Of a DNA stretch of 64,000 bases, positions 1-64,000 are shown piece after piece. This DNA comes from an uncultured Pseudoflavonifractor sp. (GTDB taxonomy: Bacteria; Bacillota; Clostridia; Oscillospirales; Oscillospiraceae), in assembly GCF_944387805.1 (NCBI RefSeq), contig NZ_CALXGI010000009.1, positions 1 to 64,000 on the forward strand. The letters run 5' to 3'. The translations under genes and the position numbers were made by a program. The notes under the pieces are model-generated. The model was given only the letters and a program-made list of their open reading frames with translations. It ran no database searches and had not been told where the DNA came from. Within the stretch, counting starts at the first letter, position 1, and each line of letters opens with the position of its first letter.

Positions 1-422
1 TGAGTTGCTCAGCGGCTTGATTTTGTGTTGCCTTTTTCGCTGCCTCCAAAACCTGAAATTTCTACTTGACTTTTGTTTGCAGGTCTTTCCAAAGATAGAA
101 AAACGCCCCGCGACACCCTGTCACTTGGACAGGCTGACGCAGGGCGTGAAAAGGCCGCAAGAGAGGAACCACATCTACCCCCAGATGTGGTTTCCTCCAC
201 AGACAAAATAATTTCCTCATATATAAAAGACGCAGTGATCAACTGCTCTGTTTTTTCTTTCATCGCATAACCTCATGATTCATTACCATGCCAAAAATCA
301 AGGGCCTGAAAAGGGTGCAATTTAAACAAATTATATCATACTACTGTGCAATCGAAAAGGTGTATTTATTTTGACAGATTATATAAACGAAGTATTTACC
401 GGAGAAAACCTCGTATAGTCAT

Positions 423-476
423 AAAGTAAAATGTAGCCTCTCCCAGCATGAAGCGGAAAGAGCTACATTTTACTTT
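423..476. repeat. Perfect 15-bp inverted repeat (hairpin)
   Basis: The arms 423-437 (AAAGTAAAATGTAGC) and 462-476 are exact reverse complements, separated by 24 bases. There is no T-run on either side, so a classical terminator is not obvious. It could be an element end, an operator or a stable RNA hairpin. No flanking gene explains it. Confidence 0.6.
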
Positions 477-1344
477 GTAGTATGTTTTATCCTATGAAAC
501 CGACTGCAGACAGGGCCAAAAAGGAACCGACCTAAGACGCAAAAGGAGAATCTCTGGGTGCCTGTGTGGCAATCTAAGGACTCTTGGTTATGTGAATATT
601 AAACTGTTTGTGCGGTCTTTCTTACAGAAAAAATACTGATTAAACTTTTTGTTACCCCTAGCATTTGCGGCTGATGTTTGGCCTGTAAGACAGCACAAGT
701 TCCTCATTCAGGAAAGTGAGAAACGCCTCCGGAATCCATCTTAAAATACCACTGCACGGGTAAGCCAAAAATCATTGACAAAGATACAGAGAATCGAAAT
801 CTGCTCGCAAATTTTCTTTGTGGAAAAGAATGCTTCTTCAAATATTGCCTGTACCACTACATTAGGGATGGTCAGTATTGTCCTGTGTGACTATGTAGCC
901 AGAAAAATAGGGAAAGATGGAGAGGGACATTCGACTTTCTTGTCTTCCGAAGCCCACGACTTCAGCTGTATGTAGTTCACTCCATCAGCTTTTAAGTTCC
1001 GTCAGATACTTGATAATGGTCTGATTTCTGTGGCACACAATTACCTCATCGCTTCGCAGGGCTGCTCGCGCATGGGTATACGAACAATCTGCATTCAGGT
1101 GCCACCTTTGCCCAGCTCATGTTGCTACACTCGCTGTTGGCTATAACATTTATAGATGACCTCATATATCACACTGGGGACAATTTGTCCCCAGTTGTGA
1201 TCCAATCACGGAAAACTGTAGCTATATCATGTCCGCCTCCCAGAAATAGCCCAAAGGCTACAACACCATGTGATAGTTTTTGGTTACCTGCTACTGTCCA
1301 TAATCATCACTCACGGATACCCTGAACACCATTAGGCAGCTGTG

Positions 1345-1549
1345 CTAGAGCAAGAACAGTCTGTTGAGGATCTCCACCTGGCCCTCTGCTTCGACTTACT
1401 CGAGACGCGTTGCTGTCCATCCTAGACTCTAAGGAGGACAACAACCTGGACAGCCTGTCCTGGACGGATAACACTTTAGCGCTGCTCAGCCAGGTATCTA
1501 GAATGGATGATTTCCAGCTTGTTTGTTTTCTTACCGTCTGATAAAATGA
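1345..1549 (+). pseudogene. Possible frameshifted gene fragment
   Basis: Two overlapping frames read as plausible protein: a first part with EDLHLALCFDLLETR, then after a shift a part with SILDSKEDNNLDSL and WTDNTLALLSQVSRMDDF, ending at a TGA near 1549. An in-frame stop lies just upstream of the first part. I do not recognise the family. The call rests only on the protein-like composition on both sides of one shift, so it is weak. Confidence 0.25.
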
Positions 1550-1958
1550 GAATAATTCCATGCTGGACTTTCCAAAATTAACAGCGTTTGGTTAGCGGAT
1601 CCCCAAGCAGATGGTACGGGAAATCAAGATGTGCTGCCTGACGCTCCAGAGGCAACCTTGACAGGCAGATGCAGTTCCTGATAGGCAATCAGATCTTCCT
1701 ATCATATGCTGTTTCTACTGGAGCTGTCCAATAGCTACATCTGGCTTCATACGACCTAAGGGGAGCACAGCTAGAGCAGCACCAACTTTTTCGAACCTGA
1801 CCATCTTGGATATGGACGCCCTTTATGAGTGCATTGTGCGCTAGAACGCCGAATACGCCGTTATGGCTCCACAGGGAGAGACCCTGAAAGAGGTGGAGGC
1901 CCATACGCAGCGGCGGAAGAAGTAAAAAAGCAGATCATACAGTTAAAAGCGAAGATAA

Positions 1959-2891
1959 AAAGAGAAGCAATTCCGCAGACAAACGGAGATTCGGCAGGAA
2001 CTTATTTACTTAGAAGAGAAATTGGAGATTTACATGGAACGGAATAACATCTTCAAACTATTGGAACAGAACTATAAATCATTCGAAAGTAATTTGTTTC
2101 GAATTGATGAGCTTTTTCAAAAACGCTACATGATAGAGCAAAATTTCGGGCAAAAAACTACATTAAAAAATTTTGTGCAACAACATTGCTTTTATAGCTG
2201 GAAAAACAGAGGGCGTTGCATCGATGTAGATGATTTTCTAAATACAATTGGCTACCCCCTTGATCCTTACGAGACAATCAATCTATATTCGTATTTAGAC
2301 AGAATCGAGGGAATTTATAACCTATGGTATCTTGCAAAAAACTATCGATATTTATCTGAAAAGCCGCCTAAATTCTATATAACTTATAGCATCCTCAAAA
2401 CATTACTCGACGATTGTCTCTCTGATTTTAATTACAAAGCATATTACAATTCAGAAGTTGAGCAACTCATAGTAGCTGAGGACAAACCAGAGGTAACTGC
2501 CGTTGCAGAAATCGTAGATCCTCAAACTGCCTTTGAAATTGTACGATATAATCACCACACATTGCAAGGAAACTTGGAGGCAAAAAAACGCATTCTTCTT
2601 ACAATGGGAGCAGAATTAGAACCCAAAAGAAATGTTTTAAAGGGTATAAATCAGTCATTGGAGCGCAACATTTTCTTTATGCTTAATAATTTAAATCTCC
2701 GGCATAACAACTGTGCGGAGAGAGACAAGAACTATAAAAAAGCGGTAGCTTCTATGACTCCGATGGACTTGGAACATTGGTATGATGAGCTATATCAAAT
2801 GATTTTGTTGGCTAATTTGGAGCTAGAAAATTCGAAGCGACTGCATGATATCGATAGTCTAAAGAATACACTTTCAAGAGAAAACCTATAG
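1959..2891 (+). CDS. Hypothetical coiled-coil protein, N-terminus probably lost by frameshift
   Basis: The frame is open from 1959 to the TAG at 2891. Candidate starts are TTG at 2022 (289 aa) and ATG at 2034; neither has a clear Shine-Dalgarno. The frame runs upstream into Lys/Glu-rich coiled-coil-like sequence until a TAA at 1956-1958. Just before that stop, another frame continues the same type of sequence (KKQIIQLKAKIKRE), which suggests a one-base frameshift and a longer ancestral protein. The rest is mostly helical, with no membrane segment, signal peptide or catalytic motif that I recognise. No partner gene lies next to it. Function is unknown. Confidence 0.5.
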   Translation, partial: KEKQFRRQTEIRQELIYLEEKLEIYMERNNIFKLLEQNYKSFESNLFRIDELFQKRYMIEQNFGQKTTLKNFVQQHCFYSWKNRGRCIDVDDFLNTIGYPLDPYETINLYSYLDRIEGIYNLWYLAKNYRYLSEKPPKFYITYSILKTLLDDCLSDFNYKAYYNSEVEQLIVAEDKPEVTAVAEIVDPQTAFEIVRYNHHTLQGNLEAKKRILLTMGAELEPKRNVLKGINQSLERNIFFMLNNLNLRHNNCAERDKNYKKAVASMTPMDLEHWYDELYQMILLANLELENSKRLHDIDSLKNTLSRENL

Positions 2892-4184
2892 ATGCACTAA
2901 AAAGAAAACTACGGGATCTGCATTTAAAGGTCCAGCAGCGAGCGCCAAAGAGAACTGTTTAGGCGTGTCATCTGAGTGATGTGACTGTCCTTTTGCCTCA
3001 ATACATCCAATCCCTGTGCTTTCCAGATTCGCAGAAGAGATAGCACAATTATATTAGTAATGTAACCGCAGATACCACGGTTTTTTGCGTTTTGTCTTGG
3101 ACACCATACGGTTTCAAGCCGGGATTATGCCGGTGCGGATACCATTTCAGTGCGGATGGCAAAGCAAAAAATAAAATTGCCGGGGAGGTAGGGGTATTCG
3201 GCGAAAATGCAGCCATGTACAAAAGCCTCTTTGTAGTTACAAACACAATTATCAGTTCGGCAATGGTATAGGTGCCTCGGCTGAATCATATATGGATTGG
3301 CTGATTTGACTGTCTATCAGGTATGTGTGTTGGGCATTGGGTCAGTCCTTGACTGCCTGCCGCGGTAGACCGCCCCGTAGCCCCTCTGCCGCTACGCTTT
3401 GATAATCCCAGCTCCATTGGACAATACCCATCAAGAGTTTCGGATTTTGGCTCTAAGACAGGTATTATCTACATATTACTTGCGTATTGTCAGCATATTA
3501 CAAAGGCAAACCACGGCTGGAGGAAAAGGCTTGCCAGTACGACAGTGCGCATACCTGACACCAGTAGCTTTGAGATTTCAGTTTCAGCAATATGAGCCAA
3601 ACACTCTGCATCCTCCCTATGGACAGAGAAGGTCTACCTCCCGTATTTCTTTTGTAGAAAAGGCCTTCCATCCAAAATATTCTTTCTGGGAAAGCCCCCA
3701 TCCCCTGCTCTTAGATACACCAGACGCATTTTGCCTATTATCTACATATTATTTGCATATTTCACATATTATCTGCTTATTAGTCAAATATTACACAGAT
3801 ATAAAATGCAGATTGCAGAAATTGAAAAACATATTAGATGCATATTGCATATTAAAGTCATCGGGCATAGAAAGAGCCCCACCGTGTGGTAGGGCTTTCT
3901 GCGTTCTGCAATACTTTTGCTACGATTGGCTAGATGTCAAGTTACACCCTATGGTAGCGACAGCGGCATGGAGTTTGACTCTATGCCGCCATGCGGAAAC
4001 GAGATGCAGAGTGTCTTTTCTACAGAGAAAATATCTGAATAGGCTTCTTTTTCGGCTAACTGTAGTCGCAAAGGCTCTGGTTTTCTCCATTCTATTTTAA
4101 GAGATATGTTGACGAGTTTTTAGGTTTGAACATATCGCATTGTGAATTGGGAATCCTGAAGAGTTTACAGAGATTCCGCCTCAT
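2892..4184. other. Intergenic accessory region with repeated CATATTA motifs; no supported gene
   Basis: No gene with a Shine-Dalgarno and plausible protein is seen. A plus-strand frame from about 3046 to 3270 reads protein-like (contains GEVGVFGENAAMYKSLFVV) but lacks a start and follows a stop, so it could be a gene remnant. A 233-codon plus frame at 3399-4100 looks random, with poor start context. The stretch also holds a 21-bp near-exact direct repeat (3463-3483 and 3736-3756) and a hairpin around 3870-3901 whose arms contain AGAAAGAGCCCCACC and its imperfect complement. Confidence 0.45.
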
Positions 4185-4216
4185 AAAAAGAGAGCTAACT
4201 AGTTAGTTCTCTTTTT
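4185..4216. terminator. Bidirectional-looking terminator downstream of HEPN-like gene
   Basis: The sequence is a 16-bp inverted repeat with one mismatch (arms 4185-4200 and 4201-4216). It is flanked by an A-run on the left and a T-run on the right, so it can terminate in either direction. On the minus strand it lies directly after the stop of the 4219-4653 gene. Confidence 0.75.
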
Positions 4217-4218
4217 AT

Positions 4219-4653
4219 TTAATATCCTCTTAAATCATGCAGCAGATCGGAAAGTTCTTGATTAAGGCCTATAAAGCCAAGAAGGTACTCTTCTGTAATC
4301 TCAAATTGCCTATTTCCATCCTTTACTCTTTCTTTTGTCGCCAATGTTTGTTCGCCAGATGCGTTTGTAATGCGATAGCTATGAATTATTCGGTTTCTCA
4401 TTCGGATAATTTTGGCAAACAGTGTTTCAATTTTATCTCCACATTTTGAAGTGATGACCTCATGAACGCTTCCCTTGAGATGCCCTGATTCCAAGTCTAT
4501 TAGATGATGCCAGTCGTATTTATCTAAGTCATCACATCTGAGGATATTCTCAACTATAAAGGCGTTATTTGAGTTAAAAACACAAATAGCGCTCCCTAGC
4601 AGTTCGCGGTATTGCTTAGTAGGTAGAGATTGTCTTGTATAGCTTTCGTACAT
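4219..4653 (-). CDS. HEPN-like small protein, possible RNase or toxin
   Basis: This is a 144-aa soluble protein with a good Shine-Dalgarno (AGAGGGA before the ATG at 4653) and a terminator just after the stop. Near residues 86-93 it has RMRNRIIH, which contains the R-x4-H motif typical of HEPN domains (RxxxxH), in a mostly helical context. HEPN proteins are often metal-independent RNases in toxin-antitoxin, Abi or CRISPR-linked systems, or non-catalytic nucleotide/RNA-binding helical bundles. No MNT nucleotidyltransferase antitoxin lies beside it. The HEPN assignment rests on the motif and length only. Confidence 0.55.
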   Translation of the reverse strand: MYESYTRQSLPTKQYRELLGSAICVFNSNNAFIVENILRCDDLDKYDWHHLIDLESGHLKGSVHEVITSKCGDKIETLFAKIIRMRNRIIHSYRITNASGEQTLATKERVKDGNRQFEITEEYLLGFIGLNQELSDLLHDLRGY

Positions 4654-5207
4654 CTTGATTCCCTCTTGCTTTATCTTTTAATCAAATATCCTGTACTGGT
4701 AAATTACTAAGTTCCTGAGAAGGCACCTTTGCCCAGCACTTAGTCTTGTCAAGCTCCGGGTAATAGCAGCGCCACTTGTCGTAATCCTCTTTGGAGATTT
4801 TACCCATGAGGTTCTATTTACTACATTCTTGACTGTCGTGAGGACTATCAATGGCTCGTCCCTTAATTGCCACAAACTTGTTTAATATCTGTAAAAAAAT
4901 TAAAAGGCGCATTTTGATTGCCCTCCGGCCCCCCTACTTCCTCGGCGATTTTGTTTTTTTACTTTGCCGTCCGTAATGAAACCGTATCCAAACTGGCGTG
5001 ATTTCGGTATCAAAGTGTATACAGATCACCAGTTCATCCCCCGGAGAATGCATTCTATCTCCTCACCAAAGCCAAGACGCTCAAAGTACTGCTGTGAAAT
5101 GATAGTTCCACCTTCAAGTGATTCGCTGCGTCCGAGTTTTGCAGTATCCCACTGATAAACCGCACGGTTTTAAGCACATCTTTTCGGGTAGCAAGCAAAT
5201 ACCTAAA
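4654..5207. other. Remnant coding DNA downstream of an antitoxin gene
   Basis: On the minus strand, from about 5160 to 5028, an open stretch reads protein-like (contains SLEGGTIISQQYFERLGFGEE) and stops at a TGA. A second frame continues directly to about 4932 (contains ICIHFDTEITPVWIRFHYG), as if one frameshift split a single gene. It has no start of its own. Its place after the Phd-type antitoxin gene would suit a broken toxin or recombinase fragment, but I do not recognise the family. Confidence 0.3.
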
Positions 5208-5486
5208 CTATACAGCCTGTTCCCCTCCAATGGTAGCTTTCATTGCTTGCAGCACATCTTTGGAGGAATAGCGTTGCTCTATCAACTCGGCTTCTCGCTC
5301 TGCCTCCTGTAACTTGAAATATACTTCACCTCCGAACTGCACGTTTTCGAATGCCTCCATGCTCAAAACCACCATATCAATATATCCGTTTTTCGTCAAG
5401 AAAACAGGTTGAGCTGTTTCATGAACTGTCTTTGATATGTCTACAAAGTTATTTATCAAATCAGAAACAGGTCTAACCATATTCAT
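5208..5486 (-). CDS. Phd/YefM-family antitoxin
   Basis: The 92-aa protein starts at ATG 5486, eight bases after AAGGAGG. Its N-terminal half has the Phd/YefM pattern: RPVSDLINNF, then a region ending TAQPVFLTKNGYIDMVVLS, which is the DNA-binding part with the typical xxPVxxTKNG turn. The C-terminal part (about residues 50-92) is charged and helical, as expected of the toxin-binding tail. These antitoxins repress their own operon and neutralise a RelE/ParE/Doc toxin encoded next to them. No intact toxin follows; only fragmented coding sequence does. It is therefore likely an orphan or a relic of a broken module. Confidence 0.8.
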   Translation of the reverse strand: MNMVRPVSDLINNFVDISKTVHETAQPVFLTKNGYIDMVVLSMEAFENVQFGGEVYFKLQEAEREAELIEQRYSSKDVLQAMKATIGGEQAV

Positions 5487-5970
5487 AACATCAACCTCCT
5501 TGCGAGAATTTTAGCATGATTATGCTGAAATATCCAGGCGATTTATCCAAGGAGCCGTCCGTCCCCGCTTTTAGTCAATTGTCAATGACCGTCTTCGAGT
5601 GTGGTCTATGATAGTAGTTTGGTGCAAAGTTTGCCGATATCCGCCGATCACGCAGCCTCAATTTCCGGACACTAGGTAATCAGAGGGCGGTGGCTCTAGG
5701 ACGGGGCGGAAACCGATGTATGAGCGCTGAGCGGATAAATAGCTAATCCTGCGAATGTGGATTGGACTGAATATCCCTCATGTGGTATGATGGTATCAAT
5801 GTTAAAAGAACAGGTGTGGCTCCAAATGACAGGCGGGAAAGCAAAACAGGGAACCGACTCTCATGCTGATGTACCTGACCTTCTTGAAGCAGTATCCGGA
5901 CGGAAAGATCCAGAAATTGATGTGTCCATTGCCAAGAATTACCTCTCCAAATCGAAAAGAGGGCTTCCAT
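5487..5970. other. Intergenic stretch without a supported gene
   Basis: No gene is supported between the two antitoxin genes. A minus-strand frame (5743-6186) is the shadow of the downstream Phd gene. A plus-strand frame from about 5800 to 5970 runs in front of that gene (contains MLMYLTFLKQYPDGKIQK); that string reads like the end of a separate protein, so another small gene may have decayed here. Confidence 0.35.
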
Positions 5971-6237
5971 ATGAACATTCGTCCATCTGAAGCTATTAGG
6001 CAAGATTACGATGAGATTGCAAATCTTTGCAGGGAAACTGGGAAACCTGTTTACCTGACCAAAAACGGTGAAGGTGACCTGGTGGTCATGGACATCGAAA
6101 ACTTTACTCGGCGTGAAAAGATGCTCAAACTGCGGGAACAACTCCTGGCTGTTGAAGAAGACCGTTTTCATGGGGTTACAGATCACACGCTAGATGAAGT
6201 GTCGGCCTATTTGGATCGCGTGATATCGGAGGCGTGA
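5971..6237 (+). CDS. Phd/YefM-family antitoxin (second copy)
   Basis: The start is ATG 5971, preceded by AAAAGAGGG; upstream in-frame ATGs lack such a site. The 88-aa protein has MNIRPSEAIRQDYDEIANL then GKPVYLTKNGEGDLVVMDIE, the classic Phd/YefM DNA-binding fold, followed by a helical tail with repeated Arg/Glu. It is related to the 5208-5486 protein in the TKNG region but diverges elsewhere. Right after its stop a short open stretch (ATGGAAGAACAAAG..., 15 codons) ends early, and another frame (HADAELTENTTIREFRIVHE) continues. This suggests a toxin gene broken by a frameshift or deletion. Confidence 0.8.
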   Translation: MNIRPSEAIRQDYDEIANLCRETGKPVYLTKNGEGDLVVMDIENFTRREKMLKLREQLLAVEEDRFHGVTDHTLDEVSAYLDRVISEA

Positions 6238-6326
6238 CTCATGGAAGAACAAAGTGTGTCAGACCGTTCCATGCGGATGCCGAACTGACAGAGAATACAA
6301 CTATCCGGGAATTCCGGATAGTTCAT
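6238..6326 (+). pseudogene. Truncated remnant, possible lost toxin
   Basis: Immediately after the Phd stop lies an ATG (6241) giving only 15 codons, while a second frame from about 6270 stays open for some 24 codons. Toxin genes normally sit here, overlapping or abutting the antitoxin. The residues are too few to assign a family. Confidence 0.3.
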
Positions 6327-6351
6327 GAAGTCGCATGGTGAGCCGGAAAAG

Positions 6352-6386
6352 GAAGCAGTTATTAAGTGTCTCTTAATAACTGCTTC
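6352..6386. terminator. Perfect 14-bp hairpin after antitoxin relic
   Basis: Arms 6352-6365 (GAAGCAGTTATTAA) and 6373-6386 pair perfectly around a 7-base loop. No long T-run follows, so termination is only likely. A second perfect 8-bp palindrome (CTATCCGG/CCGGATAG) sits just upstream at 6301-6321. Confidence 0.55.
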
Positions 6387-6422
6387 TGACGGAAAGAGTT
6401 ATAACACAAGCCTCCACAACGC

Positions 6423-6750
6423 CGGAGCGGATTACTGACTGCGTCCTGTGCTACAATCGTGTTCACCCCAAGGCTTTAGCAAGGTAAATTGTTGAACGCT
6501 TCTGAGGATGAGTTAATCACCACCCCCTGTCCGAGCCAGTGGGGATTGTTGATATCGGCTCTGTGCACCCGGAGCGGATCACTGACTGCCTCCTGTACTG
6601 CAATTATGTCTATCCTAAGACTTTAGCGAGGTAAACTATTAAACACATCTATAGATGAGTTAATCATCACCCCTGTCCGAGCCAGTAGGGATTGTTGATA
6701 TTGGCTCTGTGCACCCGGAGCGGATCACTGACTGCCTCCTGTGTTTCAGG
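6423..6750 (+). repeat. Tandem repeat, about 147-bp unit, two full copies and a partial third
   Basis: Copies begin with CGGAGCGGAT at 6423, 6570 and 6716, so the unit is 147 then 146 bases. The first two copies differ at scattered positions but keep blocks such as CTGTCCGAGCCAGT and GGATTGTTGATAT. Read on the plus strand the repeat looks once-coding (GIVDIGSVHPERITDC then YPKTLAR) with stops between. The third copy ends after about 35 bases. No gene is assigned. Confidence 0.75.
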
Positions 6751-8062
6751 CAATCAGTCAGCTGTTGAAAGACTGCCTGGCAGACCACTGGAGTCAAGCC
6801 CTTGAGTCAAGCGTCCTAACCACCCTGTACCTGCCCTGGGAGGCCATGAGCCAAAGGCGCTGCCACACCTGCACCTGGCAAATGGACCGACCGTTCAGCA
6901 CATTCCTTTTGTGCCAAAGAATCATGATCCTTGGCTGTCGGGATAAGGCTGGAAGGCATAATCTTGTCGTGAAAAGAATGCAACACCCCCTGAGCATCGC
7001 GAAAAGAGTATAATACGACTCTTTTGCGCTGCTCAGGGGAGTCCAAGACCTCATTTGATCTTGTCAGCGATGATCGACCAGCCTGCTCTCCGCCGTATTC
7101 TCGCTCCTCGGCGACCATCCTTGAGCAAGCTCCCCCGGCTCATCGCCGGCGAGAAACCCTCCTGCCTAATTTCTATTCCCGGACAGGCACACCCGGTTGA
7201 CGGGAGTTCTTGGATCATCTTTCCCATGCATTCCCCCGAGCGGATTTATTGCAGCGGCTCCGCCAGACCTGATCGCGCTTCTTGATATCGAGGGCCGTGA
7301 TCGCCTAAACCCCCGTTTCCGGATCCCGGAAAGAGTCTGTATGCAGCCAGCCCGCTGCGGGGGATTCGCCAGGAATTATGGGTCTCCTCCTGTACTAGCC
7401 CCTCATCTCCGTGCGCTGTCTGGCTATGTCTATTACATCCTATGCGGTTTTCCTTTTTTGTATTTCCACTTTTTGATTGTTTTATATAACAAGGGACAAT
7501 TTTCTCCAATAAAAGTTGCAGAATATATTGTTATTAGATATTTTTTAAAATAATGCAAGAACTAAAATTCCTAAAAAATTTTTTTATGCGGCACAAATCC
7601 AGTGTTCATTTTTTTGTACAACAGCCAACTGTTTCACTACAAAATAGTTTCATAATATTTTATCCTAACGTTTATTTTGATATTTTTGGAAATTTAATTC
7701 AACTTTGCTTATCTCCTTGATGCATTATACAATTACCAAAACACCTATGGGTTGTCTTGCAATGAGATTGCGGAAAGTCACGAGCCAAAGATTCAACCAA
7801 ATCAAATCGAGAAGTACACCCCGTCTGTCTTTTTTCTTTGTATAAAAGAATAGTCAATGTTGATAGTCAGCGTTAGCTCTACAGAATAAAAGAGTTGCAG
7901 GACACAAAACTCTCTGATAGGATAGAAAATATAAGGATTATAAACAAAGTAGCCGATAAATTACCCCAGCATCTGGACAAAGTCTGCAAGGATATCATTG
8001 CAGGCTGTTAAAAATCGCTTAGATTGTGAGTGCATCACTAATTTTGAATAGGAGCCATTGGT
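6751..8062. other. Gene-poor accessory stretch
   Basis: No supported gene. Between 6750 and 7430 the DNA is GC-richer, with many overlapping short frames on both strands and no good start site. From 7430 to 8060 it becomes strongly AT-rich. A plus-strand stretch near 7740-7850 reads protein-like (SCNEIAESHEPKIQPNQIEK) but lacks a start. I looked for the other end of the transposon here and found no clear match to its terminal repeats. Confidence 0.4.
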
Positions 8063-8254
8063 ATGGATAAAACTGAACTTATCACAATTACAATTGATAG
8101 CGAGTTAAAGGCTCAAGTCGAAGATCTGATCAAACCAATGGGTATTAGCATCGAAGAATTGATTAACCATTTTTTCCATTGGTGTATCTATGACACAGAA
8201 AAAGCTATTGCTTATCTAAAAGCGGACCAAGAGGCACAAGCAGGACAAGCATAA
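8063..8254 (+). CDS. RelB/DinJ-like antitoxin, no toxin partner
   Basis: The 63-aa protein has a good Shine-Dalgarno (TAGGAG, 8 bases before ATG 8063). The sequence MDKTELITITIDSELKAQ followed by VEDLIKPMGISIEELINHF is the ribbon-helix-helix arrangement of the RelB/DinJ family: a beta strand, then two helices. Such proteins dimerise, bind the operon promoter and hold a RelE/YafQ toxin through the C-terminal tail, which is short here. The gene is followed by a strong terminator with no room for a toxin, so it stands alone. Confidence 0.7.
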   Translation: MDKTELITITIDSELKAQVEDLIKPMGISIEELINHFFHWCIYDTEKAIAYLKADQEAQAGQA

Positions 8255-8297
8255 TTCTCCCGATCACACAAAAATAATCACGCTAACGAGACAAAAC

Positions 8298-8333
8298 ATC
8301 GGGCCCGATCAAGCGATCGAGCCCGATATTTTT
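8298..8333 (+). terminator. Rho-independent terminator
   Basis: A 13-bp stem (8298-8310 and 8315-8327, one mismatch; arms contain ATCGGGCCCGATC) with a 4-base loop is followed by ATTTTT. It closes the RelB-like gene. It also lies just 3' of the minus-strand gene ending at 8356, so it may serve both. Confidence 0.8.
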
Positions 8334-8355
8334 CATGTTAATAATCTTGACCAAC

Positions 8356-8682
8356 TTATTTATCGGTTGACTCTCCGTGTTTATGCGTACCATCCAGGAT
8401 GAGATCCAGCCAGCAGTCACAGCAAAATACATCCCGGGCCGTGTACCCATATTTCCGAATCATCGCCTCCTCGTCCACCGGCGCCGGCCTGGGCGCCTTA
8501 CCCAGCATATATAGCGCCAGCCGTCTCCCATGGCGCCAGACCTCCGGTAATGTGTATACAGCGTGGGCCGGTTTCTCTCGACCACAAATGCTGCATTGCA
8601 CCTTCGGGACATCCAGACCGGCATTTTCGATTTCTTCCAGGATTTCATTCACAGTCGGATTAGTATTTCCTTCTTTTTTCAT
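8356..8682 (-). CDS. Hypothetical protein with two CxxC pairs (zinc-ribbon-like)
   Basis: The 108-aa protein starts at ATG 8682 behind a strong AAGGAGG. It has CSICG near residue 31 and CCDC near residue 87, spaced as a possible zinc-binding pair of knuckles. There is no membrane segment. It lies at the distal end of the minus-strand transposon gene array and is a likely cargo or accessory gene of the element. I do not recognise a family. A nucleic-acid-binding role is possible from the Cys pairs alone but not shown. Confidence 0.6.
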   Translation of the reverse strand: MKKEGNTNPTVNEILEEIENAGLDVPKVQCSICGREKPAHAVYTLPEVWRHGRRLALYMLGKAPRPAPVDEEAMIRKYGYTARDVFCCDCWLDLILDGTHKHGESTDK

Positions 8683-8736
8683 AATGATTTCCTCCTTATC
8701 CAGGTGATATCTCCTGATTACTAGCGGGTTCCTGCG

Positions 8737-9060
8737 TTATCCGATAGGTAGATCGTTAGCAATACGATAAAATAAGATGTCTTCCACATCACCAGAGGCA
8801 AATACTGACTGTCGCAGGGCAGACATTGCAGCCAATGCAGCCTGATGCATCTGTTTGACATGCTGTCTCGTTTCAGCTAGCGAGTCTGCAAATTGATTAA
8901 GAGTCATCTGATCCATATGGAGCAGTTTTTGGACAATTTCTTTGGCGTCGCCATGAAAATAGCAGATGGCATTGTAAAGCAGTTCCAAAGAGATTTTGGC
9001 TTTTTCATCCTCGGTCATCTGCTCATAGGTATCGACTGCATAACGGTAGCACTCAGTCAT
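8737..9060 (-). CDS. Hypothetical helical protein, coupled to the resolvase gene
   Basis: The 107-aa protein is entirely helical and soluble by composition, with no motif that I recognise. Its start (ATG 9060) overlaps the stop of the upstream resolvase gene by four bases (ATGA), so the two are translationally coupled and belong to one operon. The C-terminal part is rich in Gln/His/Ala. It may be a regulator or accessory factor of the transposon, but only the coupling supports this. Confidence 0.6.
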   Translation of the reverse strand: MTECYRYAVDTYEQMTEDEKAKISLELLYNAICYFHGDAKEIVQKLLHMDQMTLNQFADSLAETRQHVKQMHQAALAAMSALRQSVFASGDVEDILFYRIANDLPIG

Positions 9061-9722
9061 GTTAATTTCCTTTCTGCCTTACTGGACTGGATGGCTGACA
9101 GGTATCTGTAAACTGTGGGGCGGCTTACCTGTGCCAGCCTGGCCAGCTCTGTCACATTGATTTCGCCAGCTTGCAACTTGACAAAATAGCGATAAAAACT
9201 ATCTGGGATACGCTCTGCCGTAATAGGAGGGCGGCCCAGCTGCTTGCCTTTAGCTTTGGCGTTAGCTACACCGCTACGCACACGGGCCCGGATCATAGAA
9301 AGCTCCAACTCCGAAAACACCGCAATCAACTGTAAAAATGCCACAGTCATTGGGTCCGGCTCAGTCGTCCGGCAGTCTATGGTGATACTCCCCAAGATTT
9401 GGAGCCTGATGCTCTTGGACTTGATAACATCTACGATCTGGCAAAACTGCTGCACTGAGCGAGACAGACGAGATGGCTCGGTGATGATGACAGTATCACC
9501 AGAGCTGACCGTGTTCCACATCATGACTTGCTGCTCTTTTGTCTCCGCATCTCCGTGCTCATACTCCATCCATATCCTGGTTGCCCCAGCTGCCTTGAGC
9601 TCCCTCACCTGCCGGTCGATGTCCTGGCGGGTCTCATTGGTTGAGCACCGGGCATAGCCATGTACAGTACCGCCGTTATCTGTAACGATAATCCCCTTTT
9701 GATTTTCCGTTCCATTTTTCAC
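9057..9722 (-). CDS. Serine recombinase (resolvase/invertase family)
   Basis: The 221-aa protein starts at GTG 9722 after AGGGGGAT. The N-terminal domain has HGYARCSTNETRQDIDRQV, with the nucleophilic serine at residue 27. EPSRLSRSVQQF and a long helix with ELELSMIRARVRSGV follow. The C-terminal part (about 180-215) is a helix-turn-helix (INVTELARLAQVSRPTVYRYL). Size and layout match small resolvases such as TnpR/TniR. In a Tn5053-like element it would resolve the cointegrates left by replicative transposition. It belongs to the transposon's minus-strand gene array. Confidence 0.92.
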   Translation of the reverse strand: MKNGTENQKGIIVTDNGGTVHGYARCSTNETRQDIDRQVRELKAAGATRIWMEYEHGDAETKEQQVMMWNTVSSGDTVIITEPSRLSRSVQQFCQIVDVIKSKSIRLQILGSITIDCRTTEPDPMTVAFLQLIAVFSELELSMIRARVRSGVANAKAKGKQLGRPPITAERIPDSFYRYFVKLQAGEINVTELARLAQVSRPTVYRYLSAIQSSKAERKLT

Positions 9723-9736
9723 TGTTTTATCCCCCT

Positions 9737-9762
9737 GGGAGACCCCTATTTAGAGGCCTCCC
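9737..9762. repeat. Intercistronic hairpin upstream of resolvase
   Basis: GGGAGACCCCTA at 9737-9748 pairs with TAGAGGCCTCCC at 9751-9762, with two mismatches that become G.U pairs in RNA. It lies between the 9786-10094 gene and the resolvase gene. It could be an attenuator or part of a resolution (res) site; a res site would normally show further dyads. Confidence 0.45.
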
Positions 9763-9785
9763 GTGTGTAACGACAAACATGTGTT

Positions 9786-10094
9786 TTACGGACAGCTCTC
9801 TGCCGCTTTGCGCTTTGTCTCGATTACTTGCTCGATTACTTGCTCGATTACTTGCTCGATTTTGTCTCCAACGATCTTACATGCCAGCCGATAGATATAA
9901 GGGGTAACGCCAGCAGGGGGAGGCGTGGATGTGATCACCACAAACGCAGACATAGCCCACAGCATGGACTCGATATCAGTATGGGATACCAGAGGCCATA
10001 GGGTCTCATCGGTCCAATCAGTCAAGTCATCCTCACAGGTAACCCAGCCGAGGGTAAGTGCGTGGATCTTGGCGTAACTATCCATCCATATCAT
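9786..10094 (-). CDS. Hypothetical small protein with IEQV repeat tail
   Basis: The start chosen is ATG 10094, whose bases overlap the upstream stop (ATGA) and which has AGGAGG nine bases before it. A longer frame to 10130 would lie inside the neighbour without such a site. The 102-aa product begins MIWMDSYAKIHALTLGW and ends with a tandem IEQV repeat. That repeat is encoded by a 12-bp unit repeated 3.6 times at 9819-9863 and is probably able to vary in copy number. No family is recognised. The gene lies in the transposon operon. Confidence 0.55.
   Translation of the reverse strand: MIWMDSYAKIHALTLGWVTCEDDLTDWTDETLWPLVSHTDIESMLWAMSAFVVITSTPPPAGVTPYIYRLACKIVGDKIEQVIEQVIEQVIETKRKAAESCP
9819..9863 (-). 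repeat. In-frame 12-bp tandem repeat, 3.6 copies
   Basis: The plus-strand unit CTCGATTACTTG occurs at 9819, 9831 and 9843, then partially at 9855. The 12-bp length keeps the reading frame and encodes the IEQV repeats in the 9786-10094 protein. Slippage could change the repeat number without breaking the gene. Confidence 0.85.
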
Positions 10095-10444
10095 GTACAC
10101 TCCTCCTGGGCCGTATCGGCACCAATGCACTGCTTGGACTTGTCCCCTGACTCCCCCTGGGCAGGTACTGGGTATATCGCCCGCATCTTGTCGTGCATAT
10201 CACTCATCAATCCGTCAAGGCGATCTTTAAGTTCCAAGTACTCCATTACGGTGTTAAGTCCGTCCTCCACACACAGGGTATACATGGCTGCAACTGCTGC
10301 CGCCCCGTCCCCCATAGCAATCATGTGCGGACTCTCATCGACCGACAGACACATAGTCTCTGCGATGCCCTCTGCCGCTTTCAGCTGATCTTTTTTTTCG
10401 CATTTTTCTCTGACTTCTTTCAAAATCTTTCGATACTTGTCCAT
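10091..10444 (-). CDS. Transposon-borne helical protein, paralogue A
   Basis: The 117-aa protein starts at ATG 10444 (GGAGG seven bases upstream). It shares its layout with the next gene upstream (10447-10749): both begin near RKILKEV/RRILKEV, have a central GDGAAAVAAMYTLC or EDGVGALIALYILC stretch, and then a helix ending in KDRLDGLMSDMHDKM or KTRLMNLIDHLQDNM. A tandem duplication is the simplest explanation. This copy has an extra Gln/Ser-rich C-terminal tail. The role is unknown; both sit directly after tniQ in the same operon. Confidence 0.65.
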   Translation of the reverse strand: MDKYRKILKEVREKCEKKDQLKAAEGIAETMCLSVDESPHMIAMGDGAAAVAAMYTLCVEDGLNTVMEYLELKDRLDGLMSDMHDKMRAIYPVPAQGESGDKSKQCIGADTAQEECT

Positions 10445-10446
10445 AC

Positions 10447-10749
10447 TTAGGCCTCCGTTGAACCTTGAGGAGGGAATTTTCGCAGCATATTATCCTGCAG
10501 ATGATCGATCAGATTCATCAAGCGGGTCTTGATGTCCTGGTAATGATCAACGGTATTGATATTGTGACTGGTACACAGGATGTACAGCGCTATCAATGCA
10601 CCTACGCCATCTTCTAATCCCGTTATATAGGTGGCGTCATCTACTAAACTGCACAATGTTGGCATCATGCGCCCAATCTCCTGCTCGCGTTCTTTTTCGT
10701 CTGTTTCCAACACTTCTTTAAGGATTCGCCGGTGCTGTTTCATTCGCAT
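10447..10749 (-). CDS. Transposon-borne helical protein, paralogue B
   Basis: The 100-aa protein starts at ATG 10749 behind AGGAGG, 11 bases after the tniQ stop. It is the shorter partner of the 10091-10444 protein. The shared core has an amphipathic first helix, a Gly-Asp/Gly-rich turn (GLEDGVGALIALYILC) and a C-terminal basic helix. No DNA-binding or enzymatic motif is visible. Because the pair is tightly linked to tniQ, a function in target selection, regulation or cargo defence is possible, but nothing here decides between these. Confidence 0.65.
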   Translation of the reverse strand: MRMKQHRRILKEVLETDEKEREQEIGRMMPTLCSLVDDATYITGLEDGVGALIALYILCTSHNINTVDHYQDIKTRLMNLIDHLQDNMLRKFPPQGSTEA

Positions 10750-10760
10750 TTTAATTCCTC

Positions 10761-11960
10761 CTAATTGTTTTTCAAAACATCCAAGATGATTGTTCGCACG
10801 AACACAGCAAGCTGTGTGTTGCCGTTTTCTTTCGCTGCTTGTGCGATAAGATCATACTCATTGTCTGTTAGCAACAACCGGATACACCGGTTGCGCTCCT
10901 GCCGGATCTGCCGCCAAAAGGGCTGTACCTTGTACTTTTGAGCAAGGGAGTCCAGCTGCCCGGGCTGTATGCCCATCTTTGCGGCCAGATCATTTTTGCC
11001 ATATACAATGCCGGTCTCCTTATAACGCAGCAACTGCTCCAGCAGAGGATCCGCAGCATCGAGCCTTGGGCCAAATAGCGCCTCTGCATCCATTCCAACC
11101 ATCACAGCGAGTAGTGCATACCGCTCTGGTGATGATAGCTTCCAATTTATGAGCCGTGATAGTACGGCGGCAGACAAGCTGGCAAAGTACTGCTCATAGA
11201 TTTGCGTACCGTAATACTCTCTTGCTGCTTGCTGGATTTTAACAACACTCAGGGTCTGATACTTGCTGATCTTGTCCGCCCCATATCCTGCGTTGATCAA
11301 TGCGGTATGCAGATTGTTGTATCCAACCGTTGGGGCATACTCTCCGCATACCAGCGCAGTCAGCATATCAGTCAGCGACTCCATCCATGGGGCTTTTCCT
11401 CTGTGTTCAGCTTTTTGGTGGCGTACAGATACGAGCGGGAGAAACATCTCCGATAGCCGTGTAAACTTGGCAGGCACAACAACAAGCGGCACTTGGTGCA
11501 TCGGGCAAATGGGGAGCAGGGGAATTTGATGTACCCGGTGCCAAAATGGCTCTCCGTATTTTTCTGTATCCAAGAGATAACAGGTGGGACAGTACTTGAG
11601 CCCCTCCGTGCCATCCGGCATCTGTGCCCGCACGCTGGTAATCCCTGATCCACGGCCAGCCCGTAATGCCTCCCATACCTGCTGCTTCTTGTCTGCAGCA
11701 AAAAAACGGGTATAGTACGGCAGCAGAGTATAATTGGCCAATACATCATCGATCGACAGCACCCCTGGTGGTAAATTGGATAAGATGGCGGCGCAGTCGC
11801 CACCTGGGATAAGCCTGCCATGCACCATGGGGCGGTCACTGTATAGCTCGTTGATAGTAGTTGCGTACTTGCTGTGGCCACTGCGTACATGGTAACGGCA
11901 AAGTACCGAGTACCACCATTCATCTGGGTACGGGGACGGAAAATAGGTCAGCATCGGCAT
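10761..11960 (-). CDS. tniQ: TniQ/TnsD-family target-site selection protein
   Basis: The 399-aa protein has the TniQ hallmarks. The N-terminus contains PSPYPDEWWYSVLCRYHVRSG, the typical opening (P.pdE.l.S.l.R...). A zinc finger made of C124, C127, C152 and H155 (KYCPTC ... ICPMH) follows, with a helical C-terminal part. In Tn7, TnsD binds the attachment site and recruits the AAA+ ATPase; in Tn5053, TniQ is the smaller equivalent. At 399 aa this protein is between those sizes. It lies downstream of the ATPase gene by 24 bases, in the canonical A-B-C-Q order. Confidence 0.9.
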   Translation of the reverse strand: MPMLTYFPSPYPDEWWYSVLCRYHVRSGHSKYATTINELYSDRPMVHGRLIPGGDCAAILSNLPPGVLSIDDVLANYTLLPYYTRFFAADKKQQVWEALRAGRGSGITSVRAQMPDGTEGLKYCPTCYLLDTEKYGEPFWHRVHQIPLLPICPMHQVPLVVVPAKFTRLSEMFLPLVSVRHQKAEHRGKAPWMESLTDMLTALVCGEYAPTVGYNNLHTALINAGYGADKISKYQTLSVVKIQQAAREYYGTQIYEQYFASLSAAVLSRLINWKLSSPERYALLAVMVGMDAEALFGPRLDAADPLLEQLLRYKETGIVYGKNDLAAKMGIQPGQLDSLAQKYKVQPFWRQIRQERNRCIRLLLTDNEYDLIAQAAKENGNTQLAVFVRTIILDVLKNN

Positions 11961-11984
11961 AAAACCAACCGATGTACAAGCGCA

Positions 11985-13337
11985 TCAGGGGCCCCGTGCA
12001 TCTTTGGGATATGCATGGTAATCAACCTCCAAGCACCCATGCTCTTTGAGATGAACCTCAATATCTACTCCATTGTTGTACGCAACGAGCAGATCCCCAT
12101 CGTCCCGCTGTGCCGCCTTGCGACCACGCTTGTTTGCATATTGCCTTGGTACTTCTTCCTGGTCTGGCGGTGGTTCTGGCACTTGTGCCCCAATTTCAAA
12201 GTCCGAAATGTGGGTGCCCGCTACATGAGTCCGTGGAACCTTGATGGCCAGCAACTCTACCGCTTGCTGAATGGTTTTTTCGTCGACACAGCTGCGCCCC
12301 TGAAGGAGGGCCCAGTCCTGAGCTTCTGTGAATATCTTGAGAATATAGGCCGGAATACCGCCACTGCAATCGTATAGCTTATTGCCGATGGATGTGGTTA
12401 GTTCTGCCATCTGTACTGTGTACTGATAGGGCCATATCTTGTTCAAAAAATCGAGATATGCTCCGTCCGGCCGAAATGGAGCCAGTCGGATGCCTCTGGT
12501 ACGCCTTTTGAGATGCTCCTGACTTATAAAGAGCTCCTCAGCCAACGGTGTACCTACAAAATAGATGGAGGTCATAGTCTCGTTTGTGAGCTCAACCAGA
12601 TATCGGAGCAGAGGCTTTTCCTGCCGATTTTTTCTGGCCGTTGTGACCGCATTTTGAATCTCATCAATCACCAACAACCCTACATGGTGGTTAGTAAGCA
12701 GGATTTTTGTCTGCACTGCAATGGCGGATGCAGATGCCGATCGCAGCCCCTGCGTTGATTGCAGGTATTTTGCGCCGATAGCCCGATCAAGTGCGGCCAT
12801 AATCCCAAATCCAAGCGTCTTGACCGAGCAGTCACTCGGACATTCAACATGGAGCCACAGTATCTGCTTACAGAACAAGGGCTGCCCCTGGTACTCCACA
12901 TGCTCGATCACCTGTGGCATCGTGGATAGACATCGGCGCACGGTGGCCGTCTTGCCGCACCCTGGAACCCCTAAGATTGACCCGCTGTCTGCCTGCGTGG
13001 CATAGTTGGTGCTCTGGCCGCAGTAGTAGGCGTTGATTGCCCTGGTCGACTCTACCACATCGGCCGTACGGTATGTCGTGGCGATTGCCCGGTATAGCGT
13101 GTCATAGATGGCGTACTGGTACGGCATCGGCACATAGAGCGATGGCAGAGACGGCAGCAGCCCCCGGCGCTCCTCAGGCGACATCTGAGCCAGATCATGG
13201 GGGATAGGTGGGTAACTTGCGATGACCCGGGCAAATTGCTCCGGTGAGAGCATGTCGGGCATGGCGTCCAGGTATGGGTTGCCTGATGAGCCCTCATAGA
13301 TGGCGCTGGCCGCATGGCCAGCTGGATACTTGCTCAT
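11985..13337 (-). CDS. tnsC: TnsC/TniB-like AAA+ ATPase of a Tn7-like transposon
   Basis: The 450-aa protein starts at ATG 13337, overlapping the transposase stop by four bases (ATGA). It has a Walker A motif GVPGCGKT (residues 123-130) and a Walker B motif LLVIDEIQ (221-228). An N-terminal region of about 110 residues and a C-terminal tail rich in Pro and basic residues flank the AAA core. Proteins of this class form filaments on DNA, read the target chosen by TniQ/TnsD and activate the transposase. Length and order match TnsC rather than the shorter IS21 IstB. Confidence 0.92.
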   Translation of the reverse strand: MSKYPAGHAASAIYEGSSGNPYLDAMPDMLSPEQFARVIASYPPIPHDLAQMSPEERRGLLPSLPSLYVPMPYQYAIYDTLYRAIATTYRTADVVESTRAINAYYCGQSTNYATQADSGSILGVPGCGKTATVRRCLSTMPQVIEHVEYQGQPLFCKQILWLHVECPSDCSVKTLGFGIMAALDRAIGAKYLQSTQGLRSASASAIAVQTKILLTNHHVGLLVIDEIQNAVTTARKNRQEKPLLRYLVELTNETMTSIYFVGTPLAEELFISQEHLKRRTRGIRLAPFRPDGAYLDFLNKIWPYQYTVQMAELTTSIGNKLYDCSGGIPAYILKIFTEAQDWALLQGRSCVDEKTIQQAVELLAIKVPRTHVAGTHISDFEIGAQVPEPPPDQEEVPRQYANKRGRKAAQRDDGDLLVAYNNGVDIEVHLKEHGCLEVDYHAYPKDARGP

Positions 13338-15052
13338 GTCAGTTGCCCCCTTTCTGTGAGCTTGTCCTGTTTGATTTGCTCTCCATCGACTCGCTGTATT
13401 GTCTCCCTGTGACTATCTGCGTGCTCAATGATGGCTCGGATGGCCTGGGTGGCGGCAATACTTGATGCTGTCTCTTTTGCACGGGCCGCTCCCCTGTTCT
13501 TCTTGGCTGCTTTATGTGCTTTTTCCCATTCAATTTCGGAAAGCGGCTGGCCAATCCCAATTGCATGACATGGACAGATCCAGTCAGCCAAGATGATATG
13601 GATACGGCGCAGGTCTGCCGGGTCATAGGCAACCGTATAGCTGTCTCCAATGGTCAACCCATCTGCATCATCCGGGGCGTACCACATGCGATTGATCCGG
13701 AGGCCCTTACGGGTCAGCTTGGCGGTATCCCGTGGCAGCGTCTGTATGTGCAGCTCCTGAGGATCCACCGCCATCAATCGGGGTGATAGCTCCGTCCATC
13801 TTTCTGCTGGAGTCTTGCCATCGACAAGTCTCCCGCTGTTTAGGTACAGTACAGAGTGGATTACAACCCGTGCAAAATCATCAAGGTCAAGGGTTGCCTG
13901 CGTGCGGTAGTCGGTAGCCCATCGCTCTTGTGCGTCATCCTCGATTACGCCACGGCCCCGCAGCATAGGCTTGTATCTTTGCTGCAGCAGATCAATCGTT
14001 TTTTCGACGGCCCCCTTGCAGTCCGGCCGAAATGGCGGTAAGGTCAGTACTTCCAGACCATACCGGCGGCATAGTTCCGACATTCTGGGACCGAAAAACT
14101 CACGCCCCTTGTCAGTGATGATCTCAGACGGCATACCCACCGATGGCCATTGCTCCGGTGTGATTTCAATACCGTAACGGGTACAATACTCCACTTTGTC
14201 AGATGCTGCTTGGGCGATACAAGCCATCACCGCAGTTTCATCGCAGTCAAATCCGATATAGACACCGGCGATTAGGTGGGTGGCTGTGTCTACCGCCAAG
14301 TAGATATATGGCCTGCCCACCACGATGGATCGATCCTGCCTGGACACCAGATAGATGTCCGCCTGTGTGGCATCCATCTGATAGCTCCCAGGCTGTGCCC
14401 TCCATCCGGCAGAGGATCCCCATGCAGGTCGATAATCTCTCTGGTATTTGGTAAGGCCATCCCGGGCAATGATTTTTTGAGGATCACGATGAAACCCGTG
14501 TCCATAGTAGTAGTGCCGGAATTGAGACCATGTCGGAGCATCGCTATCTATCTCTCCATCAGGTCCCACATAATCCTCCAGCAGCATCATCTCATAAGCG
14601 GATCTTAGGGATAGCCGTTTGGCACCAAAATAGTACCGCCGGATCGCTCGCTCTATCATCTGATTGCTTTTGCTGGCCTGCCGTGTCCGCTTTTGCGTGA
14701 GTCGTCCTGTGGCAAGATACCGGTAGTACAGCCGCAGGATGCGGCGTGTCGTGGTCTTGTGTTGCTGTGCAACCTCTGCCGCCATCTGGTAACGCAAGGA
14801 CTTGTCCGAGATACAATCAGTGCAATCAAGCAACGGTTGGATCATCTTCAGGCGGGCCACCTGAGCCGGGGTGTTAATCTGTTCTGTCATCCAGCTATCC
14901 GGCGCTGGTACACGCTCATATCTGTGTAGGTCGGCCTCAAAAAATGGTGGAGAGGGGCCGTTACAGTCAGTCAGCCAGCAACCGGCCGGAGTCTCAAGCA
15001 AAACTCGATATATGGCGCCCAATCGTTTCACAAAGCGCAGTGGTCTATCCAT
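13334..15052 (-). CDS. tnsB: TnsB/TniA-like DDE transposase
   Basis: The 572-aa protein begins eight bases inside the end of the TnsA-like gene. It has N-terminal helical DNA-binding segments (about residues 60-160). The RNase-H-like core carries a catalytic triad visible as D227 (YQMDATQADIY), D314 (IITDKGREFFG) and E350 (KGAVEKTIDLL), so the last two are spaced DD35E. A Mu/TnsB-type C-terminal domain and a basic tail follow. The protein cuts and joins the 3' ends of the element. Its closest class is Tn7 TnsB or Tn5053 TniA. Confidence 0.93.
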   Translation of the reverse strand: MDRPLRFVKRLGAIYRVLLETPAGCWLTDCNGPSPPFFEADLHRYERVPAPDSWMTEQINTPAQVARLKMIQPLLDCTDCISDKSLRYQMAAEVAQQHKTTTRRILRLYYRYLATGRLTQKRTRQASKSNQMIERAIRRYYFGAKRLSLRSAYEMMLLEDYVGPDGEIDSDAPTWSQFRHYYYGHGFHRDPQKIIARDGLTKYQRDYRPAWGSSAGWRAQPGSYQMDATQADIYLVSRQDRSIVVGRPYIYLAVDTATHLIAGVYIGFDCDETAVMACIAQAASDKVEYCTRYGIEITPEQWPSVGMPSEIITDKGREFFGPRMSELCRRYGLEVLTLPPFRPDCKGAVEKTIDLLQQRYKPMLRGRGVIEDDAQERWATDYRTQATLDLDDFARVVIHSVLYLNSGRLVDGKTPAERWTELSPRLMAVDPQELHIQTLPRDTAKLTRKGLRINRMWYAPDDADGLTIGDSYTVAYDPADLRRIHIILADWICPCHAIGIGQPLSEIEWEKAHKAAKKNRGAARAKETASSIAATQAIRAIIEHADSHRETIQRVDGEQIKQDKLTERGQLT

Positions 15053-15428
15053 CTACGATCACCACCATCCACTCCGTATCGGTCGCCGCCCAGTACCTGC
15101 GAGATAGCTCCAGGCGCTCTACATGGGCCTTTTTCTTCAACTGTCCTCGCTGCACTAGCTCTCTTACGCCTTTGTGTCCAGCAGCGTACCGGATGACAAA
15201 GTCGGTAGCCCACCCGGTCTGTAGGTAGTCCGTGCGTATGCCCGCCCGTGATATGCGGCCCATGATGTCGGCATCCAGAGGACAACCTACCTGATAACTC
15301 TGCACCCACGCTTGCTCCTCCAACCATCGTGCGTAATTCCTCGCCCACTTACTGTGCAGGCATACGATATCTCCGTTCTTGTTACTGTAAAATCGGATGT
15401 CTCGTGTGCGCTCACCTAAGCGTTCCAT
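15045..15428 (-). CDS. Small TnsA-like protein, catalytic residues apparently lost
   Basis: The 127-aa first gene of the operon starts at ATG 15428 (GGGGAGGGG upstream) and overlaps tnsB by eight bases. Its layout resembles the N-terminal nuclease domain of TnsA: a CLHSKWARNYARWLEEQAWV helix, ATDFVIRYAAG strands and KKAHVERLELSRRYW. TnsA needs an acidic residue in the first helix, an Asp before a strand and a Lys in an ExK/QxK motif. By eye, A29 stands where the Glu should be, D76 is kept, and Q93-R94-G95 replaces the ExK. TnsA normally cuts the 5' ends for cut-and-paste, so this copy may be inactive or purely structural. The alignment is manual. Confidence 0.65.
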   Translation of the reverse strand: MERLGERTRDIRFYSNKNGDIVCLHSKWARNYARWLEEQAWVQSYQVGCPLDADIMGRISRAGIRTDYLQTGWATDFVIRYAAGHKGVRELVQRGQLKKKAHVERLELSRRYWAATDTEWMVVIVDG

Positions 15429-15516
15429 ACGACACCCCTCCCCAAAAAGTTTGTTTCCCCAGTGGCTTATATCTCCATCAGTTTTCTATATCAGCAAATT
15501 TTTATCTTAATTTTTT

Positions 15517-15659
15517 GAATTAACTCAAAATTTTGATGATGGGACGGAATTAGCTCAAAATTTTGCGTCCAAAAATTGAATTAAATCAAAAATTTGATGA
15601 TATTACCCGCAAATTTTTCATTTAATTCAAATTTCGCTGTCAATTTTTTGAGTTAATTG
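15517..15659. repeat. Five regularly spaced 23-bp sites at the tnsA-proximal transposon end
   Basis: Three sites run in one direction at 15517-15539, 15547-15569 and 15578-15600; two run in the opposite direction at 15606-15628 and 15637-15659. The common core is GAATTAACTCAAAA followed by a T/A-rich part. Start-to-start spacing is 30, 31, 28 and 31 bases, about three helical turns. Only the last site carries a TGTCA string, the usual tip of Tn7/Tn5053 ends. Such arrays are TnsB-binding sites, and they also regulate the tns promoter. A weaker sixth match lies near 15751. Confidence 0.8.
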
Positions 15660-15817
15660 CCATTTTCCTTAGATACCATGTGGTCATCCCACTCCAACCT
15701 GGTCGTTTATCCAACCATTTTGACCACCAGCTACTCGCCCAATCTCTTTCTCAAAAAATTCTAAATTAGTTCTAAATCAAGCCAAAAACCGGGCTTAAAA
15801 CAGAAAATAAATAAAAA
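15660..15817. other. Junction between transposon end and tsf downstream region
   Basis: No gene is present. The right boundary of the element should lie here, because the tns genes and repeats end at 15659 and the tsf terminator starts at 15818. A possible tip is ACA at 15799-15801 (TGT on the minus strand), next to a short AAGCC/GGCTT hairpin, but I see no confirmed target-site duplication. Confidence 0.4.
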
Positions 15818-15851
15818 AAGAGCCCGGGGAAACGAATTTCCTCGGACTCTT
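15818..15851 (-). terminator. Terminator of the rpsB-tsf operon
   Basis: On the minus strand, a 15-bp stem (arms 15851-15837 and 15832-15818, with two mismatched pairs) closes over a TTCG tetraloop and is followed by a run of Ts. It lies about 55 bases after the tsf stop, between tsf and the transposon end. Confidence 0.88.
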
Positions 15852-15906
15852 TTGTGAGTCATTATTTAGGGACAATGTGCTTGTTTGCGGGGGGACAAGT
15901 ACACAA

Positions 15907-16824
15907 TTACTTGCCCAGCTGCTTGGCGATCTCCTCAGCGAAGTTCTCCTGCTTCTTCTCGATGCCCTCGCCCTTCTCAAAGCGGACGGCGTCCTTGAAG
16001 GTAATCGTGCCGCCCAGGCTCTTGGCACTCTGCGCCACATACTGCTCCACGGTCACAGAGCCGTCCTTCACGAAATCCTGCTGGAGCAGGCAGTTCTCCT
16101 CATAGAACTTGTTCAGCTTACCCATGACGATCTTCTCGCGGACCTGCTCGGGCTTGGAGGCCATCTTGGGATCATTGGCCATCTGGACCATCATGATCTT
16201 CTTCTCCTCGTCCAGAGTGGCCTGGTCCACCTGGCTCTTATCCCAGAAACGGGGATTCAGCGCGGCGATCTGCATAGCCACGTCCTTACCGACGGTCTCC
16301 ACCTGCTCGGCGGACAGGTTGGTCTCCAGGTTGACCAGCACGCCGATCTTGCCGCCGGCGTGGTTATAGGGCACGGAAACGCCCTCGGTATAGAAGTGGA
16401 AACGGCGGACCTTGATATTCTCGCCGATAACCAGCACCATCTCCTGCTGCTGCTCGGTGACGGTCATCTCGGTGCCGTTGTACTTGCAGGCCATCAGAGC
16501 ATCCAGGTCAGCGGGCTTATTGACGGCCACGGTGGCAGCCACGCCCTTGACAAAGTCCACGAACTTCTCGTTCTTGGCCACGAAGTCAGTCTCGGCGTTG
16601 ACCTCAACAGCCACGCCCACACCGTCGATAACAGCGGCGTAAGCCATGCCCTCAGCGGCGATGCGGCCAGCCTTCTTCTGGGAAGCGGCCAGGCCCTTCT
16701 CACGCAGGAACTCCACAGCCTTGTCCATATCGCCGTCGGAAGCGGTCAGAGCCTTCTTGCAGTCCATCATGCCAACACCGGTCATCTCGCGCAGAGCCTG
16801 CACGTCTTTTGCGGTAAAAGCCAT
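15907..16824 (-). CDS. tsf: Elongation factor Ts
   Basis: The 305-aa protein begins MAFTAKDVQALREMTGVGMMDCKKAL, the standard EF-Ts opening with the TGAGMMDCKKAL-type motif. It continues through the core (EVNAETDFVAKNEKF) to the dimerisation region. EF-Ts removes GDP from EF-Tu in the cytosol. It follows rpsB by 98 bases, with a 12-bp GC-rich hairpin between them. Its 3' flank is where the Tn7-like element sits, which makes the tsf end a candidate target-recognition site. The gene itself is intact. Confidence 0.98.
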   Translation of the reverse strand: MAFTAKDVQALREMTGVGMMDCKKALTASDGDMDKAVEFLREKGLAASQKKAGRIAAEGMAYAAVIDGVGVAVEVNAETDFVAKNEKFVDFVKGVAATVAVNKPADLDALMACKYNGTEMTVTEQQQEMVLVIGENIKVRRFHFYTEGVSVPYNHAGGKIGVLVNLETNLSAEQVETVGKDVAMQIAALNPRFWDKSQVDQATLDEEKKIMMVQMANDPKMASKPEQVREKIVMGKLNKFYEENCLLQQDFVKDGSVTVEQYVAQSAKSLGGTITFKDAVRFEKGEGIEKKQENFAEEIAKQLGK

Positions 16825-16868
16825 AGTAAGTTACCTCCACATTTGTAAAATTGTAAAGTCAATATGAA

Positions 16869-16896
16869 GAGCGCCCGCCCGCCTGGGCGGGCGCTC
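16869..16896 (-). terminator. Attenuator/processing hairpin between rpsB and tsf
   Basis: A perfect 12-bp GC stem (16869-16880 and 16885-16896) with a GCCT loop lies in the rpsB-tsf gap. There is no T-run on the minus strand, so it may be an RNA-stabilising or partial terminator that sets the S2:EF-Ts ratio. Confidence 0.6.
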
Positions 16897-16922
16897 CAAA
16901 GTCCGCATTATTCGGAACCGGC

Positions 16923-17648
16923 TTACTCAGCCGCGGTCTCCTCGGCCTTCTCCTCAGGGGCATCCTGACCCTGCTTGCCCTCCATGATGGCGTTGGCCAT
17001 AACGGAAGAGATGAGCTTGATGGCACGGATTGCGTCGTCATTGCCGGGGATGACATAGTCGATCTCGTCGGGATCGCAGTTGGTATCCACAATGGCCACG
17101 ATAGGAATGTTCAGCTTGCGGGCCTCGTTGATGGCGTTGCGCTCCTTGCGGGGGTCGACCACGAACAGAGCGCCGGGGAGCTTCTTCATCTCCACAACGC
17201 CGCCCAGGTACTTCTCCAGCTTGGCGATCTCGCCCATATGCTTCATGACTTCCTTCTTGGGGAGCATGTCGAAGGTGCCGTCCTCCTGCATCTTCTTCAG
17301 CTGGTTGAGACGGTCCACGCGGCCGCGCATGGTCTTGAAGTTGGTGAGCATGCCGCCCAGCCAGCGGGCATTCACATAGTAACCGCCGCAGCGGCCGGCC
17401 TCTTCCTTAATGGCCTCCTGCGCCTGCTTCTTAGTGCCCACGAAGAGCAGAGTCTGGCCGTTCTGAGCCAGATCGCGGACGAAGTTGTAGGCTTCCTCCA
17501 GCTTCTTCACGGTCTTCTGCAGGTCGATAATGTAGATGCCGTTACGCTCGGTGTAGATGTAAGCGGCCATCTTGGGATTCCAGCGGCGGGTCTGGTGACC
17601 AAAGTGGACACCGGCCTCCAGGAGCTGCTTCATAGATACGACTGCCAT
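16923..17648 (-). CDS. rpsB: 30S ribosomal protein S2
   Basis: The 241-aa protein opens [27 protein letters not shown], the S2 signature, and contains [12 protein letters not shown] and [11 protein letters not shown]. It binds the small subunit between head and body. A canonical promoter lies about 120 bases upstream. The leader can form a GC-rich stem (GGAGCGCC ... GGCGGGCTCC), which may be a feedback site for S2, as is known for rpsB leaders in other bacteria. The C-terminal tail is acidic. Confidence 0.98.
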
Positions 17649-17770
17649 AGTTTTATTTCCTCCTTTATAGTTATTACCTCCACCAGTTCATCCGGAGCCC
17701 GCCAGCCCATGGGGCACAAGGCGCTCCGTCACAACGGTGTGCGTAATACTGCGCTTTTACACAGCTAGAG
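17649..17770 (-). promoter_or_regulatory. rpsB leader (possible S2 autoregulatory RNA)
   Basis: The transcribed 5' region is about 120 bases. It contains a complementary pair GGAGCGCC ... GGCGGGCTCC around a CCCATGGG segment, followed by GGAGG-type sites close to the start codon. rpsB leaders are regulated by S2 in several phyla. Whether this one is cannot be told from a single sequence. Confidence 0.4.
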
Positions 17771-17771
17771 T

Positions 17772-17800
17772 ATTTTATCATAGGGTTGTGCGGAATGCAA
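17772..17800 (-). promoter_or_regulatory. Sigma-A-type promoter of rpsB-tsf
   Basis: On the minus strand TTGCAT (17800-17795), a 17-base spacer and TAAAAT (17777-17772) form a near-consensus promoter directed at rpsB. Confidence 0.8.
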
Positions 17801-17836
17801 GTATGATTTCCAGTTTTATTTTATAAAATGCAGATT

Positions 17837-18139
17837 TTACAGGTTTTTTTCCTTTCTCTCCCTTTCTCTGCCCCGGCGGCGTTCCTGCCGGCCGGGTTCC
17901 AGGGCGCCGGACTCTACCAAAATAATATCCTCTCCAAATCTCCGTACCGATTCCCAGGGAAAGATCCGGTCCTCCTCCCTCCCCAGCAGGCCGAACAGGC
18001 GCAGGCGCCCAGGCACCACCAGGGCGCAGATCTGTCCGCTGTCCAGCTCTACCTCCACATCTCCCACATAACCATACCGGCAGCCGTTGGTCACGTTGAT
18101 AATCTCCTTGCACCGCAAATCGGCAATTCTGCTCTTCAT
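17837..18139 (-). CDS. ylmC: YlmC/YmxH-family sporulation-associated protein (PRC-barrel-like)
   Basis: The 100-aa protein begins MKSRIADLRCKEIINVTNGCRYGYVGDVEVEL, matching YlmC/YmxH proteins, which carry a small PRC-like beta barrel (RLRLFGLLGREED... FPWESVRRFGEDIILV). YlmC-type genes are conserved in endospore formers and YmxH is linked to sporulation. The last about 20 residues are a run of Arg, Glu and Lys, longer and more charged than usual. The molecular role is not established. Confidence 0.85.
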   Translation of the reverse strand: MKSRIADLRCKEIINVTNGCRYGYVGDVEVELDSGQICALVVPGRLRLFGLLGREEDRIFPWESVRRFGEDIILVESGALEPGRQERRRGRERERKEKNL

Positions 18140-18225
18140 GGCTGTTCCCCCATTTTCAAATCGCGGAATATGATATATAATCCTATGAGATACCCTCTTG
18201 TCCTATGAAAGACTGGTGACTTAAC

Positions 18226-19110
18226 ATGCAGGCAAAATCAACCGCCAAAAACCGCCGCCGATGGCTCTGGGCTGCGGTTCCCGTGGCCATTGTGGTGCTG
18301 TTCTTTGGGCTCAACGCCTTGCTTCAAACCTTTTGGGCCCATCGCGCCCCCTATTTTTCACCGAATTATCAGCAAATAGACCTTTCCCCCATATTGTCAC
18401 AGCCGAAGCTGGAGAATGCGGATTACGAGACGCTCTTTTTTCAGACCGGCCTTGCCCGCCCGGCAGTGGACGCACTGCTCTCCCGGGGCAGTCAGGGTGT
18501 GGCTCAGATTCTGGAAACCCAGGCGGGGTTCTTTGCTGAACAGACGCCGGTATGTCTGGATTTGCCCCCCATCACCAAGGAGGATCGGCTGCGGGATGCC
18601 GAAGGAAACGTAGTTTACTCGGTGCCCCTGGCTCCGCTGGAGCCAGGCGACATCATTCTCTCCTTCTCCACCCACACCTACGGCTGGCGGCATGGCCATG
18701 CATCTCTGGTGGTGGATCCCCTGCTGGGCGTCACACTGGAGGCAGTGGTACTGGGCAGCGACAGCGCCCAGGTCAACGCCCAGCACTGGCGCACCTACTC
18801 CAACTTTATGGTTCTGAGGGTAAAAGACGCCGATGACGAAACCAGACAACAGGTTGTGCAGTTTGCCCTGGAGCATCTGGATGGGATTCCATACAGCCTG
18901 CTTTCCGGCATCTTCGGTCCCAAGGCCCCCGACCCGGACAGCCCGCTCAAGGCCCAGTGCGCCTACCTCCCCTGGTACGCCTGGCAGGCCTTCGGCGTAG
19001 ACCTGGACTCGGACGGCGGGAAGATTGTCACCGTGCTGGACCTGGCCGAGAGCCCTCTCCTGGAGGTAGTCCAGATTTACGGAATCGACCCCGCCTCTCT
19101 ACCTTTATAA
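18226..19110 (+). CDS. YiiX/NlpC-P60-like hydrolase with N-terminal membrane anchor
   Basis: The 294-aa protein has one N-terminal membrane helix (about residues 13-34, after a basic start). Its catalytic region is of the circularly permuted papain-like (NlpC/P60, YiiX) type: LEPGDIILSFSTHTYGWRHGHASLVV supplies a histidine, and KAQCAYLPWYAWQAFGVDLDSDGG near residues 240-260 supplies the likely catalytic cysteine. YiiX-like enzymes hydrolyse amide or ester bonds, often in peptidoglycan or lipids. The position of the anchor implies an extracytoplasmic catalytic domain. It is a single gene closed by a strong terminator. Confidence 0.75.
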   Translation: MQAKSTAKNRRRWLWAAVPVAIVVLFFGLNALLQTFWAHRAPYFSPNYQQIDLSPILSQPKLENADYETLFFQTGLARPAVDALLSRGSQGVAQILETQAGFFAEQTPVCLDLPPITKEDRLRDAEGNVVYSVPLAPLEPGDIILSFSTHTYGWRHGHASLVVDPLLGVTLEAVVLGSDSAQVNAQHWRTYSNFMVLRVKDADDETRQQVVQFALEHLDGIPYSLLSGIFGPKAPDPDSPLKAQCAYLPWYAWQAFGVDLDSDGGKIVTVLDLAESPLLEVVQIYGIDPASLPL

Positions 19111-19121
19111 ATAAAAATTAT

Positions 19122-19164
19122 AAACACAGAGCGCCCGGCTCCCCAAGCCGGGCGCTCTGTGTTT
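19122..19164. terminator. Strong terminator after the YiiX-like gene
   Basis: A perfect 19-bp stem (19122-19140 and 19146-19164) with loop CCCCA is followed by Ts. The A-rich left flank means it could also act on the other strand. Confidence 0.9.
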
Positions 19165-19182
19165 TTGTGAGGGAGATATTTA

Positions 19183-19281
19183 ATGCGGCGCAATGAACTG
19201 ACTGGCATCGATTCATCTCTTGAAGATCTGCGCAAATCTTCTGTCTGTCCGGCGCTGTACTCCGGAAAAACTCCGCACTAA
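19183..19281 (+). CDS. Possible 32-codon small ORF
   Basis: ATG 19183 follows AGGGAG at a good distance, and the frame (MRRNELTGIDSSLEDLRKSS...) runs to TAA 19281. It lies directly behind a strong terminator and no promoter is evident. The call is weak and could be chance. Confidence 0.2.
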   Translation: MRRNELTGIDSSLEDLRKSSVCPALYSGKTPH

Positions 19282-19302
19282 ATCGAAATAATAGGCTGTA
19301 GT

Positions 19303-20661
19303 TTACAGCAGCGCCTCAATCTCTTCCCTGAGGGCCTTGCCGTCAGGGATCATAGAGACATGGCGGATCTGGCCGTTGATGACCATAGTGGGCAGGTTGG
19401 TGATTCCCATCTTCTTGCAGCGGACTACATTCTCACGGATGGTGTATTTATACTCCACAATATCAATCTTATCGCCGAAGTAGTCCTTGGCAGCCTGTGC
19501 GGCGGCCATCATATAGGTACAGGCGGCGCATTGGGTGGAATCCAGCGTAAAGACTTCGATGAGAGGCCGCTCCAAATGTTCGTAGTCGGGCAGTTCAATT
19601 TGGATGCCGCTCTCGTCGGGACCGGTGTAGTCTTTGAGCATCTCGCGGCACTGCTCGGTGTTCTTCACCGCCTGGGAGCAGGCCACAGTGTTCTCCACAG
19701 GCACATCATAGGGCATGTCGCAGCCGGGACTGATGATCATGTTGCGGTGATCCTCCACCCTGTCCAGCAAATCCACCACATACTTCATGTTGTCCTTGGG
19801 GGTACCGTGGAGCATGACGGTGGTCAGGGGGATATTGCCGCTGATGGCAATGTTGTACTTGTCGGACACACTCTTGCCGTAGACAAAATCCACGTTCTCA
19901 TCCACCGCGATAGAGTCCGGATTGGTCTTGCACATCACATCAAGCTGAGGCGTAGCGTTGCCGCAGACAAAGAAAGAGGAGAACACGCCCCTGCTGCGGA
20001 TATAGTCGAACACCGCCTTGAAGGAGTCCGCCAGCATGGCATCGAAGGACTCAGGGGCAATCTGACTGACCAGGGGGTCCACTACCGCGATGACATCCAT
20101 GCCTGCGTTGATATAGTAATCGCACATGCGGATGGAGACCTCGGCGCAATAACCCACCAAATCGCGGACATACTGCTCATCCATGAGCATATCCAGGAAG
20201 ATCTCGCTTCCCCGCAGGTGAGAGGCCAAGGTGAAGGGACCGCAGATGAGGCCATAGAGGGCGATGTCGTCGCCAACCGAGGCCTTCAGCTTGGTCATGG
20301 CCTCCAGCATAACGGGAATCCGGCCGGACTCAGGGGTGGGCAGCTTACAGCGGCAGGGAATCCCTTTATTGTCCCCCTCAAAGGGGTGGCTGGCCACGGA
20401 GGGCGGATTATCCTTGGCCCACATCAGGTCGCAGCCCAGAATCTCCGCCTCCAGCTGGAGGTCGAACATGATGGGCATGCCGTCAGGCCCATAGAGCCGG
20501 GCCACCTCCATCAGACACTCATAGAGCTTCTGACCGTCCTGAAGAATCTCCTCCGCAGTATAGCCCTTGAGCTTTCCGGAGTGAATGCCGGCAAAGGGCA
20601 CCCAGGGCACCCGCTTGGTGGGCTCGTGACGCATGGTCTTAAAAATCAGTTCCTTACCCAT
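19303..20661 (-). CDS. URO-D-family corrinoid methyltransferase fused to a thioredoxin-like domain
   Basis: The 452-aa protein has a uroporphyrinogen-decarboxylase-like barrel (about residues 1-355). Metal-binding-type residues are seen as FFVCGN and ISPGCDMP, as in MtaA/MtbA methyltransferases that move methyl groups between corrinoid proteins and a thiol. Residues about 365-452 add a thioredoxin-fold domain with C378-A-A-C381 and a cis-proline motif (NLPTMVI). It is the last gene of the corrinoid operon. It probably accepts the methyl group from the corrinoid protein; the acceptor (a thiol or tetrahydrofolate) is unknown. Confidence 0.8.
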   Translation of the reverse strand: MGKELIFKTMRHEPTKRVPWVPFAGIHSGKLKGYTAEEILQDGQKLYECLMEVARLYGPDGMPIMFDLQLEAEILGCDLMWAKDNPPSVASHPFEGDNKGIPCRCKLPTPESGRIPVMLEAMTKLKASVGDDIALYGLICGPFTLASHLRGSEIFLDMLMDEQYVRDLVGYCAEVSIRMCDYYINAGMDVIAVVDPLVSQIAPESFDAMLADSFKAVFDYIRSRGVFSSFFVCGNATPQLDVMCKTNPDSIAVDENVDFVYGKSVSDKYNIAISGNIPLTTVMLHGTPKDNMKYVVDLLDRVEDHRNMIISPGCDMPYDVPVENTVACSQAVKNTEQCREMLKDYTGPDESGIQIELPDYEHLERPLIEVFTLDSTQCAACTYMMAAAQAAKDYFGDKIDIVEYKYTIRENVVRCKKMGITNLPTMVINGQIRHVSMIPDGKALREEIEALL

Positions 20662-20744
20662 AATGATATAATTCCTTTCCAGACCGGGGGCCGGAGGCGG
20701 AACCCTCCAGCCCCTCAGAATGCAGTGATGTGATGGCAGGACGC

Positions 20745-22307
20745 TTACTTTTCCACCGCTTTTGCGTCTTTTTTCGCCTTCTTAACCTCATAGAACCGGT
20801 TCATTCCGGCCTCCAGCGTGGCAAAGAAGGGAGCGGCGTCGCTCTCGGGCTGTTTGGTCACCAGACTGACCACAAACATGGTCACTGCAGAGCCCAGGAG
20901 ACCAAAGGCGCCGTACCAGGTGTCGCCCACGTCCCACACGAAGTAGGTCATGAGAACCAGCACCGTGCCCACAATGGAGGCGACGATAGCCGCCTGCTTG
21001 GTGGCCTTCTTCCAGTACAGGCCGAACACCAGCACGGCGAACAGGGGCGTTACAATGGCGATGGAGAACATAATCAGGGTGAAAATCAGATCGGGCGGAT
21101 TGATGGCCAGAACAGTGGAGGTCAGGCCGATAACCACGATGATGACCCGGTGGACCATATTCTCCTTTTTCTCAGGCACCTTAATATGGAAGGTATTTTT
21201 AATCAAATCGGAGGACACAATGGCGGCGCTGACGCCCAGGAAAGCATTGGCGGTGGACAGGCCTACGGCCGCAGAGCCCACGAAGAAGCCAATCATCAGC
21301 ACAACGGCCAGCATGGGGCTGAAGTCCAGCACGAAGTTCTTCACCAGATAGGGGATGATGAGCTCGGACTCGGAGGCGGTCATATTGCTGACCAGAGCCA
21401 GGCCAATGAGGCCGATCATCATGGTGCCGGTCCAAACCACGGCCTGGAGCACAGGGGTGAGGAAGGACAGCTTGCGCTGGGTCTTCATGTTGTCGCCAAA
21501 ATAGCCGGAACGGACGAACACATGGGGCAGCATGATGGTCCAGCCGATGGCGCAGGAGAAGGGATAGCCGAACCGGGCCGCGTAGGGCGTCCAGCCGGAG
21601 GGGCCGGGATAGGAGAAGAACGACTGCGTGTTCTCCCACAGGTTGCCCACCGCCGCAGGCAGGGATCCGCCAAAGCCCACGATAAGGCAGGCGATGACGA
21701 TGACCCACAGCATGGCAATAAACAGCAGGCCCTGGACAGTATCCGCCATGGCGGCGGACTTCATGCCGCCGATGCACACAAAAACCGTCATGGTCAGGCC
21801 GATGACAATAACAGCCATGCGGTAGTTGATGGCGCCGTCAGTGGCATACTGGGCCGCCTGGGCGATGGCCACCAGGGTGGAGGTGACATAGGGTACGGCG
21901 GAGACCAGGAAGATGATGCCCAGGATGGTGCGCAGGGCGTTGCTCTTGAAGCGCTCATAGTAGAAATCTGCGGGAGTAACCAGCGTGCCGCCCTTTTCCT
22001 GATTGACGATCCACACCTTGTTCATGGTAAAGTGGGCGATAATGGGGAACAGGGCAATGTAGCTCATCTCAGACAGCCAGTAGCCCAGGCCGCCGCGGTA
22101 GTAGGCGCCGGGGCCGGCGAAGAACACCCAGGTGCTCATCAGAGACGCGATGTAGGTCATAACCAGCACCGGCCAGGGCACGGATGCGGTCAGCAGGCTT
22201 CCCTTGTTCTTCTGGCGGCGCTCCTTCAGCGTAACGTAGACTGCCACGCCGATGAGGAAGCACATGTACAGGCCAAATGCGATCCAGATAGTATTGGCGC
22301 TCAGCAT
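20745..22307 (-). CDS. Sodium:solute symporter (SSS family)
   Basis: The 520-aa membrane protein has about 13 hydrophobic segments and starts at ATG 22307 behind AAGGAGG. It shows SSS features such as YYRGGLGYWLSEMSY near the N-terminus. SSS carriers use a sodium gradient to bring in substrates such as proline, betaine or sugars. Its place between the MttB homologue and the URO-D gene implies that it imports the methylated amine substrate. It is paired with the 78-aa protein encoded just upstream. The substrate cannot be read from the sequence. Confidence 0.88.
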   Translation of the reverse strand: MLSANTIWIAFGLYMCFLIGVAVYVTLKERRQKNKGSLLTASVPWPVLVMTYIASLMSTWVFFAGPGAYYRGGLGYWLSEMSYIALFPIIAHFTMNKVWIVNQEKGGTLVTPADFYYERFKSNALRTILGIIFLVSAVPYVTSTLVAIAQAAQYATDGAINYRMAVIVIGLTMTVFVCIGGMKSAAMADTVQGLLFIAMLWVIVIACLIVGFGGSLPAAVGNLWENTQSFFSYPGPSGWTPYAARFGYPFSCAIGWTIMLPHVFVRSGYFGDNMKTQRKLSFLTPVLQAVVWTGTMMIGLIGLALVSNMTASESELIIPYLVKNFVLDFSPMLAVVLMIGFFVGSAAVGLSTANAFLGVSAAIVSSDLIKNTFHIKVPEKKENMVHRVIIVVIGLTSTVLAINPPDLIFTLIMFSIAIVTPLFAVLVFGLYWKKATKQAAIVASIVGTVLVLMTYFVWDVGDTWYGAFGLLGSAVTMFVVSLVTKQPESDAAPFFATLEAGMNRFYEVKKAKKDAKAVEK

Positions 22308-22310
22308 CCG

Positions 22311-22547
22311 TTATCCCTCCTTTGTACTGGACGCGGGGGGCGCGTCCGCATCATCTCGCAGCTTGTAAATCCGGTAGACCCTTACCAGGCCCACATAGAC
22401 GATGATCCAGATGGGTACGACCGTAAGCAGCGCGTGAATCAGCGTGGGAATGGCCTCGCCATAAGGCGGGACACCAGGGAGATTGTAGAGGATATAGAAG
22501 ATTACCGTGAGAATCAGCCAGATTTTTTCCGTCTTCGTTACTTTCAT
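22311..22547 (-). CDS. Small membrane partner of the SSS transporter (YhdT/DUF997-like)
   Basis: The 78-aa protein has two membrane helices: IWLILTVIFYILYNL and IWIIVYVGLVRVYRIYKL, after a Pro/Gly loop (PGVPPYGEAIP). Small proteins of this shape (YhdT, DUF997) are commonly encoded directly before SSS transporters such as PanF. It ends three bases before the SSS gene, so the two are co-expressed and probably form one transporter. The family name is by shape and context. Confidence 0.7.
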   Translation of the reverse strand: MKVTKTEKIWLILTVIFYILYNLPGVPPYGEAIPTLIHALLTVVPIWIIVYVGLVRVYRIYKLRDDADAPPASSTKEG

Positions 22548-22625
22548 CTCTAAACCGCCTTTCTCTCAAATTCCAGACACACATGCGGAATTTCGTCGCC
22601 GAAACCGCTTATGGGGCGGATCCAT

Positions 22626-22657
22626 GATATGGCCCGCACGGAGATGCGGGCCATATC
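22626..22657 (-). terminator. Intercistronic hairpin after the mttB homologue
   Basis: A perfect 12-bp stem (22626-22637 and 22646-22657) with an 8-base loop, 20 bases after the mttB-like stop, lacks a T-run. It likely trims or stabilises the upstream mRNA, lowering expression of the transporter genes that follow. Confidence 0.6.
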
Positions 22658-22676
22658 GCAGATGGCCGGAGTGCGC

Positions 22677-24134
22677 TTACTCCTTTACCAGCGCGGCGTG
22701 GGCCTGCTTGAGCACCTTCTCCACCTCAGCAGCCTTGTCGGCAGGCAGGGCGTAGACGTCCTCGGCAGCCATGATGGCGTGGAACTTCTCCACGGCCTTC
22801 TCCGCCAGGGTCTTGCTGCCGGCCAGCTCCCAATTCACGGGGCTGTCCCGGTTGAACATGTCGGGGCGGTGAGGCTCGGTAAAGTGGCGGAAGGTGTGCT
22901 CGCTGGTCAGGAAGCTGAAGGACGGATCCCGATCGGCGCCGGAAATAAGATCCTCCCAGTCCAGCGTCTCGTCGTTGACGTCCAGGCCGCGGCGGATGCG
23001 GCGGGCAATACCGAAGATCTCGTTGTCGATGATCAGCTGCACGGGACTGATGGTCTTGGCGGTCTCCAGCTGGCCGGCGCCGCCCAGGACGGAGGCCTCG
23101 CTCATGGCCATGGCGTCAATGAGGTTGGTGCGCTCAATGAAGTTCTGCGCGTCCAGCACCACGCTGTCGGTGCCGGTGCCGTAAGAGTGGGCGCGGATAT
23201 TGTAGCCCCGCTCAAAGAGCTCCATGCAGATAAGACGGGCGATGGTGATCTCAGTGTTGGACTGGAGGGTATAAGTACTCTGCATGTCCATGGAGAACAG
23301 CAGCGGCGTGGCGATAACCGGCAGGCCGGGGCAGAGGAGCTCCAGAATCACAATCTGGGCAAAGACCTCGGCGCAGGCCACAAAGGCGGTGCCCTGGGCG
23401 GTGACGGGGGTGTTGGCTCCGGCAGTGGGCAGAGAGCAGGGCTGGACAGGCACCTTGGCCTTGGCGCAGCGGTAGAGCACCTCGGCGTCCATATGCTTGA
23501 AGGTCAGGCTGGGCACGCCGCAGGAGATGAAGCTGACAATGGGCTTCTTCTGCAGGTTCTCCAGCCCGCCCACAGCGGCGGCGGCCATGTCGATGAGCCA
23601 CTGGACATTGTCGGACTCATAGGGCTGAATCCAGATATGCTTGGCGGAGTGCTTCAGTGCCTTCTCCAGCGTATAGACATCCACAGCGTCGCCGGGCACG
23701 TACTCGCCGGAAGTGGAAGGCAGGGTGACATAGTCCAGGTTCTCCATCACGTTGGTGATCTTATACCACTCGTCCACCTCTTCCAGGGTGGTGTAATGAG
23801 TGTCGCCATTGATGGTGCGGTAGTTGGGCGCACCGGTATTGGTGCGGGTATAGAAGCTGCCGGTGGGATTGGGGAACTCCAGGTCGTACTTGCCGCTGGG
23901 AGAATAGAGGGTGAATTTCTTGGGGACGGCAGCGACGGCTCTGTCGATAAGCTCCTTGGTAAAGCGGACATCCTTCTTCTCCATGTCTACCGCGCAGCCC
24001 AGCTTATCCAGCTCGGAGAGCAGCTCCTCATGGTCCAGATGAATGCCGCGCTCGATGAGCAGCTGTTCCATGCGGGACTTGAGATACTGAAGTTCCTGGT
24101 CGCTCAACACTTCATATTTAACTCTTCCTACCAT
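22677..24134 (-). CDS. mttB: MttB-family trimethylamine/quaternary amine methyltransferase, non-pyrrolysine type
   Basis: The 485-aa protein belongs to the MttB superfamily: N-terminal GRVKYEVLSDQEL, then LPSTSGEYVPGDAVDVYTLE and a TIM-barrel core (VILELLCPGLPVIATPLLF). There is no in-frame TAG, so the pyrrolysine found in true trimethylamine enzymes is absent. Homologues of this kind (for example MtgB, MtpB, MtcB) demethylate glycine betaine, proline betaine or carnitine onto a corrinoid protein. Immediately upstream lie two corrinoid protein genes, as expected. The exact amine is not determined; the transporter and regulator beside it support import and sensing of it. Confidence 0.87.
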   Translation of the reverse strand: MVGRVKYEVLSDQELQYLKSRMEQLLIERGIHLDHEELLSELDKLGCAVDMEKKDVRFTKELIDRAVAAVPKKFTLYSPSGKYDLEFPNPTGSFYTRTNTGAPNYRTINGDTHYTTLEEVDEWYKITNVMENLDYVTLPSTSGEYVPGDAVDVYTLEKALKHSAKHIWIQPYESDNVQWLIDMAAAAVGGLENLQKKPIVSFISCGVPSLTFKHMDAEVLYRCAKAKVPVQPCSLPTAGANTPVTAQGTAFVACAEVFAQIVILELLCPGLPVIATPLLFSMDMQSTYTLQSNTEITIARLICMELFERGYNIRAHSYGTGTDSVVLDAQNFIERTNLIDAMAMSEASVLGGAGQLETAKTISPVQLIIDNEIFGIARRIRRGLDVNDETLDWEDLISGADRDPSFSFLTSEHTFRHFTEPHRPDMFNRDSPVNWELAGSKTLAEKAVEKFHAIMAAEDVYALPADKAAEVEKVLKQAHAALVKE

Positions 24135-24224
24135 AGGAATTCATCCTCCATTTCATTCATATCTGCCGGCGCAAGGCCGGGATGTCAGTCGGAATCGCAA
24201 AGGCCGGAACGTTCAGTCGGAATT

Positions 24225-24866
24225 TCAGCGGATGCTGGTTACATACTCCTTGGCCCAGCGGGCGGCGGCGGCGGCATCGGCAGTGAAGGCATCAGCGCCG
24301 ATCTTGTCGGCCCAGGCCTGGGTAACAGGGGCGCCGCCGATCATAACCTTGACCTGGTCCCGGACGCCGGCCTGCTTCAGGACCTCAATGACATGGCCCT
24401 GCTCGTTCATCGTGGTGGTCAGCAGCGCGGAGAGGCCCACAATATCAGGATTGTACTCCTTGATGGCCTCCACGAACTTCTCTGCGGGAACGTTGGCGCC
24501 CAGGTCAATGACCTTCAGATTGGCGCTCTTCATCATCAGGCCCACCAGGTTCTTTCCGATGTCGTGGAGGTCGCCCTTCACAGTGGCGATGACAGCGGTG
24601 CCGATGGTGGTGTCGCCGCCGGCGGCCAGCAGGGGCTGAATGACTTCCACGCCGGTATTCATGGCCTTGGCGGACATGAGCACGTTGGGCACGAAAATCT
24701 GCCCCTTGGCAAACCGCTCGCCAATCTCGTTGATGCCGGGCATCAGTCCGTTGTTCAAAATGTCGGTGGCCTCCACCTTCTGCTCCACTGCCTCGGCCAC
24801 CTTAGCCTTGGTACCCATGATGTCGCCCTTAATAACAAGCTCGGTGATCTCGTTGAGAATAGACAT
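24225..24866 (-). CDS. mttC: Corrinoid protein (MttC/MtbC-like), cobalamin-binding
   Basis: The 213-aa protein has the MetH-like cap/B12-binding pair: a helical N-terminal domain with LMPGINEIGERFAKGQIFVPNVLMSA, then a Rossmann-type domain with the cobalamin-binding motif GDLHDIGKN near residues 98-106 and GSANVPAE-like strands. His101-type axial coordination is typical. It accepts the methyl group from the MttB homologue at its Co(I) centre. It is encoded next to mttB, in the expected order. Confidence 0.9.
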   Translation of the reverse strand: MSILNEITELVIKGDIMGTKAKVAEAVEQKVEATDILNNGLMPGINEIGERFAKGQIFVPNVLMSAKAMNTGVEVIQPLLAAGGDTTIGTAVIATVKGDLHDIGKNLVGLMMKSANLKVIDLGANVPAEKFVEAIKEYNPDIVGLSALLTTTMNEQGHVIEVLKQAGVRDQVKVMIGGAPVTQAWADKIGADAFTADAAAAARWAKEYVTSIR

Positions 24867-24953
24867 GAATTCCCGCTCCTTTTCAAATATTATCCGTATG
24901 CCTGCTTCCTTCGTTTGTCCTTGGTCTCAGCTATCGTGTGTAAGGTACAGCGC

Positions 24954-25613
24954 TCAGTCCTGCGGAGGCTTCCGCCGTTCTGTGCTAATCTCGGTGGCCA
25001 GGCGGGCCGTGTCCATCATCGTCGCAGAGAACTCCACTCCTAACTCCCGGGCAAAGCTGGGCGTAATGGGGCCGCCCCCCACAATGATGTGGACGGGATA
25101 GCCGAAATCCTCCTGGCGAATCCGCTTCACAGTCTCCTTCATACTGGCCATGGATGTGGTCAGCATGGCGGACATGGCCACAATTCGAGCGCCGTCTGCC
25201 CGCAGCTGGGCAATGAACTGTTCGGCACCGACATTGGACCCCAGATCCGTCACATCGAATCCGGCGCTCTGGAGCATAATGCTCACCAGGCTTTTTCCGA
25301 TGGTGTGGATGTCGCCACGGACGGTTCCAACCACAACCTTCTCCCGATGGATCGCTCCTTCCGTCTGTTCCAGCAGCAGCGGCCGAATGATGGACACCGC
25401 CTTCTGCATGGCTCTGGCCGAGAGCAGGATTTGAGGGATAAACCGCTCCTCCCTGCTCAGCATCACGCCCAGACGATCCATGGCCGGAATCATGCCCTTT
25501 TCCAGAATGTCCACCGGACGGCAACCCTTTGCAAGCAGCTCTCGGCACTCCGCTACGGTCTTCTTTTCATCCCCGTCGATGATGCTCTGAAAAATTGTAC
25601 TAAACCGATTCAT
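24954..25613 (-). CDS. Second corrinoid protein, variant binding motif
   Basis: The 219-aa protein is a paralogue of the 24225-24866 product, sharing the same cap (MIPAMDRLGVMLSREERFIPQILLSARAM) and B12 domain. Its binding motif reads VRGDIHTIGKSL: the D-x-H-x-x-G core is kept, but the flanking Asp and Asn of the usual DLHDIGKN have changed. Two corrinoid proteins in one operon could use different substrates or acceptors. It is the first gene of the minus-strand operon. Distinct specificity is inference. Confidence 0.85.
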   Translation of the reverse strand: MNRFSTIFQSIIDGDEKKTVAECRELLAKGCRPVDILEKGMIPAMDRLGVMLSREERFIPQILLSARAMQKAVSIIRPLLLEQTEGAIHREKVVVGTVRGDIHTIGKSLVSIMLQSAGFDVTDLGSNVGAEQFIAQLRADGARIVAMSAMLTTSMASMKETVKRIRQEDFGYPVHIIVGGGPITPSFARELGVEFSATMMDTARLATEISTERRKPPQD

Positions 25614-25744
25614 TCTGCTGTTCCTTTCCGCTCCACGCTTGTAGTATATCGAAACCAGCCTATATTTTCTAAGAAAAATACCATTTCTTTTTGTTTTATT
25701 CCGGCGTATTTGCCAACGTTTAGCCCTGGTAGGAAACTTGTTTA

Positions 25745-25773
25745 TTGCTTTTCTTCCAAAAAAGGGGTATAGT
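25745..25773 (+). promoter_or_regulatory. Promoter of the PocR/AraC regulator operon
   Basis: TTGCTT at 25745-25750, a 17-base spacer and TATAGT at 25768-25773 form a plausible sigma-A promoter. It lies in the divergent intergenic region, with the hairpin at 25786-25817 just downstream. Confidence 0.6.
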
Positions 25774-25785
25774 ATTTAAAAAATT

Positions 25786-25817
25786 ACAAATTGGTAATCT
25801 CTATTTTACCAATTTGT
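25786..25817 (+). promoter_or_regulatory. Inverted repeat, likely operator or leader hairpin of the divergent corrinoid operons
   Basis: ACAAATTGGTAA at 25786-25797 and its exact complement at 25806-25817 are separated by 8 bases. The repeat starts about 13 bases after the -10 box of the plus-strand regulator. Its position and symmetry suit an operator for the PocR-type regulator or an RNA hairpin. Confidence 0.6.
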
Positions 25818-25886
25818 TCTTCCCCCTACAACGCTGCACCATCTCCCATACAGGAATCTACTTCATGCTAGATAGGAGGAATTCGG

Positions 25887-27164
25887 TTGCCTGCCATTGA
25901 TCATAAGCGCCTGCATGAATATCTGGACGCCTTCAGCGTGAGCACCGGCGTGCCGGTGACCCTTTTTGACCCGGACGGCGTAATTTTGGAGGAATTTCAG
26001 GCGGAGAAAAAATTTTGCCAATTCTTTCCCATCTATCGTCAGCCGGAAAGCATTTGCAGCAGTACGCTGCTCTTTTCTGCCAAATCCTCCTATCATCTGG
26101 GCGAACCATACATATTTTCCTGTCCATCCGGCTTGATCCACATCGCCGTCCCTGTTATTGTATCAGAAAAGTTCTGCGGCTGCGCTGTGGCCGGCCCCAT
26201 ATCCATGGGCCCTGTGTCTGCCGAATTCCTCACCCAGGCCTTCGAGTTTAATCAGGTCTCTCCTGATCTTCTGGCGAAAATTTCTCTTTTCATTTCCTCC
26301 ATGCAGGTATATACTCCAGAACAAATACAGAAGTTCTCCCTGCTGCTGTATAGCGCAGTGGTACACAGCCATAAAAACTGGGACGACTACGAACAGCTCC
26401 GCCTCCGCTATCAGCGCCAGCTCACCGTGGGAGACCACATTCAAAAACGCAAGCAGAGCAGGCCCCAGAACACCTCTGCCGCCCTGTCCGCTCCCACCTG
26501 TTCAGATTTGGAGGACCGCCTTTCCAAAGAAATTCAGGCCCGCAACCGCGAGGCTGCCCTCACCTGTCTGGAGGACCTCTTTGAAGAATTGGTCCTGGTT
26601 GAAGGCGGCAATTTCGACAGCATTAAGCTGCATTTCTTTGAACTGTATATCTCCCTGGCCCGTATGTCCACTGAGCGGGGTGCGTCCCTTCGCAAGATCT
26701 TCGGCCTGGATTTCAAATTTATTAACTCCCTGAATGAACTCAATACATTGGACAGCCTGGCCCAATGGAGCCGGGAGCTGGTGGTTCATTTTGTGGATGA
26801 TGTCTTTGCCGACCTGCCCCAGGTATCCTCTGCCATCACCCGGGCGGTGAGCTATATCAACGCCCACTATATGGAGAAGATGACGCTGCGAGATCTGGCC
26901 GCAGCCCTCTTTCTCAATGAGTCCTCCCTGTCCAAGCTGTTCCGGCAGGAGCTGGGCTCCAGTTTCACCGATTATCTCAATCGCATTCGCATTGAACACA
27001 GCACCGAACTGATGCGCAACACAGACAGAAGCCTGCTGGAAATCGCTGGACTGGTAGGGTTTGATGATCAGAGCTATTTTACAAAAATCTTCAAAAAGGT
27101 GACTGGGACCACTCCTCGCCGGTACAAAAGTCAACTCAGCAGCGAGAAACACGTCTCTGGCTGA
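25887..27164 (+). CDS. PocR-domain AraC-type transcriptional regulator
   Basis: The start is TTG 25887 behind AGGAGG, giving a 425-aa protein. Residues about 1-170 match the PocR ligand-binding domain pattern (DAFSVSTGVPVTLFDPDG, then a Cys-rich CSSTLL...FSCPSGLIHIAVPV). The C-terminal about 100 residues are two helix-turn-helices of AraC type (KMTLRDLAAALFLNESSLSKLFRQELGSSF and IAGLVGFDDQSYFTKIFKKVTG). It is divergent to the methyltransferase genes, so it probably activates them when the methylated amine or a downstream metabolite binds. Confidence 0.85.
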   Translation: MPAIDHKRLHEYLDAFSVSTGVPVTLFDPDGVILEEFQAEKKFCQFFPIYRQPESICSSTLLFSAKSSYHLGEPYIFSCPSGLIHIAVPVIVSEKFCGCAVAGPISMGPVSAEFLTQAFEFNQVSPDLLAKISLFISSMQVYTPEQIQKFSLLLYSAVVHSHKNWDDYEQLRLRYQRQLTVGDHIQKRKQSRPQNTSAALSAPTCSDLEDRLSKEIQARNREAALTCLEDLFEELVLVEGGNFDSIKLHFFELYISLARMSTERGASLRKIFGLDFKFINSLNELNTLDSLAQWSRELVVHFVDDVFADLPQVSSAITRAVSYINAHYMEKMTLRDLAAALFLNESSLSKLFRQELGSSFTDYLNRIRIEHSTELMRNTDRSLLEIAGLVGFDDQSYFTKIFKKVTGTTPRRYKSQLSSEKHVSG

Positions 27165-27223
27165 TTCCTTGAATGACGCTCCACAAGCTCACGAATTCAG
27201 ACACGAGGAAAGGATGACCTTTC

Positions 27224-27880
27224 ATGGTTTACTTCGCTGATGTTACGCCCAAATATGACCGGGAGCGCATTTTTCGCAGGCTCCATATTGAGCCGGATAC
27301 CAACGCTTACCAATATGCCCAGTCGGTCTTTCCCTCCTTGGCGGAGATTGCCCGTCAGCAGCTCTGCATGACGCACTGCTACTCCGTGGATGAGAACGAA
27401 CCGCCCGTAGGCGTGCCCGAGGTGGACCGGTGCAAGTACCGCATTACCTGTCTGTCCACCTGCTCGGAGAACATCACAAGGGAAATTTCCCAAATGCTGG
27501 CTCAGGGTGATTTTCTAGAGGGTTATATCCTCAACGACTTGGTCAATGAGCTGCTCTTCAACGCCTCTGACCAGATGAACCGCCAGATCTCCGCTGCCAT
27601 GGAGGAAAAGGGCTGCCACCTTACCCAGCGATTCTCTCCCGGTGAACGGGAGCTGGGCCTGGAGTACCAGTCCTCCCTTCTGTCCGCTTTTCACAATATC
27701 CCCGCCGTGTCCCATGTGAGACTGACGGAGAGCTACATGCTCTACCCCGAGAAATCCATGCTCTATCTCTTCGGGGCTGACCGCAGCAATCCGGAGATCT
27801 CTGTGGAACACGACTGCGGCAAGTGTTCCAACACCTCCTGCTTCTTCCGCTCCACGGAAGGGCCTGCTGCCTGTCTCTGA
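27224..27880 (+). CDS. MetH activation-domain-like protein
   Basis: The 218-aa protein resembles the vitamin B12-dependent methionine synthase activation domain: RFSPGERELGLEYQSSLLSAF, RLTESYMLYPEKSMLYLFGADR and a C-terminal CGKCSNTSC cluster. In MetH, this region uses S-adenosylmethionine and a reduced flavodoxin to re-methylate oxidised cobalamin. A stand-alone copy next to a RACo gene suggests a second means of rescuing the corrinoid protein. The N-terminal half is less well conserved. Role by family and context. Confidence 0.75.
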   Translation: MVYFADVTPKYDRERIFRRLHIEPDTNAYQYAQSVFPSLAEIARQQLCMTHCYSVDENEPPVGVPEVDRCKYRITCLSTCSENITREISQMLAQGDFLEGYILNDLVNELLFNASDQMNRQISAAMEEKGCHLTQRFSPGERELGLEYQSSLLSAFHNIPAVSHVRLTESYMLYPEKSMLYLFGADRSNPEISVEHDCGKCSNTSCFFRSTEGPAACL

Positions 27881-27923
27881 TTCCGCCCACAAATCAAGAC
27901 AATCAAACTGGAGGTTTTGCCCT

Positions 27924-29660
27924 ATGTACTGCATCAAACTGCCCAACCAAAACACAGCCTTTGAGACGTCAGGCGGTGTAACCATCTCCCAGGCCTGCGC
28001 CGCCGCCGGTTTCCCCATGGATCTGGTCTGCGGCGGCCGGGGCACCTGCGGCAAGTGCGCTGTCCGGATCGACCGGGGCGGCGTCAGCGAGACTGTCCTT
28101 GCATGCCGGACAGTGGTAGATTGTGATATGACCGTCTACCTGGAGGAACACCAGCTCACCCGGGACGCGTCCATCGTCACTGAGGGTCGCTCCGCCCATC
28201 GCGCCAGGCTCTCCCCTGCTGTCTCCAAGCGCTGCCTGACCAAGACTGAATTGATGCCTGCTCACTGCGGCGCCTACCTGGAACCGGCCTCTTCCAGCCT
28301 TTTGCGCTCATTTTCCAAGCTGATGGCTGACTCCTCAGTGGAGCGGGTCACCTTTGTGTCCTACCGGGGGAAACCTCTGGCGGTAGAACCCGGCGACACC
28401 ACCTCCCTGCTCTACGGCGGCGCCATTGACATCGGCACCACCTCTGTGGTGCTCTATGCCTACGATTTGAACACCGGTGCGCTGCTCCACACTGTGTCCG
28501 CACTGAATGGACAAATTGTAAGAGGCGCTGATGTCATCACCCGCATTCTCCATACCCGCCAGAACAAGGACGGCCTGGACGAGCTAAACGGCCACATCCG
28601 GGATACCATTCACGAGCTGCTGGATCAGGCAGAGCAGAAGATCCCTGGCTTCCGCAGCCATCTCTACCATCTGGTGCTCTGCGGCAACAGCACCATGCAG
28701 CACCTCTTTCTGGGTCTGGACCCTTACGGGCTCTCTCAGGACCCCTTTGTTAACATCACCGCCGGGCCTGTCCGCTGTTCCGGTGCTGAGGCTGGGATTG
28801 ACATGCCTGCGGGCGGCGTGGTGGAATTTCTCCCCCTGCTGGGCGGCTTCGTCGGCGCCGACACCGCCGCCGTACTTCTCACGCTTCCCACCGACAGAGG
28901 TCCCTGCCTGATGGTGGACTTGGGCACCAACGGCGAGATTGCCGTGGGCAATGGCGACGGATACAAGGTGGCCTCCACCGCCTGCGGCCCCGCTCTGGAG
29001 GGCGGCAACATCTCCTGCGGCATGCGGGGCATGGAAGGCGCCATCGAGCGGGTCTCCCTTCAGGATGGCAAGCTGACTTACCGCGTTATCGGCGGTGTGG
29101 AGCCTCTTGGACTGTGCGGCTCCGCCATTATTGACGCGGTGGCTGAGCTGCGCCGGGCCGGCATCATCGATGAAACCGGCCGGCTTCTGCCCGCCGACGA
29201 GTTCCTGGCCGCCCACCCCGGCAGCCCTCTGGCTGAATATCTGGGTGAGGCCGGGGAGTTTAATACTGCCTTCTACTTCGCCCGGGGCGACCGTCCAGTC
29301 TACCTCTCCCAGCATGACGTGCGGCAGATCCAGCTGGCCAAGAGCTCCATCTTCTCCGGCTGCATCACCCTTCTGGAGGAGTCCGGCCTCTCCCCTGACC
29401 AGCTGGACGCCCTCTACCTGGCTGGCGCCTTCGGCAACTACATTGACATCGACCGGGCCCTTGCGATCGGCTTGCTCCCTCCCGTTCCCCGGGATCGGAT
29501 CTTCTCCATCGGAAACGGCGCCGGTCAGGGCGTGCAGCTGTGTCTGCTGGACCAGGCGGAGATGGATCGCTGCGAGGCCCTCCCTGCCTCCATTGAGCAT
29601 GTGGAGCTGGCTACCAACCCAAAATTCATGGAGACCTACATTATGAACATGAATTTTTAA
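27924..29660 (+). CDS. RACo-type reductive activator of corrinoid proteins
   Basis: The 578-aa protein has an N-terminal [2Fe-2S] ferredoxin-like domain with C36GGRGTCGKC45 and a fourth Cys at about residue 61. The large ASKHA-like ATPase part carries GGAIDIGTTSVVLY and VDLGTNGEIAVGN phosphate loops and LYLAGAFGNYIDIDRA. RACo proteins hydrolyse ATP to push an electron from the iron-sulfur cluster onto Co(II) and restore Co(I). It follows the MetH-activation-like gene and precedes the COG0523 gene, as in other methyltransferase operons. Confidence 0.9.
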   Translation: MYCIKLPNQNTAFETSGGVTISQACAAAGFPMDLVCGGRGTCGKCAVRIDRGGVSETVLACRTVVDCDMTVYLEEHQLTRDASIVTEGRSAHRARLSPAVSKRCLTKTELMPAHCGAYLEPASSSLLRSFSKLMADSSVERVTFVSYRGKPLAVEPGDTTSLLYGGAIDIGTTSVVLYAYDLNTGALLHTVSALNGQIVRGADVITRILHTRQNKDGLDELNGHIRDTIHELLDQAEQKIPGFRSHLYHLVLCGNSTMQHLFLGLDPYGLSQDPFVNITAGPVRCSGAEAGIDMPAGGVVEFLPLLGGFVGADTAAVLLTLPTDRGPCLMVDLGTNGEIAVGNGDGYKVASTACGPALEGGNISCGMRGMEGAIERVSLQDGKLTYRVIGGVEPLGLCGSAIIDAVAELRRAGIIDETGRLLPADEFLAAHPGSPLAEYLGEAGEFNTAFYFARGDRPVYLSQHDVRQIQLAKSSIFSGCITLLEESGLSPDQLDALYLAGAFGNYIDIDRALAIGLLPPVPRDRIFSIGNGAGQGVQLCLLDQAEMDRCEALPASIEHVELATNPKFMETYIMNMNF

Positions 29661-29681
29661 TGGTTACGGAGGATGACAGAT

Positions 29682-30608
29682 ATGAGCAAGCTTGTTCTTC
29701 TCACCGGTTTTCTGGGGGCTGGTAAGACCACCTTTCTCAACCATGTGCTTCAGGAATTCTCCCAGGAAAAAATCGGTCTGATTGTTAATGAATTCAGCGG
29801 CACCGGTGTAGACGGCGCCCTTATCCGCCACGACATCCCCGGCGCCAGCATGATTGAGCTCAACAACGGCTCCATCTTCTGCGCCTGCATCAAGGACTCC
29901 TTTGTGGACTCTCTCATCGATATGGCCGGACGGGATCTGGACTATGTCTTTGTGGAGGCCTCCGGTCTGGCCGACCCCTCCAGCATCTCCTCCATTCTGG
30001 ACCAGATTGCCGCCCTCTCCGGCGCGGTCTACGACTACTGCGGCGCCATCTGTCTGGTGGACGCCCTCTACTTTCCCAAGTACCTCAAGCTGCTTCTGGC
30101 TCTCCGCCGTCAGGTGGAGTACAGCCGGGCAGTCATTCTCAACAAGGCCGATCTGGTGACAGAGGAGCAGCTGACGCAGGTAGAGCAGAGTATTCGGGAG
30201 ATCAACCCCAGGGCTGACATCTACCGCGCCACCTATGCCAACGTCTCCCTGCGGGACATTCTCGCCAAAGGCCCTCAGGAAGAAGCTGCACCTCAGGAGA
30301 GCTCCAACACCGAGAGCAGCCGCCCCGTCACCATCACGCTCTCCACCCAGGAGGCCGTCACCCTCCAGGCCCTGCGGCAGTTCCTGGAGGAGATTGCCCC
30401 CTCCACCTACCGGGTCAAGGGCTTCTGCCGCACCACCGAGGGCACCAAAAATGTCAGCATGGTGGGCACAGTCTGCCAGATGGAGGACTGGGGCGACGCC
30501 CTGGACCAGACCCAGCTGGTCATCATCTCCAATGTGGGTGTGCGCATCTTCTCCGTCACCCTGGAAGCTGCCAAGCACTGCTTCCACTCTCCCGTGGACC
30601 TGCGGTAA
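29682..30608 (+). CDS. COG0523 (CobW-like) GTPase
   Basis: The start is ATG 29682, nine bases after GGAGG; an earlier in-frame ATG at 29673 touches the Shine-Dalgarno. The 308-aa protein has the P-loop GFLGAGKTT, the NKAD motif and a SIFCACIKDS segment. Here the usual CxCC metal motif reads CAC followed by Ile, so one cysteine is missing. COG0523 GTPases act as metal chaperones and one class (CobW) is tied to cobalamin biosynthesis. It is the last gene of the activator operon, so a cobalt/corrinoid link is likely. Confidence 0.8.
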   Translation: MSKLVLLTGFLGAGKTTFLNHVLQEFSQEKIGLIVNEFSGTGVDGALIRHDIPGASMIELNNGSIFCACIKDSFVDSLIDMAGRDLDYVFVEASGLADPSSISSILDQIAALSGAVYDYCGAICLVDALYFPKYLKLLLALRRQVEYSRAVILNKADLVTEEQLTQVEQSIREINPRADIYRATYANVSLRDILAKGPQEEAAPQESSNTESSRPVTITLSTQEAVTLQALRQFLEEIAPSTYRVKGFCRTTEGTKNVSMVGTVCQMEDWGDALDQTQLVIISNVGVRIFSVTLEAAKHCFHSPVDLR

Positions 30609-30693
30609 CGCCGCAAACAGCGCCGTTCACCTGTCCTGTTGCCCACCGGACGGCCTCCTCAGAGAGAGATAATTCAATTCAGGAGGTAGCATT

Positions 30694-31749
30694 ATGAAGC
30701 CTTCCCGCAGCAGCCCCTCACACAACCCGCAGGCCATCGCCCGGAAGGTACTGAAGATTCTCTATATCATTCTGGCCGTTATCGCTGCTATCATTGTAAT
30801 CTTCTACTGTGCCTACAAACTGCTGGCAAAGGAGCCCACGCCCGCCCCGCCTCCTTCGTCGGCGTCTCAACCTGAGAGCAGCCTCCCGGCCAGCCAGAGT
30901 CCAGAGGTATCCGGCAGTCCCTCTCCGGATCAGCAGGGCAGCCGCACCCACGAGCGGAAGCCTTACTGCTACACCTTCCTTCTGGTGGCCACGGATCAGG
31001 TCAGCGGCAATACGGACACCATCATGGTCCTCACCTACGATACCGTCAACCAGACTGCCGGCCTGGTGTCCATCCCTCGGGACACCTTGGTGAACGCCGG
31101 TTCCCTGAGAATCAATTCCCTGTACCGCAAGGGAATCGAGGAACTGGAAAATTGTGTATCCAATCTGCTGGGCATTCCAATCGACTATCATGTCATCATT
31201 GACATCGAGGGCTTTGTGGAGCTGGTGGACCTGTTGGGCGGGGTGGAGTTCGATATTCCCGTCCACATGAGCTATGATGCGCCGGACCAGGACCTGCATA
31301 TCCACTTTGAGCCCGGCCTCCAGCACCTCACCGGCGAGGAGGCGCTGCAGGTCTGCCGTCTGCGCAAGAACAGCGACGGCACCATCCCCTATCCGGACTC
31401 CGATATTGGCCGGACCAGGACCCAGCAGCAGCTCCTTGCCGCCATCGCCAAAAAGGCCCTGGCCAACCCTCAAAATCTCCCCTCTTACATAGAGATTGTC
31501 TCTGACACAGTGGACACAAACCTGCGTTTCCGTGAGATGCTCTGGTTTGTGGAGCCCGCTTTGGGCTTTGACCCGGAAAACGGGCTGTCCACCGCCACAC
31601 TCCCGGGAAACGGCGAGGTGTCTTACAAGGGCTTGGACTGGCTCTATCAGCTTTATCCTGATGAGGTATTGGATATTGTGAACACCATGCTCAATCCCTA
31701 TACCGAACCTCTGTCCGCAGACGAACTGAATATTTTTGAGGTTGAATAA
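30694..31749 (+). CDS. LytR-CpsA-Psr (LCP) family cell-wall glycopolymer transferase
   Basis: The 351-aa protein has an N-terminal membrane helix (about residues 21-45), then a Pro/Ser-rich linker and the LCP domain: DTIMVLTYDTVNQTAGLVSIPRDT with the conserved Arg/Asp, RINSLYRKG and LLGGVEFDIP. LCP enzymes transfer teichoic-acid-like polymers from undecaprenyl carriers to peptidoglycan outside the membrane. The TagO-like and 2-epimerase genes at 36-38 kb make matching precursors. A terminator follows. Confidence 0.88.
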   Translation: MKPSRSSPSHNPQAIARKVLKILYIILAVIAAIIVIFYCAYKLLAKEPTPAPPPSSASQPESSLPASQSPEVSGSPSPDQQGSRTHERKPYCYTFLLVATDQVSGNTDTIMVLTYDTVNQTAGLVSIPRDTLVNAGSLRINSLYRKGIEELENCVSNLLGIPIDYHVIIDIEGFVELVDLLGGVEFDIPVHMSYDAPDQDLHIHFEPGLQHLTGEEALQVCRLRKNSDGTIPYPDSDIGRTRTQQQLLAAIAKKALANPQNLPSYIEIVSDTVDTNLRFREMLWFVEPALGFDPENGLSTATLPGNGEVSYKGLDWLYQLYPDEVLDIVNTMLNPYTEPLSADELNIFEVE

Positions 31750-31752
31750 GAC

Positions 31753-31802
31753 GAAAGGCTGAATCTCCAAATCCGTTTTGGAAATTCAGCCTTTCTCTTT
31801 TC
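31753..31802 (+). terminator. Terminator after the LCP gene
   Basis: GAAAGGCTGAAT at about 31753-31764 pairs with its complement around 31784-31794 across a loop and is followed by TTTCTCTTTT. Confidence 0.75.
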
Positions 31803-31928
31803 TGACATCTGTTTGACAAAAGCAAGGGAAAACCGTCCCACAATAAAAAATATACTTCCCTGAGTGCCCGTATGAATCCATCGGGCCGGGAGATACTGTA
31901 ATCAGCGCATTCACAGGGGGGTATCGTC

Positions 31929-32699
31929 TTGCAGGGAAAGGTGGAAATCTGCGGCGTCAACACGTCCAAGCTCAAGGTGCTGAAAAATGAGGAGACCGTG
32001 GCGCTGCTCAAGCGCACCAAGGAGGGGGACATGGCCGCCAGGGAAGAGTTAATCGCAGGAAATCTCCGGCTGGTGCTGTCTGTCATTCAGAAGTTCAGCA
32101 ACCGGGGAGAAAATGTGGACGATCTCTTTCAGGTGGGCTGCATTGGCCTCATCAAGGCTATCGACAATTTCAACACCGACTTGGATGTTCGCTTTTCAAC
32201 CTATGGCGTGCCCATGATTGTGGGTGAAATCAGGCGCTATCTCCGGGATAACAGCTCTATGCGCGTCTCCCGCTCCATGCGGGACACCGCCTACAAGGTG
32301 CTCCAGGCCAAGGAAAAGTTTATCGCCGAGCATCAGCGGGAGCCCACCATGGAGGAGATCGCCAAAATGCTGGACTTAAAGCGGGAGGATGTGGTCTTTG
32401 CCATGGACGCCATCATGGACCCCGTTTCCCTCTATGAGCCGGTCTACTCTGACGGCGGCGACGCTATCTGCGTTATGGACCAGGTAAAGGACAGCAGGAA
32501 CACCGATGAGAGCTGGCTGGAACAGATCGCCCTGAAGGAGGCCATCTCCCACCTCTCCGACCGGGAGCGGCACATCCTGAGCCTCCGCTTTTTTGAGGGC
32601 AGAACCCAGATGGAGGTGTCGGCTGAAATCGGCATCTCTCAGGCCCAGGTGTCCCGGCTGGAGAAAAACGCCATCTGGAAAATCAGAAAAAGCCTGTAA
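31929..32699 (+). CDS. sigG: RNA polymerase sporulation sigma factor SigG
   Basis: The 256-aa protein starts at TTG 31929 after CAGGGGGG. It begins MQGKVEICGVNTSKLKVLKNEE, the SigG-specific N-terminus, with sigma regions 2 (NVDDLFQVGCIGLIKAIDNFN), 3 and 4 (SDRERHILSLRF...SQAQVSRLEK). SigG directs late forespore transcription after engulfment. The gene stands alone, with a clear terminator behind it. I could not fix a forespore promoter in the 120-base gap before it. Confidence 0.95.
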   Translation: MQGKVEICGVNTSKLKVLKNEETVALLKRTKEGDMAAREELIAGNLRLVLSVIQKFSNRGENVDDLFQVGCIGLIKAIDNFNTDLDVRFSTYGVPMIVGEIRRYLRDNSSMRVSRSMRDTAYKVLQAKEKFIAEHQREPTMEEIAKMLDLKREDVVFAMDAIMDPVSLYEPVYSDGGDAICVMDQVKDSRNTDESWLEQIALKEAISHLSDRERHILSLRFFEGRTQMEVSAEIGISQAQVSRLEKNAIWKIRKSL

Positions 32700-32703
32700 A
32701 CAG

Positions 32704-32730
32704 ACACGGGGGAGCAGCGCTCCCCCGTGT
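32704..32730. terminator. Shared terminator between sigG and coaX
   Basis: A perfect 12-bp stem (32704-32715 and 32719-32730) with loop AGC separates the convergent sigG and coaX genes and can serve both. A T-rich tail lies to the right. Confidence 0.85.
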
Positions 32731-32735
32731 TGCTT

Positions 32736-33521
32736 TTATGCTTTTTCCCCTTGATAACGCCGGTAGATAATGCGCAGGCCGTCCAGAATCAGGTTCTCAT
32801 CCACCAGATCAATCAGGTCCGTGTTGTCCGCCACCAACCGGGACAGTCCGCCGGTGGCTACCACCTTGATCTCCCCCTCCGGATACCCCATCTCCTGCTT
32901 GGTGCGGCGGATGAGATACTCTATGGCGCCAATATATCCCAGAACCGCTCCCGCCTGGATCTGGCCAACAACTGTACAGCCTAAAACCTTGTCAGGTACT
33001 GCAAGCTCTACATCAGGGAGCATAGCGGCTTTCTGGAACAGGGCCTCCGTGGAGATGCGCACGCCAGCCGTAATGCAGCCGCCCAGATAGCCACCCTCCC
33101 GACTGACTGCGTCCACCGTGGTGGCGGTTCCGAAGTCCAGTACCACCAGCGGGGCGCCGTATTTCTCCAGAGCGGCCACGCAGGCCACCGAGCGGTCAGC
33201 GCCCAGCCGTTCATCCCCGCCCACCGCGTAGGGCAGACCGGGGTCCACCCCGTTGTCAATGACAAGGGGCTTGCGGTTGAAATAGTGAACCATAGCGCTG
33301 GTAAGGGCATACATCACAGAGGGTACCACCGAGGCGATGATCACATCCTCCACCCTGTTGGCGTCCAGACCAAATTTCTCAAAATACTGGGTAGCCAGCA
33401 GGCCGATCTCGTCCCCGGTCCGGCTGGCATCGGTCTTCAGGCGGAAGCTGCCCGCCAGCTTGTCTCCCTCATAAATGCCGAACACCATATTGGTGTTGCC
33501 AACGTCAACGGCAAGCAGCAT
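32736..33521 (-). CDS. coaX: Type III pantothenate kinase
   Basis: The start chosen is ATG 33521, behind AAGGGGG, giving MLLAVDVGNTNMVFGIYEG, the CoaX opening with its ATP-binding DxGNT motif; an eight-residue extension would place the Shine-Dalgarno inside the protein. At 261 aa the size is normal. It phosphorylates pantothenate in the first step of coenzyme A synthesis and works without the feedback inhibition of CoaA. It is four bases from the upstream phosphodiesterase, so they share a transcript. Confidence 0.95.
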   Translation of the reverse strand: MLLAVDVGNTNMVFGIYEGDKLAGSFRLKTDASRTGDEIGLLATQYFEKFGLDANRVEDVIIASVVPSVMYALTSAMVHYFNRKPLVIDNGVDPGLPYAVGGDERLGADRSVACVAALEKYGAPLVVLDFGTATTVDAVSREGGYLGGCITAGVRISTEALFQKAAMLPDVELAVPDKVLGCTVVGQIQAGAVLGYIGAIEYLIRRTKQEMGYPEGEIKVVATGGLSRLVADNTDLIDLVDENLILDGLRIIYRRYQGEKA

Positions 33522-33525
33522 ACCT

Positions 33526-33999
33526 TTACCCCCTTGGAATTTCAATGATTTCGCAGGACGTATGCTCCCCCTCCAGGCGAATGATGCCGCAGGTGGGCAC
33601 CAGACCGCCCCGGATGGTACCGGGGTTCATGACCCACAGGCCGTCCTGCTCACAGCAGAAGGCCTCATGGGTATGGCCGAAGAGGAGGACATCCACCTTG
33701 GCCTCCACAGCCGCCCTGACCGCCTGGCCTATCCCCAGCTTGACATGGTAGATGTGTCCGTGGGTCATCAGAATCCGGCGGCCCTCAAAATACAAAATCT
33801 TCTGGACGGGCACGTCGGTGGCGTAGTCGCAGTTGCCGGGCACCAGCTCCAGAGGGATATTCGGATAGGCCCGGGACAGCTCTACCGCGTCCCGCATCAC
33901 ATCCCCCAGGTGGAGAATCTGATCCGGATGCTCCTGCTCCACCGCCCGGCGCATGTGTTCAATATTGCCGTGGGAATCGGAAAAAACCAACAGTTTCAT
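33526..33999 (-). CDS. YfcE/MJ0936-family metallophosphoesterase
   Basis: Start ATG 33999 gives a 157-aa protein: MKLLVFSDSHGN, HLGDVMRD, PGNCDYA, MTHGHIYHV and GHTHE, the full set of metal-binding motifs of small metal-dependent phosphodiesterases. A longer upstream frame lacks an SD and gives non-conserved sequence. Such enzymes hydrolyse phosphodiesters with Mn/Fe; the natural substrate is not known. It is translationally close to coaX. Confidence 0.9.
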   Translation of the reverse strand: MKLLVFSDSHGNIEHMRRAVEQEHPDQILHLGDVMRDAVELSRAYPNIPLELVPGNCDYATDVPVQKILYFEGRRILMTHGHIYHVKLGIGQAVRAAVEAKVDVLLFGHTHEAFCCEQDGLWVMNPGTIRGGLVPTCGIIRLEGEHTSCEIIEIPRG

Positions 34000-34085
34000 C
34001 AATGCACCATCTCCCCTGTCGGGCATAGAATGAGAGTGAAGTTCAACGGACTGCATACATACAATATTAACTGGAGGGATACGCC

Positions 34086-34367
34086 ATGGCTGCACCAAAA
34101 TCCAATCTGAGCGACCTGATGAAATCCCCGGAGGCGGCAGCGCTGCTCAAAAACAAGGAGGCGCTGGCCCGCATTATGCGTTCTCCGGACACCAAGTCCC
34201 TGATGGAGATGCTCAACCGCCAGGCAGGCGGCAGCCTGAAAGGCGCCGCTGACGCTGCCATGAAGGGGGATGCCAGAGCCCTTACCGATATGGTGGAACA
34301 CTTGATGAAGAGCACGGAAGGCGCCGAGATTGTCGGGCGCATCAACAGTACCTTTTCCAAAAAGTAA
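34086..34367 (+). CDS. Hypothetical helical protein, first of a three-gene cluster
   Basis: The 93-aa protein starts at ATG 34086 behind GGAGGG. It is helical and basic and lacks membrane segments. It opens the cluster 34086-35226, with short gaps or overlaps between the three genes, so they probably work together. No motif that I recognise. Confidence 0.75.
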   Translation: MAAPKSNLSDLMKSPEAAALLKNKEALARIMRSPDTKSLMEMLNRQAGGSLKGAADAAMKGDARALTDMVEHLMKSTEGAEIVGRINSTFSKK

Positions 34368-34409
34368 ACTCGGCGGTTGCCGGGTTTCCCAGGGAACGGA
34401 GGGTGAACC

Positions 34410-34931
34410 ATGGCCGATCTGGAGGAGAAACTAAATGCAATTCTGGGCAATCCAGAGGCTATGGGGCAAATCATGTCCATCGCCCGTTCTTTGTCAGACC
34501 AAGAGGATGATTCTGGCGTTGACACACAGGACAGCGCTCAAAACAGTCCGCATGCGGAACCGTCTTCCGAGGCCCAGGCGGCCGGGAGAAGCGGCAATCA
34601 GACGTCAAATTCAGACGCGGTAGCCGCCCTGCTGTCCAGCCTGACCGGCAGCAAGACCCAGAATGAGTCTCAGAACAGCAGCGGGGACAATCCCCTCTCC
34701 GCCCTGGGCAGTCTGGACCCTAAGCTGGTCCAAATCGCGCTCCGTCTGTTCTCCGCATACAGTGCCGAGGATGATCGGCGCACCGCACTCCTCAACGCCC
34801 TGAAGCCCTTCCTAAAGGAGAAGCGCCAGGCCAAGCTGGAAAAGGCCATCCAGATCGCCAAGCTCTCCCGGGTCATCCGGGTCGCCTTTCAGGTCTTTAA
34901 GAAGGAAGGGGGCGAAGAAGAGGATGTATAA
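34410..34931 (+). CDS. Hypothetical protein, second of the cluster
   Basis: The 173-aa protein starts behind GGAGGG. It has a helical N-terminus (residues 1-40), a low-complexity Ser/Asn/Gln-rich middle (about 45-95) and a conserved-looking C-terminal helix block (LDPKLVQIALRLFSAYSAED ... LLNALKPFLKEKRQAKLEKAI). Its last 8 bases overlap the next gene, implying coupled translation. The layout suggests a small sporulation- or envelope-associated protein, but no family is recognised. Confidence 0.75.
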   Translation: MADLEEKLNAILGNPEAMGQIMSIARSLSDQEDDSGVDTQDSAQNSPHAEPSSEAQAAGRSGNQTSNSDAVAALLSSLTGSKTQNESQNSSGDNPLSALGSLDPKLVQIALRLFSAYSAEDDRRTALLNALKPFLKEKRQAKLEKAIQIAKLSRVIRVAFQVFKKEGGEEEDV

Positions 34932-35226
34932 CCGATACATCCCCGGCGCCGGCGGCTATACCCGCATTTCAGAGGAGGATAGTCCCCCTGTCCAGCGGGC
35001 AGGGGCCGGCCATACCGAAAGCTTCTCCTCTCCCCTCAGCGATGCGCCTTCCACAGAGGAAAAGGACGCAGGCGCACTGCACTCCTTGCTCAAAAGCCTT
35101 AAATTGGATCATCTGGACAGCGGCGATGTGCTGCTCCTGCTCATCCTCCTCTTTCTGTTCATAGACGGAGATGACGTGGAGCTGATGATTACCCTGGGAC
35201 TGCTTCTGCTGCTGGGGCTGGAATGA
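34924..35226 (+). CDS. Hypothetical protein with C-terminal hydrophobic helix
   Basis: The 100-aa protein has a polar N-terminus with repeated Pro/Ser, and a C-terminal segment HLDSGDVLLLLILLFLFIDGDDVELMITLGLLLLLGLE. That tail is two leucine-rich helices joined by an acidic turn, as often seen in Clostridial small spore or membrane proteins. Gene order and overlap tie it to the two genes before it. Function unknown. Confidence 0.75.
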   Translation: MYNRYIPGAGGYTRISEEDSPPVQRAGAGHTESFSSPLSDAPSTEEKDAGALHSLLKSLKLDHLDSGDVLLLLILLFLFIDGDDVELMITLGLLLLLGLE

Positions 35227-35232
35227 GCCCGC

Positions 35233-36009
35233 TCAGCCTTCTACGGCGTGAAGCACAGTGCCGTCAGGGAGCGTAAAGGCGGTATCTGCCGGCACCGGCA
35301 TCTCCACCGGTTCGGAGGACATGCGCATCACCAGTTCGTCACCGCACCAGGTCTCCGCGCCAATCAGCAGACCGCTGGACACTGACACCCAGTAGCGCTC
35401 CCGATTGCCCAACTCGTTCTCCGCCGTCTCTACGTAGACACAGGATTCCCCGTTCCGCTCCTCATAGCCTGCGGAGGTAATCAGCTTTGCATTCAGTGCC
35501 AGCACGTCCTCATAGGTGGGAATCCGCTGGGCCATGTTGATATCCCGGGTCCCCGCTTCCCACTCAGTCCAGGTGCTGTCGCCGCCATACCAGCGGTAGA
35601 CAATTCCGCCTCCCGCAATGGTGTACTCCACGGTTCCGCCGGGCCAGGTGGATTCCACCTGGGTCCACCCGGCATCCTGCCAGACCCGGTTGACTGTGGT
35701 TCCCATAGCCCCATTTCCCAGGGAAGTCTCCACTGTGATGGTCCGGAAATAGCTCTCCGGCTGGAGGGGAACCATGGTACGGATCACGTTCTGCACTGTC
35801 TCCGGCGTCACTTCAACCCGAACATACCGGTCCGTATCTGCCGGCTGCCCGCTCTGGCTGTCCTCATCCTCTGCCGGATCTGTGACCACCGGAAGGGTAA
35901 TTTCAGGCGCTGCAGGTGCAAACAGATTGAGGCCAAAGCTGGAAAATACCGCCACTACAATCACAATGGCGATAAGAACCACAAAAATCGTCCGGTTTCT
36001 CCCCTCCAC
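35233..36009 (-). CDS. Membrane-anchored extracytoplasmic protein, function unknown
   Basis: The 258-aa protein starts at GTG 36009, seven bases after AAGGAGG. Residues about 7-30 are a signal-anchor (TIFVVLIAIVIVVAVFSSF), then an acidic linker (TDPAEDEDSQS). The rest is Trp- and Thr-rich, beta-type sequence. It lies beside the UDP-sugar epimerase gene on the same strand. A LolA/sigma-regulator-like sensor fold is possible from the beta pattern; I do not assign it. Confidence 0.65.
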   Translation of the reverse strand: MEGRNRTIFVVLIAIVIVVAVFSSFGLNLFAPAAPEITLPVVTDPAEDEDSQSGQPADTDRYVRVEVTPETVQNVIRTMVPLQPESYFRTITVETSLGNGAMGTTVNRVWQDAGWTQVESTWPGGTVEYTIAGGGIVYRWYGGDSTWTEWEAGTRDINMAQRIPTYEDVLALNAKLITSAGYEERNGESCVYVETAENELGNRERYWVSVSSGLLIGAETWCGDELVMRMSSEPVEMPVPADTAFTLPDGTVLHAVEG

Positions 36010-36049
36010 GCCCCCACCTCCTTACCGTGCCTGTGTGTTACTTTCCGTC

Positions 36050-37207
36050 TTATCGTCCCAGGGCGTTGAATTCCTCAGGGGGCTGGGCCCGCAGGCCAAA
36101 TTTCCACTCGATGGCGTCGGCAATGCGGCGGCAGGCCTGGCCGTCGCCGTAGGGGTTGACTGCATGGGCCATCTCGCCGTAGGCCTCGGCATCGGTCAGC
36201 AGGGTGTGGGCCAGCCGGAACACATTTTCTTCCTCAGTGCCTGCAATCTTTACGGTGCCTGCCTCCACGGCCTCAGGCCGTTCGGTCTCCCGGCGCAGGA
36301 CAAGCACCGGACGGCCCAGTGCGGGTGCCTCCTCCTGCAGTCCGCCGGAGTCAGTCATAACCAGATAGCAGCGGGCCATCAGATTGTGCATCTCCTCCAC
36401 GTCCAGCGGGTCGATGAGGTGGATCCGGGGATGGCCGGACAGGTACTTGGCGGCCGCCTCCCGCACCACGGGAGACAGGTGCACCGGGTACACCAGCTCC
36501 ACGTCCTCGTGGGCATCCGCCACGCGGCGAAGGGCGGTCATGATATTGGCCATAGGCTGGCCGTAATTCTCCCGGCGGTGGCAGGTGACCAGGATGATTT
36601 TCTTGCCCGCATAGTCCAGATGGTTGAGCAGGTCAGTTGAGAAGTGATAATCCTTTACAACCGTTGTTTGAAGGGCATCAATCACGGTATTGCCGGTGAT
36701 AAATACCCCGTTCTGAATTCCCTCTCGGGACAGATTGGCCCGGTTGGCCGGCGTGGGGCAGAAATGGAGGTCCGCAATATCTCCCACCAGAGTGCGGTTC
36801 ATCTCTTCCGGATAGGGGGAATATTTGTCCCAGGTGCGCAGGCCGGCCTCCACATGGCCTACCATAATCTGATGATAGAAGGCGGCCAGAGCACCGGCAA
36901 AGGTGGTGGAAGTGTCGCCGTGGACCAGCACCAGATCGGGCTTTGCGCTCTGGAACACCTCCTCCAGCCCCAGCAGGCACTTGGTGGTAATGGTGGACAG
37001 GGTCTGCCGGGGCTCCATAATATTCAGGTCATAGTCCGGTTTCAGGCGGAAAATCTCCAGCACGGAGTCCAGCATCTGCCGGTGCTGAGCGGTGACGCAG
37101 CACTGGGACTCGATACCCTCGCGGCGGCTGAGCTCCTGCACCAGGGGGGCCATCTTGATGGCCTCCGGCCGGGTGCCGAAAATGGTCATGACACGGATAG
37201 GCTTCAT
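36050..37207 (-). CDS. wecB: UDP-N-acetylglucosamine 2-epimerase (non-hydrolysing)
   Basis: The 385-aa protein has the epimerase motifs FGTRPEAIKMAPL, VHGDTSTTFAGALAAFY, GHVEAGLRT and a C-terminal DSGGLQEEAPALGRPVLVLR ETERPE. It interconverts UDP-GlcNAc and UDP-ManNAc for wall teichoic acid or capsule. Its start overlaps the stop of the TagO-like gene by four bases (ATGA), so the two are coupled. Also named mnaA in Bacillus. Confidence 0.93.
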   Translation of the reverse strand: MKPIRVMTIFGTRPEAIKMAPLVQELSRREGIESQCCVTAQHRQMLDSVLEIFRLKPDYDLNIMEPRQTLSTITTKCLLGLEEVFQSAKPDLVLVHGDTSTTFAGALAAFYHQIMVGHVEAGLRTWDKYSPYPEEMNRTLVGDIADLHFCPTPANRANLSREGIQNGVFITGNTVIDALQTTVVKDYHFSTDLLNHLDYAGKKIILVTCHRRENYGQPMANIMTALRRVADAHEDVELVYPVHLSPVVREAAAKYLSGHPRIHLIDPLDVEEMHNLMARCYLVMTDSGGLQEEAPALGRPVLVLRRETERPEAVEAGTVKIAGTEEENVFRLAHTLLTDAEAYGEMAHAVNPYGDGQACRRIADAIEWKFGLRAQPPEEFNALGR

Positions 37208-38319
37208 TTCTTCTCTTCCTCCCCTGTCTGTGTCTCAGGTTCCGCCTGGCTCTGGGGCGGGGTACCCCTGTTCTTCTTATTGTTATTGTGGATGAAGATC
37301 TGTCCGGCCACCGCACCGGCGGCACACAGCGCCATCAGCAGCAGCATGGCCTTTACAGGGCCCTCGGTGGTCAATACCACGGCGGACAGGCCCAGGATAG
37401 CGCTGATGATGTAGAGCACAGCCACCGCCTGCTTCTGGGAAAAGCCCATATCGATAAGCCGGTGGTGCACATGGCTGCGGTCGGCGTGCATGGGGCTCTG
37501 TCCATGGGCTATACGGCGGATGAAAGCGAAGCAGGTATCGAAGATAGGCAGGCCCAGCATGAGGAAAGGCACCACAAACGAGATAATGGTATATAGCTTG
37601 AAGAGGCCCTGCACCGAGATCACCGCCAGTACAAAGCCAAGGAACGTGGAGCCGGTATCTCCCATGAAGATCTTGGCAGGGTTCAGGTTGTAAGGCAGGA
37701 AGCCCAGGCAGCCGCCGCACAGGGCCGCCACCATCAGGGCAATGGGCATCTCCCCCACTGACATGGCGATAACCAGCAGCGTCATGGAGCTGATGGTGGA
37801 CACGCCGCAGGCAAGGCCGTCCAGTCCGTCAATCAGGTTGACGGCGTTGGTAATGGCCACAATCCAGATGATAGTGACCGGATAGGCCAGCCACCCCAAA
37901 TCCCAGTACAGGTTGCTGGAAAACACGTTGGGATTGGAGATTGTGCTGATCACATTCCCCGACATCACAGCCACCAGGGCTGCAATAATCTGGATCACAA
38001 ATTTTAGGGATGCCTTCAGGGAGTAGATATCGTCAAAAATGCCCAGCACTACAATGATCACGGCGCCCAGCAGCATGCCCCGCAGCTGAGGCGTCATCTC
38101 CACAAAGAACAGAGTGCTGACAAGAAAGCCGAAAAAGATGGCCAGGCCGCCCATGCGGGGAATAGGATGGTCGTGCATCCGGCGGTTATCCTTGGGCACG
38201 TCCACCGCGCCCACCTTCTGGGCCAGGGATTTGACCACCGGCGTCAGAATAAACGCGACAATCAGCGCCACGCCCAGAGCAGCCGCCACCATACCGATTT
38301 CGCGAAGTTCTATATTCAT
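37204..38319 (-). CDS. tagO: Undecaprenyl-phosphate GlcNAc-1-phosphate transferase (MraY/WecA/TagO family)
   Basis: The 371-aa protein has about 10-11 membrane helices and the family motifs VPKDNRRMHDHPIPRMGG, DDIYSLKASLKF, NAVNLIDGLDGLA and MGDTGSTFLG. It attaches GlcNAc-1-phosphate to undecaprenyl phosphate, the first committed step of wall teichoic acid synthesis. Its C-terminal tail is Lys/Glu/Gln-rich. It is directly coupled to the 2-epimerase, which makes the next sugar nucleotide; the LCP gene at 30.7 kb fits the same pathway. Confidence 0.92.
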   Translation of the reverse strand: MNIELREIGMVAAALGVALIVAFILTPVVKSLAQKVGAVDVPKDNRRMHDHPIPRMGGLAIFFGFLVSTLFFVEMTPQLRGMLLGAVIIVVLGIFDDIYSLKASLKFVIQIIAALVAVMSGNVISTISNPNVFSSNLYWDLGWLAYPVTIIWIVAITNAVNLIDGLDGLACGVSTISSMTLLVIAMSVGEMPIALMVAALCGGCLGFLPYNLNPAKIFMGDTGSTFLGFVLAVISVQGLFKLYTIISFVVPFLMLGLPIFDTCFAFIRRIAHGQSPMHADRSHVHHRLIDMGFSQKQAVAVLYIISAILGLSAVVLTTEGPVKAMLLLMALCAAGAVAGQIFIHNNNKKNRGTPPQSQAEPETQTGEEEKK

Positions 38320-38352
38320 GTTCTTCTCCTTTAGACGGAATCAACTGCGGCT

Positions 38353-39354
38353 TCAGCGCTGCAGAAAGCCCACCTTTTTATAGACCTTGCGCAGGGTCTT
38401 CTCCGCCACATAGGAGGCCTTCTCCGCACCGGCGCGGTAGACGCCCTCCAGATAGGCCTTATCGGCCAGAAGCCGGCGGGTCTCCTCCTGAATAGGCCGG
38501 AGCAGCTCTACCACCGCCTCACCCACCACAGGCTTGAAGGCGCCATAGCCCTTGCCGTCAAACTCGGCCTCGATCTCTTCAAAGGTCTTGCCGGTTACGG
38601 CGGAGTAGATGCTCATCAGGTTTGCCACGCCGGGCTTGTTCTCCCGGTCATACCGGATGCAGTGCTCCGTGTCACTGTCGGTGATGGCCCGCTTGAACTT
38701 GCGCATGATGTCCTCCGGTTTCTCCATGAGGAATACGCAGCCCTCGGGAATGGACTTGCTCATCTTGGTATCGGGCTGGTTCAGGCTCATGATGCGGGCG
38801 CCCATCTTGGGGATGTAGGGCTCAGGCATCTTCAGCACGTCGCCATAGATATGGTTGAACCGCTGGGCCACGTTGCGGGTCAGCTCCACGTGCTGCTTCT
38901 GGTCCTCGCCCACGGGCACAAAGTCGGGCTGGTAGAGCAGGATGTCCGCTGCCATCAGGCAGGGATAGGTGAACAGGCCGGCGTTAATGTTGTCGGCGTG
39001 CTTGGCGGACTTGTCCTTGAACTGGGTCATACGGGAGAGCTCGCCAAACATGGTGTAGCAGGACAGCACCCAGGCCAGTTCCGCGTGCTGGTGGACATGG
39101 GACTGGACAAACAGCGTGTTCTTCTCCGGGTCCAGCCCGCAGGCAATATACTGAGCCAGCTGCTCCAGCGTGCGCCGGCGCAGGTCAGCGGGAGTCTGGC
39201 GGACGGTAATGGTGTGCATATCCGCCATGAAATAGTAGCAGTCAAACTCGTCCGCCCGGGCGCCCCAGTTCTTGATGGCGCCAAGGTAGTTGCCCAGGTG
39301 CAGGTCTCCGCTGGGCTGGATTCCGGAGAGCATTATTTTCTTTGTCGTTTCCAT
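38353..39354 (-). CDS. trpS: Tryptophanyl-tRNA synthetase
   Basis: The 333-aa protein has the HIGH-class signature region GIQPSGDLHLGNYLGAIKNW and the KMSKS motif (DTKMSKSIPEG). It charges tRNA-Trp with tryptophan. It is divergent from gltX, and their two promoters share overlapping -35 boxes. No T-box leader was found in the 90-base upstream region. Confidence 0.97.
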   Translation of the reverse strand: METTKKIMLSGIQPSGDLHLGNYLGAIKNWGARADEFDCYYFMADMHTITVRQTPADLRRRTLEQLAQYIACGLDPEKNTLFVQSHVHQHAELAWVLSCYTMFGELSRMTQFKDKSAKHADNINAGLFTYPCLMAADILLYQPDFVPVGEDQKQHVELTRNVAQRFNHIYGDVLKMPEPYIPKMGARIMSLNQPDTKMSKSIPEGCVFLMEKPEDIMRKFKRAITDSDTEHCIRYDRENKPGVANLMSIYSAVTGKTFEEIEAEFDGKGYGAFKPVVGEAVVELLRPIQEETRRLLADKAYLEGVYRAGAEKASYVAEKTLRKVYKKVGFLQR

Positions 39355-39427
39355 TTCTGTTTTACACCTCGACTGCGCCGCCAGAAACTATTTCTCTCTT
39401 CTGGAGCGCATATTTACATACCAGTTT

Positions 39428-39456
39428 ATCATACCACATGGCGTACCGCTTGACAA
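39428..39456 (-). promoter_or_regulatory. trpS promoter
   Basis: On the minus strand TTGTCA (39456-39451), a 17-base spacer and TATGAT (39433-39428) form a near-consensus promoter. Its -35 overlaps that of the gltX promoter. Confidence 0.85.
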
Positions 39457-39478
39457 GTTTTACCCTTACCTTTAGAAT
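39450..39478 (+). promoter_or_regulatory. gltX promoter
   Basis: TTGACA at 39450-39455, a 17-base spacer and TAGAAT at 39473-39478 form a strong promoter driving gltX. The shared -35 region implies that the two promoters compete for RNA polymerase. Confidence 0.85.
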
Positions 39479-39546
39479 GGTAAAGATCAGAAGAACTTCC
39501 GCCTGTCGGCGTAATTCTCACAATTATTACCACTGGAGGCATCACC

Positions 39547-41031
39547 ATGGATATGAAATGGTTTGACGACATGGAGGCCCGCATCCCCAAGGGCAAGGTC
39601 CGCACCCGCTTCGCCCCCTCCCCCACCGGTTATATGCACATCGGCAACCTGCGCACCGCTCTCTACACCTGGCTCATCGCCCGCCATCAGGACGGCACCT
39701 TTATCCTCCGCATCGAAGATACCGACCAGGAGCGCCTGGTGGAGGGCGCCACTGAGGTCATCTACAAGACCCTGCGGGAGTGCGGTCTGACCTGGGACGA
39801 GGGCCCCGATATCGGCGGTCCCGTCGCCCCTTATATCCAGACCGAGCGCCGGGACACCTACGGCAGGTACGCCGAGCTGCTGGTGGAGCGGGGCCACGCC
39901 TACTACTGTTTCTGCGAGAAGACCGAGAGCGAGGAGGAGAGCGGCAGCTTTGACCGCTCCGCCGACCCCTGCCGCTCCCTGAGCCTGGAGGAGGCCAAAG
40001 CCCGTGTGGCTGCCGGCGTGCCCCACGTCATCCGGCAGAAGATTCCTGCCGGCGGGACTACCACCTTCTCCGACGCCGTATTCGGCGACATCACCGTGGA
40101 CAATGACACCCTGGATGACCAGGTGCTCATCAAGTCCGATGGTCTGCCCACCTACAACTTCGCCAACGTTATTGACGACCACCTGATGGGCATCACCCAC
40201 GTGGTCCGGGGCAGCGAGTACCTCTCCTCTGCTCCCAAGTACAACCTGCTCTACCAGGCCTTCGGCTGGGAGGTGCCCACCTATATCCACTGCTCCCCTG
40301 TCATGCGGGACGCCCACAACAAGATGAGCAAGCGCCACGGCGACCCCTCCTATCAGGATCTGATCGCCCAGGGCTTCCTCTCCCAGGCCGTGGTCAACTA
40401 TGTCACTCTGCTGGGCTGGTCCCCCCGCGGCGAGTACAGCGAGCGGGAGTTTTTCTCCCTGGAGGAGCTCGCCCAGGTGTTTGACATCGGCGGCATCTCC
40501 AAGTCCCCTGCCATCTTCGATATTGAGAAGCTGCGCTATTTCAACGCCAAATACCTGCGGGAGCTCTCCCCCGAGGACTTCTACGCCCTGGCCGAGCCCT
40601 ATCTCCGGGAGGCCGTCAAAACCCCAGGCATTGACCTGAAGCTCATCGCCCCTCTGGTCCAGCCCCGGTGCGACACCCTGCTGGACATCGCTCCCCAGGT
40701 GGACTTCTTTGACGCCCTGCCTGAGTACTCCAATGAACTCTACTGCCACAAGAAGATGAAAACCAACGAGGAAAATTCCCTGGAGGCGCTCAAGCAGGTG
40801 CTCCCTGTGCTGGAGGGCCTGAGCGACTGGACCTATGATGCTATCCACGACGCCCTCATCGGCCTGGCCGAGAAGCTGGAGCTGAAGAACGGCCGGATCA
40901 TGTGGCCGGTGCGCACTGCCCTGTCCGGTAAGGCCGTCACTCCCGGCGGCGCGGTGGAGCTGTGTCACATTCTGGGCCGGGACGAGGCACTCTCCCGGAT
41001 CCGCAAGGGTATCGCCCAGTTGGGCGGCTGA
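39547..41031 (+). CDS. gltX: Glutamyl-tRNA synthetase
   Basis: The 494-aa protein has TRFAPSPTGYMHIGNLRTALYTWL and the KMSKRHG motif, and the C-terminal anticodon-binding part. It charges tRNA-Glu (and, in many bacteria without GlnRS, tRNA-Gln). The first residues MDMKWFDDMEARIPKGK form a short extension before the usual start of this enzyme. A clear promoter and a downstream terminator show it is a single-gene unit. Confidence 0.97.
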   Translation: MDMKWFDDMEARIPKGKVRTRFAPSPTGYMHIGNLRTALYTWLIARHQDGTFILRIEDTDQERLVEGATEVIYKTLRECGLTWDEGPDIGGPVAPYIQTERRDTYGRYAELLVERGHAYYCFCEKTESEEESGSFDRSADPCRSLSLEEAKARVAAGVPHVIRQKIPAGGTTTFSDAVFGDITVDNDTLDDQVLIKSDGLPTYNFANVIDDHLMGITHVVRGSEYLSSAPKYNLLYQAFGWEVPTYIHCSPVMRDAHNKMSKRHGDPSYQDLIAQGFLSQAVVNYVTLLGWSPRGEYSEREFFSLEELAQVFDIGGISKSPAIFDIEKLRYFNAKYLRELSPEDFYALAEPYLREAVKTPGIDLKLIAPLVQPRCDTLLDIAPQVDFFDALPEYSNELYCHKKMKTNEENSLEALKQVLPVLEGLSDWTYDAIHDALIGLAEKLELKNGRIMWPVRTALSGKAVTPGGAVELCHILGRDEALSRIRKGIAQLGG

Positions 41032-41059
41032 GTTTCTCCATCCTTCCCGCGTTCTCACG

Positions 41060-41095
41060 ACAGAGGGCCGGACGCAGATGCGCCCGGCCCTCTGT
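41060..41095 (+). terminator. Terminator after gltX
   Basis: Arms ACAGAGGGCCGG (41060-41071) and its complement (41084-41095) close a hairpin followed by TCTT. Confidence 0.8.
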
Positions 41096-41116
41096 TCTTA
41101 TGTTCAGTCCGATCGC

Positions 41117-41272
41117 TCAGCAGCCGCAGTTATTGCCGCAGCCGTTGTTGCAGCCACCGCAGCAGCCGCCCATGTTCCCGCCGCCGCAACAGCAGCACAG
41201 GATGATGATGAGGATGATGATCCACAGGCAGCCGCAGCCGCCCCAGCCGGAACCGTTATTACAGCACCCCAT
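41117..41272 (-). CDS. Very short cysteine/glycine-rich membrane protein (51 aa, 14 Cys)
   Basis: The minus strand holds an ATG (41272) eight bases after AGGAGG. It reads to TGA 41117 and gives 51 residues: a Cys/Gly start (MGCCNNGSGWGGCGC), a hydrophobic core LWIIILIIIL, four Cys in a row, and a Gly/Asn/Cys tail. Fourteen residues are cysteine. Small Gly-rich single-helix proteins (YjcZ-like) are common in spore coats; the Cys density here suggests metal binding or cross-linking. It is too short for usual gene finders. The family is not recognised. Confidence 0.7.
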   Translation of the reverse strand: MGCCNNGSGWGGCGCLWIIILIIILCCCCGGGNMGGCCGGCNNGCGNNCGC

Positions 41273-41413
41273 AATGAAGTACCTCCTGAAATAAAATGGA
41301 GACCGGCTGCCGGAGCCTGCCCTGGCGGCCTCTCCTGCGCGGCCTCACTTCATACTATGCCCCGCCTTCTGATTGGTGCGGCACCGCTCCGGCGTCTTGC
41401 ACGGGCAAAAAGT

Positions 41414-41439
41414 GAGCCCCCGGCGGCTGCCGGGGGCTC
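41414..41439 (-). terminator. Terminator after the SLH lipoprotein gene
   Basis: A perfect 11-bp GC stem (41414-41424 and 41429-41439) is followed on the minus strand by ACTTTTT, just after the stop at 41443. Confidence 0.85.
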
Positions 41440-41442
41440 TGC

Positions 41443-42594
41443 TTATGCAATTCGCTCTGTTGCCACATTGGAGCGCACTTGATTAACCTCAGCGGAATCC
41501 AGTGTTCCCGTTGAAGCAAGGTAGCTGAGCAGGGTCCCGCCGGATTTCATCTTAGCATCCAGCGCATAGTAGGACACATAGGCCACCTGAGCCCGGAGGA
41601 AGGGCTCTTCTACCATCAGTTTGTATTCCCCATCGGTAATGCACCCCAGCTCCAGGCTGCGGAGCAGCGCCGAATCCCACTGGAAGTCCGGGCTCTCACC
41701 GCTGTCCTGGTAGCCCAGGGCACGGAGCACAAAGGTCATGTACTCCCCGGCAGTAATGGTGACATAGGGGGCGAAATACAGCTCAGGGCTGTCCGCACCC
41801 ACGCCCTTGGTATACCCCTTGGCATAGGCATAGGTCACATAACTCTGACACCACTCGGGCACATCTACAAAGGGACAGGGCTCCGTGGTGGCCAGAGCCG
41901 CCCCTTCCTCACCCAGCAGGCGGAGGAACATAATCAATCCCTCAATGCGGGTAGGGGTTTTCTCCAGCATCAGTCCATCACCATAGGCTGTGTCACCGCC
42001 CTTGAACAGGCCCATTTCTTTCAGGGCATTGGCCAGCTCGTTGTAATCTGTGGCGCTGCTTTTCACGACGGAGTAAAATCCCTGGGGCGCCAGCACGGCG
42101 GTATCCGAGGTAATGGTCAGCTGGCACATGGTATTCTCCGCAGCCAGATAGCGGTGCTGCGCCGTCATGGCCGCGCTTGAAGCTATGTCAGCGGCTGTGG
42201 TCATGTCCACCACGCCGCCGGAGGAGTACGAGATGGTGGCGGACCCGGCCAGCAATATTCCACTGGAACCGGTATCCAGGGTAATGATATCCCCCCGCTT
42301 GAACCGCTGTTCGGTAAAGGAGGCCGCATACCCGCCGCCCTCCCCTGCCAGCGCGTTAGCCCGGGCCTGGTACAGCTCCGCCTGAGCCTTGAGTTCCTTC
42401 AATGCGTCATCATAGACCTTGCCCAATCCAGCCTGAATTTCTTTATCTGCCTGTGTCACAGTTTCAGGAATATAGGTATTGATAATATAAGACTGGGTCA
42501 GCAACGGATCGGAGGCGCTTCCGCCTGCCGCCACTGCCGCTGCACAGCCGGCCAGCAAAAGCATGGCCAGCAAAGCTGCTGTGATTCGTCTCAT
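41443..42594 (-). CDS. SLH-domain lipoprotein
   Basis: The start chosen is ATG 42594 (GGGAG at good spacing), giving 383 aa; an upstream ATG would lie inside rex. The N-terminus is a lipoprotein signal (ALLAMLLLAGC, with the lipobox LAGC). The C-terminal third has the S-layer homology pattern FVDVPEWCQSYVTYAYAKGYTKGV and ITAGEYMTFVLRALGY. SLH domains bind pyruvylated wall polymers, so the protein sits on the cell surface, both lipid- and wall-bound. The central beta-rich part (SATISYSSGGVV) is unidentified. Gene order suggests co-transcription with rex. Confidence 0.8.
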   Translation of the reverse strand: MRRITAALLAMLLLAGCAAAVAAGGSASDPLLTQSYIINTYIPETVTQADKEIQAGLGKVYDDALKELKAQAELYQARANALAGEGGGYAASFTEQRFKRGDIITLDTGSSGILLAGSATISYSSGGVVDMTTAADIASSAAMTAQHRYLAAENTMCQLTITSDTAVLAPQGFYSVVKSSATDYNELANALKEMGLFKGGDTAYGDGLMLEKTPTRIEGLIMFLRLLGEEGAALATTEPCPFVDVPEWCQSYVTYAYAKGYTKGVGADSPELYFAPYVTITAGEYMTFVLRALGYQDSGESPDFQWDSALLRSLELGCITDGEYKLMVEEPFLRAQVAYVSYYALDAKMKSGGTLLSYLASTGTLDSAEVNQVRSNVATERIA

Positions 42595-42598
42595 TCGG

Positions 42599-43246
42599 TT
42601 ACTCCCGGGCGTCATCTGCGTCGGAAATCATATAGCTCAGAGCCAGCAGGCTGTCGGCAAAATGCACGTCTTCAATGATTACATTATTGCGATCTGACAG
42701 GTTCAGCTCAATATTGGTAAAGTTCCAGATGCCCTTCACACCAGCCGCCGCCAGCCGCTCCGCCAGGCCGTTGGCCACCCGGCCGGGAACCGTCAGCACG
42801 CCTACGCTGGCAGGATGCTCTGCAAGGTACGCCTCCAGCGTATCGGCATGACGGATGATCATCGTGCCGATCGTACTGCCCACGATAGCGGGGTTAACGT
42901 CAAAGGCGGCGGTCAACTGGAAGCCGTTCTTTTCAAAATGAAAATTCTCAATCAGCGCCCGGCCCAAGTTGCCGGCGCCCAGAATCACCGCCGTATGAGC
43001 GCGGTTCATCCCCAGAATATCGGAGAGCTCCCCCCTCAATTTCTCTACATTATAGCCGTATCCCTGCTGCCCGAACTCACCGAAGCAGGACAGATCCTGA
43101 CGGATCTGAGATGCCGTCAGGCCCATGGAATTTCCCAGCGCATTGGAGGAAATTCGGATGGTCCCGGCTTGAAAGAGATCATTCAGATGGCGGTAATACC
43201 GCGGCAGCCGCCGAATAACGGCGCTGGATACTTTCTGCTTTCTCAT
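42599..43246 (-). CDS. rex: Redox-sensing transcriptional repressor Rex
   Basis: The 215-aa protein has an N-terminal winged helix (SSAVIRRLPRYYRHLNDLFQAGTIRISSNALGNSMGLTASQIRQDLSCFG) and a Rossmann NAD(H)-binding domain (VILGAGNLGRALIENF). Rex senses the NADH/NAD ratio and represses fermentation genes such as alcohol dehydrogenases when NADH is low. It lies near a nitroreductase and an Fe-alcohol dehydrogenase gene, which are possible targets. I did not find a clear TTGTTAA-type Rex box in the adjacent gap. Confidence 0.95.
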   Translation of the reverse strand: MRKQKVSSAVIRRLPRYYRHLNDLFQAGTIRISSNALGNSMGLTASQIRQDLSCFGEFGQQGYGYNVEKLRGELSDILGMNRAHTAVILGAGNLGRALIENFHFEKNGFQLTAAFDVNPAIVGSTIGTMIIRHADTLEAYLAEHPASVGVLTVPGRVANGLAERLAAAGVKGIWNFTNIELNLSDRNNVIIEDVHFADSLLALSYMISDADDARE

Positions 43247-43583
43247 CGTTTCATCACACTCACTCTATTTTGGTTGGCTGTATTTTTCCGTCAAGCCAAT
43301 TTTCATGCTTATTTTATTAGTTTACCCCAGGGCCGTGCGCTTGTCAATTTTTTTCACTGGATTTTGCCGCCGTGCACGGTCCGTCTTTTCATTTTCATCT
43401 CGCTGTGCTAAAATGAGCGCGAAGGCTTCTCTTCTTTCCTTTCCATTCGGAGCCGTCAGAGCGGGACAAAAGGCAGCTATTCTGTATGCCGTTTTCTGAT
43501 AAAAGATTCGTCTCAGTAATAGCCGCGCCCCGCATGAGAGGTCCGGCATTGCCTGCTTCTTACCATACAAGGAGGAATATCCC
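43247..43583. promoter_or_regulatory. Divergent rex/nitroreductase intergenic region
   Basis: The gap contains no gene. It holds an inverted repeat TTGGCT...AGCCAA (about 43274-43298) and a possible minus-strand -35 TTGACG at 43294-43289 for rex. No strong Rex operator is evident. AAGGAGG precedes the nitroreductase start. Confidence 0.4.
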
Positions 43584-44087
43584 ATGCTGAAAGAACTGTT
43601 TGACCGCCGCAGCATCCGACGCTATACCGACCGCCCTATTCCGGACGATGTGCTAACCGAGCTGCTCCGGGCCGCCATGAACGCCCCCTCCGCCCGCAAC
43701 ACCCAGAGCTGGCGCTTTCTGGTCATCACCGACCGAAAAACTTTGGATGACATCCCGTCCCTCCAGCCTTACACAGGCATGATGCGCCAGGCTCAGGCAG
43801 CTATTCTGGTCATGGGCAACCGCACCGCCGAGGCCAGCGAGGGATATCTGTATGTCAACTGCGCCGCCGCTATTGAAAATCTGCTGATAGAGGCGGTACA
43901 CCAGGGTCTGGGAGCCTGCTGGTGCGCCGTGGCCCCCAAGCCGGAACGGATTGAGGGTTTCTCCCGCTACTTCCATCTGGGGGATGACCTGCTCCCCGTG
44001 GGAATTGTATCACTGGGCTGGCCCGCCGAAGTGCGGCCCAGAGTGGACCAATATGATCCAGACAAGGTCATCTTCTGGAAAGGCTGA
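43584..44087 (+). CDS. Nitroreductase-family FMN enzyme
   Basis: The 167-aa protein has the nitroreductase start FDRRSIRRYTDRPIPDDVLTELLRAAMNAPSARNTQSWRF and VNCAAAIENLLIEAVHQGLGACWCAV, the two main FMN-binding blocks. It is one of the short members. It reduces nitro or quinone compounds with NAD(P)H; the substrate is unknown. Divergent from rex and transcribed alone. Confidence 0.9.
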   Translation: MLKELFDRRSIRRYTDRPIPDDVLTELLRAAMNAPSARNTQSWRFLVITDRKTLDDIPSLQPYTGMMRQAQAAILVMGNRTAEASEGYLYVNCAAAIENLLIEAVHQGLGACWCAVAPKPERIEGFSRYFHLGDDLLPVGIVSLGWPAEVRPRVDQYDPDKVIFWKG

Positions 44088-44099
44088 CCTCAGCACAGC

Positions 44100-44134
44100 T
44101 GCAGCGGCGCCCGTTGGGCGCCGCTGCATTTTTT
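44100..44134. terminator. Bidirectional terminator, nitroreductase/adh
   Basis: A perfect 13-bp stem (44100-44112 and 44116-44128) with loop GTT is followed by TTTTTT. It separates the convergent nitroreductase and alcohol dehydrogenase genes. Confidence 0.9.
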
Positions 44135-45311
44135 AGTGGTTGGCCATCTGATAGACCAGATAGATCTCATCCTTCTCCATGGGGTGAAGCTGGCCCACTC
44201 TGCGGTCTCCATAGTAGGTGGCACGCAGAGCCAGATCCCGGAGGGTCGTTTCATCCTGCACTCCCATGGCCTGGCTGAAACAGACGGGCAGCTTCAGCAC
44301 CTCGCAGAAGTACCGCTCTGCGGCGCGGATAGCCGCCAGAGCGGCCCGCTCTTCATTCTCCTCCTGAATTCCCCAGACATTGCGTCCGAAACGGGCAAAG
44401 CGTCCAGGGGCGTTCCGGTATACATACCGAGCCCATGCAGGCCACATAATGGTCAGGCTCTCGCCGTGAGGAATATCGAACATGCCGGAGAGCTCATGAC
44501 CCAGCGCGTGCGCAGAGAAATCCTTGGGCTGTCCCAAACCGGTCAGACCGTTATGGGACAGGCTGCCACACCACATAATTTCAGACCGGGCCTTCAGATC
44601 GTCAGGGTCGTCCATGACTACCCGGCCATATTCAATAACCGTACGAAGCAGCGCCTCGGCAATGCTGTCGGTGAGAGCGTTGTCAGTCTGGATGCTGAAA
44701 TAGCGATCCATTGTGTGCATCATGATATCAGCCACACCGCAGGCCGTTTGTCGGGGCGGCAGCGTACAGGTGAGGGCGGGATTCATGATGGCAAAATCCG
44801 GCTGGTTGAAGGGCGTGTTAATTCCCTTCTTCTGCCCATTCTCTTCATTGGTGAGGACTGCTGAGTCCGACATCTCGCTGCCTGCTGCCGCAATAGTAAG
44901 AACAGCCCCCTTCTTCAGAGAAGCTGTCACCTTGGCTTTGCCGCTATAATAGTCCCAGATGGGCACGTCGGGTCTGGCAAGACCGTGGGCCACCGCCTTG
45001 GCAGTATCAATCACGCTGCCGCCGCCCACACCCAATACAAAGTCAAATCCTCGGTAGGCATAGGTGTCCACAGTCTCCTGGGCCCGCTTCAGGCGAGGAT
45101 TGGGCTGTACGCCGCTTACTGCCACCCAAGGCAGTCCGGCCTCGTCCAGGGACTCAACGATACGCTGCATCAGGCCGCTTTTCAATGCGCTGCGGCCGCA
45201 GATGATCAGAACCTTGGTTCCCCCCGCATCCCGAATCGCCCGGCCAGTCTGTCTCTCTGTGTTCTCACCGAAAATAACTCTGGTGGGTATATGATAGGTA
45301 AAGGCGTTCAT
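44133..45311 (-). CDS. Iron-containing alcohol dehydrogenase (butanol dehydrogenase-like)
   Basis: The 392-aa protein has the group III alcohol dehydrogenase pattern: YHIPTRVIFGE, GVGGGSVIDTAKAVA (NAD(P)H-binding) and metal-binding His residues in HALGHELSGMFDIPHGESL. It probably reduces an aldehyde to alcohol in fermentation. Its closeness to Rex-regulated-type genes fits, but no Rex box is proved. Starts behind AAGGAGG at ATG 45311. Confidence 0.88.
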   Translation of the reverse strand: MNAFTYHIPTRVIFGENTERQTGRAIRDAGGTKVLIICGRSALKSGLMQRIVESLDEAGLPWVAVSGVQPNPRLKRAQETVDTYAYRGFDFVLGVGGGSVIDTAKAVAHGLARPDVPIWDYYSGKAKVTASLKKGAVLTIAAAGSEMSDSAVLTNEENGQKKGINTPFNQPDFAIMNPALTCTLPPRQTACGVADIMMHTMDRYFSIQTDNALTDSIAEALLRTVIEYGRVVMDDPDDLKARSEIMWCGSLSHNGLTGLGQPKDFSAHALGHELSGMFDIPHGESLTIMWPAWARYVYRNAPGRFARFGRNVWGIQEENEERAALAAIRAAERYFCEVLKLPVCFSQAMGVQDETTLRDLALRATYYGDRRVGQLHPMEKDEIYLVYQMANH

Positions 45312-45372
45312 CTTGCAATTCCTCCTTTGAGGCAGAGCTTACATCCGGCATTAGTATACTACAAACTCAGAC

Positions 45373-45410
45373 AAAAGGCCATATCCGGAATATAACGGAT
45401 ATGGCCTTTT
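45373..45410 (-). terminator. Terminator of the his operon
   Basis: A perfect 15-bp stem (45373-45387 and 45396-45410) lies just after the hisE stop, with A/T runs on both sides. Confidence 0.88.
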
Positions 45411-45419
45411 TCTTCTGTA

Positions 45420-45749
45420 TCAAGTATTGTGGTCGGTGACCCGCATCTGCTTGAGGTTTCCAATCTTAGCGCTGCGGCGGTCCAGTTCGGCGAGCACCGC
45501 GTCCAGCGGGATATTCTGCGCCGCCAGCAGGACCATCAGATGATAAAGCAGGTCGGAGCACTCGTTTACCGTGTCTGCTTCCACGCCGTTTTTCGCGGCG
45601 ATAATGGTCTCGGCGCACTCCTCACCCACCTTCTTGAGGATTTTATCCACGCCCTTGTCAAAGAGATAACAGGTATATGACCCTTCCCGCGGGTTGGCCT
45701 TCCGGTCCAGCACCACCTGGTAAAGCCGCTTTAAAACTTCGTCGTTCAT
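45420..45749 (-). CDS. hisE: Phosphoribosyl-ATP pyrophosphatase
   Basis: The 109-aa protein has the MazG-like core (YTCYLFDKGVDKILKKVGEECAETIIAAKN...ECSDLLYHLMVLL). It splits the pyrophosphate from phosphoribosyl-ATP, the second step of histidine synthesis. It is the last gene of the operon and is separate from HisI, not fused. Start GGAGG-preceded, within the hisI stop region. Confidence 0.95.
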   Translation of the reverse strand: MNDEVLKRLYQVVLDRKANPREGSYTCYLFDKGVDKILKKVGEECAETIIAAKNGVEADTVNECSDLLYHLMVLLAAQNIPLDAVLAELDRRSAKIGNLKQMRVTDHNT

Positions 45750-45752
45750 TTG

Positions 45753-46079
45753 TCATTCCTCCATTGCGATTTCACGGAAAAAACAGCTCTTGGCCCCGGT
45801 GTGGCAGGTGGGACCTACGGGATGGCAGAAGTAGAGCAGGGTGTCGGTGTCGCAGTCGGTAACCATCCGCTCCACATGGAGGAAATGGCCTGAACTCTCC
45901 CCTTTGTTCCACAGTTTCTGCCTGCTGCGGCTCCAGAACCAGGCGGTTTTCGTTTTGATGGTCAGCTCCACCGCCTCCCTGTTGGTGAAGCCCAGCATCA
46001 GTACCTCCAGGGTGTCCGCGTCCTGGATAATCACCGGAATCAGCTCCGACTTTTGAAACAGCGCTTCCAAATCAAACAT
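45753..46079 (-). CDS. hisI: Phosphoribosyl-AMP cyclohydrolase
   Basis: The 108-aa protein has the cyclohydrolase motifs [39 protein letters not shown] and a metal-binding [11 protein letters not shown]. It opens the adenine ring of PR-AMP. It overlaps the end of hisF by 8 bases. Zn/Mg coordination through the Cys/His cluster is expected from the family. Confidence 0.95.
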
Positions 46080-46869
46080 GCAGCCGGCCTCCCATCCACT
46101 CGCTCTTCTCTGACCGGCGAACCGGGATACCCCGGCCCTGCAGGTATTCCTTGACCTCCTCCACGGTCAGCTCGCCAAAGTGGAAGAGGGACGCCGCCAG
46201 GGCCGCGTCACAGCCGGTCTCCTCAAAGACCTGGGCGAAGTGCTCCAGGCTGCCGCAGCCTCCCGAGGCGATGACCGGGATGCTCACCGCCTGGGTGACC
46301 GCTCTGGTCATAGGCAGGTCAAAGCCTGCCTTGGTACCGTCGGCGTCCATGGAGGTGAGGAGGATCTCCCCCGCCCCCAGCCGCTGGCCCTCTCTGGCCC
46401 ATTCCACCGCATCCAGCCCGGTGGGGTTGCGGCCGCCGGCGGTCACCACCTCCCAGGTGCCGTCCCCCCTGCCGCGGGCGTCAATGGCTAAAACCACGCA
46501 CTGAGAGCCGAACCGCTCCGCTGCCCGGGAGATAAGGGTGGGGTCCTTCACCGCCGCAGAGTTCACCGAAATCTTGTCCGCTCCGGCCCGGAGCAGCAAC
46601 CGGAAGTCCTCCAGAGTGCGGATGCCGCCTCCCACAGTCAGGGGCACAAAGACCTGCTCCGCCGTCCGCTCCACCACGTCGGCCACCGTGTTTCGGTTGT
46701 CGCTGGTGGCGGTAATATCCAGAAAGACAATCTCGTCTGCTCCTGCGTCCGAGTAATACCTGGCCAGCTCAACCGGGTCCCCCGCGTCCCGAATATTGAC
46801 AAAGTTGACTCCCTTGACCACCCGGCCGTCACGCACGTCCAGACAGGGAATAATCCGTTTGGCTAGCAT
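46072..46869 (-). CDS. hisF: Imidazole glycerol phosphate synthase, cyclase subunit
   Basis: The 265-aa (beta/alpha)8 barrel begins [23 protein letters not shown] with the catalytic Asp, and contains DITATSDNR and [11 protein letters not shown]. It works with HisH to make imidazole glycerol phosphate and AICAR. The C-terminus is about 12 residues longer than common HisF and ends in a basic tail that overlaps hisI. Confidence 0.97.
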
Positions 46870-47585
46870 TGATCTCCAGCCTCCTTTACCGCCTCCGCCA
46901 GGTCGATGGTCCCGGCGTAGTAGGCCTTGCCTATGATGGCCCCGTAGAGCCCCATGTCCCGCAGGCGCTTAATGTCATCCAGGCAGGACACACCGCCCGA
47001 GGCGGTGATGTTGCAGGACACCGTCTTCTGGAGCTGCGCCAGCTGCTCATAGGAGGGGCCGGACAGCATTCCGTCCGTCGCAATATCTGTAAAGATAATA
47101 TTCTTTACGCCAAGCGACTCCATCTGAGCGGCAAACTCCAGGTAGTCCAGGCCGGAGTTTTCCTCCCAGCCGGCCGTGCGTACCTTGCCGCTGAGGCTGT
47201 CGATGCCCACGGCCACCCGGTCCCCGTAGAGTCCCAGAGCGTAGGACACCAGACCGGGATTGGTGACCGCCGCAGAGCCGATGACCAGCCGGTCCACGCC
47301 GGACTCGCCCACAGTGATTACGTCCAGCTCGGTCTTGATGCCGCCGCCCAGCTCCACCTTGAGGCCGGAGTTCTGAATGACCTGATAGATCATGGGGAAG
47401 TTCACCCGTATGCCGCTGCGGGCCCCGTCCAGGTCCACCATGTGGATGTGGCGGGCGCCGGCGCCGTAGAAGGCACGGGCCACGGTGAGAGGATTGTCAG
47501 CAACCTGGTGAACCGTTGCAAAATCTCCTTTGTAAAGCCTTACGACCTTACCGTCTTTCATATCAATGGCAGGAAAAAGTTTCAT
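46863..47585 (-). CDS. hisA: 1-(5-phosphoribosyl)-5-amino-4-imidazolecarboxamide isomerase
   Basis: The start is ATG 47585 ([22 protein letters not shown]); a longer frame upstream is a shadow of hisH. The 240-aa barrel has the paired catalytic Asp residues and [11 protein letters not shown]. It isomerises ProFAR to PRFAR. It overlaps both neighbours (ATGA with hisH, seven bases with hisF). Confidence 0.96.
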
Positions 47586-48190
47586 CGGTTCAGCTCCCCA
47601 AAGTTTTTCAGGATTTGCAGGCCGGTCTCCCCGCTCTTCTCCGGGTGGAACTGGCAGCCGTACACATTGCCGCTGCGCACTGCCGCCACTACCGACACGC
47701 CGTACTCTGTCCGGACGATCACGTCCTCTTCCGATGCGGCTACGCCGCAGTAGGAGTGAACAAAGTAGACCCACGCGCCGTCCTCCAGCCCCCGAAAAAT
47801 AGGGGCGTCGTTCTGAAAGGTCAGGCTGTTCCAGCCGATATGGGGCAGCTTCTGGTCGGTCTCAATTCGCTTGACGCGGCCATGGACAAGTCCAAGTCCT
47901 TTACAGCATCGCACTTCTTCGCCCATGTCGAAGAGCAGCTGCATGCCCAGGCAAATACCCAGGACAGGCTTTTGCTCTGCCTGTGCCACCACCGCCTTGT
48001 CCAGTCCGGACCGGCGCAGGCGATCCGCCGCGTCGGGAAAGGCCCCTACGCCGGGCAGGATAATTGCCTCGGCACGCTCCAGCACTCCGGCGTCGTCTGT
48101 GACCTGGGTAGGCAGCCCCAGGTATTTCATCGCGTTGGCAATGCTCTTCAGATTGCCTACGCCGTAGTCCACGATTGCGGTATAGCCCAT
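47582..48190 (-). CDS. hisH: Imidazole glycerol phosphate synthase, glutaminase subunit
   Basis: The 202-aa class I glutamine amidotransferase has the GICLGMQLLFD nucleophile motif (Cys) and a FHPEKSGETG His/Glu pair. It supplies ammonia to HisF. It follows the DUF3795 gene by about 50 bases. Confidence 0.96.
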   Translation of the reverse strand: MGYTAIVDYGVGNLKSIANAMKYLGLPTQVTDDAGVLERAEAIILPGVGAFPDAADRLRRSGLDKAVVAQAEQKPVLGICLGMQLLFDMGEEVRCCKGLGLVHGRVKRIETDQKLPHIGWNSLTFQNDAPIFRGLEDGAWVYFVHSYCGVAASEEDVIVRTEYGVSVVAAVRSGNVYGCQFHPEKSGETGLQILKNFGELNR

Positions 48191-48240
48191 CTATTCTTCT
48201 CCCCCTGTTCGGCAGCCCAAGATTCCGGGACATACGTTTC

Positions 48241-48624
48241 TCATCTATCCGGTCCCTCGAGCAAAAGGCGAAAAAGCTCCGCCTCGTCTCCCACCCGGTC
48301 ATAATCGCCTGTCAGCGTGCCGGGGTTGTGATAAATCACTCCGGCCTTCTCATTGCGCGCCAGGCACTTCATCAGTTTTTCCGCTCCATATTGAGCCGCG
48401 AAGGCGGCAAAGCCCCGAATCCGCTTCTTGTCCAGAATGGTTCCACTGCACGGAAATGCGGCGCACTCCCAGCAGCCGGCAAAGCCCTGCTCCACGCAGC
48501 ATTGATAGCATTTGCAGCTGTTTTTTTCCTCACAGCCGCCGTTTCGGCAGCCAGCACAGGTCTCATTCTCACTGCACAGGCAGCAGGCCAATCCACAATA
48601 TCCAATTCCCAACTCGGGTTTCAT
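48241..48624 (-). CDS. Cysteine-rich DUF3795-like protein inserted in the his operon
   Basis: The 127-aa protein has an N-terminal Cys cluster: GYCGLACCLCSENETCAGC, then NSCKCYQCC and AGCWECAAFPC. Cys-rich proteins of this layout are annotated DUF3795 and are thought to bind metals. Its ATG overlaps the hisB stop (TAATG), so it is translated with the his genes, although no histidine enzyme needs it. Its role is unknown. Confidence 0.75.
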   Translation of the reverse strand: MKPELGIGYCGLACCLCSENETCAGCRNGGCEEKNSCKCYQCCVEQGFAGCWECAAFPCSGTILDKKRIRGFAAFAAQYGAEKLMKCLARNEKAGVIYHNPGTLTGDYDRVGDEAELFRLLLEGPDR

Positions 48625-49235
48625 TATAATACCCCCTTGGTGGAGGTGACGCCGCTCCCCTCTATTTTCACCGCGTCCTTCAGGGCCAGGCCTAGGGACT
48701 TGAACAGGGCCTCGGTGATGTGGTGGGAGTTGCGGCCGTAGAGGGCCTTCATATGAAGGGTCACTCCCCCGTTGACGGCGAAGGCCCGCATAAACTCCTC
48801 GGTAAGGCAGGCGTCATATTCCCCTATCCGCTCCTGGGGCATTTCCGCATCGTAGACCAGGAAGGGCCGGTTGGAGATGTCCAGCGCGGTGAAGGCCAGA
48901 GCCTCGTCCATGGGCACATAGGCGCTGGCAAAGCGGCGGATACCCTTCCGTCCGCCGATGGCCCGGCAGAAGGCCTGGCCCAGGACGATGCCGGTGTCCT
49001 CCACCGTGTGGTGGCCGTCCACCTCCAGGTCGCCTTTGGCCTCCAGCTCCAGACCAAAGCCAGCGTAGAAGGCCAGGGCGTGGAGCATGTGGTCAAAAAA
49101 GCCGATGCCGGTGGATATCTTCACCTCTCCCCCGTCCAGACAGAGGTTCACGCTGATCTGGGTCTCCTTGGTCTTGCGCTCCATGGCATAGGCCCGGACC
49201 GGGGCGTCCCCCGCCTTGTACACATGGGTCTCCAT
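48624..49235 (-). CDS. hisB: Imidazoleglycerol-phosphate dehydratase
   Basis: The start is ATG 49235 (spacing from AAGGAGG is right; the earlier ATG is too close and overlaps the site). The 203-aa protein has GIGFFDHMLHALAFYAG and VEDTGIVLGQAF, with the His and Glu residues that bind Mn. It dehydrates IGP. It overlaps hisD by one base. Confidence 0.96.
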   Translation of the reverse strand: METHVYKAGDAPVRAYAMERKTKETQISVNLCLDGGEVKISTGIGFFDHMLHALAFYAGFGLELEAKGDLEVDGHHTVEDTGIVLGQAFCRAIGGRKGIRRFASAYVPMDEALAFTALDISNRPFLVYDAEMPQERIGEYDACLTEEFMRAFAVNGGVTLHMKALYGRNSHHITEALFKSLGLALKDAVKIEGSGVTSTKGVL

Positions 49236-50533
49236 CAACATTCCTCCTTGGATGGCGCCTCTGCAAAGCGCACCCGGATGGCGTTGGCGTGGGCGGTGAG
49301 CCGCTCCGCCTCGGCCAGAGCGATGATCTGGTCCTTCACTGGCGCCAGCTGTTCCTTCTCGTAGGCAATGACGCTCATGGTCTTGAGAAAGCTGTCCACA
49401 CTCAGGGGCGAGAAGAAGCGGGCGGTGCCGCTGGTGGGCAGAACGTGGTCCGGTCCCGCCATATAGTCCCCCAGTGGCTCCGGGGACCAGGCCCCCAGGA
49501 ATACCGCGCCGGCGTTGCGGATGGACGGAAGCAGGGCTCGGGGGTTCCTGGTCACAATCTCCAGGTGCTCCGGGGCGATCTCGTTGGCCAGAGCGGCGCA
49601 GTCGTCCAGAGTGTCGCAGACGATGGCGCAGCCAAAGTCCCGGAGGGAGGCCTCCATGATCTCGCTGCGGCTCAGATATCCGGTCTGGCGGATAATCTCT
49701 TTATCCACCGCCTGGGCCAGCTCCATGCTGGTGGTGAGCAGCATGGCGGAGGCCAGCCGGTCATGCTCGGCCTGGCTCAGCAGATCGGCGGCCACATACA
49801 CCGGGTTGGCGCTGCCGTCGGCAATAACCAGAACCTCAGAAGGGCCGGCCACCATGTCGATGTCCAGCTTGCCGTAGGCCATCCGCTTGGCCGCCGCCAC
49901 AAAGGCGTTGCCCGGCCCCACCAGCTTATCCACTCTGGGAATGAACCCGGCTCCGTAGGTCAGGGCGGCAACTGCCTGGGCGCCGCCCACGGCGATGACC
50001 CGGTCCACCCCGGCGATTTTGGCTGCGGCCAGCACGGCGCTGTTCAGGTTCTCGGTGGGGGGCGTGACCATCACAATCTCCTCCACCCCCGCCACCTTGG
50101 CAGGCACCGCATTCATCAGCACCGAGGAGGGATAGGCCGCCGTACCGCCGGGCACGTAGATACCCACCCGGGTCAGCCCCCGGACCACCCGGCCCACTAC
50201 GCCGCCGTCAGGCGAACGCCACTCCATGGTGCGGGAGAGCAGGTGCTCATTGTAGTCCCGGATGTTGGCAGCGGACCGCTCCATGGCGGCGATCAGCTCC
50301 GGGGAGCAGGCGGCATAGGCCGCGTCCAGCTCTTCTCTGGAAATTTCCCTGGGTTCCGCCTTGTCAAACCGAAGGGAGTACTCCTTTACAGCTGCAAAGC
50401 CATTCTCCCTTACATCTCTTAGAATATCAGCCACCGCGCGGTCTACATCTGCACTCACTTGGGCTGCTCTGGCCCGCATGGCTGTGATTTTGTTTCGCTC
50501 CGCCGTTCCATCGGCACGAATAATCTCCAGCAT
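49235..50533 (-). CDS. hisD: Histidinol dehydrogenase
   Basis: The 432-aa protein shows GIYVPGGTAAYPSSVLMNAVPAKVAGV and a metal-site EIAPEHLEIV, with the C-terminal GDYMAGPDHVLPTSGTARF. It oxidises histidinol to histidine in two NAD+-dependent steps. ATG 50533 overlaps the hisG stop (TGATG). Confidence 0.97.
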   Translation of the reverse strand: MLEIIRADGTAERNKITAMRARAAQVSADVDRAVADILRDVRENGFAAVKEYSLRFDKAEPREISREELDAAYAACSPELIAAMERSAANIRDYNEHLLSRTMEWRSPDGGVVGRVVRGLTRVGIYVPGGTAAYPSSVLMNAVPAKVAGVEEIVMVTPPTENLNSAVLAAAKIAGVDRVIAVGGAQAVAALTYGAGFIPRVDKLVGPGNAFVAAAKRMAYGKLDIDMVAGPSEVLVIADGSANPVYVAADLLSQAEHDRLASAMLLTTSMELAQAVDKEIIRQTGYLSRSEIMEASLRDFGCAIVCDTLDDCAALANEIAPEHLEIVTRNPRALLPSIRNAGAVFLGAWSPEPLGDYMAGPDHVLPTSGTARFFSPLSVDSFLKTMSVIAYEKEQLAPVKDQIIALAEAERLTAHANAIRVRFAEAPSKEEC

Positions 50534-51171
50534 CACTTTTTCTCCAATTCCCGCTCACATCTGGCGATAAAATCCTGAATCTCCGCCTTGCGGAGCTTCA
50601 TACTGGCTGTGTTGACAATCAGCCGGGCGCTCACCGGCGCCACGGTCTCAATGGGCACCAGGCCGTTCTCTTTCAGAGTAGCGCCTGTCTCCACAATGTC
50701 CACGATGGCGTCGGCCAGGCCCAGGATGGGGGCCAGCTCCACGCTGCCCTCGATTTTGATGATGTCCACATCCATGCCCTTCCTGGCAAAGAAGGCACGG
50801 GCCACGTTAGGGTACTTGCTGGCAATGCGCCGGGTCTTATAAGTGCCGTAGAAATCGCTGCCCTCCTTCACCGCCAGGGCGAAGCGGCACTTGCCGAAGC
50901 CCAGGTCCAGCACCTCGTAAAAGGCGCCGCCCTGCTCCAGAATGGTGTCCTTTCCGGCGATGCCCAGGTCACAGACGCCGTGCTCCACGTAGGTGATGAC
51001 GTCGGGCGCCTTGGCCAGCACCCCGTCCAGGGGGTAGTTTGGGATGGTGTGGATGAGCCGGCGGCCCGGGTTTTTGATGGGGGTGCAGTCCAGTCCCATG
51101 GCCTCAAAGAGGGACACGGCCTTGTCCTGCAGGCGGCCCTTGGTCAGGGCGATTCTCAGATTCTGACTCAT
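50533..51171 (-). CDS. hisG: ATP phosphoribosyltransferase, short form
   Basis: The 212-aa protein is the short HisG: MSQNLRIALTKGRLQDKAVSLFEAMGLD and VDIVETGATLKENGLVPIE. The short form lacks the regulatory C-terminal domain and needs HisZ, which is encoded directly upstream. It starts within the hisZ stop (ATGA). Confidence 0.97.
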   Translation of the reverse strand: MSQNLRIALTKGRLQDKAVSLFEAMGLDCTPIKNPGRRLIHTIPNYPLDGVLAKAPDVITYVEHGVCDLGIAGKDTILEQGGAFYEVLDLGFGKCRFALAVKEGSDFYGTYKTRRIASKYPNVARAFFARKGMDVDIIKIEGSVELAPILGLADAIVDIVETGATLKENGLVPIETVAPVSARLIVNTASMKLRKAEIQDFIARCERELEKK

Positions 51172-52337
51172 ACCTCCACCAACCTCTCTCCGCCGTTTTC
51201 CAGCACCAGCACCACAGACGCCCCCTTCTCACGGGCCAGGCTGAGGGTGGACTCCAGGGCCCGGCAGGGGGACAGCTCGCAGGAGCCGGGCTCCCGGACA
51301 TCCAGCACTGCCAGAGCGCGGGCAAACTCCCCGTCTCCATAGTGGATCAGCATCTCCAGCCTGACAGGAGCGGCCGCGGGCAGGCAGGCCGCCACCGCGT
51401 CCACGTCCACGGCAAAGCCGGTGGCCTGAGCGGGCCGCCCGAAGGCGCCCACCAGCTTGTCGTACCGGCCGCCGGAGAGGACCGCGTCTCCCGCTCCCTC
51501 CACGTAGCCCCGGAAGACCACGCCGGTGTAATAGTCAATCTGATGGACCAGGCCCAGGTCAAAACGGATGTGGTCTCCGTAGCCTGCATGCTTCAGCTCG
51601 CCGTACAGGTCCCGCAGGTAGTCCAGGGCGTCGCTGCCGCCGGAGAGGGTCTCCGCCTCATCCAGCACCTCGGCCCCGCCGAAGAGATAGGGCAGGCGGC
51701 GGAGGGGTCGGACGGCGGGCTGGCCGTCATAGGGCTCCAGCAGGTCGTTGAGGGCGGCGAAGTTCTTGCCCTCAATGAGGGAGCGCATCTGCTCCGCCGC
51801 CTCCGCCGGCATATCCACCCGGGCAGTCAGCTCCCGGAAAAAGCCCACATGGCCCAGCTCCACATGGAATCGCTCCAGGCCGGCGGCCTTCAGCGCGTCC
51901 ACAGCCAGAGCCACCATCTCCAGGTCGGCCTTCTTGCCCGCCGCACCAATGAGTTCCACGCCGCACTGGGCAATCTCACTGCTGCCGCCCCGGTGGGCGT
52001 CCCCGGACCGGAACACGGTCTGGTCATAGTAGAGCCGCTGGGGCAGGGGTAAGGTGCGCAGTTTGGTGGCCGCCACCCGGGCGATAGGGGTGGTACAGTC
52101 AGGCCGCATGACCATAATCTTGCCGGAGCGGTCGATAATCTTCAGCATGGCCTCCTGGGGTAAGGGGTTGCCCGACTGGAGAAAGAGGTCGTAGAACTCC
52201 ACCTCGGGGGTGATGATCTCCGCATAGCTGCGGCGGCGGAAGAGCGCCGTCAGCGCCCGCTGGACCTGGCGCCGCTCCCGGCACTCGGCAAAGAGCCGGT
52301 CCCGGGTGCCCTCGGGGGTATGTACCGTGTAATTCAC
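51168..52337 (-). CDS. hisZ: ATP phosphoribosyltransferase regulatory subunit
   Basis: The chosen start is GTG 52337, directly behind AGGAGG. An upstream ATG (52373) falls within the -10 box of the operon promoter and would translate the ribosome-binding site. The 389-aa protein is histidyl-tRNA-synthetase-like (TPEGTRDRLFAE, CTTPIARVAATKLR, DAVLSGGRYDKLVGAFG) and controls HisG by feedback from histidine. It heads the complete hisZGDB-DUF3795-HAFIE operon. Confidence 0.95.
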   Translation of the reverse strand: MNYTVHTPEGTRDRLFAECRERRQVQRALTALFRRRSYAEIITPEVEFYDLFLQSGNPLPQEAMLKIIDRSGKIMVMRPDCTTPIARVAATKLRTLPLPQRLYYDQTVFRSGDAHRGGSSEIAQCGVELIGAAGKKADLEMVALAVDALKAAGLERFHVELGHVGFFRELTARVDMPAEAAEQMRSLIEGKNFAALNDLLEPYDGQPAVRPLRRLPYLFGGAEVLDEAETLSGGSDALDYLRDLYGELKHAGYGDHIRFDLGLVHQIDYYTGVVFRGYVEGAGDAVLSGGRYDKLVGAFGRPAQATGFAVDVDAVAACLPAAAPVRLEMLIHYGDGEFARALAVLDVREPGSCELSPCRALESTLSLAREKGASVVLVLENGGERLVEV

Positions 52338-52371
52338 GCAGAATCCTCCTATACCCGATTTTTGCTTTTTC

Positions 52372-52400
52372 ATATTAGCACATTACCATGTTAAAGTCAA
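52372..52400 (-). promoter_or_regulatory. Promoter of the his operon
   Basis: On the minus strand TTGACT (52400-52395), a 17-base spacer and TAATAT (52377-52372) form a strong promoter. No T-box or his leader peptide is visible in the short leader, so regulation probably works through HisZ or an unlinked factor. Confidence 0.85.
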
Positions 52401-52446
52401 GATTCTTTTCCCGGCCTCCTTCCCGCACATCCCGGCAAATAGTAAT

Positions 52447-52486
52447 GCTGCGCAGGCGGCCGGAGCTCACCGGTCACCTGCGCAGC
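52447..52486 (-). terminator. Hairpin after polC
   Basis: A perfect 10-bp stem (52447-52456 and 52477-52486) with an inner GC-rich part lies after the polC stop and before the his promoter. It lacks a long T-run, so it is a probable rather than certain terminator. Confidence 0.5.
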
Positions 52487-52504
52487 CACAGAGAAAGCCC
52501 CGCC

Positions 52505-55500
52505 TCAGAACAGAGTCATCTGGCTGGTGTCCGGCATTCCATCCATGGCGCCGGCGGCTTTGAGCATTTCAATATGAGTCTTGGAAACCTTGGGGCAGGC
52601 GGCGGAGAACTCCTCCACAGAGATAAACTCCTTCCCCTCCCGCTGCTCCATAATGGACCAGGCCGCCGTCTCGCCCAGGCCGGGAATGGCTGAGAAGGGC
52701 GGAATCAGCGCCTTGTCGTTGGTCTCGCTGAAGATGAAGTTGATGGCGTGGGACTTGTACAGGTCCACATGCTCAAAGGTGAAGCCGCGGAGATAGAACT
52801 CGTAGCACACCTCCAGGGTGGTGAGCATGTCCTGCTCCACAGCGGTGGCCTCCTTGTCCTTGGCCTTGATCTCCTTCATTTTTGCCTTGACCACATCCAT
52901 TCCCCGGCACATATAGGTCTCGTCAAAGGCCTTGGCCCGGATAGAGAAATAGGCCGCGTAGAAGGCCAGCGGCCGGTGGACCTTGAACCAGGCGATGCGG
53001 AAGGCCATCATCACGTAGGCCACGGCGTGGGCCTTGGGGAACAGGTATTTAATCTTTTTGCAGGAGCCAATGTACCAGTCTGGCACGCCAGCGGCCTTCA
53101 TCTCCTCTTCTGCGCCCTCAGGCAGGCCTCTTCCCTTTCGGACCGACTCCATGATTTTAAAGGAACGCTTCTCCGGCATGCCGCAGGAGATAAGGAAGAG
53201 CATGATGTCGTCGCGGCAGCCGATGGCCTGGCCGACCGGGATGCCCTGGTTGACGATGAGGTCCTTGGCGTTTCCCAACCACACATCGGTGCCATGGGAA
53301 AAGCCGGACAGGCGGATAAGGATATCAAACTCGCTGGGGCTGGTGTCCTCCAGCATGCCCCGGACAAAGGAGGTGCCGAACTCGGGGATAGCCACTGCGC
53401 CGGTGGGCCCCAGTACCGGATCGTCCACAAATCCCAGCTCCTCCGAGGAGGTGAAAAGGGACATGGTCTTTTTGTCGTCCAAAGGAATATCTGTCCGGGC
53501 GTTGACGCCGGTCAGGTCCTCCAGCATGCGGATCATGGTGGGGTCATCGTGTCCCAGCATGTCCAGCTTCAGCAGGTTGGACTCCATGGAGTGATATTCG
53601 AAATGGGTGGTGACGATGTCGGTGTTGGGGTCGTCGGCAGGGTGCTGAACGGGACAGAAATCGTAGATCTCCCGGTTCTGGGGAATGACCACCATGCCGC
53701 CGGGGTGCTGGCCGGTGGTGCGTTTGACGCCGGTGCAGCCGTGTGCCAGCCGGTTCTCCTCTGCACGGGGCACATGGATGCCCCGCTTCTCCAGATATTT
53801 CTTCACGTAGCCGAAGGCGGTCTTCTCTGCCACCGTGCCAATGGTGCCGGCCCGGAACACGTGGGTCTCTCCGAAGAGCTCAAAGGTATACCGGTGGGCC
53901 TTGGCCTGGTACTCGCCGGAGAAGTTCAGGTCGATATCGGGCACCTTGTCTCCGCCGAAGCCCAGGAAGGTCTCGAAGGGGATGTTGAAGCCGTCCTTGG
54001 CGTACTGGGCGCCGCAGACCGGGCACACTGCGTCGGGCATGTCCGCGCCGCAGCCCGCCCCCAGCTCCTTGGCGATTTCAAAGTCAGAGTGCTTGCAGTT
54101 GGGACAGCGGTAGTGGGGCGGCAGGGAGTTTACCTCCGTGATACCCGACATGAAGGCCACCAGGGAAGAGCCTACGCTGCCGCGGGAGCCCACCAGATAG
54201 CCGTGCTCCAGAGAGTTCTGCACCAGCTTCTGGGCGGACATGTAGATCACGTCGTAGTGCCGCTTCAGAATGTCTCCCAGCTCGGCGTTGATGCGGTCAG
54301 ACACAATCTGAGGCACCTCTTCGCCGTAGAGGGACTTGGCCTTCCCCCACACCAGCCGGGACAGCTCGCCGGCGGAGTCCTCCAGCTTGGGGGCAAACAG
54401 GCCCTTGGGCAGGGGGTTGATGCGGTCGCACCAGTCGGCCACCAGGTTGGTGTTGCGGACCACCACGTTGTAGCAGTCCTCTTTGCCCAGGTAGGAGAAT
54501 TCCTCCAGCATCTCCTCGGTGGTCTTGAAGTACAGGGGCAGCGGCGCGTCGCAGTCCTCAAAGCCCTTGGTGTCCAGCAGGATATGGCGGTAAATCTCAT
54601 CCTCCGGGTCCAGGAAGTGGACGTCGCCTGTGGCGCACACCGGCTTGTCCAGCGCCTTGCCCAGAGCCACGATGGTGCGGTTAAAGTCCCGCAGCTCCTC
54701 CTCGCTCCGGACCATGCCCTTGCGGAGCATGAAGGCGTTGTTGCACAGGGGCTGGATCTCCAGAAAGTCATACCAGGAGGCGATGCGCTTGAGCTCATTG
54801 AAGTCCTTGTGCTTGACCACCGCTTCAAAGAGCTCGCCCGCCTCGCAGGCGGAGCCCAAAATCAGGCCCTCCCGGTGCTGGTTAATGAGGCTCTTTGGCA
54901 TGATGGGATACCGCTTGAAATGTTCCAGGTGGGCCTTGGAGATGAGGGTGTACAGGTTCCGCAGGCCTATATTGTTCTTAGCCAGCACAATCAGGTGCTT
55001 GGGCTGGCGGCGGGCCTTTCCCTTGACCCGCAGGCGGGTCATCTCCGGGTTGATGGACTGGAGGGTGTGGATGCCCAAGTCCTCCAGCATCTTGAAGAAG
55101 GGCACCAGCATATAGGCCACCATGCCGGCGTCTGCGTCGGCCCGGTGGTGCTTGAAGGGCGGCAGCCGCAGGTGCTCCGCCACAATGTCCAGCTTGTACT
55201 TGCCCAGGTCGGGCAGCAGGTTCTGGGCCAGAATCAGCGTGTCAATGGAGGTCTTTTCAAAGGGGATGCCGTACCGGCGGCAGCCCTCAGCAATAAAGCC
55301 CATGTCGAATTCGGCATTGTGGGCGGCCAGGGGACGGTCCCCGGCGAACTCCAGGAAGGCCCGGATGGCCTCCTCCTGAGAGGGGGCTCCCTCCAGCATC
55401 TTGTCGGTGATGCTGGTCAGCTCCACAATTTCACGGCTCAGGGGGCGGCCGGGGGAGACAAAGGTATCAAAGGTCTCGGCGATCTCGCCGTTGCGCAGGA

Positions 55501-56686
55501 TGACCGCACCAATCTCAATGATCACATCCCGCCGGTTGTCCAGGCCAGTGGTCTCAATGTCGAAGCAGACTACCTCACCGGTGAAGTCCTGCTCCTGCTC
55601 TCCGTGGATTACCACCCGGTCATCCACGTCGTTGATGTAATAGGCCTCCACGCCGTAGAGCACCTTGATGTCCTTGGCGGCATGCCAGGCGTCCGGGAAG
55701 GACTGGGCCACGCCGTGGTCGGTGATGGCGATGGCCCGGTGGCCCCAGCCCTCCGCCCGCTTGACCACCGCCTTGGCGGGCGTCAGGGCGTCCATAGTGG
55801 ACATGGTGGTGTGGAGATGAAGCTCCACACGCTTCTCCGGGGCATTGTCCTGCTTGGTTTCCTTCTTCCCCTCCATAATGGCGTAGGGTTCCAGCACCAT
55901 CTCGCCGGAGAAACGGTCCACCGTCAGCTTGCCCTGAACCAGAAGGTGCATGCCCTCCTTCACGCTGTCCACGATGGGCTTGCCCTCGTCTCCGGGACAG
56001 AACTTGTTGACGTGGATAGAGCCGGTGTAGTCGGTCATATCAAAGCCGATAACCCAGGCTCCCCGCTTCTTCAGTTCCTTGTGCTCCACAGCAAAGACAT
56101 CGCCCTTAACAGTGACCGTGCCCATGTCCAGGTTCAGGCTCTTCATGGCAGTCACCTCGCCTTTGATCTCCCGGCGGCCAAAAATGAGCTTACCTGTGTT
56201 CTTTTTGCTGTCCGCCTTTTTGGCGGACGGACGGGAAACCTTCAGCTTCTGAAGAGCCTGGCGGCGGATCTCCTCGGTGCGGCGGAAGGCCGCCTCCGTC
56301 TCGGTCTCCTGATGGGCCGGTTCCTGGGGGACGGGCACGCTCTCTGCAGCAGGAGGCGCTTGCTCCACCGGCGGCGCCGGCACAGGCTCCGGCTGCGGCT
56401 CCACAGCGGCAGAAGCAGCCCCAGACTCCGCTGCCGCCTCGCTCTGGGGGCACAGCAGCTCCAGCACCACCCGGCCCACCTGATATGTATCGGCCAGGGA
56501 GTGCTCCCACCGCTGCCGCAGGTCATCGGCAGGGTGGGACGGACACTCCACCCGGGCAGAGATGGACCGGGTCGTCCGGTCGATGACCGCCCCGGTGACA
56601 TTGCACCCGGCGGCCAGGGCTGCCAGCTCCCCCTCCGGCTGCCAGGCGGAAAACAGTTTTAAAAAGGGTATCTTTTGCTCAGGCAT
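52505..56686 (-). CDS. polC: DNA polymerase III alpha subunit, PolC type
   Basis: The start chosen is ATG 56686 (MPEQKIPFLKLFSAWQPEG), giving about 1393 aa. Domains in order: N-terminal region, OB-fold, PHP part (VELHLHTTMSTMDALTP), an inserted DEDD exonuclease (VVCFDIETTGLDNRRDVIIEIG), and the polymerase core (GSRGSVGSSLVAFM, and VPDIDLNFSGEY with the catalytic aspartates). PolC is the main replicative polymerase of low-GC Gram-positives. It ends the pyrH-to-polC gene run. Confidence 0.97.
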   Translation of the reverse strand: MPEQKIPFLKLFSAWQPEGELAALAAGCNVTGAVIDRTTRSISARVECPSHPADDLRQRWEHSLADTYQVGRVVLELLCPQSEAAAESGAASAAVEPQPEPVPAPPVEQAPPAAESVPVPQEPAHQETETEAAFRRTEEIRRQALQKLKVSRPSAKKADSKKNTGKLIFGRREIKGEVTAMKSLNLDMGTVTVKGDVFAVEHKELKKRGAWVIGFDMTDYTGSIHVNKFCPGDEGKPIVDSVKEGMHLLVQGKLTVDRFSGEMVLEPYAIMEGKKETKQDNAPEKRVELHLHTTMSTMDALTPAKAVVKRAEGWGHRAIAITDHGVAQSFPDAWHAAKDIKVLYGVEAYYINDVDDRVVIHGEQEQDFTGEVVCFDIETTGLDNRRDVIIEIGAVILRNGEIAETFDTFVSPGRPLSREIVELTSITDKMLEGAPSQEEAIRAFLEFAGDRPLAAHNAEFDMGFIAEGCRRYGIPFEKTSIDTLILAQNLLPDLGKYKLDIVAEHLRLPPFKHHRADADAGMVAYMLVPFFKMLEDLGIHTLQSINPEMTRLRVKGKARRQPKHLIVLAKNNIGLRNLYTLISKAHLEHFKRYPIMPKSLINQHREGLILGSACEAGELFEAVVKHKDFNELKRIASWYDFLEIQPLCNNAFMLRKGMVRSEEELRDFNRTIVALGKALDKPVCATGDVHFLDPEDEIYRHILLDTKGFEDCDAPLPLYFKTTEEMLEEFSYLGKEDCYNVVVRNTNLVADWCDRINPLPKGLFAPKLEDSAGELSRLVWGKAKSLYGEEVPQIVSDRINAELGDILKRHYDVIYMSAQKLVQNSLEHGYLVGSRGSVGSSLVAFMSGITEVNSLPPHYRCPNCKHSDFEIAKELGAGCGADMPDAVCPVCGAQYAKDGFNIPFETFLGFGGDKVPDIDLNFSGEYQAKAHRYTFELFGETHVFRAGTIGTVAEKTAFGYVKKYLEKRGIHVPRAEENRLAHGCTGVKRTTGQHPGGMVVIPQNREIYDFCPVQHPADDPNTDIVTTHFEYHSMESNLLKLDMLGHDDPTMIRMLEDLTGVNARTDIPLDDKKTMSLFTSSEELGFVDDPVLGPTGAVAIPEFGTSFVRGMLEDTSPSEFDILIRLSGFSHGTDVWLGNAKDLIVNQGIPVGQAIGCRDDIMLFLISCGMPEKRSFKIMESVRKGRGLPEGAEEEMKAAGVPDWYIGSCKKIKYLFPKAHAVAYVMMAFRIAWFKVHRPLAFYAAYFSIRAKAFDETYMCRGMDVVKAKMKEIKAKDKEATAVEQDMLTTLEVCYEFYLRGFTFEHVDLYKSHAINFIFSETNDKALIPPFSAIPGLGETAAWSIMEQREGKEFISVEEFSAACPKVSKTHIEMLKAAGAMDGMPDTSQMTLF

Positions 56687-56750
56687 AGCACCAACGCTCC
56701 CACACACGGTTTCGCTCCAGGCCGGGAAATCATCCTCCGGCCCGCTCTCT

Positions 56751-57788
56751 TTACAGCTCGTCAATCATCTTGAACAGCTCGTCCACCAGCTGCTCCTGGG
56801 GCACCTTCTTCACAATCTCCCCCCGGCGGAACAGCAGGCCCACGCCATCTCCTCCCGCGATGCCCACATCAGCGGCAGCGGCCTCGCCAGGCCCGTTGAC
56901 CACGCATCCCATCACCGCCACAGTGATGGGTTTGGTCACGGCCTGGAGCCGCTCCTCCACCTGCCGGGCCAGGCCGATGAGGTCGATGCGGGTGCGGCCG
57001 CAGGTAGGACAGGAAATGAGCTCCGGACCCTCCTTTCGTACGCCGGACACCTTCAGGATATCCCGGGCGGCGTACACCTCCTCAATGGGGTCGGCGGACA
57101 GAGACACCCGAATGGTATCGCCGATGCCCATGGCCAGCAGGCCGCCGATGCCCACTGCGGATTTCAGTATGCCCATGCGCGGCGTACCTGTTTCGGTAAC
57201 GCCAATGTGTAAAGGATAATTGCTTTTCTCACTCATCAGCCGGTAGGCCGCCATGGTGATGGGCACGCTGGAGGACTTGAGGGACACACAGATATCGTCA
57301 AAGTCGTACCGGTTCAGCAGTTCAATGTGGCCGAACGCGGATTCCACCAGGGCCTCAGCGGTGACGCCGCCGTACTTGGCCAGCAGCGGCTTCTCCAGCG
57401 AGCCGCCGTTGACGCCGATTCTGATGGGAAGTCCTTTTGCTTTACAGGCGTTGGCCACAGCCTTCACCCGTTCCTCCCCGCCGATGTTGCCGGGGTTGAT
57501 GCGCACCGCGTCGCACCCGGCGGCCACGCACTCCAGGGCCAGCTTGTAGTCAAAGTGAATGTCCGCCACCAGGGGAATGTGAATCTTATCCCGGATGGCG
57601 CCTACCGCCCTGGCCGCCGCCATATCGGGCACAGCCACTCGGATGATCTGGCAGCCTGCGGCCTCCAGGCGGAGAATCTGTTCCACCGTAGCAGCCACGT
57701 CGTCAGTGCGGGTATTGCACATGGACTGAATTGTCACCGGTGCGCCGCCGCCCACTGGCACGCCGCCCACCACGATCTGCTTTGTCAT
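56751..57788 (-). CDS. ispG: 4-hydroxy-3-methylbut-2-en-1-yl diphosphate synthase
   Basis: The start is ATG 57788 (GGGGAGA, 7 bases upstream), 345 aa. It begins MTKQIVVGGVPVGGGAPVTIQSMCNTRTDD. The [4Fe-4S] ligands appear as SCPTCGR and VMGCVVNGPGE. It makes HMBPP in the MEP isoprenoid pathway, together with dxr in this cluster. It ends before polC. Confidence 0.96.
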   Translation of the reverse strand: MTKQIVVGGVPVGGGAPVTIQSMCNTRTDDVAATVEQILRLEAAGCQIIRVAVPDMAAARAVGAIRDKIHIPLVADIHFDYKLALECVAAGCDAVRINPGNIGGEERVKAVANACKAKGLPIRIGVNGGSLEKPLLAKYGGVTAEALVESAFGHIELLNRYDFDDICVSLKSSSVPITMAAYRLMSEKSNYPLHIGVTETGTPRMGILKSAVGIGGLLAMGIGDTIRVSLSADPIEEVYAARDILKVSGVRKEGPELISCPTCGRTRIDLIGLARQVEERLQAVTKPITVAVMGCVVNGPGEAAAADVGIAGGDGVGLLFRRGEIVKKVPQEQLVDELFKMIDEL

Positions 57789-57820
57789 AAGTATCTCCCC
57801 TGTCACCATATGTCTAGGGA

Positions 57821-57861
57821 CAGGCACCTCCCCTCCCATACAGGAGGAGAGGTGCCTGCCG
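57821..57861. repeat. Hairpin between rseP and ispG
   Basis: GGCACCTC-type arms on both sides of CCTCCCATACAGGAGG form an imperfect, long stem. There is no T-run. It may be a processing or attenuation signal within the operon. Confidence 0.45.
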
Positions 57862-57882
57862 GGAGACCGCTGTCTCCGCCTT

Positions 57883-59001
57883 TTATTTTCCAAACAGCTT
57901 GAGCACATCGGAGCAGGCCACTAAAATCATCAATCCCATGAGGAAAATAAAGCCCGCCGCGTTGATGTAGCCCAAATATTTCTGAGCAATATGCCGCTTG
58001 GAGAAGAGATTGTAGATTTTATCCACGATGAGGAACAGAATCTGTCCGCCGTCCAGGGCGGGAATGGGCAGCAGGTTCATTACCGCCAGATTGATGGCGA
58101 TGAAGGCCACAAAATAGGCAATGCTGCTGGCCACAGCGGCCACCCAGTTTTGCCCGCTGGCCTGGGCCGACTCCTGAGCCTGGGTTCCTACGTCGCTCAT
58201 CATGGTCACAATGCCTACCGCTCCGGACATATCCCGGATACCCACCGCGCCGGTGAACAGGTCGCCCAGGCTGACCCACACCAGCCGGATGGTGTCAATG
58301 GAATTATACCAGGCCAGCCGCAGCCGGTCAAATACATTGGCTTCCTTTATGGTGAAATTGATGCCCCGCTTGAGAATCTGGTTCCCATTCTCATCCAGCA
58401 CCGGGTTGCCGTTCTCATCCACCATGGCCAGCCAGGGCATGGACAAATCCTCCAGCTTTACCCGCTCTCCGTCCCGCACCACAGTGACATCCATCACCTC
58501 GCCGGCGCGGTTAAAAAACAGGCTGATGTCCTCCTGGAGATAGATGGCGTGGCCGTCCACCTCCACAATCCGATCTCCCTCCATCAGTCCGTCCTCGCCT
58601 TGGGCGGCAAAGCCGTCCATAAAGCTGGAGATAACCGGACTGATATAGCTGGTGGTGCCGGCGAAGAGAATGACAAAAATCAGCACGCCGGTGACAAAGT
58701 TCATGAATGCCCCAGCGGCCAGCACAATCAGCCGCTGCCAGGCGGGCTTATTTCCCAGAGCACGGGGGTCGCCTGAGTCCTCCTCCTCTCCCTCCATGGC
58801 GCAGAAGCCGCCGATGGGAAAAAGACGGATGGTGTACTCGGTCTCCCCCTTCTGCCGGTGAAAGATACGGGGACCCATGCCGATGGCGAACTCATTTACC
58901 TTGACGCCCACAGCCTTGGCCGCCACAAAATGTCCCAGCTCATGGACCGCAATAAGCAGCCCAAACATGAGAATTGCGATGAGGATATAAACGATGATCA
59001 T
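57883..59001 (-). CDS. rseP: RIP metalloprotease RseP/RasP (site-2 protease)
   Basis: The 372-aa membrane protein has the zinc site HELGH in IAVHELGHFVAAKAVGVKV near residue 20, PDZ-like central residues, and the NLLPIPALDGG motif in the C-terminal membrane part. It cuts membrane-bound anti-sigma factors and leftover signal peptides. Its place between dxr and ispG is the usual one. Confidence 0.95.
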   Translation of the reverse strand: MIIVYILIAILMFGLLIAVHELGHFVAAKAVGVKVNEFAIGMGPRIFHRQKGETEYTIRLFPIGGFCAMEGEEEDSGDPRALGNKPAWQRLIVLAAGAFMNFVTGVLIFVILFAGTTSYISPVISSFMDGFAAQGEDGLMEGDRIVEVDGHAIYLQEDISLFFNRAGEVMDVTVVRDGERVKLEDLSMPWLAMVDENGNPVLDENGNQILKRGINFTIKEANVFDRLRLAWYNSIDTIRLVWVSLGDLFTGAVGIRDMSGAVGIVTMMSDVGTQAQESAQASGQNWVAAVASSIAYFVAFIAINLAVMNLLPIPALDGGQILFLIVDKIYNLFSKRHIAQKYLGYINAAGFIFLMGLMILVACSDVLKLFGK

Positions 59002-59013
59002 AAAATGCTTCTC

Positions 59014-60165
59014 CTAGCGTTGGGTTGCGGCGGACAGCACTGCCTCCCGGGCCTCCCTGTCGGCATTGAGAATCTCCGTCAGACCGCCGCCGTATACCGG
59101 TGTTACCCGGCCGAGGGCCCGCTCTACCAGGCGGGGAATATCCATAAAACCGATTTCCCGCTTCAGGAACAGCCCCACCGCCGCCTCATTGGCGCCGTTG
59201 AGCACCGCCGTAGCGGTGCCCCCCGTCCGAGCCGCGCCGATGGCCAGCCCCAGGCAGGGAAATGCCTCCATGTCCGGCGGCGCGAAGTGGAGGGGCGGAC
59301 AGGCCAGCAGATCCAGAGGCTTTGCCACTGCCTGAGTCCGGGCGGGCCAGGTGAGGGCGTACTGGATGGGCAGGCGCATATCCGCGCTGCCCAGCTGGGC
59401 GATCATGGCATTATCACAGTATTCCACCAGAGAGTGAACTATACTCTCCCGATGCACCACCACGGAAATTTTCTCCGGCGGCATGTGGTAGAGCCGCATA
59501 GCCTCAATAAACTCCAGGCCCTTGTTCATCAGAGTGGCGGAGTCCACGGTGATCTTGGCGCCCATAGACCAGTTAGGATGCTTCAGGGCCTGGTCCAGGG
59601 TGACATGCTCCAGCTGTTCCCTGGTGTACCCGAAAAAGGGGCCGCCTGAGGCCGTGAGAATCAGCCTGCGGACCTCTCCCCTGTCCCGGCATCCCTGGAG
59701 AGACTGGAACAGGGCAGAGTGCTCCGAGTCCACAGGGACAATCTCCGCGCCATAGCGCTCCGCCTCCGACATGACCAGTTCGCCGCCGCAGACCAAAGTC
59801 TCCTTGTTGGCCAGGGCGATGCGTTTGCCCTGGGTAATGGCTGCCAGGGTGGGCTTCAGGCCCACCATACCTACCACGGCGGTGATCACCGTGTCGGCGG
59901 AGGGCAGGGCGGCCGCCTCCTCCAGGCCCTCAGGGCCGGAAGCCACCCGGACGTCCGTCTCCCCCAGCCGCCCCCGCAGCTCGTCGGCCGCAGACCGGTC
60001 CATCATCACCACCAGCTCAGGCTTAAACTGGCGGGCTTGTTCCTCCATCCGCTCCACATCCCGGTTGGCGGTCAGGGCCGATACAGTCATACCGCAGGCG
60101 GAGATCACGTCCAGGGACTGCGTTCCGATGGAGCCGGTTGAGCCCAGGAGGGAAATTCTTCTCAT
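59014..60165 (-). CDS. dxr: 1-deoxy-D-xylulose 5-phosphate reductoisomerase
   Basis: The start ATG 60165 gives MRRISLLGSTGSIGTQSLDVISA, the NADPH-binding opening; an upstream extension has no such match. The 383-aa protein has ALANKETLVCGGELV, VPVDSEHSALFQSL and the C-terminal GAANEAAV-type block (NGANEAAVGLFL). It makes MEP in the isoprenoid pathway. Confidence 0.96.
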   Translation of the reverse strand: MRRISLLGSTGSIGTQSLDVISACGMTVSALTANRDVERMEEQARQFKPELVVMMDRSAADELRGRLGETDVRVASGPEGLEEAAALPSADTVITAVVGMVGLKPTLAAITQGKRIALANKETLVCGGELVMSEAERYGAEIVPVDSEHSALFQSLQGCRDRGEVRRLILTASGGPFFGYTREQLEHVTLDQALKHPNWSMGAKITVDSATLMNKGLEFIEAMRLYHMPPEKISVVVHRESIVHSLVEYCDNAMIAQLGSADMRLPIQYALTWPARTQAVAKPLDLLACPPLHFAPPDMEAFPCLGLAIGAARTGGTATAVLNGANEAAVGLFLKREIGFMDIPRLVERALGRVTPVYGGGLTEILNADREAREAVLSAATQR

Positions 60166-60205
60166 ATCCGCTCTACTCCTTATATGGTGGTCGCTCCCTC
60201 CCCTG

Positions 60206-61021
60206 TCACGCGCTGATGGCAGGCAGCCAGTAGATGAGGATCTCAATCAGGGGAGCACAGAAAATGACGCTGTCAAACCGGTCCAGCACGCCGCCGTGGC
60301 CGGGAAAGATGTTTCCAAAGTCCTTCAGGCCATACTGCCGCTTGATATAGGAGAAGGACAGGTCGCCCAGCTGAGACACCAGGCTGCCCAGCAGGCCGTA
60401 TACTGCCAGCAGCACATAGTTGACCTTCAGCTGAAAGCCAAACTGCATCACTGCGCCGTAGATCAGGCAGCAGACCACAGCGCCCAGCAGGCCTCCTACC
60501 GCCCCCTCCACAGTCTTTTTGGGAGAGAGCTCAGGGGCCAGCTTGTGCTTTCCAAAGGCCATGCCCGCAAAAAGGGCAAAGGCATCGCTGGTAAAGGCCG
60601 CTACCAGTGGAAGTAGGATCAGGTAGTCCGCCAGAGGCATCTGGTCGATGCGCACAAATGTGGACAGGAAATAGGGGATGAGCATGGCAAAGAAGAAGGA
60701 CCCGCCCATCTTCTCCAGAGTCACCGTATAGTGGCTGGAGATGGCCACCACGAAGATACAGACAAAATAGATAAAGATGCCGCACAGGGCCGAGCGCATG
60801 CCCTGGCCGATATATACCCAGAAGGGCACCACACCGGACAGAGCAATGGACAATCCGGAAATCCAGGCGTTCTTCACAAAGCCCGTGGACCAGAGCACCT
60901 CATGGAGGGCCAGCATGGACAACACAGAAATCATAATAGGAATGGCAATTTCCGGAAGTACGAAAAACACCACGAACAGAAGCGGGATGCATACCACCGC
61001 CACCGCAATTCGTTTAACCAT
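60206..61021 (-). CDS. cdsA: Phosphatidate cytidylyltransferase
   Basis: The start ATG 61021 overlaps the end of uppS and follows GGAGG. The 271-aa membrane protein carries the CDP-diglyceride synthase signature near the C-terminus: SYIKRQYGLKDFGNIFPGHGG then VLDRFDS. It makes CDP-diacylglycerol for phospholipid synthesis. Confidence 0.95.
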   Translation of the reverse strand: MVKRIAVAVVCIPLLFVVFFVLPEIAIPIMISVLSMLALHEVLWSTGFVKNAWISGLSIALSGVVPFWVYIGQGMRSALCGIFIYFVCIFVVAISSHYTVTLEKMGGSFFFAMLIPYFLSTFVRIDQMPLADYLILLPLVAAFTSDAFALFAGMAFGKHKLAPELSPKKTVEGAVGGLLGAVVCCLIYGAVMQFGFQLKVNYVLLAVYGLLGSLVSQLGDLSFSYIKRQYGLKDFGNIFPGHGGVLDRFDSVIFCAPLIEILIYWLPAISA

Positions 61022-61769
61022 TGTCGACACCTCCAAATCTCCTCTGACGGTGCTGGTAGGCGGCCAGCGCCCGGTGAAGCTCGTCTCGGTTGAAGTCCGG
61101 CCATAGGACATCTGTAAAATAGTATTCCGCATAGGCCGACTGCCAAAGCAGGAAATTGGAGATTCGCTCTTCCCCGCTGGGCCGGATAATCAGGTCGGGG
61201 TCAGGCACCCCGGCGGAGAAGAGATAACTGCTGAACTGGGCTTCCGTCAGGTGGTTGGGGTCAGCCTTCCCGGCGGCGCAGTCCAGCGCAAAGGCCTTGG
61301 CCGCCCGTACCAGCTCGTCCCGCCCGCCGTAGTTCAGACAGATATTAACCTGCACACCCTCGTAGTGCTTGGAGATCTCCCGCGTCTGCTCACACAAGTC
61401 CTGAAGCTCCTGGGGCAGCGGAGACAGGTCGCCGAAAAAGCACATCTTGACCCGATCCCGCTCCATCTTGCTGATTGCCTCAAGCAGATACTTTTTCAAC
61501 AGTCCCATAATGGCGGAGACCTCTTCTGCAGGCCGCTTCCAGTTCTCGGTGGAGAAGGCGTAGACCGTCAGGTACTCCAGGCCGATCTCCTTGCAGTAAG
61601 TGGCAATGGCGCGAAAATTCTCCGCGCCGGCGGCGTGACCCGCCGTGCGGGGCAGGCCGCGCTTCTTGGCCCAGCGGCCGTTGCCGTCCATAATAATGGC
61701 TATATGCCGGGGCAGGTGTTCAAAATCCACCAGAGTGGCGGTGTCTTCCTTTGGCTTAAAAAATGGCAT
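61014..61769 (-). CDS. uppS: Undecaprenyl diphosphate synthase
   Basis: The 251-aa cis-prenyltransferase has HIAIIMDGNGRWAKKRGLPR and LTVYAFSTENWKRP, with the catalytic Asp in MDGNGRW. It makes the C55 lipid carrier for peptidoglycan and teichoic acid, which the TagO-like enzyme at 37-38 kb uses. Confidence 0.96.
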   Translation of the reverse strand: MPFFKPKEDTATLVDFEHLPRHIAIIMDGNGRWAKKRGLPRTAGHAAGAENFRAIATYCKEIGLEYLTVYAFSTENWKRPAEEVSAIMGLLKKYLLEAISKMERDRVKMCFFGDLSPLPQELQDLCEQTREISKHYEGVQVNICLNYGGRDELVRAAKAFALDCAAGKADPNHLTEAQFSSYLFSAGVPDPDLIIRPSGEERISNFLLWQSAYAEYYFTDVLWPDFNRDELHRALAAYQHRQRRFGGVDNG

Positions 61770-61817
61770 GATATCCTCTATCCTTTATCCTTTAACTGCG
61801 CCGGAGACGGGAGACGC

Positions 61818-61898
61818 GGATTGCCACGCCGGCACAGGGCGCAGACGCTAACCCCGGCGGCGCCGGAAGGCGTCCACAACATGCTGGCGTGGCAATCC
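61818..61898. repeat. 13-bp inverted repeat with nested stems between frr and uppS
   Basis: GGATTGCCACGCC (61818-61830) pairs perfectly with 61886-61898. Inside are further complementary parts: GACGC/GCGTC and CCGG runs around GCGGCG. The GATTGCCACG/CGTGGCAATC arms resemble a palindromic intergenic repeat that I recall from many Clostridia; that link is from memory. It may be a mobile repeat or a structured RNA. Confidence 0.7.
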
Positions 61899-61959
61899 TC
61901 GGCACTGGCCCGGACAGACCCAGGCGCCGTGCGTATACGTTCGCTTGCCGGCCAGGCCG

Positions 61960-62514
61960 TTACACGGCCATCAGCTCGGCTTCCTTCTTCTCAGTCAGTT
62001 CATCAATCTGCTTGCAGCGCTTGTCGGTCAGATCCTGGAGTTCCTTCTCCAGTTCCTTCCGGTCGTCCTCGGTGATCTCGGACTTCTTCTCCATGGACTT
62101 GAACTTGTCCATAGCGTCCCGGCGGATGTTGCGGATGGCTACCTTGCCCGCCTCGGCATACTTGCGGACCTGCTTGGTCAGCTCTTTGCGGCGCTCCTCA
62201 GTGAGCTGAGGGAAGTTCAGGCGGATAACACGGCCGTCATTCTGGGGATTGATGCCCAGGTCAGAGGTCTGGATTGCCTTCTCAATGGGCTTGAGCAGTT
62301 TGGCATCCCACGGCTGAATGACCAGGCTGCGGGGATCCGGAGAGGAAATACTGCCCACCTGATTCAGAGGAGTAGGCACGCCGTAATAATCCACAGTGAT
62401 CTTGTCCAGTACGGCGGCATTGGCGCGGCCGGCACGGACGCTGGCGAAGTCACTCTTCACCACGTCCACTGTCTTCTGCATCTTTGCGTCAAATTCCTTG
62501 TTGGCTTCGTTCAT
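61960..62514 (-). CDS. frr: Ribosome recycling factor
   Basis: The start ATG 62514 (AAGGAGG nine bases upstream) gives 184 aa. It has ASVRAGRANAAVLDKITVDYYGVPTPLNQVGSIS and the C-terminal helical part. It splits post-termination ribosomes. It is two bases from pyrH, so they are coupled. Confidence 0.97.
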   Translation of the reverse strand: MNEANKEFDAKMQKTVDVVKSDFASVRAGRANAAVLDKITVDYYGVPTPLNQVGSISSPDPRSLVIQPWDAKLLKPIEKAIQTSDLGINPQNDGRVIRLNFPQLTEERRKELTKQVRKYAEAGKVAIRNIRRDAMDKFKSMEKKSEITEDDRKELEKELQDLTDKRCKQIDELTEKKEAELMAV

Positions 62515-62515
62515 C

Positions 62516-63238
62516 TCACTGTGCCTCCTTGACAATTGTTCCGATTTTTTCTCCCATAATCACCCGGTAGATATTCTCCGGGTCCTTGAGAGCGAAGAGA
62601 ATGACAGGGATCTTGTTATCCATAGAGAGTGATGTGGCAGTCGAGTCCATCACCTGCAGGTGGCGGGCCAGGATCTCATCATAGGTGATGGAGTCGTACT
62701 TCACGGCGGTGGGGTCCTTGTTGGGGTCGGCAGAGTAGACACCGTCAATATTCTTGGCCAGCAGGATGGCGTCAGCGTCAATCTCAGCCGCCCGGAGTAC
62801 CGCAGCGGTATCAGTGGAGAAGAAGGGATTGCCCGTACCGCAGCCGAAGATGACAACCCGGCCCTTCTCCAGGTGCCGGATGGCACGGGAGCGGATATAG
62901 GGTTCGGCGATGGCGCGCATCTCAATGGCAGTCTGCACCCGGACTTCCACACCCATCTGCTCCAGCACATCGGCCAGTGCCAGACAGTTCAGCGTGGTGG
63001 CCAGCATGCCCATATGGTCGGCGCGGGTGCGCTCCATCTTGCCGCTGCCGTCCTTCACGCCCCGCCAGAAGTTGCCGCCGCCCACGACAACGCCCACCTG
63101 GACGCCCTCGCTGCTGCACTTCTTGATGACACTGCACACGCTGGTAATCACGTCAAAGTTGAGACCCCGGGACGCATCTCCCGCCAGCGCCTCACCGCTG
63201 ATTTTAATGAGTACCCGCTTATACTGAGGTTCCGTCAT
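62516..63238 (-). CDS. pyrH: UMP kinase
   Basis: The start ATG 63238 gives 240 aa ([29 protein letters not shown]). It contains [13 protein letters not shown] and [17 protein letters not shown]. It phosphorylates UMP to UDP. The start is preceded by AAAGGG. Confidence 0.97.
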
Positions 63239-63298
63239 AAACTCGACCCTTTCATTGCCATATTTCTTCCCCCGCAGGGAAGCATTGTAATTCACTTT

Positions 63299-63326
63299 AT
63301 TTTAATATAACTTTTCTCTTTTGCAA
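63299..63326 (-). promoter_or_regulatory. Probable promoter of pyrH operon
   Basis: On the minus strand TTGCAA (63326-63321), a 16-base spacer and TAAAAT (63304-63299) form a reasonable promoter about 60 bases before pyrH. Confidence 0.6.
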
Positions 63327-63387
63327 AGGGGTTCCGATAAGATTTTTCAATTTGTTCTTAATTTGTCTGCTCCGTCCCGGCGGCGGA

Positions 63388-63416
63388 TTGACAATCCAGT
63401 TCCCGACAGCTAAAAT
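63388..63416 (+). promoter_or_regulatory. Promoter of the DegV-family gene
   Basis: TTGACA at 63388-63393, 17 bases, TAAAAT at 63411-63416: strong consensus, pointing at the gene starting at 63524. Confidence 0.8.
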
Positions 63417-63523
63417 AATAGAAGAAATTTGATATACTTCAAGCCATTTTCTCAGCTGTCCGGCCTCTTAATTTCTATTTGACAGCGTACCCACAGTCTC
63501 CCGCCTGCTGGAAAGGAGCCGTT

Positions 63524-64000
63524 ATGTCCATCAAAATTACGTCCGACAGCACCTGTGACCTCTCCCCCGAACTGATCAGCCGCTATCAGGTTGAGATTCT
63601 TCCCCTCACCATAGTCAAGGATGGCGCGCCTTACCGGGACGGACTGGAGATTACACCTGACGATATCTTCCGCCATGTGGATGCCGGCGGGAACATTACC
63701 TCCACCACTGCGGTCAGCGTGGGCGAGTATCGGGATGTGTTCGCCCGCCTCTCCCCCGCCCACGACGCGGTGATTCACATCAACATCAGCGCCGAATTCT
63801 CCTCCTGCTATCAGAACGCCTGCATTGCGGCTCAGGAGTTTAACAACGTCTATGTGATGGACTCCCGCAACCTGTCCACCGGCCACGGCCTGGTGGTTAT
63901 CGAGGCCGCCCTTGCCGCCCAGCGCGGCATGGCTCCCGAGGAGATTATCTCCTACCTGAAGGAGCTGACTGGCCGCGTAGAAGCCAGCTTCATTCTCAAC
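63524..64000 (+). CDS. DegV-family fatty-acid-binding protein (partial, cut by window edge)
   Basis: The start ATG 63524 follows AAAGGAG. The visible 159 residues begin MSIKITSDSTCDLSPELISRYQ, the DegV signature, with LPLTIVKDGAPYRDG and later VMDSRNLSTGHGLVVI. DegV proteins bind fatty acids; FakB members pass them to FakA kinase. The frame is still open at 64000, so it continues off the window. Confidence 0.92.
   Translation, partial: MSIKITSDSTCDLSPELISRYQVEILPLTIVKDGAPYRDGLEITPDDIFRHVDAGGNITSTTAVSVGEYRDVFARLSPAHDAVIHINISAEFSSCYQNACIAAQEFNNVYVMDSRNLSTGHGLVVIEAALAAQRGMAPEEIISYLKELTGRVEASFILN

Follow-up and report, generated by a model that had tools for sequence, protein, structure and literature searches.

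How does a Tn7-like element move when its nuclease subunit, TnsA, has lost catalytic residues, and why is such a subunit kept at all? In this work we looked at an operon that raises this question, found in a 64,000-nucleotide stretch of DNA (the window) from an uncultured Pseudoflavonifractor sp., a gut bacterium, and at its relatives in other Clostridia. In a preliminary description, made by eye from the sequence, a degenerate TnsA was suggested to leave 5' ends uncut and so to create cointegrates, which the element's own resolvase could then split. The loss of the TnsA residues and the cointegrate-like structures are borne out by our analysis; the resolution by the resolvase is not.

The tns operon and its TnsA subunit

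All the genes named before are present and form a single run on the minus strand (window 8356-15428), which contains:

15045..15428, minus strand: short TnsA of 127 aa, nuclease domain only (from residues, profile search and fold)
13334..15052, minus strand: TnsB transposase (Pfam Mu-transpos_C; DDE acids D227, D314, E350)
11985..13337, minus strand: TnsC AAA+ ATPase (Pfam TniB/AAA_22)
10761..11960, minus strand: TniQ, which presumably directs insertion to the tsf 3' end (Pfam TniQ, E=2e-18; site specificity)
10447..10749, minus strand: small protein of 100 aa, no family, paralogue of the 10091..10444 product
10091..10444, minus strand: small protein of 117 aa, paralogue of the 10447..10749 product
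9786..10130, minus strand: small protein of 114 aa, no family, conserved in loci L002/L053, L003 and L005
9057..9722, minus strand: small serine resolvase, closest solved relative Sin/Tn552 (Pfam Resolvase, E=1e-25)
8737..9060, minus strand: small protein of 107 aa
8356..8682, minus strand: small protein of 108 aa with Cys pairs

The three TnsB DDE acids are invariant in an alignment of 12 relatives, and a DDE TnsB, a TniB/TnsC-type ATPase and a TniQ encoded together assign the operon to the Tn7-like superfamily. The two paralogous small proteins share about 35% identity. The TniQ C-terminus (residues 355-394; window 10761-11960) shows a weak NikA-like ribbon-helix-helix match (E=0.05), which can indicate a possible extra DNA-binding domain. 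An Rfam search of the window gave zero matches.

The Pfam TnsA_N match on the 127-aa protein (E=1e-4) is below the curated cutoff. A profile built from degenerate homologues only finds Tn7 TnsA (1F1Z) with E=6e-8, and the AF2 model of the protein (pLDDT 90.7) has 1f1z/1t0f as its top Foldseek matches, with a query TM of 0.80-0.83. The protein is the counterpart of the TnsA N-terminal nuclease domain alone, and the C-terminal domain is absent. In the alignment to Tn7 TnsA, Glu63 corresponds to A29, Asp114 to D76, Gln130 to E90 and Lys132 to V92, so that the catalytic Glu63, Asp114 and Lys132 of Tn7 proper read A29, D76 and V92. It was therefore right that two of the three canonical residues are missing, with the Glu position placed correctly at A29; the lost Lys lies at V92 and not at Q93-R94-G95, and the Asp is kept.

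To see how far this loss extends, we collected 33 short homologues of 100-160 aa; they come from many Clostridia families, and some are closely related to one another. One (L200) is truncated and unalignable at the Lys position, which leaves 32. The Lys is replaced (by V, I, A, S, T or L) in 32/32 of these, and the Glu position is A or Q in 30/32, with E in L036 and L051 only; no homologue with the full triad was found among them. The Asp114 position is D and the Gln130 position is E in all 32. Among 24 long TnsA sequences or fragments of the same class and family, Lys132 is kept in 23, the exception being an Arg in L195. The loss of two of the three canonical residues is thus family-wide and old, not confined to the window copy. 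Between window-type elements dN/dS is 0.07-0.10 for TnsA vs 0.11-0.16 for TnsB and TnsC; since this ratio is low while the residues are lost throughout the family, TnsA is under selection but its canonical catalytic triad is not.

We infer from these residues that catalysis was lost. A different reading is that TnsA is still active in a rewired form, with D76 and E90 as metal ligands and another basic residue in place of Lys132, and that transposition is of the cut-and-paste type. In favour of this, D76 and E90 never vary, K17, R89 and R110 vary little or not at all, and purifying selection is strong. Against this, the helix Glu and the catalytic Lys are gone in almost the whole family, no invariant replacement Lys is found beside the strand, and K17 aligns with a Lys that is likewise found in Tn7 TnsA. 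In addition, cut-and-paste of the unit described below would strand the genes, and the duplicated units resemble cointegrates. We regard an active TnsA as very improbable.

Paired units at the borders of the islands

The borders of the element proved to be wider than the 8356-15660 proposed before. On the right it extends to 15903, leaving 3 bp to the tsf stop codon; on the left it continues past the contig end. The border features, which carry no strand, are:

15679..15903: 225-bp gene-less unit with left terminus TGTGGTCATCCC, an internal terminator hairpin and right terminus ..GGGACAAGTACA; conserved in relatives
15904..15908: 5-bp target duplication (TSD) CAATT; the same CAATT stands beside the distal unit, and TSDs are found in relatives too
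15667..15678: inner flank CCTTAGATACCA; the flank just inside the distal unit repeats it in inverted form
15496..15657: AT-rich iterons that separate the unit from tnsA, with AATTAACTCAAAATTTTG in both orientations; distant relatives have AATTATTCCGAGATTTTG
1..8355: island cargo between the contig end and the operon; its continuation, after a probable gap, is on contig C8 (1-6135)

The unit (TGT...ACA) abuts tsf. A second copy, 100% identical and in direct orientation, is found elsewhere in the window genome (G000), at G000:C8:6136-6360, and CAATT lies outside both copies. Homology to element-free genomes begins at ~15906, and in the window-type relatives with an assembled tnsA side the island adjoins the tsf 3' end. 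C8 and the window contig, C9, are unjoined in the assembly; C8 appears to carry the other border of this island, judging from the unit copy and the TSD, from gene order in relatives and from a partial synteny with G089. The cargo also holds a Phd/YefM-type antitoxin-like ORF (window 5208-5486; E=2e-6, just below the curated cutoff).

Self-comparison of contigs revealed the same architecture around the tns islands of relatives, listed here together with the window genome and with G246, both of which are split over two contigs:

G000: 225-bp unit pair, 100% identity, perfect TSD CAATT, two contigs
G307: 238-bp direct terminal repeat, 100%, perfect 5-bp TSD
G338: 270-bp direct terminal repeat, 100%, no clean TSD
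G373: 408-bp direct terminal repeat, 99.8%, perfect 5-bp TSD
G024: 418-bp direct terminal repeat, 90%, perfect 5-bp TSD
G183: 227-bp direct terminal repeat, 88.5%, perfect 5-bp TSD
G022: 224-bp direct terminal repeat, 88%, TSD shifted by one base
G432: 427-bp direct terminal repeat around a 54-kb island, 100%, perfect 5-bp TSD
G246: island on two contigs, perfect 5-bp TSD

Direct terminal units are thus found in eight islands, and in five the pair is 99.8-100% identical while units differ between islands. The relatives' own units measure 223-427 bp, and tnsA adjoins the inner side of one unit of the pair. Perfect 5-bp TSDs occur in seven islands (G000, G183, G246, G307, G373, G024 and G432) and at the three lone units described below. 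The 5-bp TSD and TGT..ACA-type termini are those of Tn7-like elements, save for the imperfect TSDs of G338 and G022 and the termini of G373, which are of another type. The targets are the 3' ends of chromosomal genes: tsf, nrdR, polC, a guaB-type IMP dehydrogenase, an M18-type aminopeptidase and gatB; tsf is backed by a family model, and the others were identified by eye from the C-termini of flanking ORFs.

Each gene-less unit already has both ends, and genes lie between a left and a right end only if the outermost ends are taken. The two ends of a unit are mutually inverted repeats in G307, G338, G373, G024 and G432 (at most 6/1000 shuffles as good) and not significantly so in G000, G022 and G183. 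The two inner flanks are also inverted repeats of each other, with 40/72 matching positions when six sites are combined, against a mean of 19.5 and a maximum of 33 for shuffles; G373 adds nothing to this score at the boundary used. The overall arrangement, a donor between two identical direct copies of a transposon with the TSD outside, is that of a cointegrate, and such cointegrate-like structures are found in related genomes.

In G022:C41 and G183:C56 two unit alleles stand in opposite order at the island ends, as if recombined with a resident lone unit. The G022 cargo (G022:C41:105212-112813) encodes a GmrSD-type endonuclease as well as a type III restriction-modification pair; genes of this kind are usual Tn7 cargo.

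Units without an island also occur. Three genomes in which no tnsB match was found (G232, G367 and G1092) keep a lone unit at tsf; this search had no positive control, but G232 and G367 were also negative in another search in which relatives gave matches. In G232, which belongs to the genus of G022, the unit has CAATT on either side, and its left flank matches G022 starting from the base that adjoins the island. The unit of G367 is split by an IS over two contigs and has CGATT on either side; that of G1092 has AAATT. Both G367 and G1092 contain a right-end remnant of an older unit farther out, which indicates that units pile up as scars. An empty nrdR site was found as well, where the joined host flanks of G307 match G1097 contiguously (84% over 1079 query bases). 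A clean lone unit at nrdR was looked for in G367 and is absent; a related right end is present there (L242, nrdR 3' end), like that of the G307 unit and beside other genes, and it may be another nrdR-targeting relative or a remnant.

Such lone units may indicate that the units are independent, MITE-like mini-transposons at tsf and the other targets, and that islands enter by recombination, homologous or site-specific, between the unit of a circle and a resident unit, the island tns genes not being the main route. The opposite order of the alleles in G022 and G183 is what recombination between units would give. Yet islands are found at six unrelated targets, each with its own unit beside tnsA, TSDs and near-identical copies, and TnsA and TnsB are under strong selection, so we consider this option to be rather improbable.

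The architecture appears to go with the short TnsA. In six control loci with long TnsA, where 38-58 kb downstream were compared with the DNA upstream of tnsA, terminal repeats were found in none (0/6), the single exception being one 32-bp match. Another group of long Clostridia TnsA (about 290-350 aa; L181, L184-L187, L201 and L202) has Glu63 replaced by Gln and Asp114 by Thr, with Lys132 kept; this may be a second, independent route by which TnsA lost its active site, and no terminal units were found at the two loci of this type tested. Many other short-TnsA loci end at contig breaks, as expected from identical repeats in short-read assemblies. Two further repeats were not counted as end units: one in G053 (80%) sits between tnsA and tnsB, and one in G499 (139 bp, 93.5%) contains the guaA 3' end. 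The latter (G499:C33:443677-443815 and 472140-472278) are direct repeats near a short-TnsA operon and may stem from another integrase or an older insertion.

Proposed integration of a circle through its unit

The mechanism that best fits these data is that the element is a circle which enters the chromosome through its unit, by replication into a cointegrate, with a TnsA that does not cut; we give it a probability of about 55%. According to this model the left and right transposon ends would both lie within one gene-less unit of 223-427 bp, with tnsA-tnsB-tnsC-tniQ and the cargo outside it. The element would exist as a circle carrying one unit, and TniQ and TnsC would pick a housekeeping gene (tsf in the window) and direct insertion to its 3' end; the sites are observed and the protein roles are presumed. 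TnsB would then nick only the 3' ends of the unit and join them to the target with a 5-bp stagger, a reaction taken from Tn7 biochemistry that agrees with the observed TSDs. As Glu63 and Lys132 are lost, TnsA would leave the 5' strands uncut, and replication through the unit would thus yield a cointegrate, the whole circle between two direct, identical units. This final structure is what we observe; the process leading to it is proposed. Later, recombination between the units, probably by the host homologous recombination system, would free the interior and leave one unit as a scar, a route that would account for the observed lone units. Such a plan needs the loss of the nuclease, because an active TnsA would excise an empty unit and leave the genes behind. 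TnsA would be kept for a non-catalytic role, perhaps to bind the iterons and the inverted-repeat sequence that borders the unit.

The direct terminal units with outer TSDs, the lone units and scars, the empty nrdR site, the terminal inverted repeats of units and the inverted inner flanks all speak for this mechanism, as do the family-wide loss of TnsA residues at low dN/dS and the long-TnsA controls. There is also a laboratory precedent by analogy, in which a TnsA point mutant changed simple insertions into >95% cointegrates (PMC8188705). Other observations speak against it. The units of G022, G183 and G024 differ by 10-12%, so that recombination or mutation would have to follow integration. 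Circular forms were not observed: a search of IMG/VR found no TnsB relative, plasmid and phage records gave distant ones only (<60% identity), and no circle junction occurred among the unit copies found. Conjugation or replication genes were not obvious in the surveyed islands, whose cargo was sampled in part. The TSDs of G338 and G022 (the latter off by one base) are not clean, a short-TnsA locus in G522 has no second unit within 25 kb, the G000 copy lies on two unjoined contigs, and the putative resolvase site lies within the island, where ordinary replicative transposons also carry theirs.

One can go further and regard the Tn7-type transposase with an obligately inactive TnsA as a site-specific integrase. 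In such a system the gene-less unit would be attP-like, cointegration would be the normal form of integration, and TnsA would be a DNA-binding subunit that reads the iterons or the inverted flanks and licenses a circular donor only. We offer this extension tentatively, as a possibility with somewhat less than even chances.

The resolvase and the comparison with known systems

The resolvase is a small serine recombinase of the Sin/Tn552-like class. Its candidate site is:

9737..9793, no strand: putative res, with dyad GTGTAACGACAAACATGTGTTTTACGGAC (9765-9793) and hairpin (9737-9762), upstream of the resolvase gene; conserved in L053, L003, L005 and G307

In G307, whose resolvase is 75% identical to that of the window, the dyad and hairpin recur upstream. 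This putative site lies inside the island and not in the unit, and because of this position, outside the 223-427-bp part that is duplicated, the resolvase would be unable to split the proposed cointegrate. Furthermore, in a tblastn survey no relatives of the window resolvase were found at G338, G373, G024 and G432, despite the same architecture. Two other sites of action were considered. Recombination by the resolvase between units is not supported, since the G000 and G307 units have no common motif (the score equals that of shuffles) while the region upstream of the resolvase is conserved. The AT-rich repeats (15496-15657) were rejected as res or transposon end; they are outside the duplicated unit and vary together with TnsA. 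In L003 and L048 both the iterons and TnsA (59% identity) differ from those of the window, whereas TnsB, TnsC, TniQ and the resolvase of L003 stay close (84-95% identical). The iterons therefore go with tnsA, and it may be, as this covariation suggests, that TnsA binds them. As the dyad and hairpin would not be duplicated by cointegration through the unit, islands that have a resolvase probably use it at this putative internal site to separate duplicated islands or circle dimers.

The same site could also serve the main rival of our reading, in which the whole island moves between its outermost ends as in Tn5053. There the dead TnsA makes transposition replicative, the resolvase splits the product at the internal site, and gene conversion maintains the similarity of the inner unit halves, which are by-products. 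The outer termini and TSDs are equally compatible with this option, the conserved dyad is in the customary place of a res, and the heterotypic units of G022 and G183 show that units persist while diverging. However, it gives no account of a complete two-ended unit at each side of every island, and it leaves the conserved inner halves, the inner inverted flanks, the lone units and the tandem scars unexplained; nor does it fit the four islands in which the survey found no relative of the window resolvase. We regard whole-island replicative transposition as unlikely, though it is the strongest of the rivals.

Compared with known systems, the element shares with Tn7 the TnsA fold, the DDE TnsB, the AAA+ TnsC, TniQ, the 5-bp TSD and insertion at the 3' end of a conserved gene. 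Unlike in Tn7, TnsA lacks Glu63, Lys132 and the C-terminal domain, the ends paired within a unit enclose none of the tns genes, and the island is bounded by duplicated units. Laboratory work on a TnsA mutant and on type V-K systems has demonstrated cointegrates in the absence of 5' cutting (PMC8188705). The Tn7 TnsA mutant of May and Craig (1996) and the V. cholerae CAST TnsA-D90A, as cited in PMC8188705, also give cointegrates without TnsA cutting; the donor likewise ends up between two transposon copies, but these are laboratory mutants, while here the loss arose naturally and long ago and comes with a gene order that relies on it. Type V-K elements are similar in their cointegrate products and their lack of TnsA cutting, and differ in having their tns genes between their ends; no Cas12k was seen here.

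For Tn7-like elements with a resolvase and no tnsA, replicative transposition was predicted (PMC8649781, PMC11406308). Like these clades and the Tn5053/Tn402 family, the window element has tniQ and a serine resolvase beside a TnsB/TnsC pair, and replicative transposition is expected. It differs from Tn5053/Tn402 in encoding a TnsA-fold protein under purifying selection, in having its putative res outside the duplicated part, and in using the 3' ends of chromosomal housekeeping genes rather than plasmid res sites. A resolvase and a conserved dyad, the putative res, are found inside the window island; in several relatives a resolvase was not found beside the tns genes. Placing the element between Tn7 and Tn5053 misses the main point, which is that the ends paired within the unit do not enclose its tns genes.

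The closest working analogues appear to be the IS26 translocatable units and the IS2-like megacircle of B. thailandensis, in which a one-copy circle integrates and the cargo ends up between direct copies (PMC6350997, PMC11102541). There the flanking IS encodes its own transposase, whereas here the unit has no genes, tnsB is interior, and the machinery is Tn7-type and site-specific. In the open-licence literature we found no description of a natural lineage with inactive TnsA or of such a unit architecture. The locus is best described as a real and unusual variant of Tn7-like elements, of which the sequence facts are firm and the mechanism, at slightly better than even odds, is the most economical reading.

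What is new is that none of the tns genes is enclosed by the ends paired within the unit. The lost TnsA active site and the two identical gene-less units that bound the island suggest that circles integrate next to essential genes instead of moving by being cut out. Cointegrates are usually viewed as an unwanted by-product and a dead TnsA as a laboratory mutant. A natural lineage in many families of Clostridia appears to depend on the cointegrate outcome, with an island gene order that would make TnsA cutting harmful to the element. This offers a testable reason why a nuclease subunit lost its active site and still stayed under strong selection. If true, whole circles would be inserted beside tsf, nrdR, polC, guaB and gatB in a site-specific and replication-linked manner and would leave a small scar on loss, which would be relevant to genome-insertion tools and to the spread of defence islands in gut bacteria.

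Follow-up and report, generated by a model that had tools for sequence, protein, structure and literature searches.

Gene content of two divergent operons

The window, that is, the whole 64,000-nucleotide stretch of DNA analysed, comes from a gut bacterium and carries a locus of two divergent operons in which all named genes are open frames. A sequence-only reading had proposed both this arrangement and the gene calls, and both were borne out, with open frames at the places named and Pfam family matches that fit the names. On the minus strand, one gene encodes an MttB-superfamily methyltransferase (22677..24134, 485 aa), which matched PF06253 with 192.4 bits against a cut-off of 25 and scored 147 bits to M. 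barkeri MttB and 98 to MtgB. A pyrrolysine MttB was rejected, as there is no stop in the 485 codons and Gly is aligned to the Pyl site; the model of the Pyl type (TIGR02369) gave 283 bits, under its cut-off of 525. Two corrinoid proteins are encoded on the same strand, CorA (24225..24866, 213 aa) and CorB (24954..25613, 219 aa), both with B12-binding and B12-binding_2 domains (PF02310, PF02607). The best NCBIfam model for CorA was of the MtgC type, at 225 bits and below the cut-off of 370.

The minus-strand operon also contains an SSF sodium:solute symporter (20745..22307, 520 aa; PF00474, 107 bits), for which sss, PanF and PutP models remained below cut-off. In addition to the genes listed by the earlier reading, we read directly a 78-aa ORF (22311..22547, minus strand) between the mttB and symporter genes, a position kept in 6/6 close loci. 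Its product has two hydrophobic stretches and no match in Pfam or NCBIfam, and it is a probable membrane partner of the symporter. Corrinoid-dependent demethylation by an MttB-superfamily protein is supported, as had been claimed. The claim of a complete quaternary-amine system stands in part: corrinoid demethylation and the two operons hold, whereas the substrate is a quaternary amine only by inference and the carrier is of the SSF and not the BCCT family.

On the plus strand, the first gene encodes a regulator with a PocR domain (PF10114, 77 bits) and an AraC-type HTH_18 domain (PF12833, 81 bits), which has a TTG start (25887..27164, 425 aa). A 12-bp perfect inverted repeat with an 8-bp spacer (25786..25817) in the divergent intergenic region is a possible operator. 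It is kept as 11 bp in one related locus (L006) and absent in five others (L007–L011), and an operator common to all close loci was not found. No Rfam match was obtained within the window.

The next ORF (27224..27880, plus strand, 218 aa) has no Pfam match. Its AlphaFold2 model (pLDDT 90.7) resembles T. maritima TM0269, a MetH activation domain (1j6r; Z 18.1, rmsd 2.7, 181 residues), and a profile comparison gave an E-value of 3e-14; hence, the earlier label of a MetH-activation-like protein is right. Three C-terminal cysteines, C198, C201 and C206, are invariant. It is followed by a RACo-type corrinoid activase (27924..29660, plus strand, 578 aa), in which RACo_C_ter (PF14574, 243 bits), Raco_middle (PF17651, 143 bits) and Fer2 (23.7 bits) all exceed their cut-offs, placing it among RACo/RACE proteins; its 319 bits to the AcsV model are below the cut-off of 800. 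The last gene (29673..30608, plus strand, 311 aa) encodes a COG0523 (CobW-like) protein with a G3E GTPase domain (PF02492, 128 bits), which has GSIFCAC where CXCC is expected in alignment with YjiA.

The same gene set was found in six other genomes (L006–L011), indicating clustering beyond chance. Two distinct corrinoid proteins are present in 7/7 close loci, and CorB shares 94% identity with its counterpart in L006 and 49–58% with those in L007–L011.

A URO-D–thioredoxin fusion with an altered His-Cys-Cys site

The remaining gene of the minus-strand operon (19303..20661, 452 aa) encodes a fusion of URO-D (173 bits) and thioredoxin domains, hereafter URO-D–Trx. Thioredoxin_3 scored 22.8 bits, just under the cut-off of 24.8, and 29.2 bits in a second copy encoded by the same genome. 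The closest solved fold to its AlphaFold2 model (pLDDT 93.5) is the thiol methyltransferase MtbA (4ay8; Z 42.3, 23% identity), on which residues 1-337 superpose at 1.8 Å over 325 residues; rows of the VIA-align match list span only the URO-D part, so that the thioredoxin domain was barely tested by it. Sequence relation to MtaA/MtbA-type enzymes is also clear (E 1.7e-24), and MtaA/MtbA models were matched by 72/72 scanned members, with the window copy below the cut-offs of those models. By fold and sequence relation the protein is thus an MtaA/MtbA-type thiol methyltransferase, but it does not have the His-Cys-Cys zinc site of these enzymes.

In the window copy the relevant residues are F231-x-C233, C314 and a CAAC motif at 378-381. 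Phe replaces the His of the zinc site in 82/82 members, C233 is invariant, and the second Cys of the resulting Phe-Cys-Cys site is encoded as TGA in two of the 82. Both cysteines of the CAAC motif are invariant, and paralogues that have both Cys sites retain the His. These residues were read from an alignment of 79 rows, and three members with interrupted frames (L033, L035 and L067) were left out and inspected separately. The frame of L067 is broken by a TAA that is not at C314, and is probably a damaged gene or a sequence error. Given the loss of the His ligand throughout, the fused thioredoxin and the probable exchange of Cys for Sec in two relatives, the URO-D fusion is, judged by its sequence, not an ordinary MtaA-type enzyme. 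Measured against the open-licence literature, the URO-D–Trx family is apparently undescribed.

In L033 and L035 the TGA lies exactly at C314, a conserved zinc-ligand position occupied by Cys in the window copy. Beyond the TGA, 52/56 codon changes are synonymous, which reflects purifying selection, and both genomes encode SelB (373 and 386 bits against a cut-off of 242). These three observations make a selenoprotein form with Sec at C314 probable in both. A hairpin behind the TGA has z-scores of -1.3 and -2.8, but was rejected as proof of a SECIS element because folding is just as strong in Cys members (mean -14.8, sd 5.1 kcal/mol). No tRNA-Sec was found in the stretches around selB; Rfam searches returned one sub-threshold sRNA match in L035, which was disregarded, and an SRP RNA near selB in another genome (L095). 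The main text of a 2026 review of prokaryotic selenoproteomes (PMC13188914), searched by term, contains neither 'uroporphyrinogen' nor 'MtaA', and its sole match to 'corrinoid' concerns HgcA.

Methyl acceptor, related loci and proposed pathway

The sequence-only reading had seen no MtgA/MtrH-type acceptor, and this holds for the whole genome of the window, which is 98% complete: MtrH is absent, and Pterin_bind is matched by one protein alone, a MetH of 801 aa. The reading had named an MtgA-type gene at another place as part of what would speak against it, and none was found among MtrH-family or non-MetH Pterin_bind genes. A hidden acceptor of the MtrH/MtgA or MtqA type is rejected within the same completeness. 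A Wood-Ljungdahl acetogen was likewise rejected, as CdhC (acetyl-CoA synthase) is missing; FTHFS lies in two pieces on two contigs. In the L006 genome CdhC is matched once, at 25.9 bits and barely above the cut-off of 24, and we regard this match as doubtful. Among genomes sharing the gene set, three acetogens have 8, 8 and 14 Pterin_bind proteins, and three gut MAGs have 1, 0 and 1. With MetH alone in the window's genome and such numbers in gut MAGs, the set occurs in genomes that lack a dedicated folate-type acceptor. The proposal that the URO-D fusion may take the acceptor step is supported, with the fusion as best candidate, though its site is altered, it bears a thioredoxin domain and its genes are mostly found apart from MttB.

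MetH, or free methylcobamide, might instead be the sink, in which case methyls from MttB would reach methionine or methyl-folate through housekeeping MetH and URO-D–Trx would be accessory. The MetH of the window's genome has homocysteine, pterin and B12 domains, lacks an activation domain and adjoins MTHFR, and the locus itself encodes a MetH-activation-fold protein. Yet in ten loci the fusion partner of this protein is RACo and not MetH, and an Oscillibacter MAG with the full cluster, which may be incomplete, has no Pterin_bind protein. Moreover, MetH normally transfers a methyl from folate to its own cobalamin. We consider this reading quite improbable.

The wider family was surveyed in 80 URO-D–Trx loci, the best of 108 confirmed, mostly from Clostridia. 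As these were retrieved with peptides of the window protein, counts over them lean to its relatives. ORFs were picked by homology weighting, and antisense frames are the longest in GC-rich loci. A COG0523 partner is present at 76/80 loci and adjoins URO-D–Trx in 63/73 loci with room, and MttB is nearby in only 12/80. Thus, URO-D–Trx and the COG0523 GTPase, as their gene neighbourhoods indicate, are a general module with MttB as one attachment. One clade of 17 rows holds 12/13 of the rows labelled as MttB-neighbouring, and the MttB subfamilies found there are divergent, as expected if the URO-D–Trx step is not substrate-specific.

In 18 of 45 roomy loci a corrinoid gene but no MttB lies within 5 kb, so that URO-D–Trx is often the sole recognised methyltransferase beside its corrinoid protein. 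This fits two half-systems, MttB with CorA and URO-D–Trx with CorB, the latter acting on the donor side with a compound methylated on S, Se or another soft atom and the acceptor being encoded elsewhere. The paired corrinoid proteins of all seven close loci agree with such a division, and related Mlps are proposed in PMC10418091 to demethylate methyl-selenium or methyl-sulfur compounds. However, the non-acetogens encode no dedicated folate acceptor that could take up these methyls, and the concentration of MttB-neighbouring fusions in one clade suggests a joint pathway. Two half-systems are thus unlikely in our judgement.

In another 15/45 roomy loci neither a corrinoid gene nor RACo occurs within 5 kb, and none was found in 19.5 kb around the second copy of the window's genome; hence, some members have no obvious corrinoid partner. 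Neighbours of this second copy are a DUF5714 protein with a weak match to the selenoprotein MbdU, a SaoP/SaoX/SsuA-like ABC transporter and a radical SAM protein. Thioredoxin domains of the family also match models of ArsE/MTH895 (45/72), TsoX (38/72) and SaoT (10/72), and of the 80 loci, 11 have DUF2284 and 9 have DUF5714 at a distance of up to 5 kb. All this could point to handling of metals, metalloids or organometals (arsenic, mercury, selenium), with the adjacency of MttB a regulatory or salvage link. Against it, NCBIfam scores of the second-copy neighbours are far under cut-offs, cross-matching is typical of small thioredoxin models, and the locus in the window showed no recognisable gene for arsenic or mercury; such a role seems very unlikely.

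The best explanation, to which we give about an even chance, is a horizontally moving corrinoid demethylation island that passes its methyl to a soft acceptor via URO-D–Trx. The SSF symporter and small membrane subunit would import an N-methylated, probably quaternary, compound. One of its methyls would be moved by the MttB homologue onto Co(I) of a corrinoid protein, for which CorA is the likeliest candidate. Oxidised corrinoid would be rescued by RACo and the MetH-activation-fold protein, and the PocR/AraC protein would regulate the island. URO-D–Trx may then move the methyl from the corrinoid protein to a thiol-type acceptor instead of tetrahydrofolate, using a site that consists of C233 and C314, the latter replaced by Sec in probable selenoprotein forms, and that lacks the classical His. 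The fused CAAC domain would keep the site or the acceptor reduced, and the COG0523 GTPase may help to metallate the enzyme. Counting against this explanation, loss of the His may have abolished zinc binding by the URO-D domain, the two corrinoid proteins fit separate half-systems equally, MetH is a possible sink, and some loci show no corrinoid partner.

More tentatively, URO-D–Trx and the COG0523 GTPase could form an undescribed redox-coupled class of corrinoid methyltransferase, in which the thiol or selenol at C314 and the CAAC motif replace His-zinc chemistry. Anaerobes without Wood-Ljungdahl pathway or dedicated folate methylase might thereby shed or pick up methyls on a soft acceptor, with MttB and other modules plugging in. 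The fate of methyls from N-methyl compounds in non-acetogenic gut anaerobes bears on trimethylamine formation. As the set is shared by acetogens with many folate acceptors and by gut bacteria that have no dedicated one, the acceptor question can be tested directly on one purified enzyme. A URO-D-type methyltransferase family that has lost the His, carries a fused thioredoxin and probably includes a Sec form would broaden knowledge of both corrinoid methyl transfer and selenoproteins.

Comparison with known systems

The new part of this locus is the URO-D–Trx family, and the corrinoid/MttB set itself resembles known systems. The quaternary-amine systems of E. limosum (MtpB, MtcB, MtyB or MthB), as far as the consulted text of PMC12155760 describes them, share a non-pyrrolysine MttB homologue, a corrinoid protein and an ATP-dependent activase. 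They pass the methyl to tetrahydrofolate via MtqA or MthA, whereas the window's locus and genome have no such protein and the locus has URO-D–Trx, the COG0523 GTPase and an SSF carrier instead. The Desulfitobacterium MtgB/MtgC glycine betaine system (2qne, 9yce) shares the MttB superfamily and, as a match below cut-off, the MtgC type of CorA; unlike that system, the window's MttB is closer to that of Methanosarcina, and MtrH-type MtgA is lacking.

The COG0523 partner resembles subfamily 13 in the relevant passages of Haas et al. 2009 (PMC2770081) in being a G3E GTPase whose gene adjoins those of corrinoid-dependent methyltransferases and for which a metal chaperone role is proposed. The same passages give CXCC as common to the COG0523 family, in contrast with GS[IVL]xCxC in 76/77 partners of URO-D–Trx and GCxCC in 0/77.

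Bacterial mlp clusters (Kountz & Balskus, PMC10418091) share an MtaA-like URO-D protein, a corrinoid protein, an activase and the lack of a folate methylase. In the sections of that paper at hand, an mlp cluster is defined by a minimum of two Mlps and by genes that run in one direction, and His-Cys-Cys is invariable in Mlps other than some Mlps1; the sole mention of thioredoxin is in the title of a reference, and COG0523, cobW, GTPase and MttB are absent from the main text as seen there. With a single URO-D protein and a divergent RACo, the window's locus falls outside type 1 mlp clusters (two or more Mlps with co-oriented corrinoid and Ram genes and with the nearest folate methylase, if any, more than 20 kb away). 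Methanogen MtaA, MtbA and MtsA (4ay7/4ay8) share with URO-D–Trx the fold of residues 1-337 and the two Cys of the zinc site, and differ in retaining the His that is Phe throughout the new family, which adds a fused thioredoxin and, in two members, a Sec-type TGA.

Gene content and partners

The gene calls of the sequence-only reading were borne out for both operons, and the locus is real and near to what had been described, a corrinoid-dependent system for demethylation of a quaternary amine. The minus-strand operon encodes, in transcription order, the corrinoid proteins CorB (25613-24954) and CorA (24866-24225), an MttB homologue (24134-22677), a 78-aa membrane protein (22547-22311), an SSF symporter (22307-20745) and, last, a URO-D-thioredoxin fusion (URO-D-Trx, 20661-19303). 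The plus-strand operon encodes, in order, a PocR/AraC regulator, a MetH-activation-fold protein, the corrinoid activase RACo and a COG0523 GTPase. Naming the second of these MetH-activation-like was right: this 218-aa ORF has no match in Pfam, and its predicted structure (pLDDT 90.7) resembles the stand-alone MetH activation domain TM0269 (Z 18.1, first unrelated rows below Z 6). Such a domain heads a 711-783-aa protein running on into RACo in ten related loci (L022, L025, L032, L040, L042, L056, L060, L062, L064 and L072), and this fusion speaks for the two rescue proteins acting together. Tn7-like transposition genes (9057-15428, minus strand) lie some 4 kb away from the locus, namely TnsA-like (15045-15428), Mu/TnsB-like (13334-15052), TniB/TnsC-like ATPase (11985-13337), TniQ (10761-11960) and resolvase (9057-9722), which adjoin tsf and rpsB, both named by eye.

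We scanned the URO-D-Trx family in the best 80 of 108 loci, mostly from Clostridia, at 55-97% identity over nearly full length. COG0523 was present in 76 of these 80, and it started within 400 bp on the same strand in 63 of the 73 whose downstream sequence exceeded 1,300 bp. Within 5 kb of URO-D-Trx, corrinoid genes were found in 48, PocR-cluster regulators in 41, RACo in 34 and MttB in 12 of the 80; in the 45 flanked by at least 5 kb on either side, the counts were 26 for corrinoid genes, 21 for RACo and 9 for MttB, and 15 had neither RACo nor a corrinoid gene. On a 79-row URO-D-Trx tree, 12 of 13 MttB-neighbouring rows fell within one 17-row clade (support 100/99), with 5 changes of this label versus 12.3 in shuffles. 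A second URO-D-Trx/COG0523 pair of the own genome (62% identical; contig 36, L089:5854-13275) adjoins DUF5714, an SsuA/NMT1-type ABC transporter and a BioB-like radical SAM protein, and no corrinoid gene was recognised in the 19.5 kb around it. Thus, from the neighbourhood counts and this second pair, URO-D-Trx/COG0523 is a general module, and MttB is one partner among several.

The clustering goes beyond chance, since the full set also occurs in six further genomes: a Pseudoflavonifractor MAG (L006), Eubacterium aggregans (L007), E. barkeri (L008), an Oscillibacter MAG (L009), Acetobacterium bakii (L010) and an Oscillospiraceae MAG (L011). Identities to the window are 77-93% for MttB and 79-97% for URO-D-Trx, and the position of the COG0523 gene varies. 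Window-type MttB was found in 2 of 200 genomes of the own family (the own one and one congener), and URO-D-Trx at E <= 1e-80 in 9 of 197 genomes of the order, own genome counted. Given this patchiness and the recurrence in six genomes, the island seems to move between distant Clostridia. A further URO-D-Trx locus, with other MttB and corrinoid genes, is present in both E. aggregans (L014) and E. barkeri (L018).

Altered metal site and probable selenocysteine form

The AF2 model of URO-D-Trx (pLDDT 93.5, pTM 0.89) superposes on MtbA (4ay8) with Z 42.3 and 1.8 A over 325 residues. Zinc in MtaA-type enzymes is held by His-Cys-Cys, as described in PMC10418091; whereas these enzymes have H-x-C, the URO-D-Trx family has F-x-C at the same place. 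No row of the 79-row alignment departs from F231 or C233, and FFVCG in three rows outside it brings F-x-C to all 82 members (the window copy, the second own-genome copy and the best 80 of 108 loci), with the same column assignment in both sequence alignments to MtbA. As controls, the third URO-D of the own genome and five locus paralogues with both Cys sites (L033_27, L034_0, L035_34, L037_12 and L077_0) keep H-x-C; the remaining paralogues examined have other sites. The thioredoxin-domain CAAC is present in 82/82 members.

Haas et al. 2009 (PMC2770081) describe CXCC as common to the COG0523 family and a subfamily adjoining corrinoid methyltransferases. Here, by contrast, GS[IVL]xCxC stands at the position of YjiA's CXCC in 76 of 77 COG0523 proteins, and GCxCC in none of the 77. 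The altered metal site of the enzyme and the altered metal motif of its constant neighbour match each other, and the two may have evolved jointly. A rival explanation gives URO-D-Trx a metal(loid) role.

C314 is Cys in 80 of the 82 members and an in-frame TGA in two (L033:10937-10939 and L035:10937-10939), the only instances of TGA aligned with Cys across nine neighbour families of the best 80 of 108 loci. Between these two, 154 of 312 codons differ upstream of the TGA (137 synonymous) and 56 of 139 downstream; the region beyond the TGA appears to be translated, because differences there are mostly synonymous (52/56). SelB exceeds the curated cut-off in both genomes, whose stretches around selB showed no tRNA-Sec. 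In a test for a SECIS element, the hairpin behind the TGA scored z -1.3 and -2.8, and Cys members folded there too. Judged from sequence, URO-D-Trx of these loci is a probable new selenoprotein form. Exchange of Cys for Sec generally marks reactive residues, which makes it probable that C314 does not serve solely as a structural ligand. A term search of the main text of a 2026 selenoprotein review (PMC13188914) found no such protein.

Methyl acceptor and known systems

The claim that no MtgA/MtrH-type acceptor is present held for the own genome (98% complete, the only one searched for MtrH), which has no MtrH and no CdhC (acetyl-CoA synthase). Its sole Pterin_bind protein is an 801-aa MetH adjoining MTHFR, and a rival explanation takes MetH as the methyl sink. 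Pterin_bind matches number 8, 8 and 14 in three acetogen-type isolates with the full set, all of which also match CdhC strongly; in three gut MAGs with the set they number 1, 0 and 1, and CdhC is matched weakly (25.9 bits) by one of these MAGs and not by the other two, single zeros being weakened by MAG incompleteness. All four genomes lacking a strong CdhC match agree in that no dedicated folate-type acceptor was found, and hence the gene set is retained where none was found.

Most likely, after substrate import, MttB would pass the methyl group onto Co(I)-CorA, and URO-D-Trx would pass it onto a thiol-type acceptor, with the CAAC domain serving redox upkeep, and RACo and the activation-fold protein corrinoid rescue. 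Alternatively, URO-D-Trx could be a second donor-side enzyme. For the proposed route through MttB and CorA, betaine is one substrate option of several, since the carrier belongs to SSF rather than BCCT, and window MttB scores higher against Methanosarcina MttB (147 bits) than against MtgB (98 bits).

In E. limosum, MttB systems deliver methyl groups to folate through MtqA or MthA, as described in PMC12155760. Bacterial mlp clusters have MtaA-like proteins and no folate methylase (PMC10418091), but the main text of that preprint mentions neither COG0523 nor MttB, and thioredoxin solely in a reference title. Literature searches confined to an open-access collection found no description of a URO-D-thioredoxin fusion. 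The demethylase half adds a new member to a known type. The URO-D-Trx/COG0523 half represents a new variant, and whether the system is complete depends on the role of that half.
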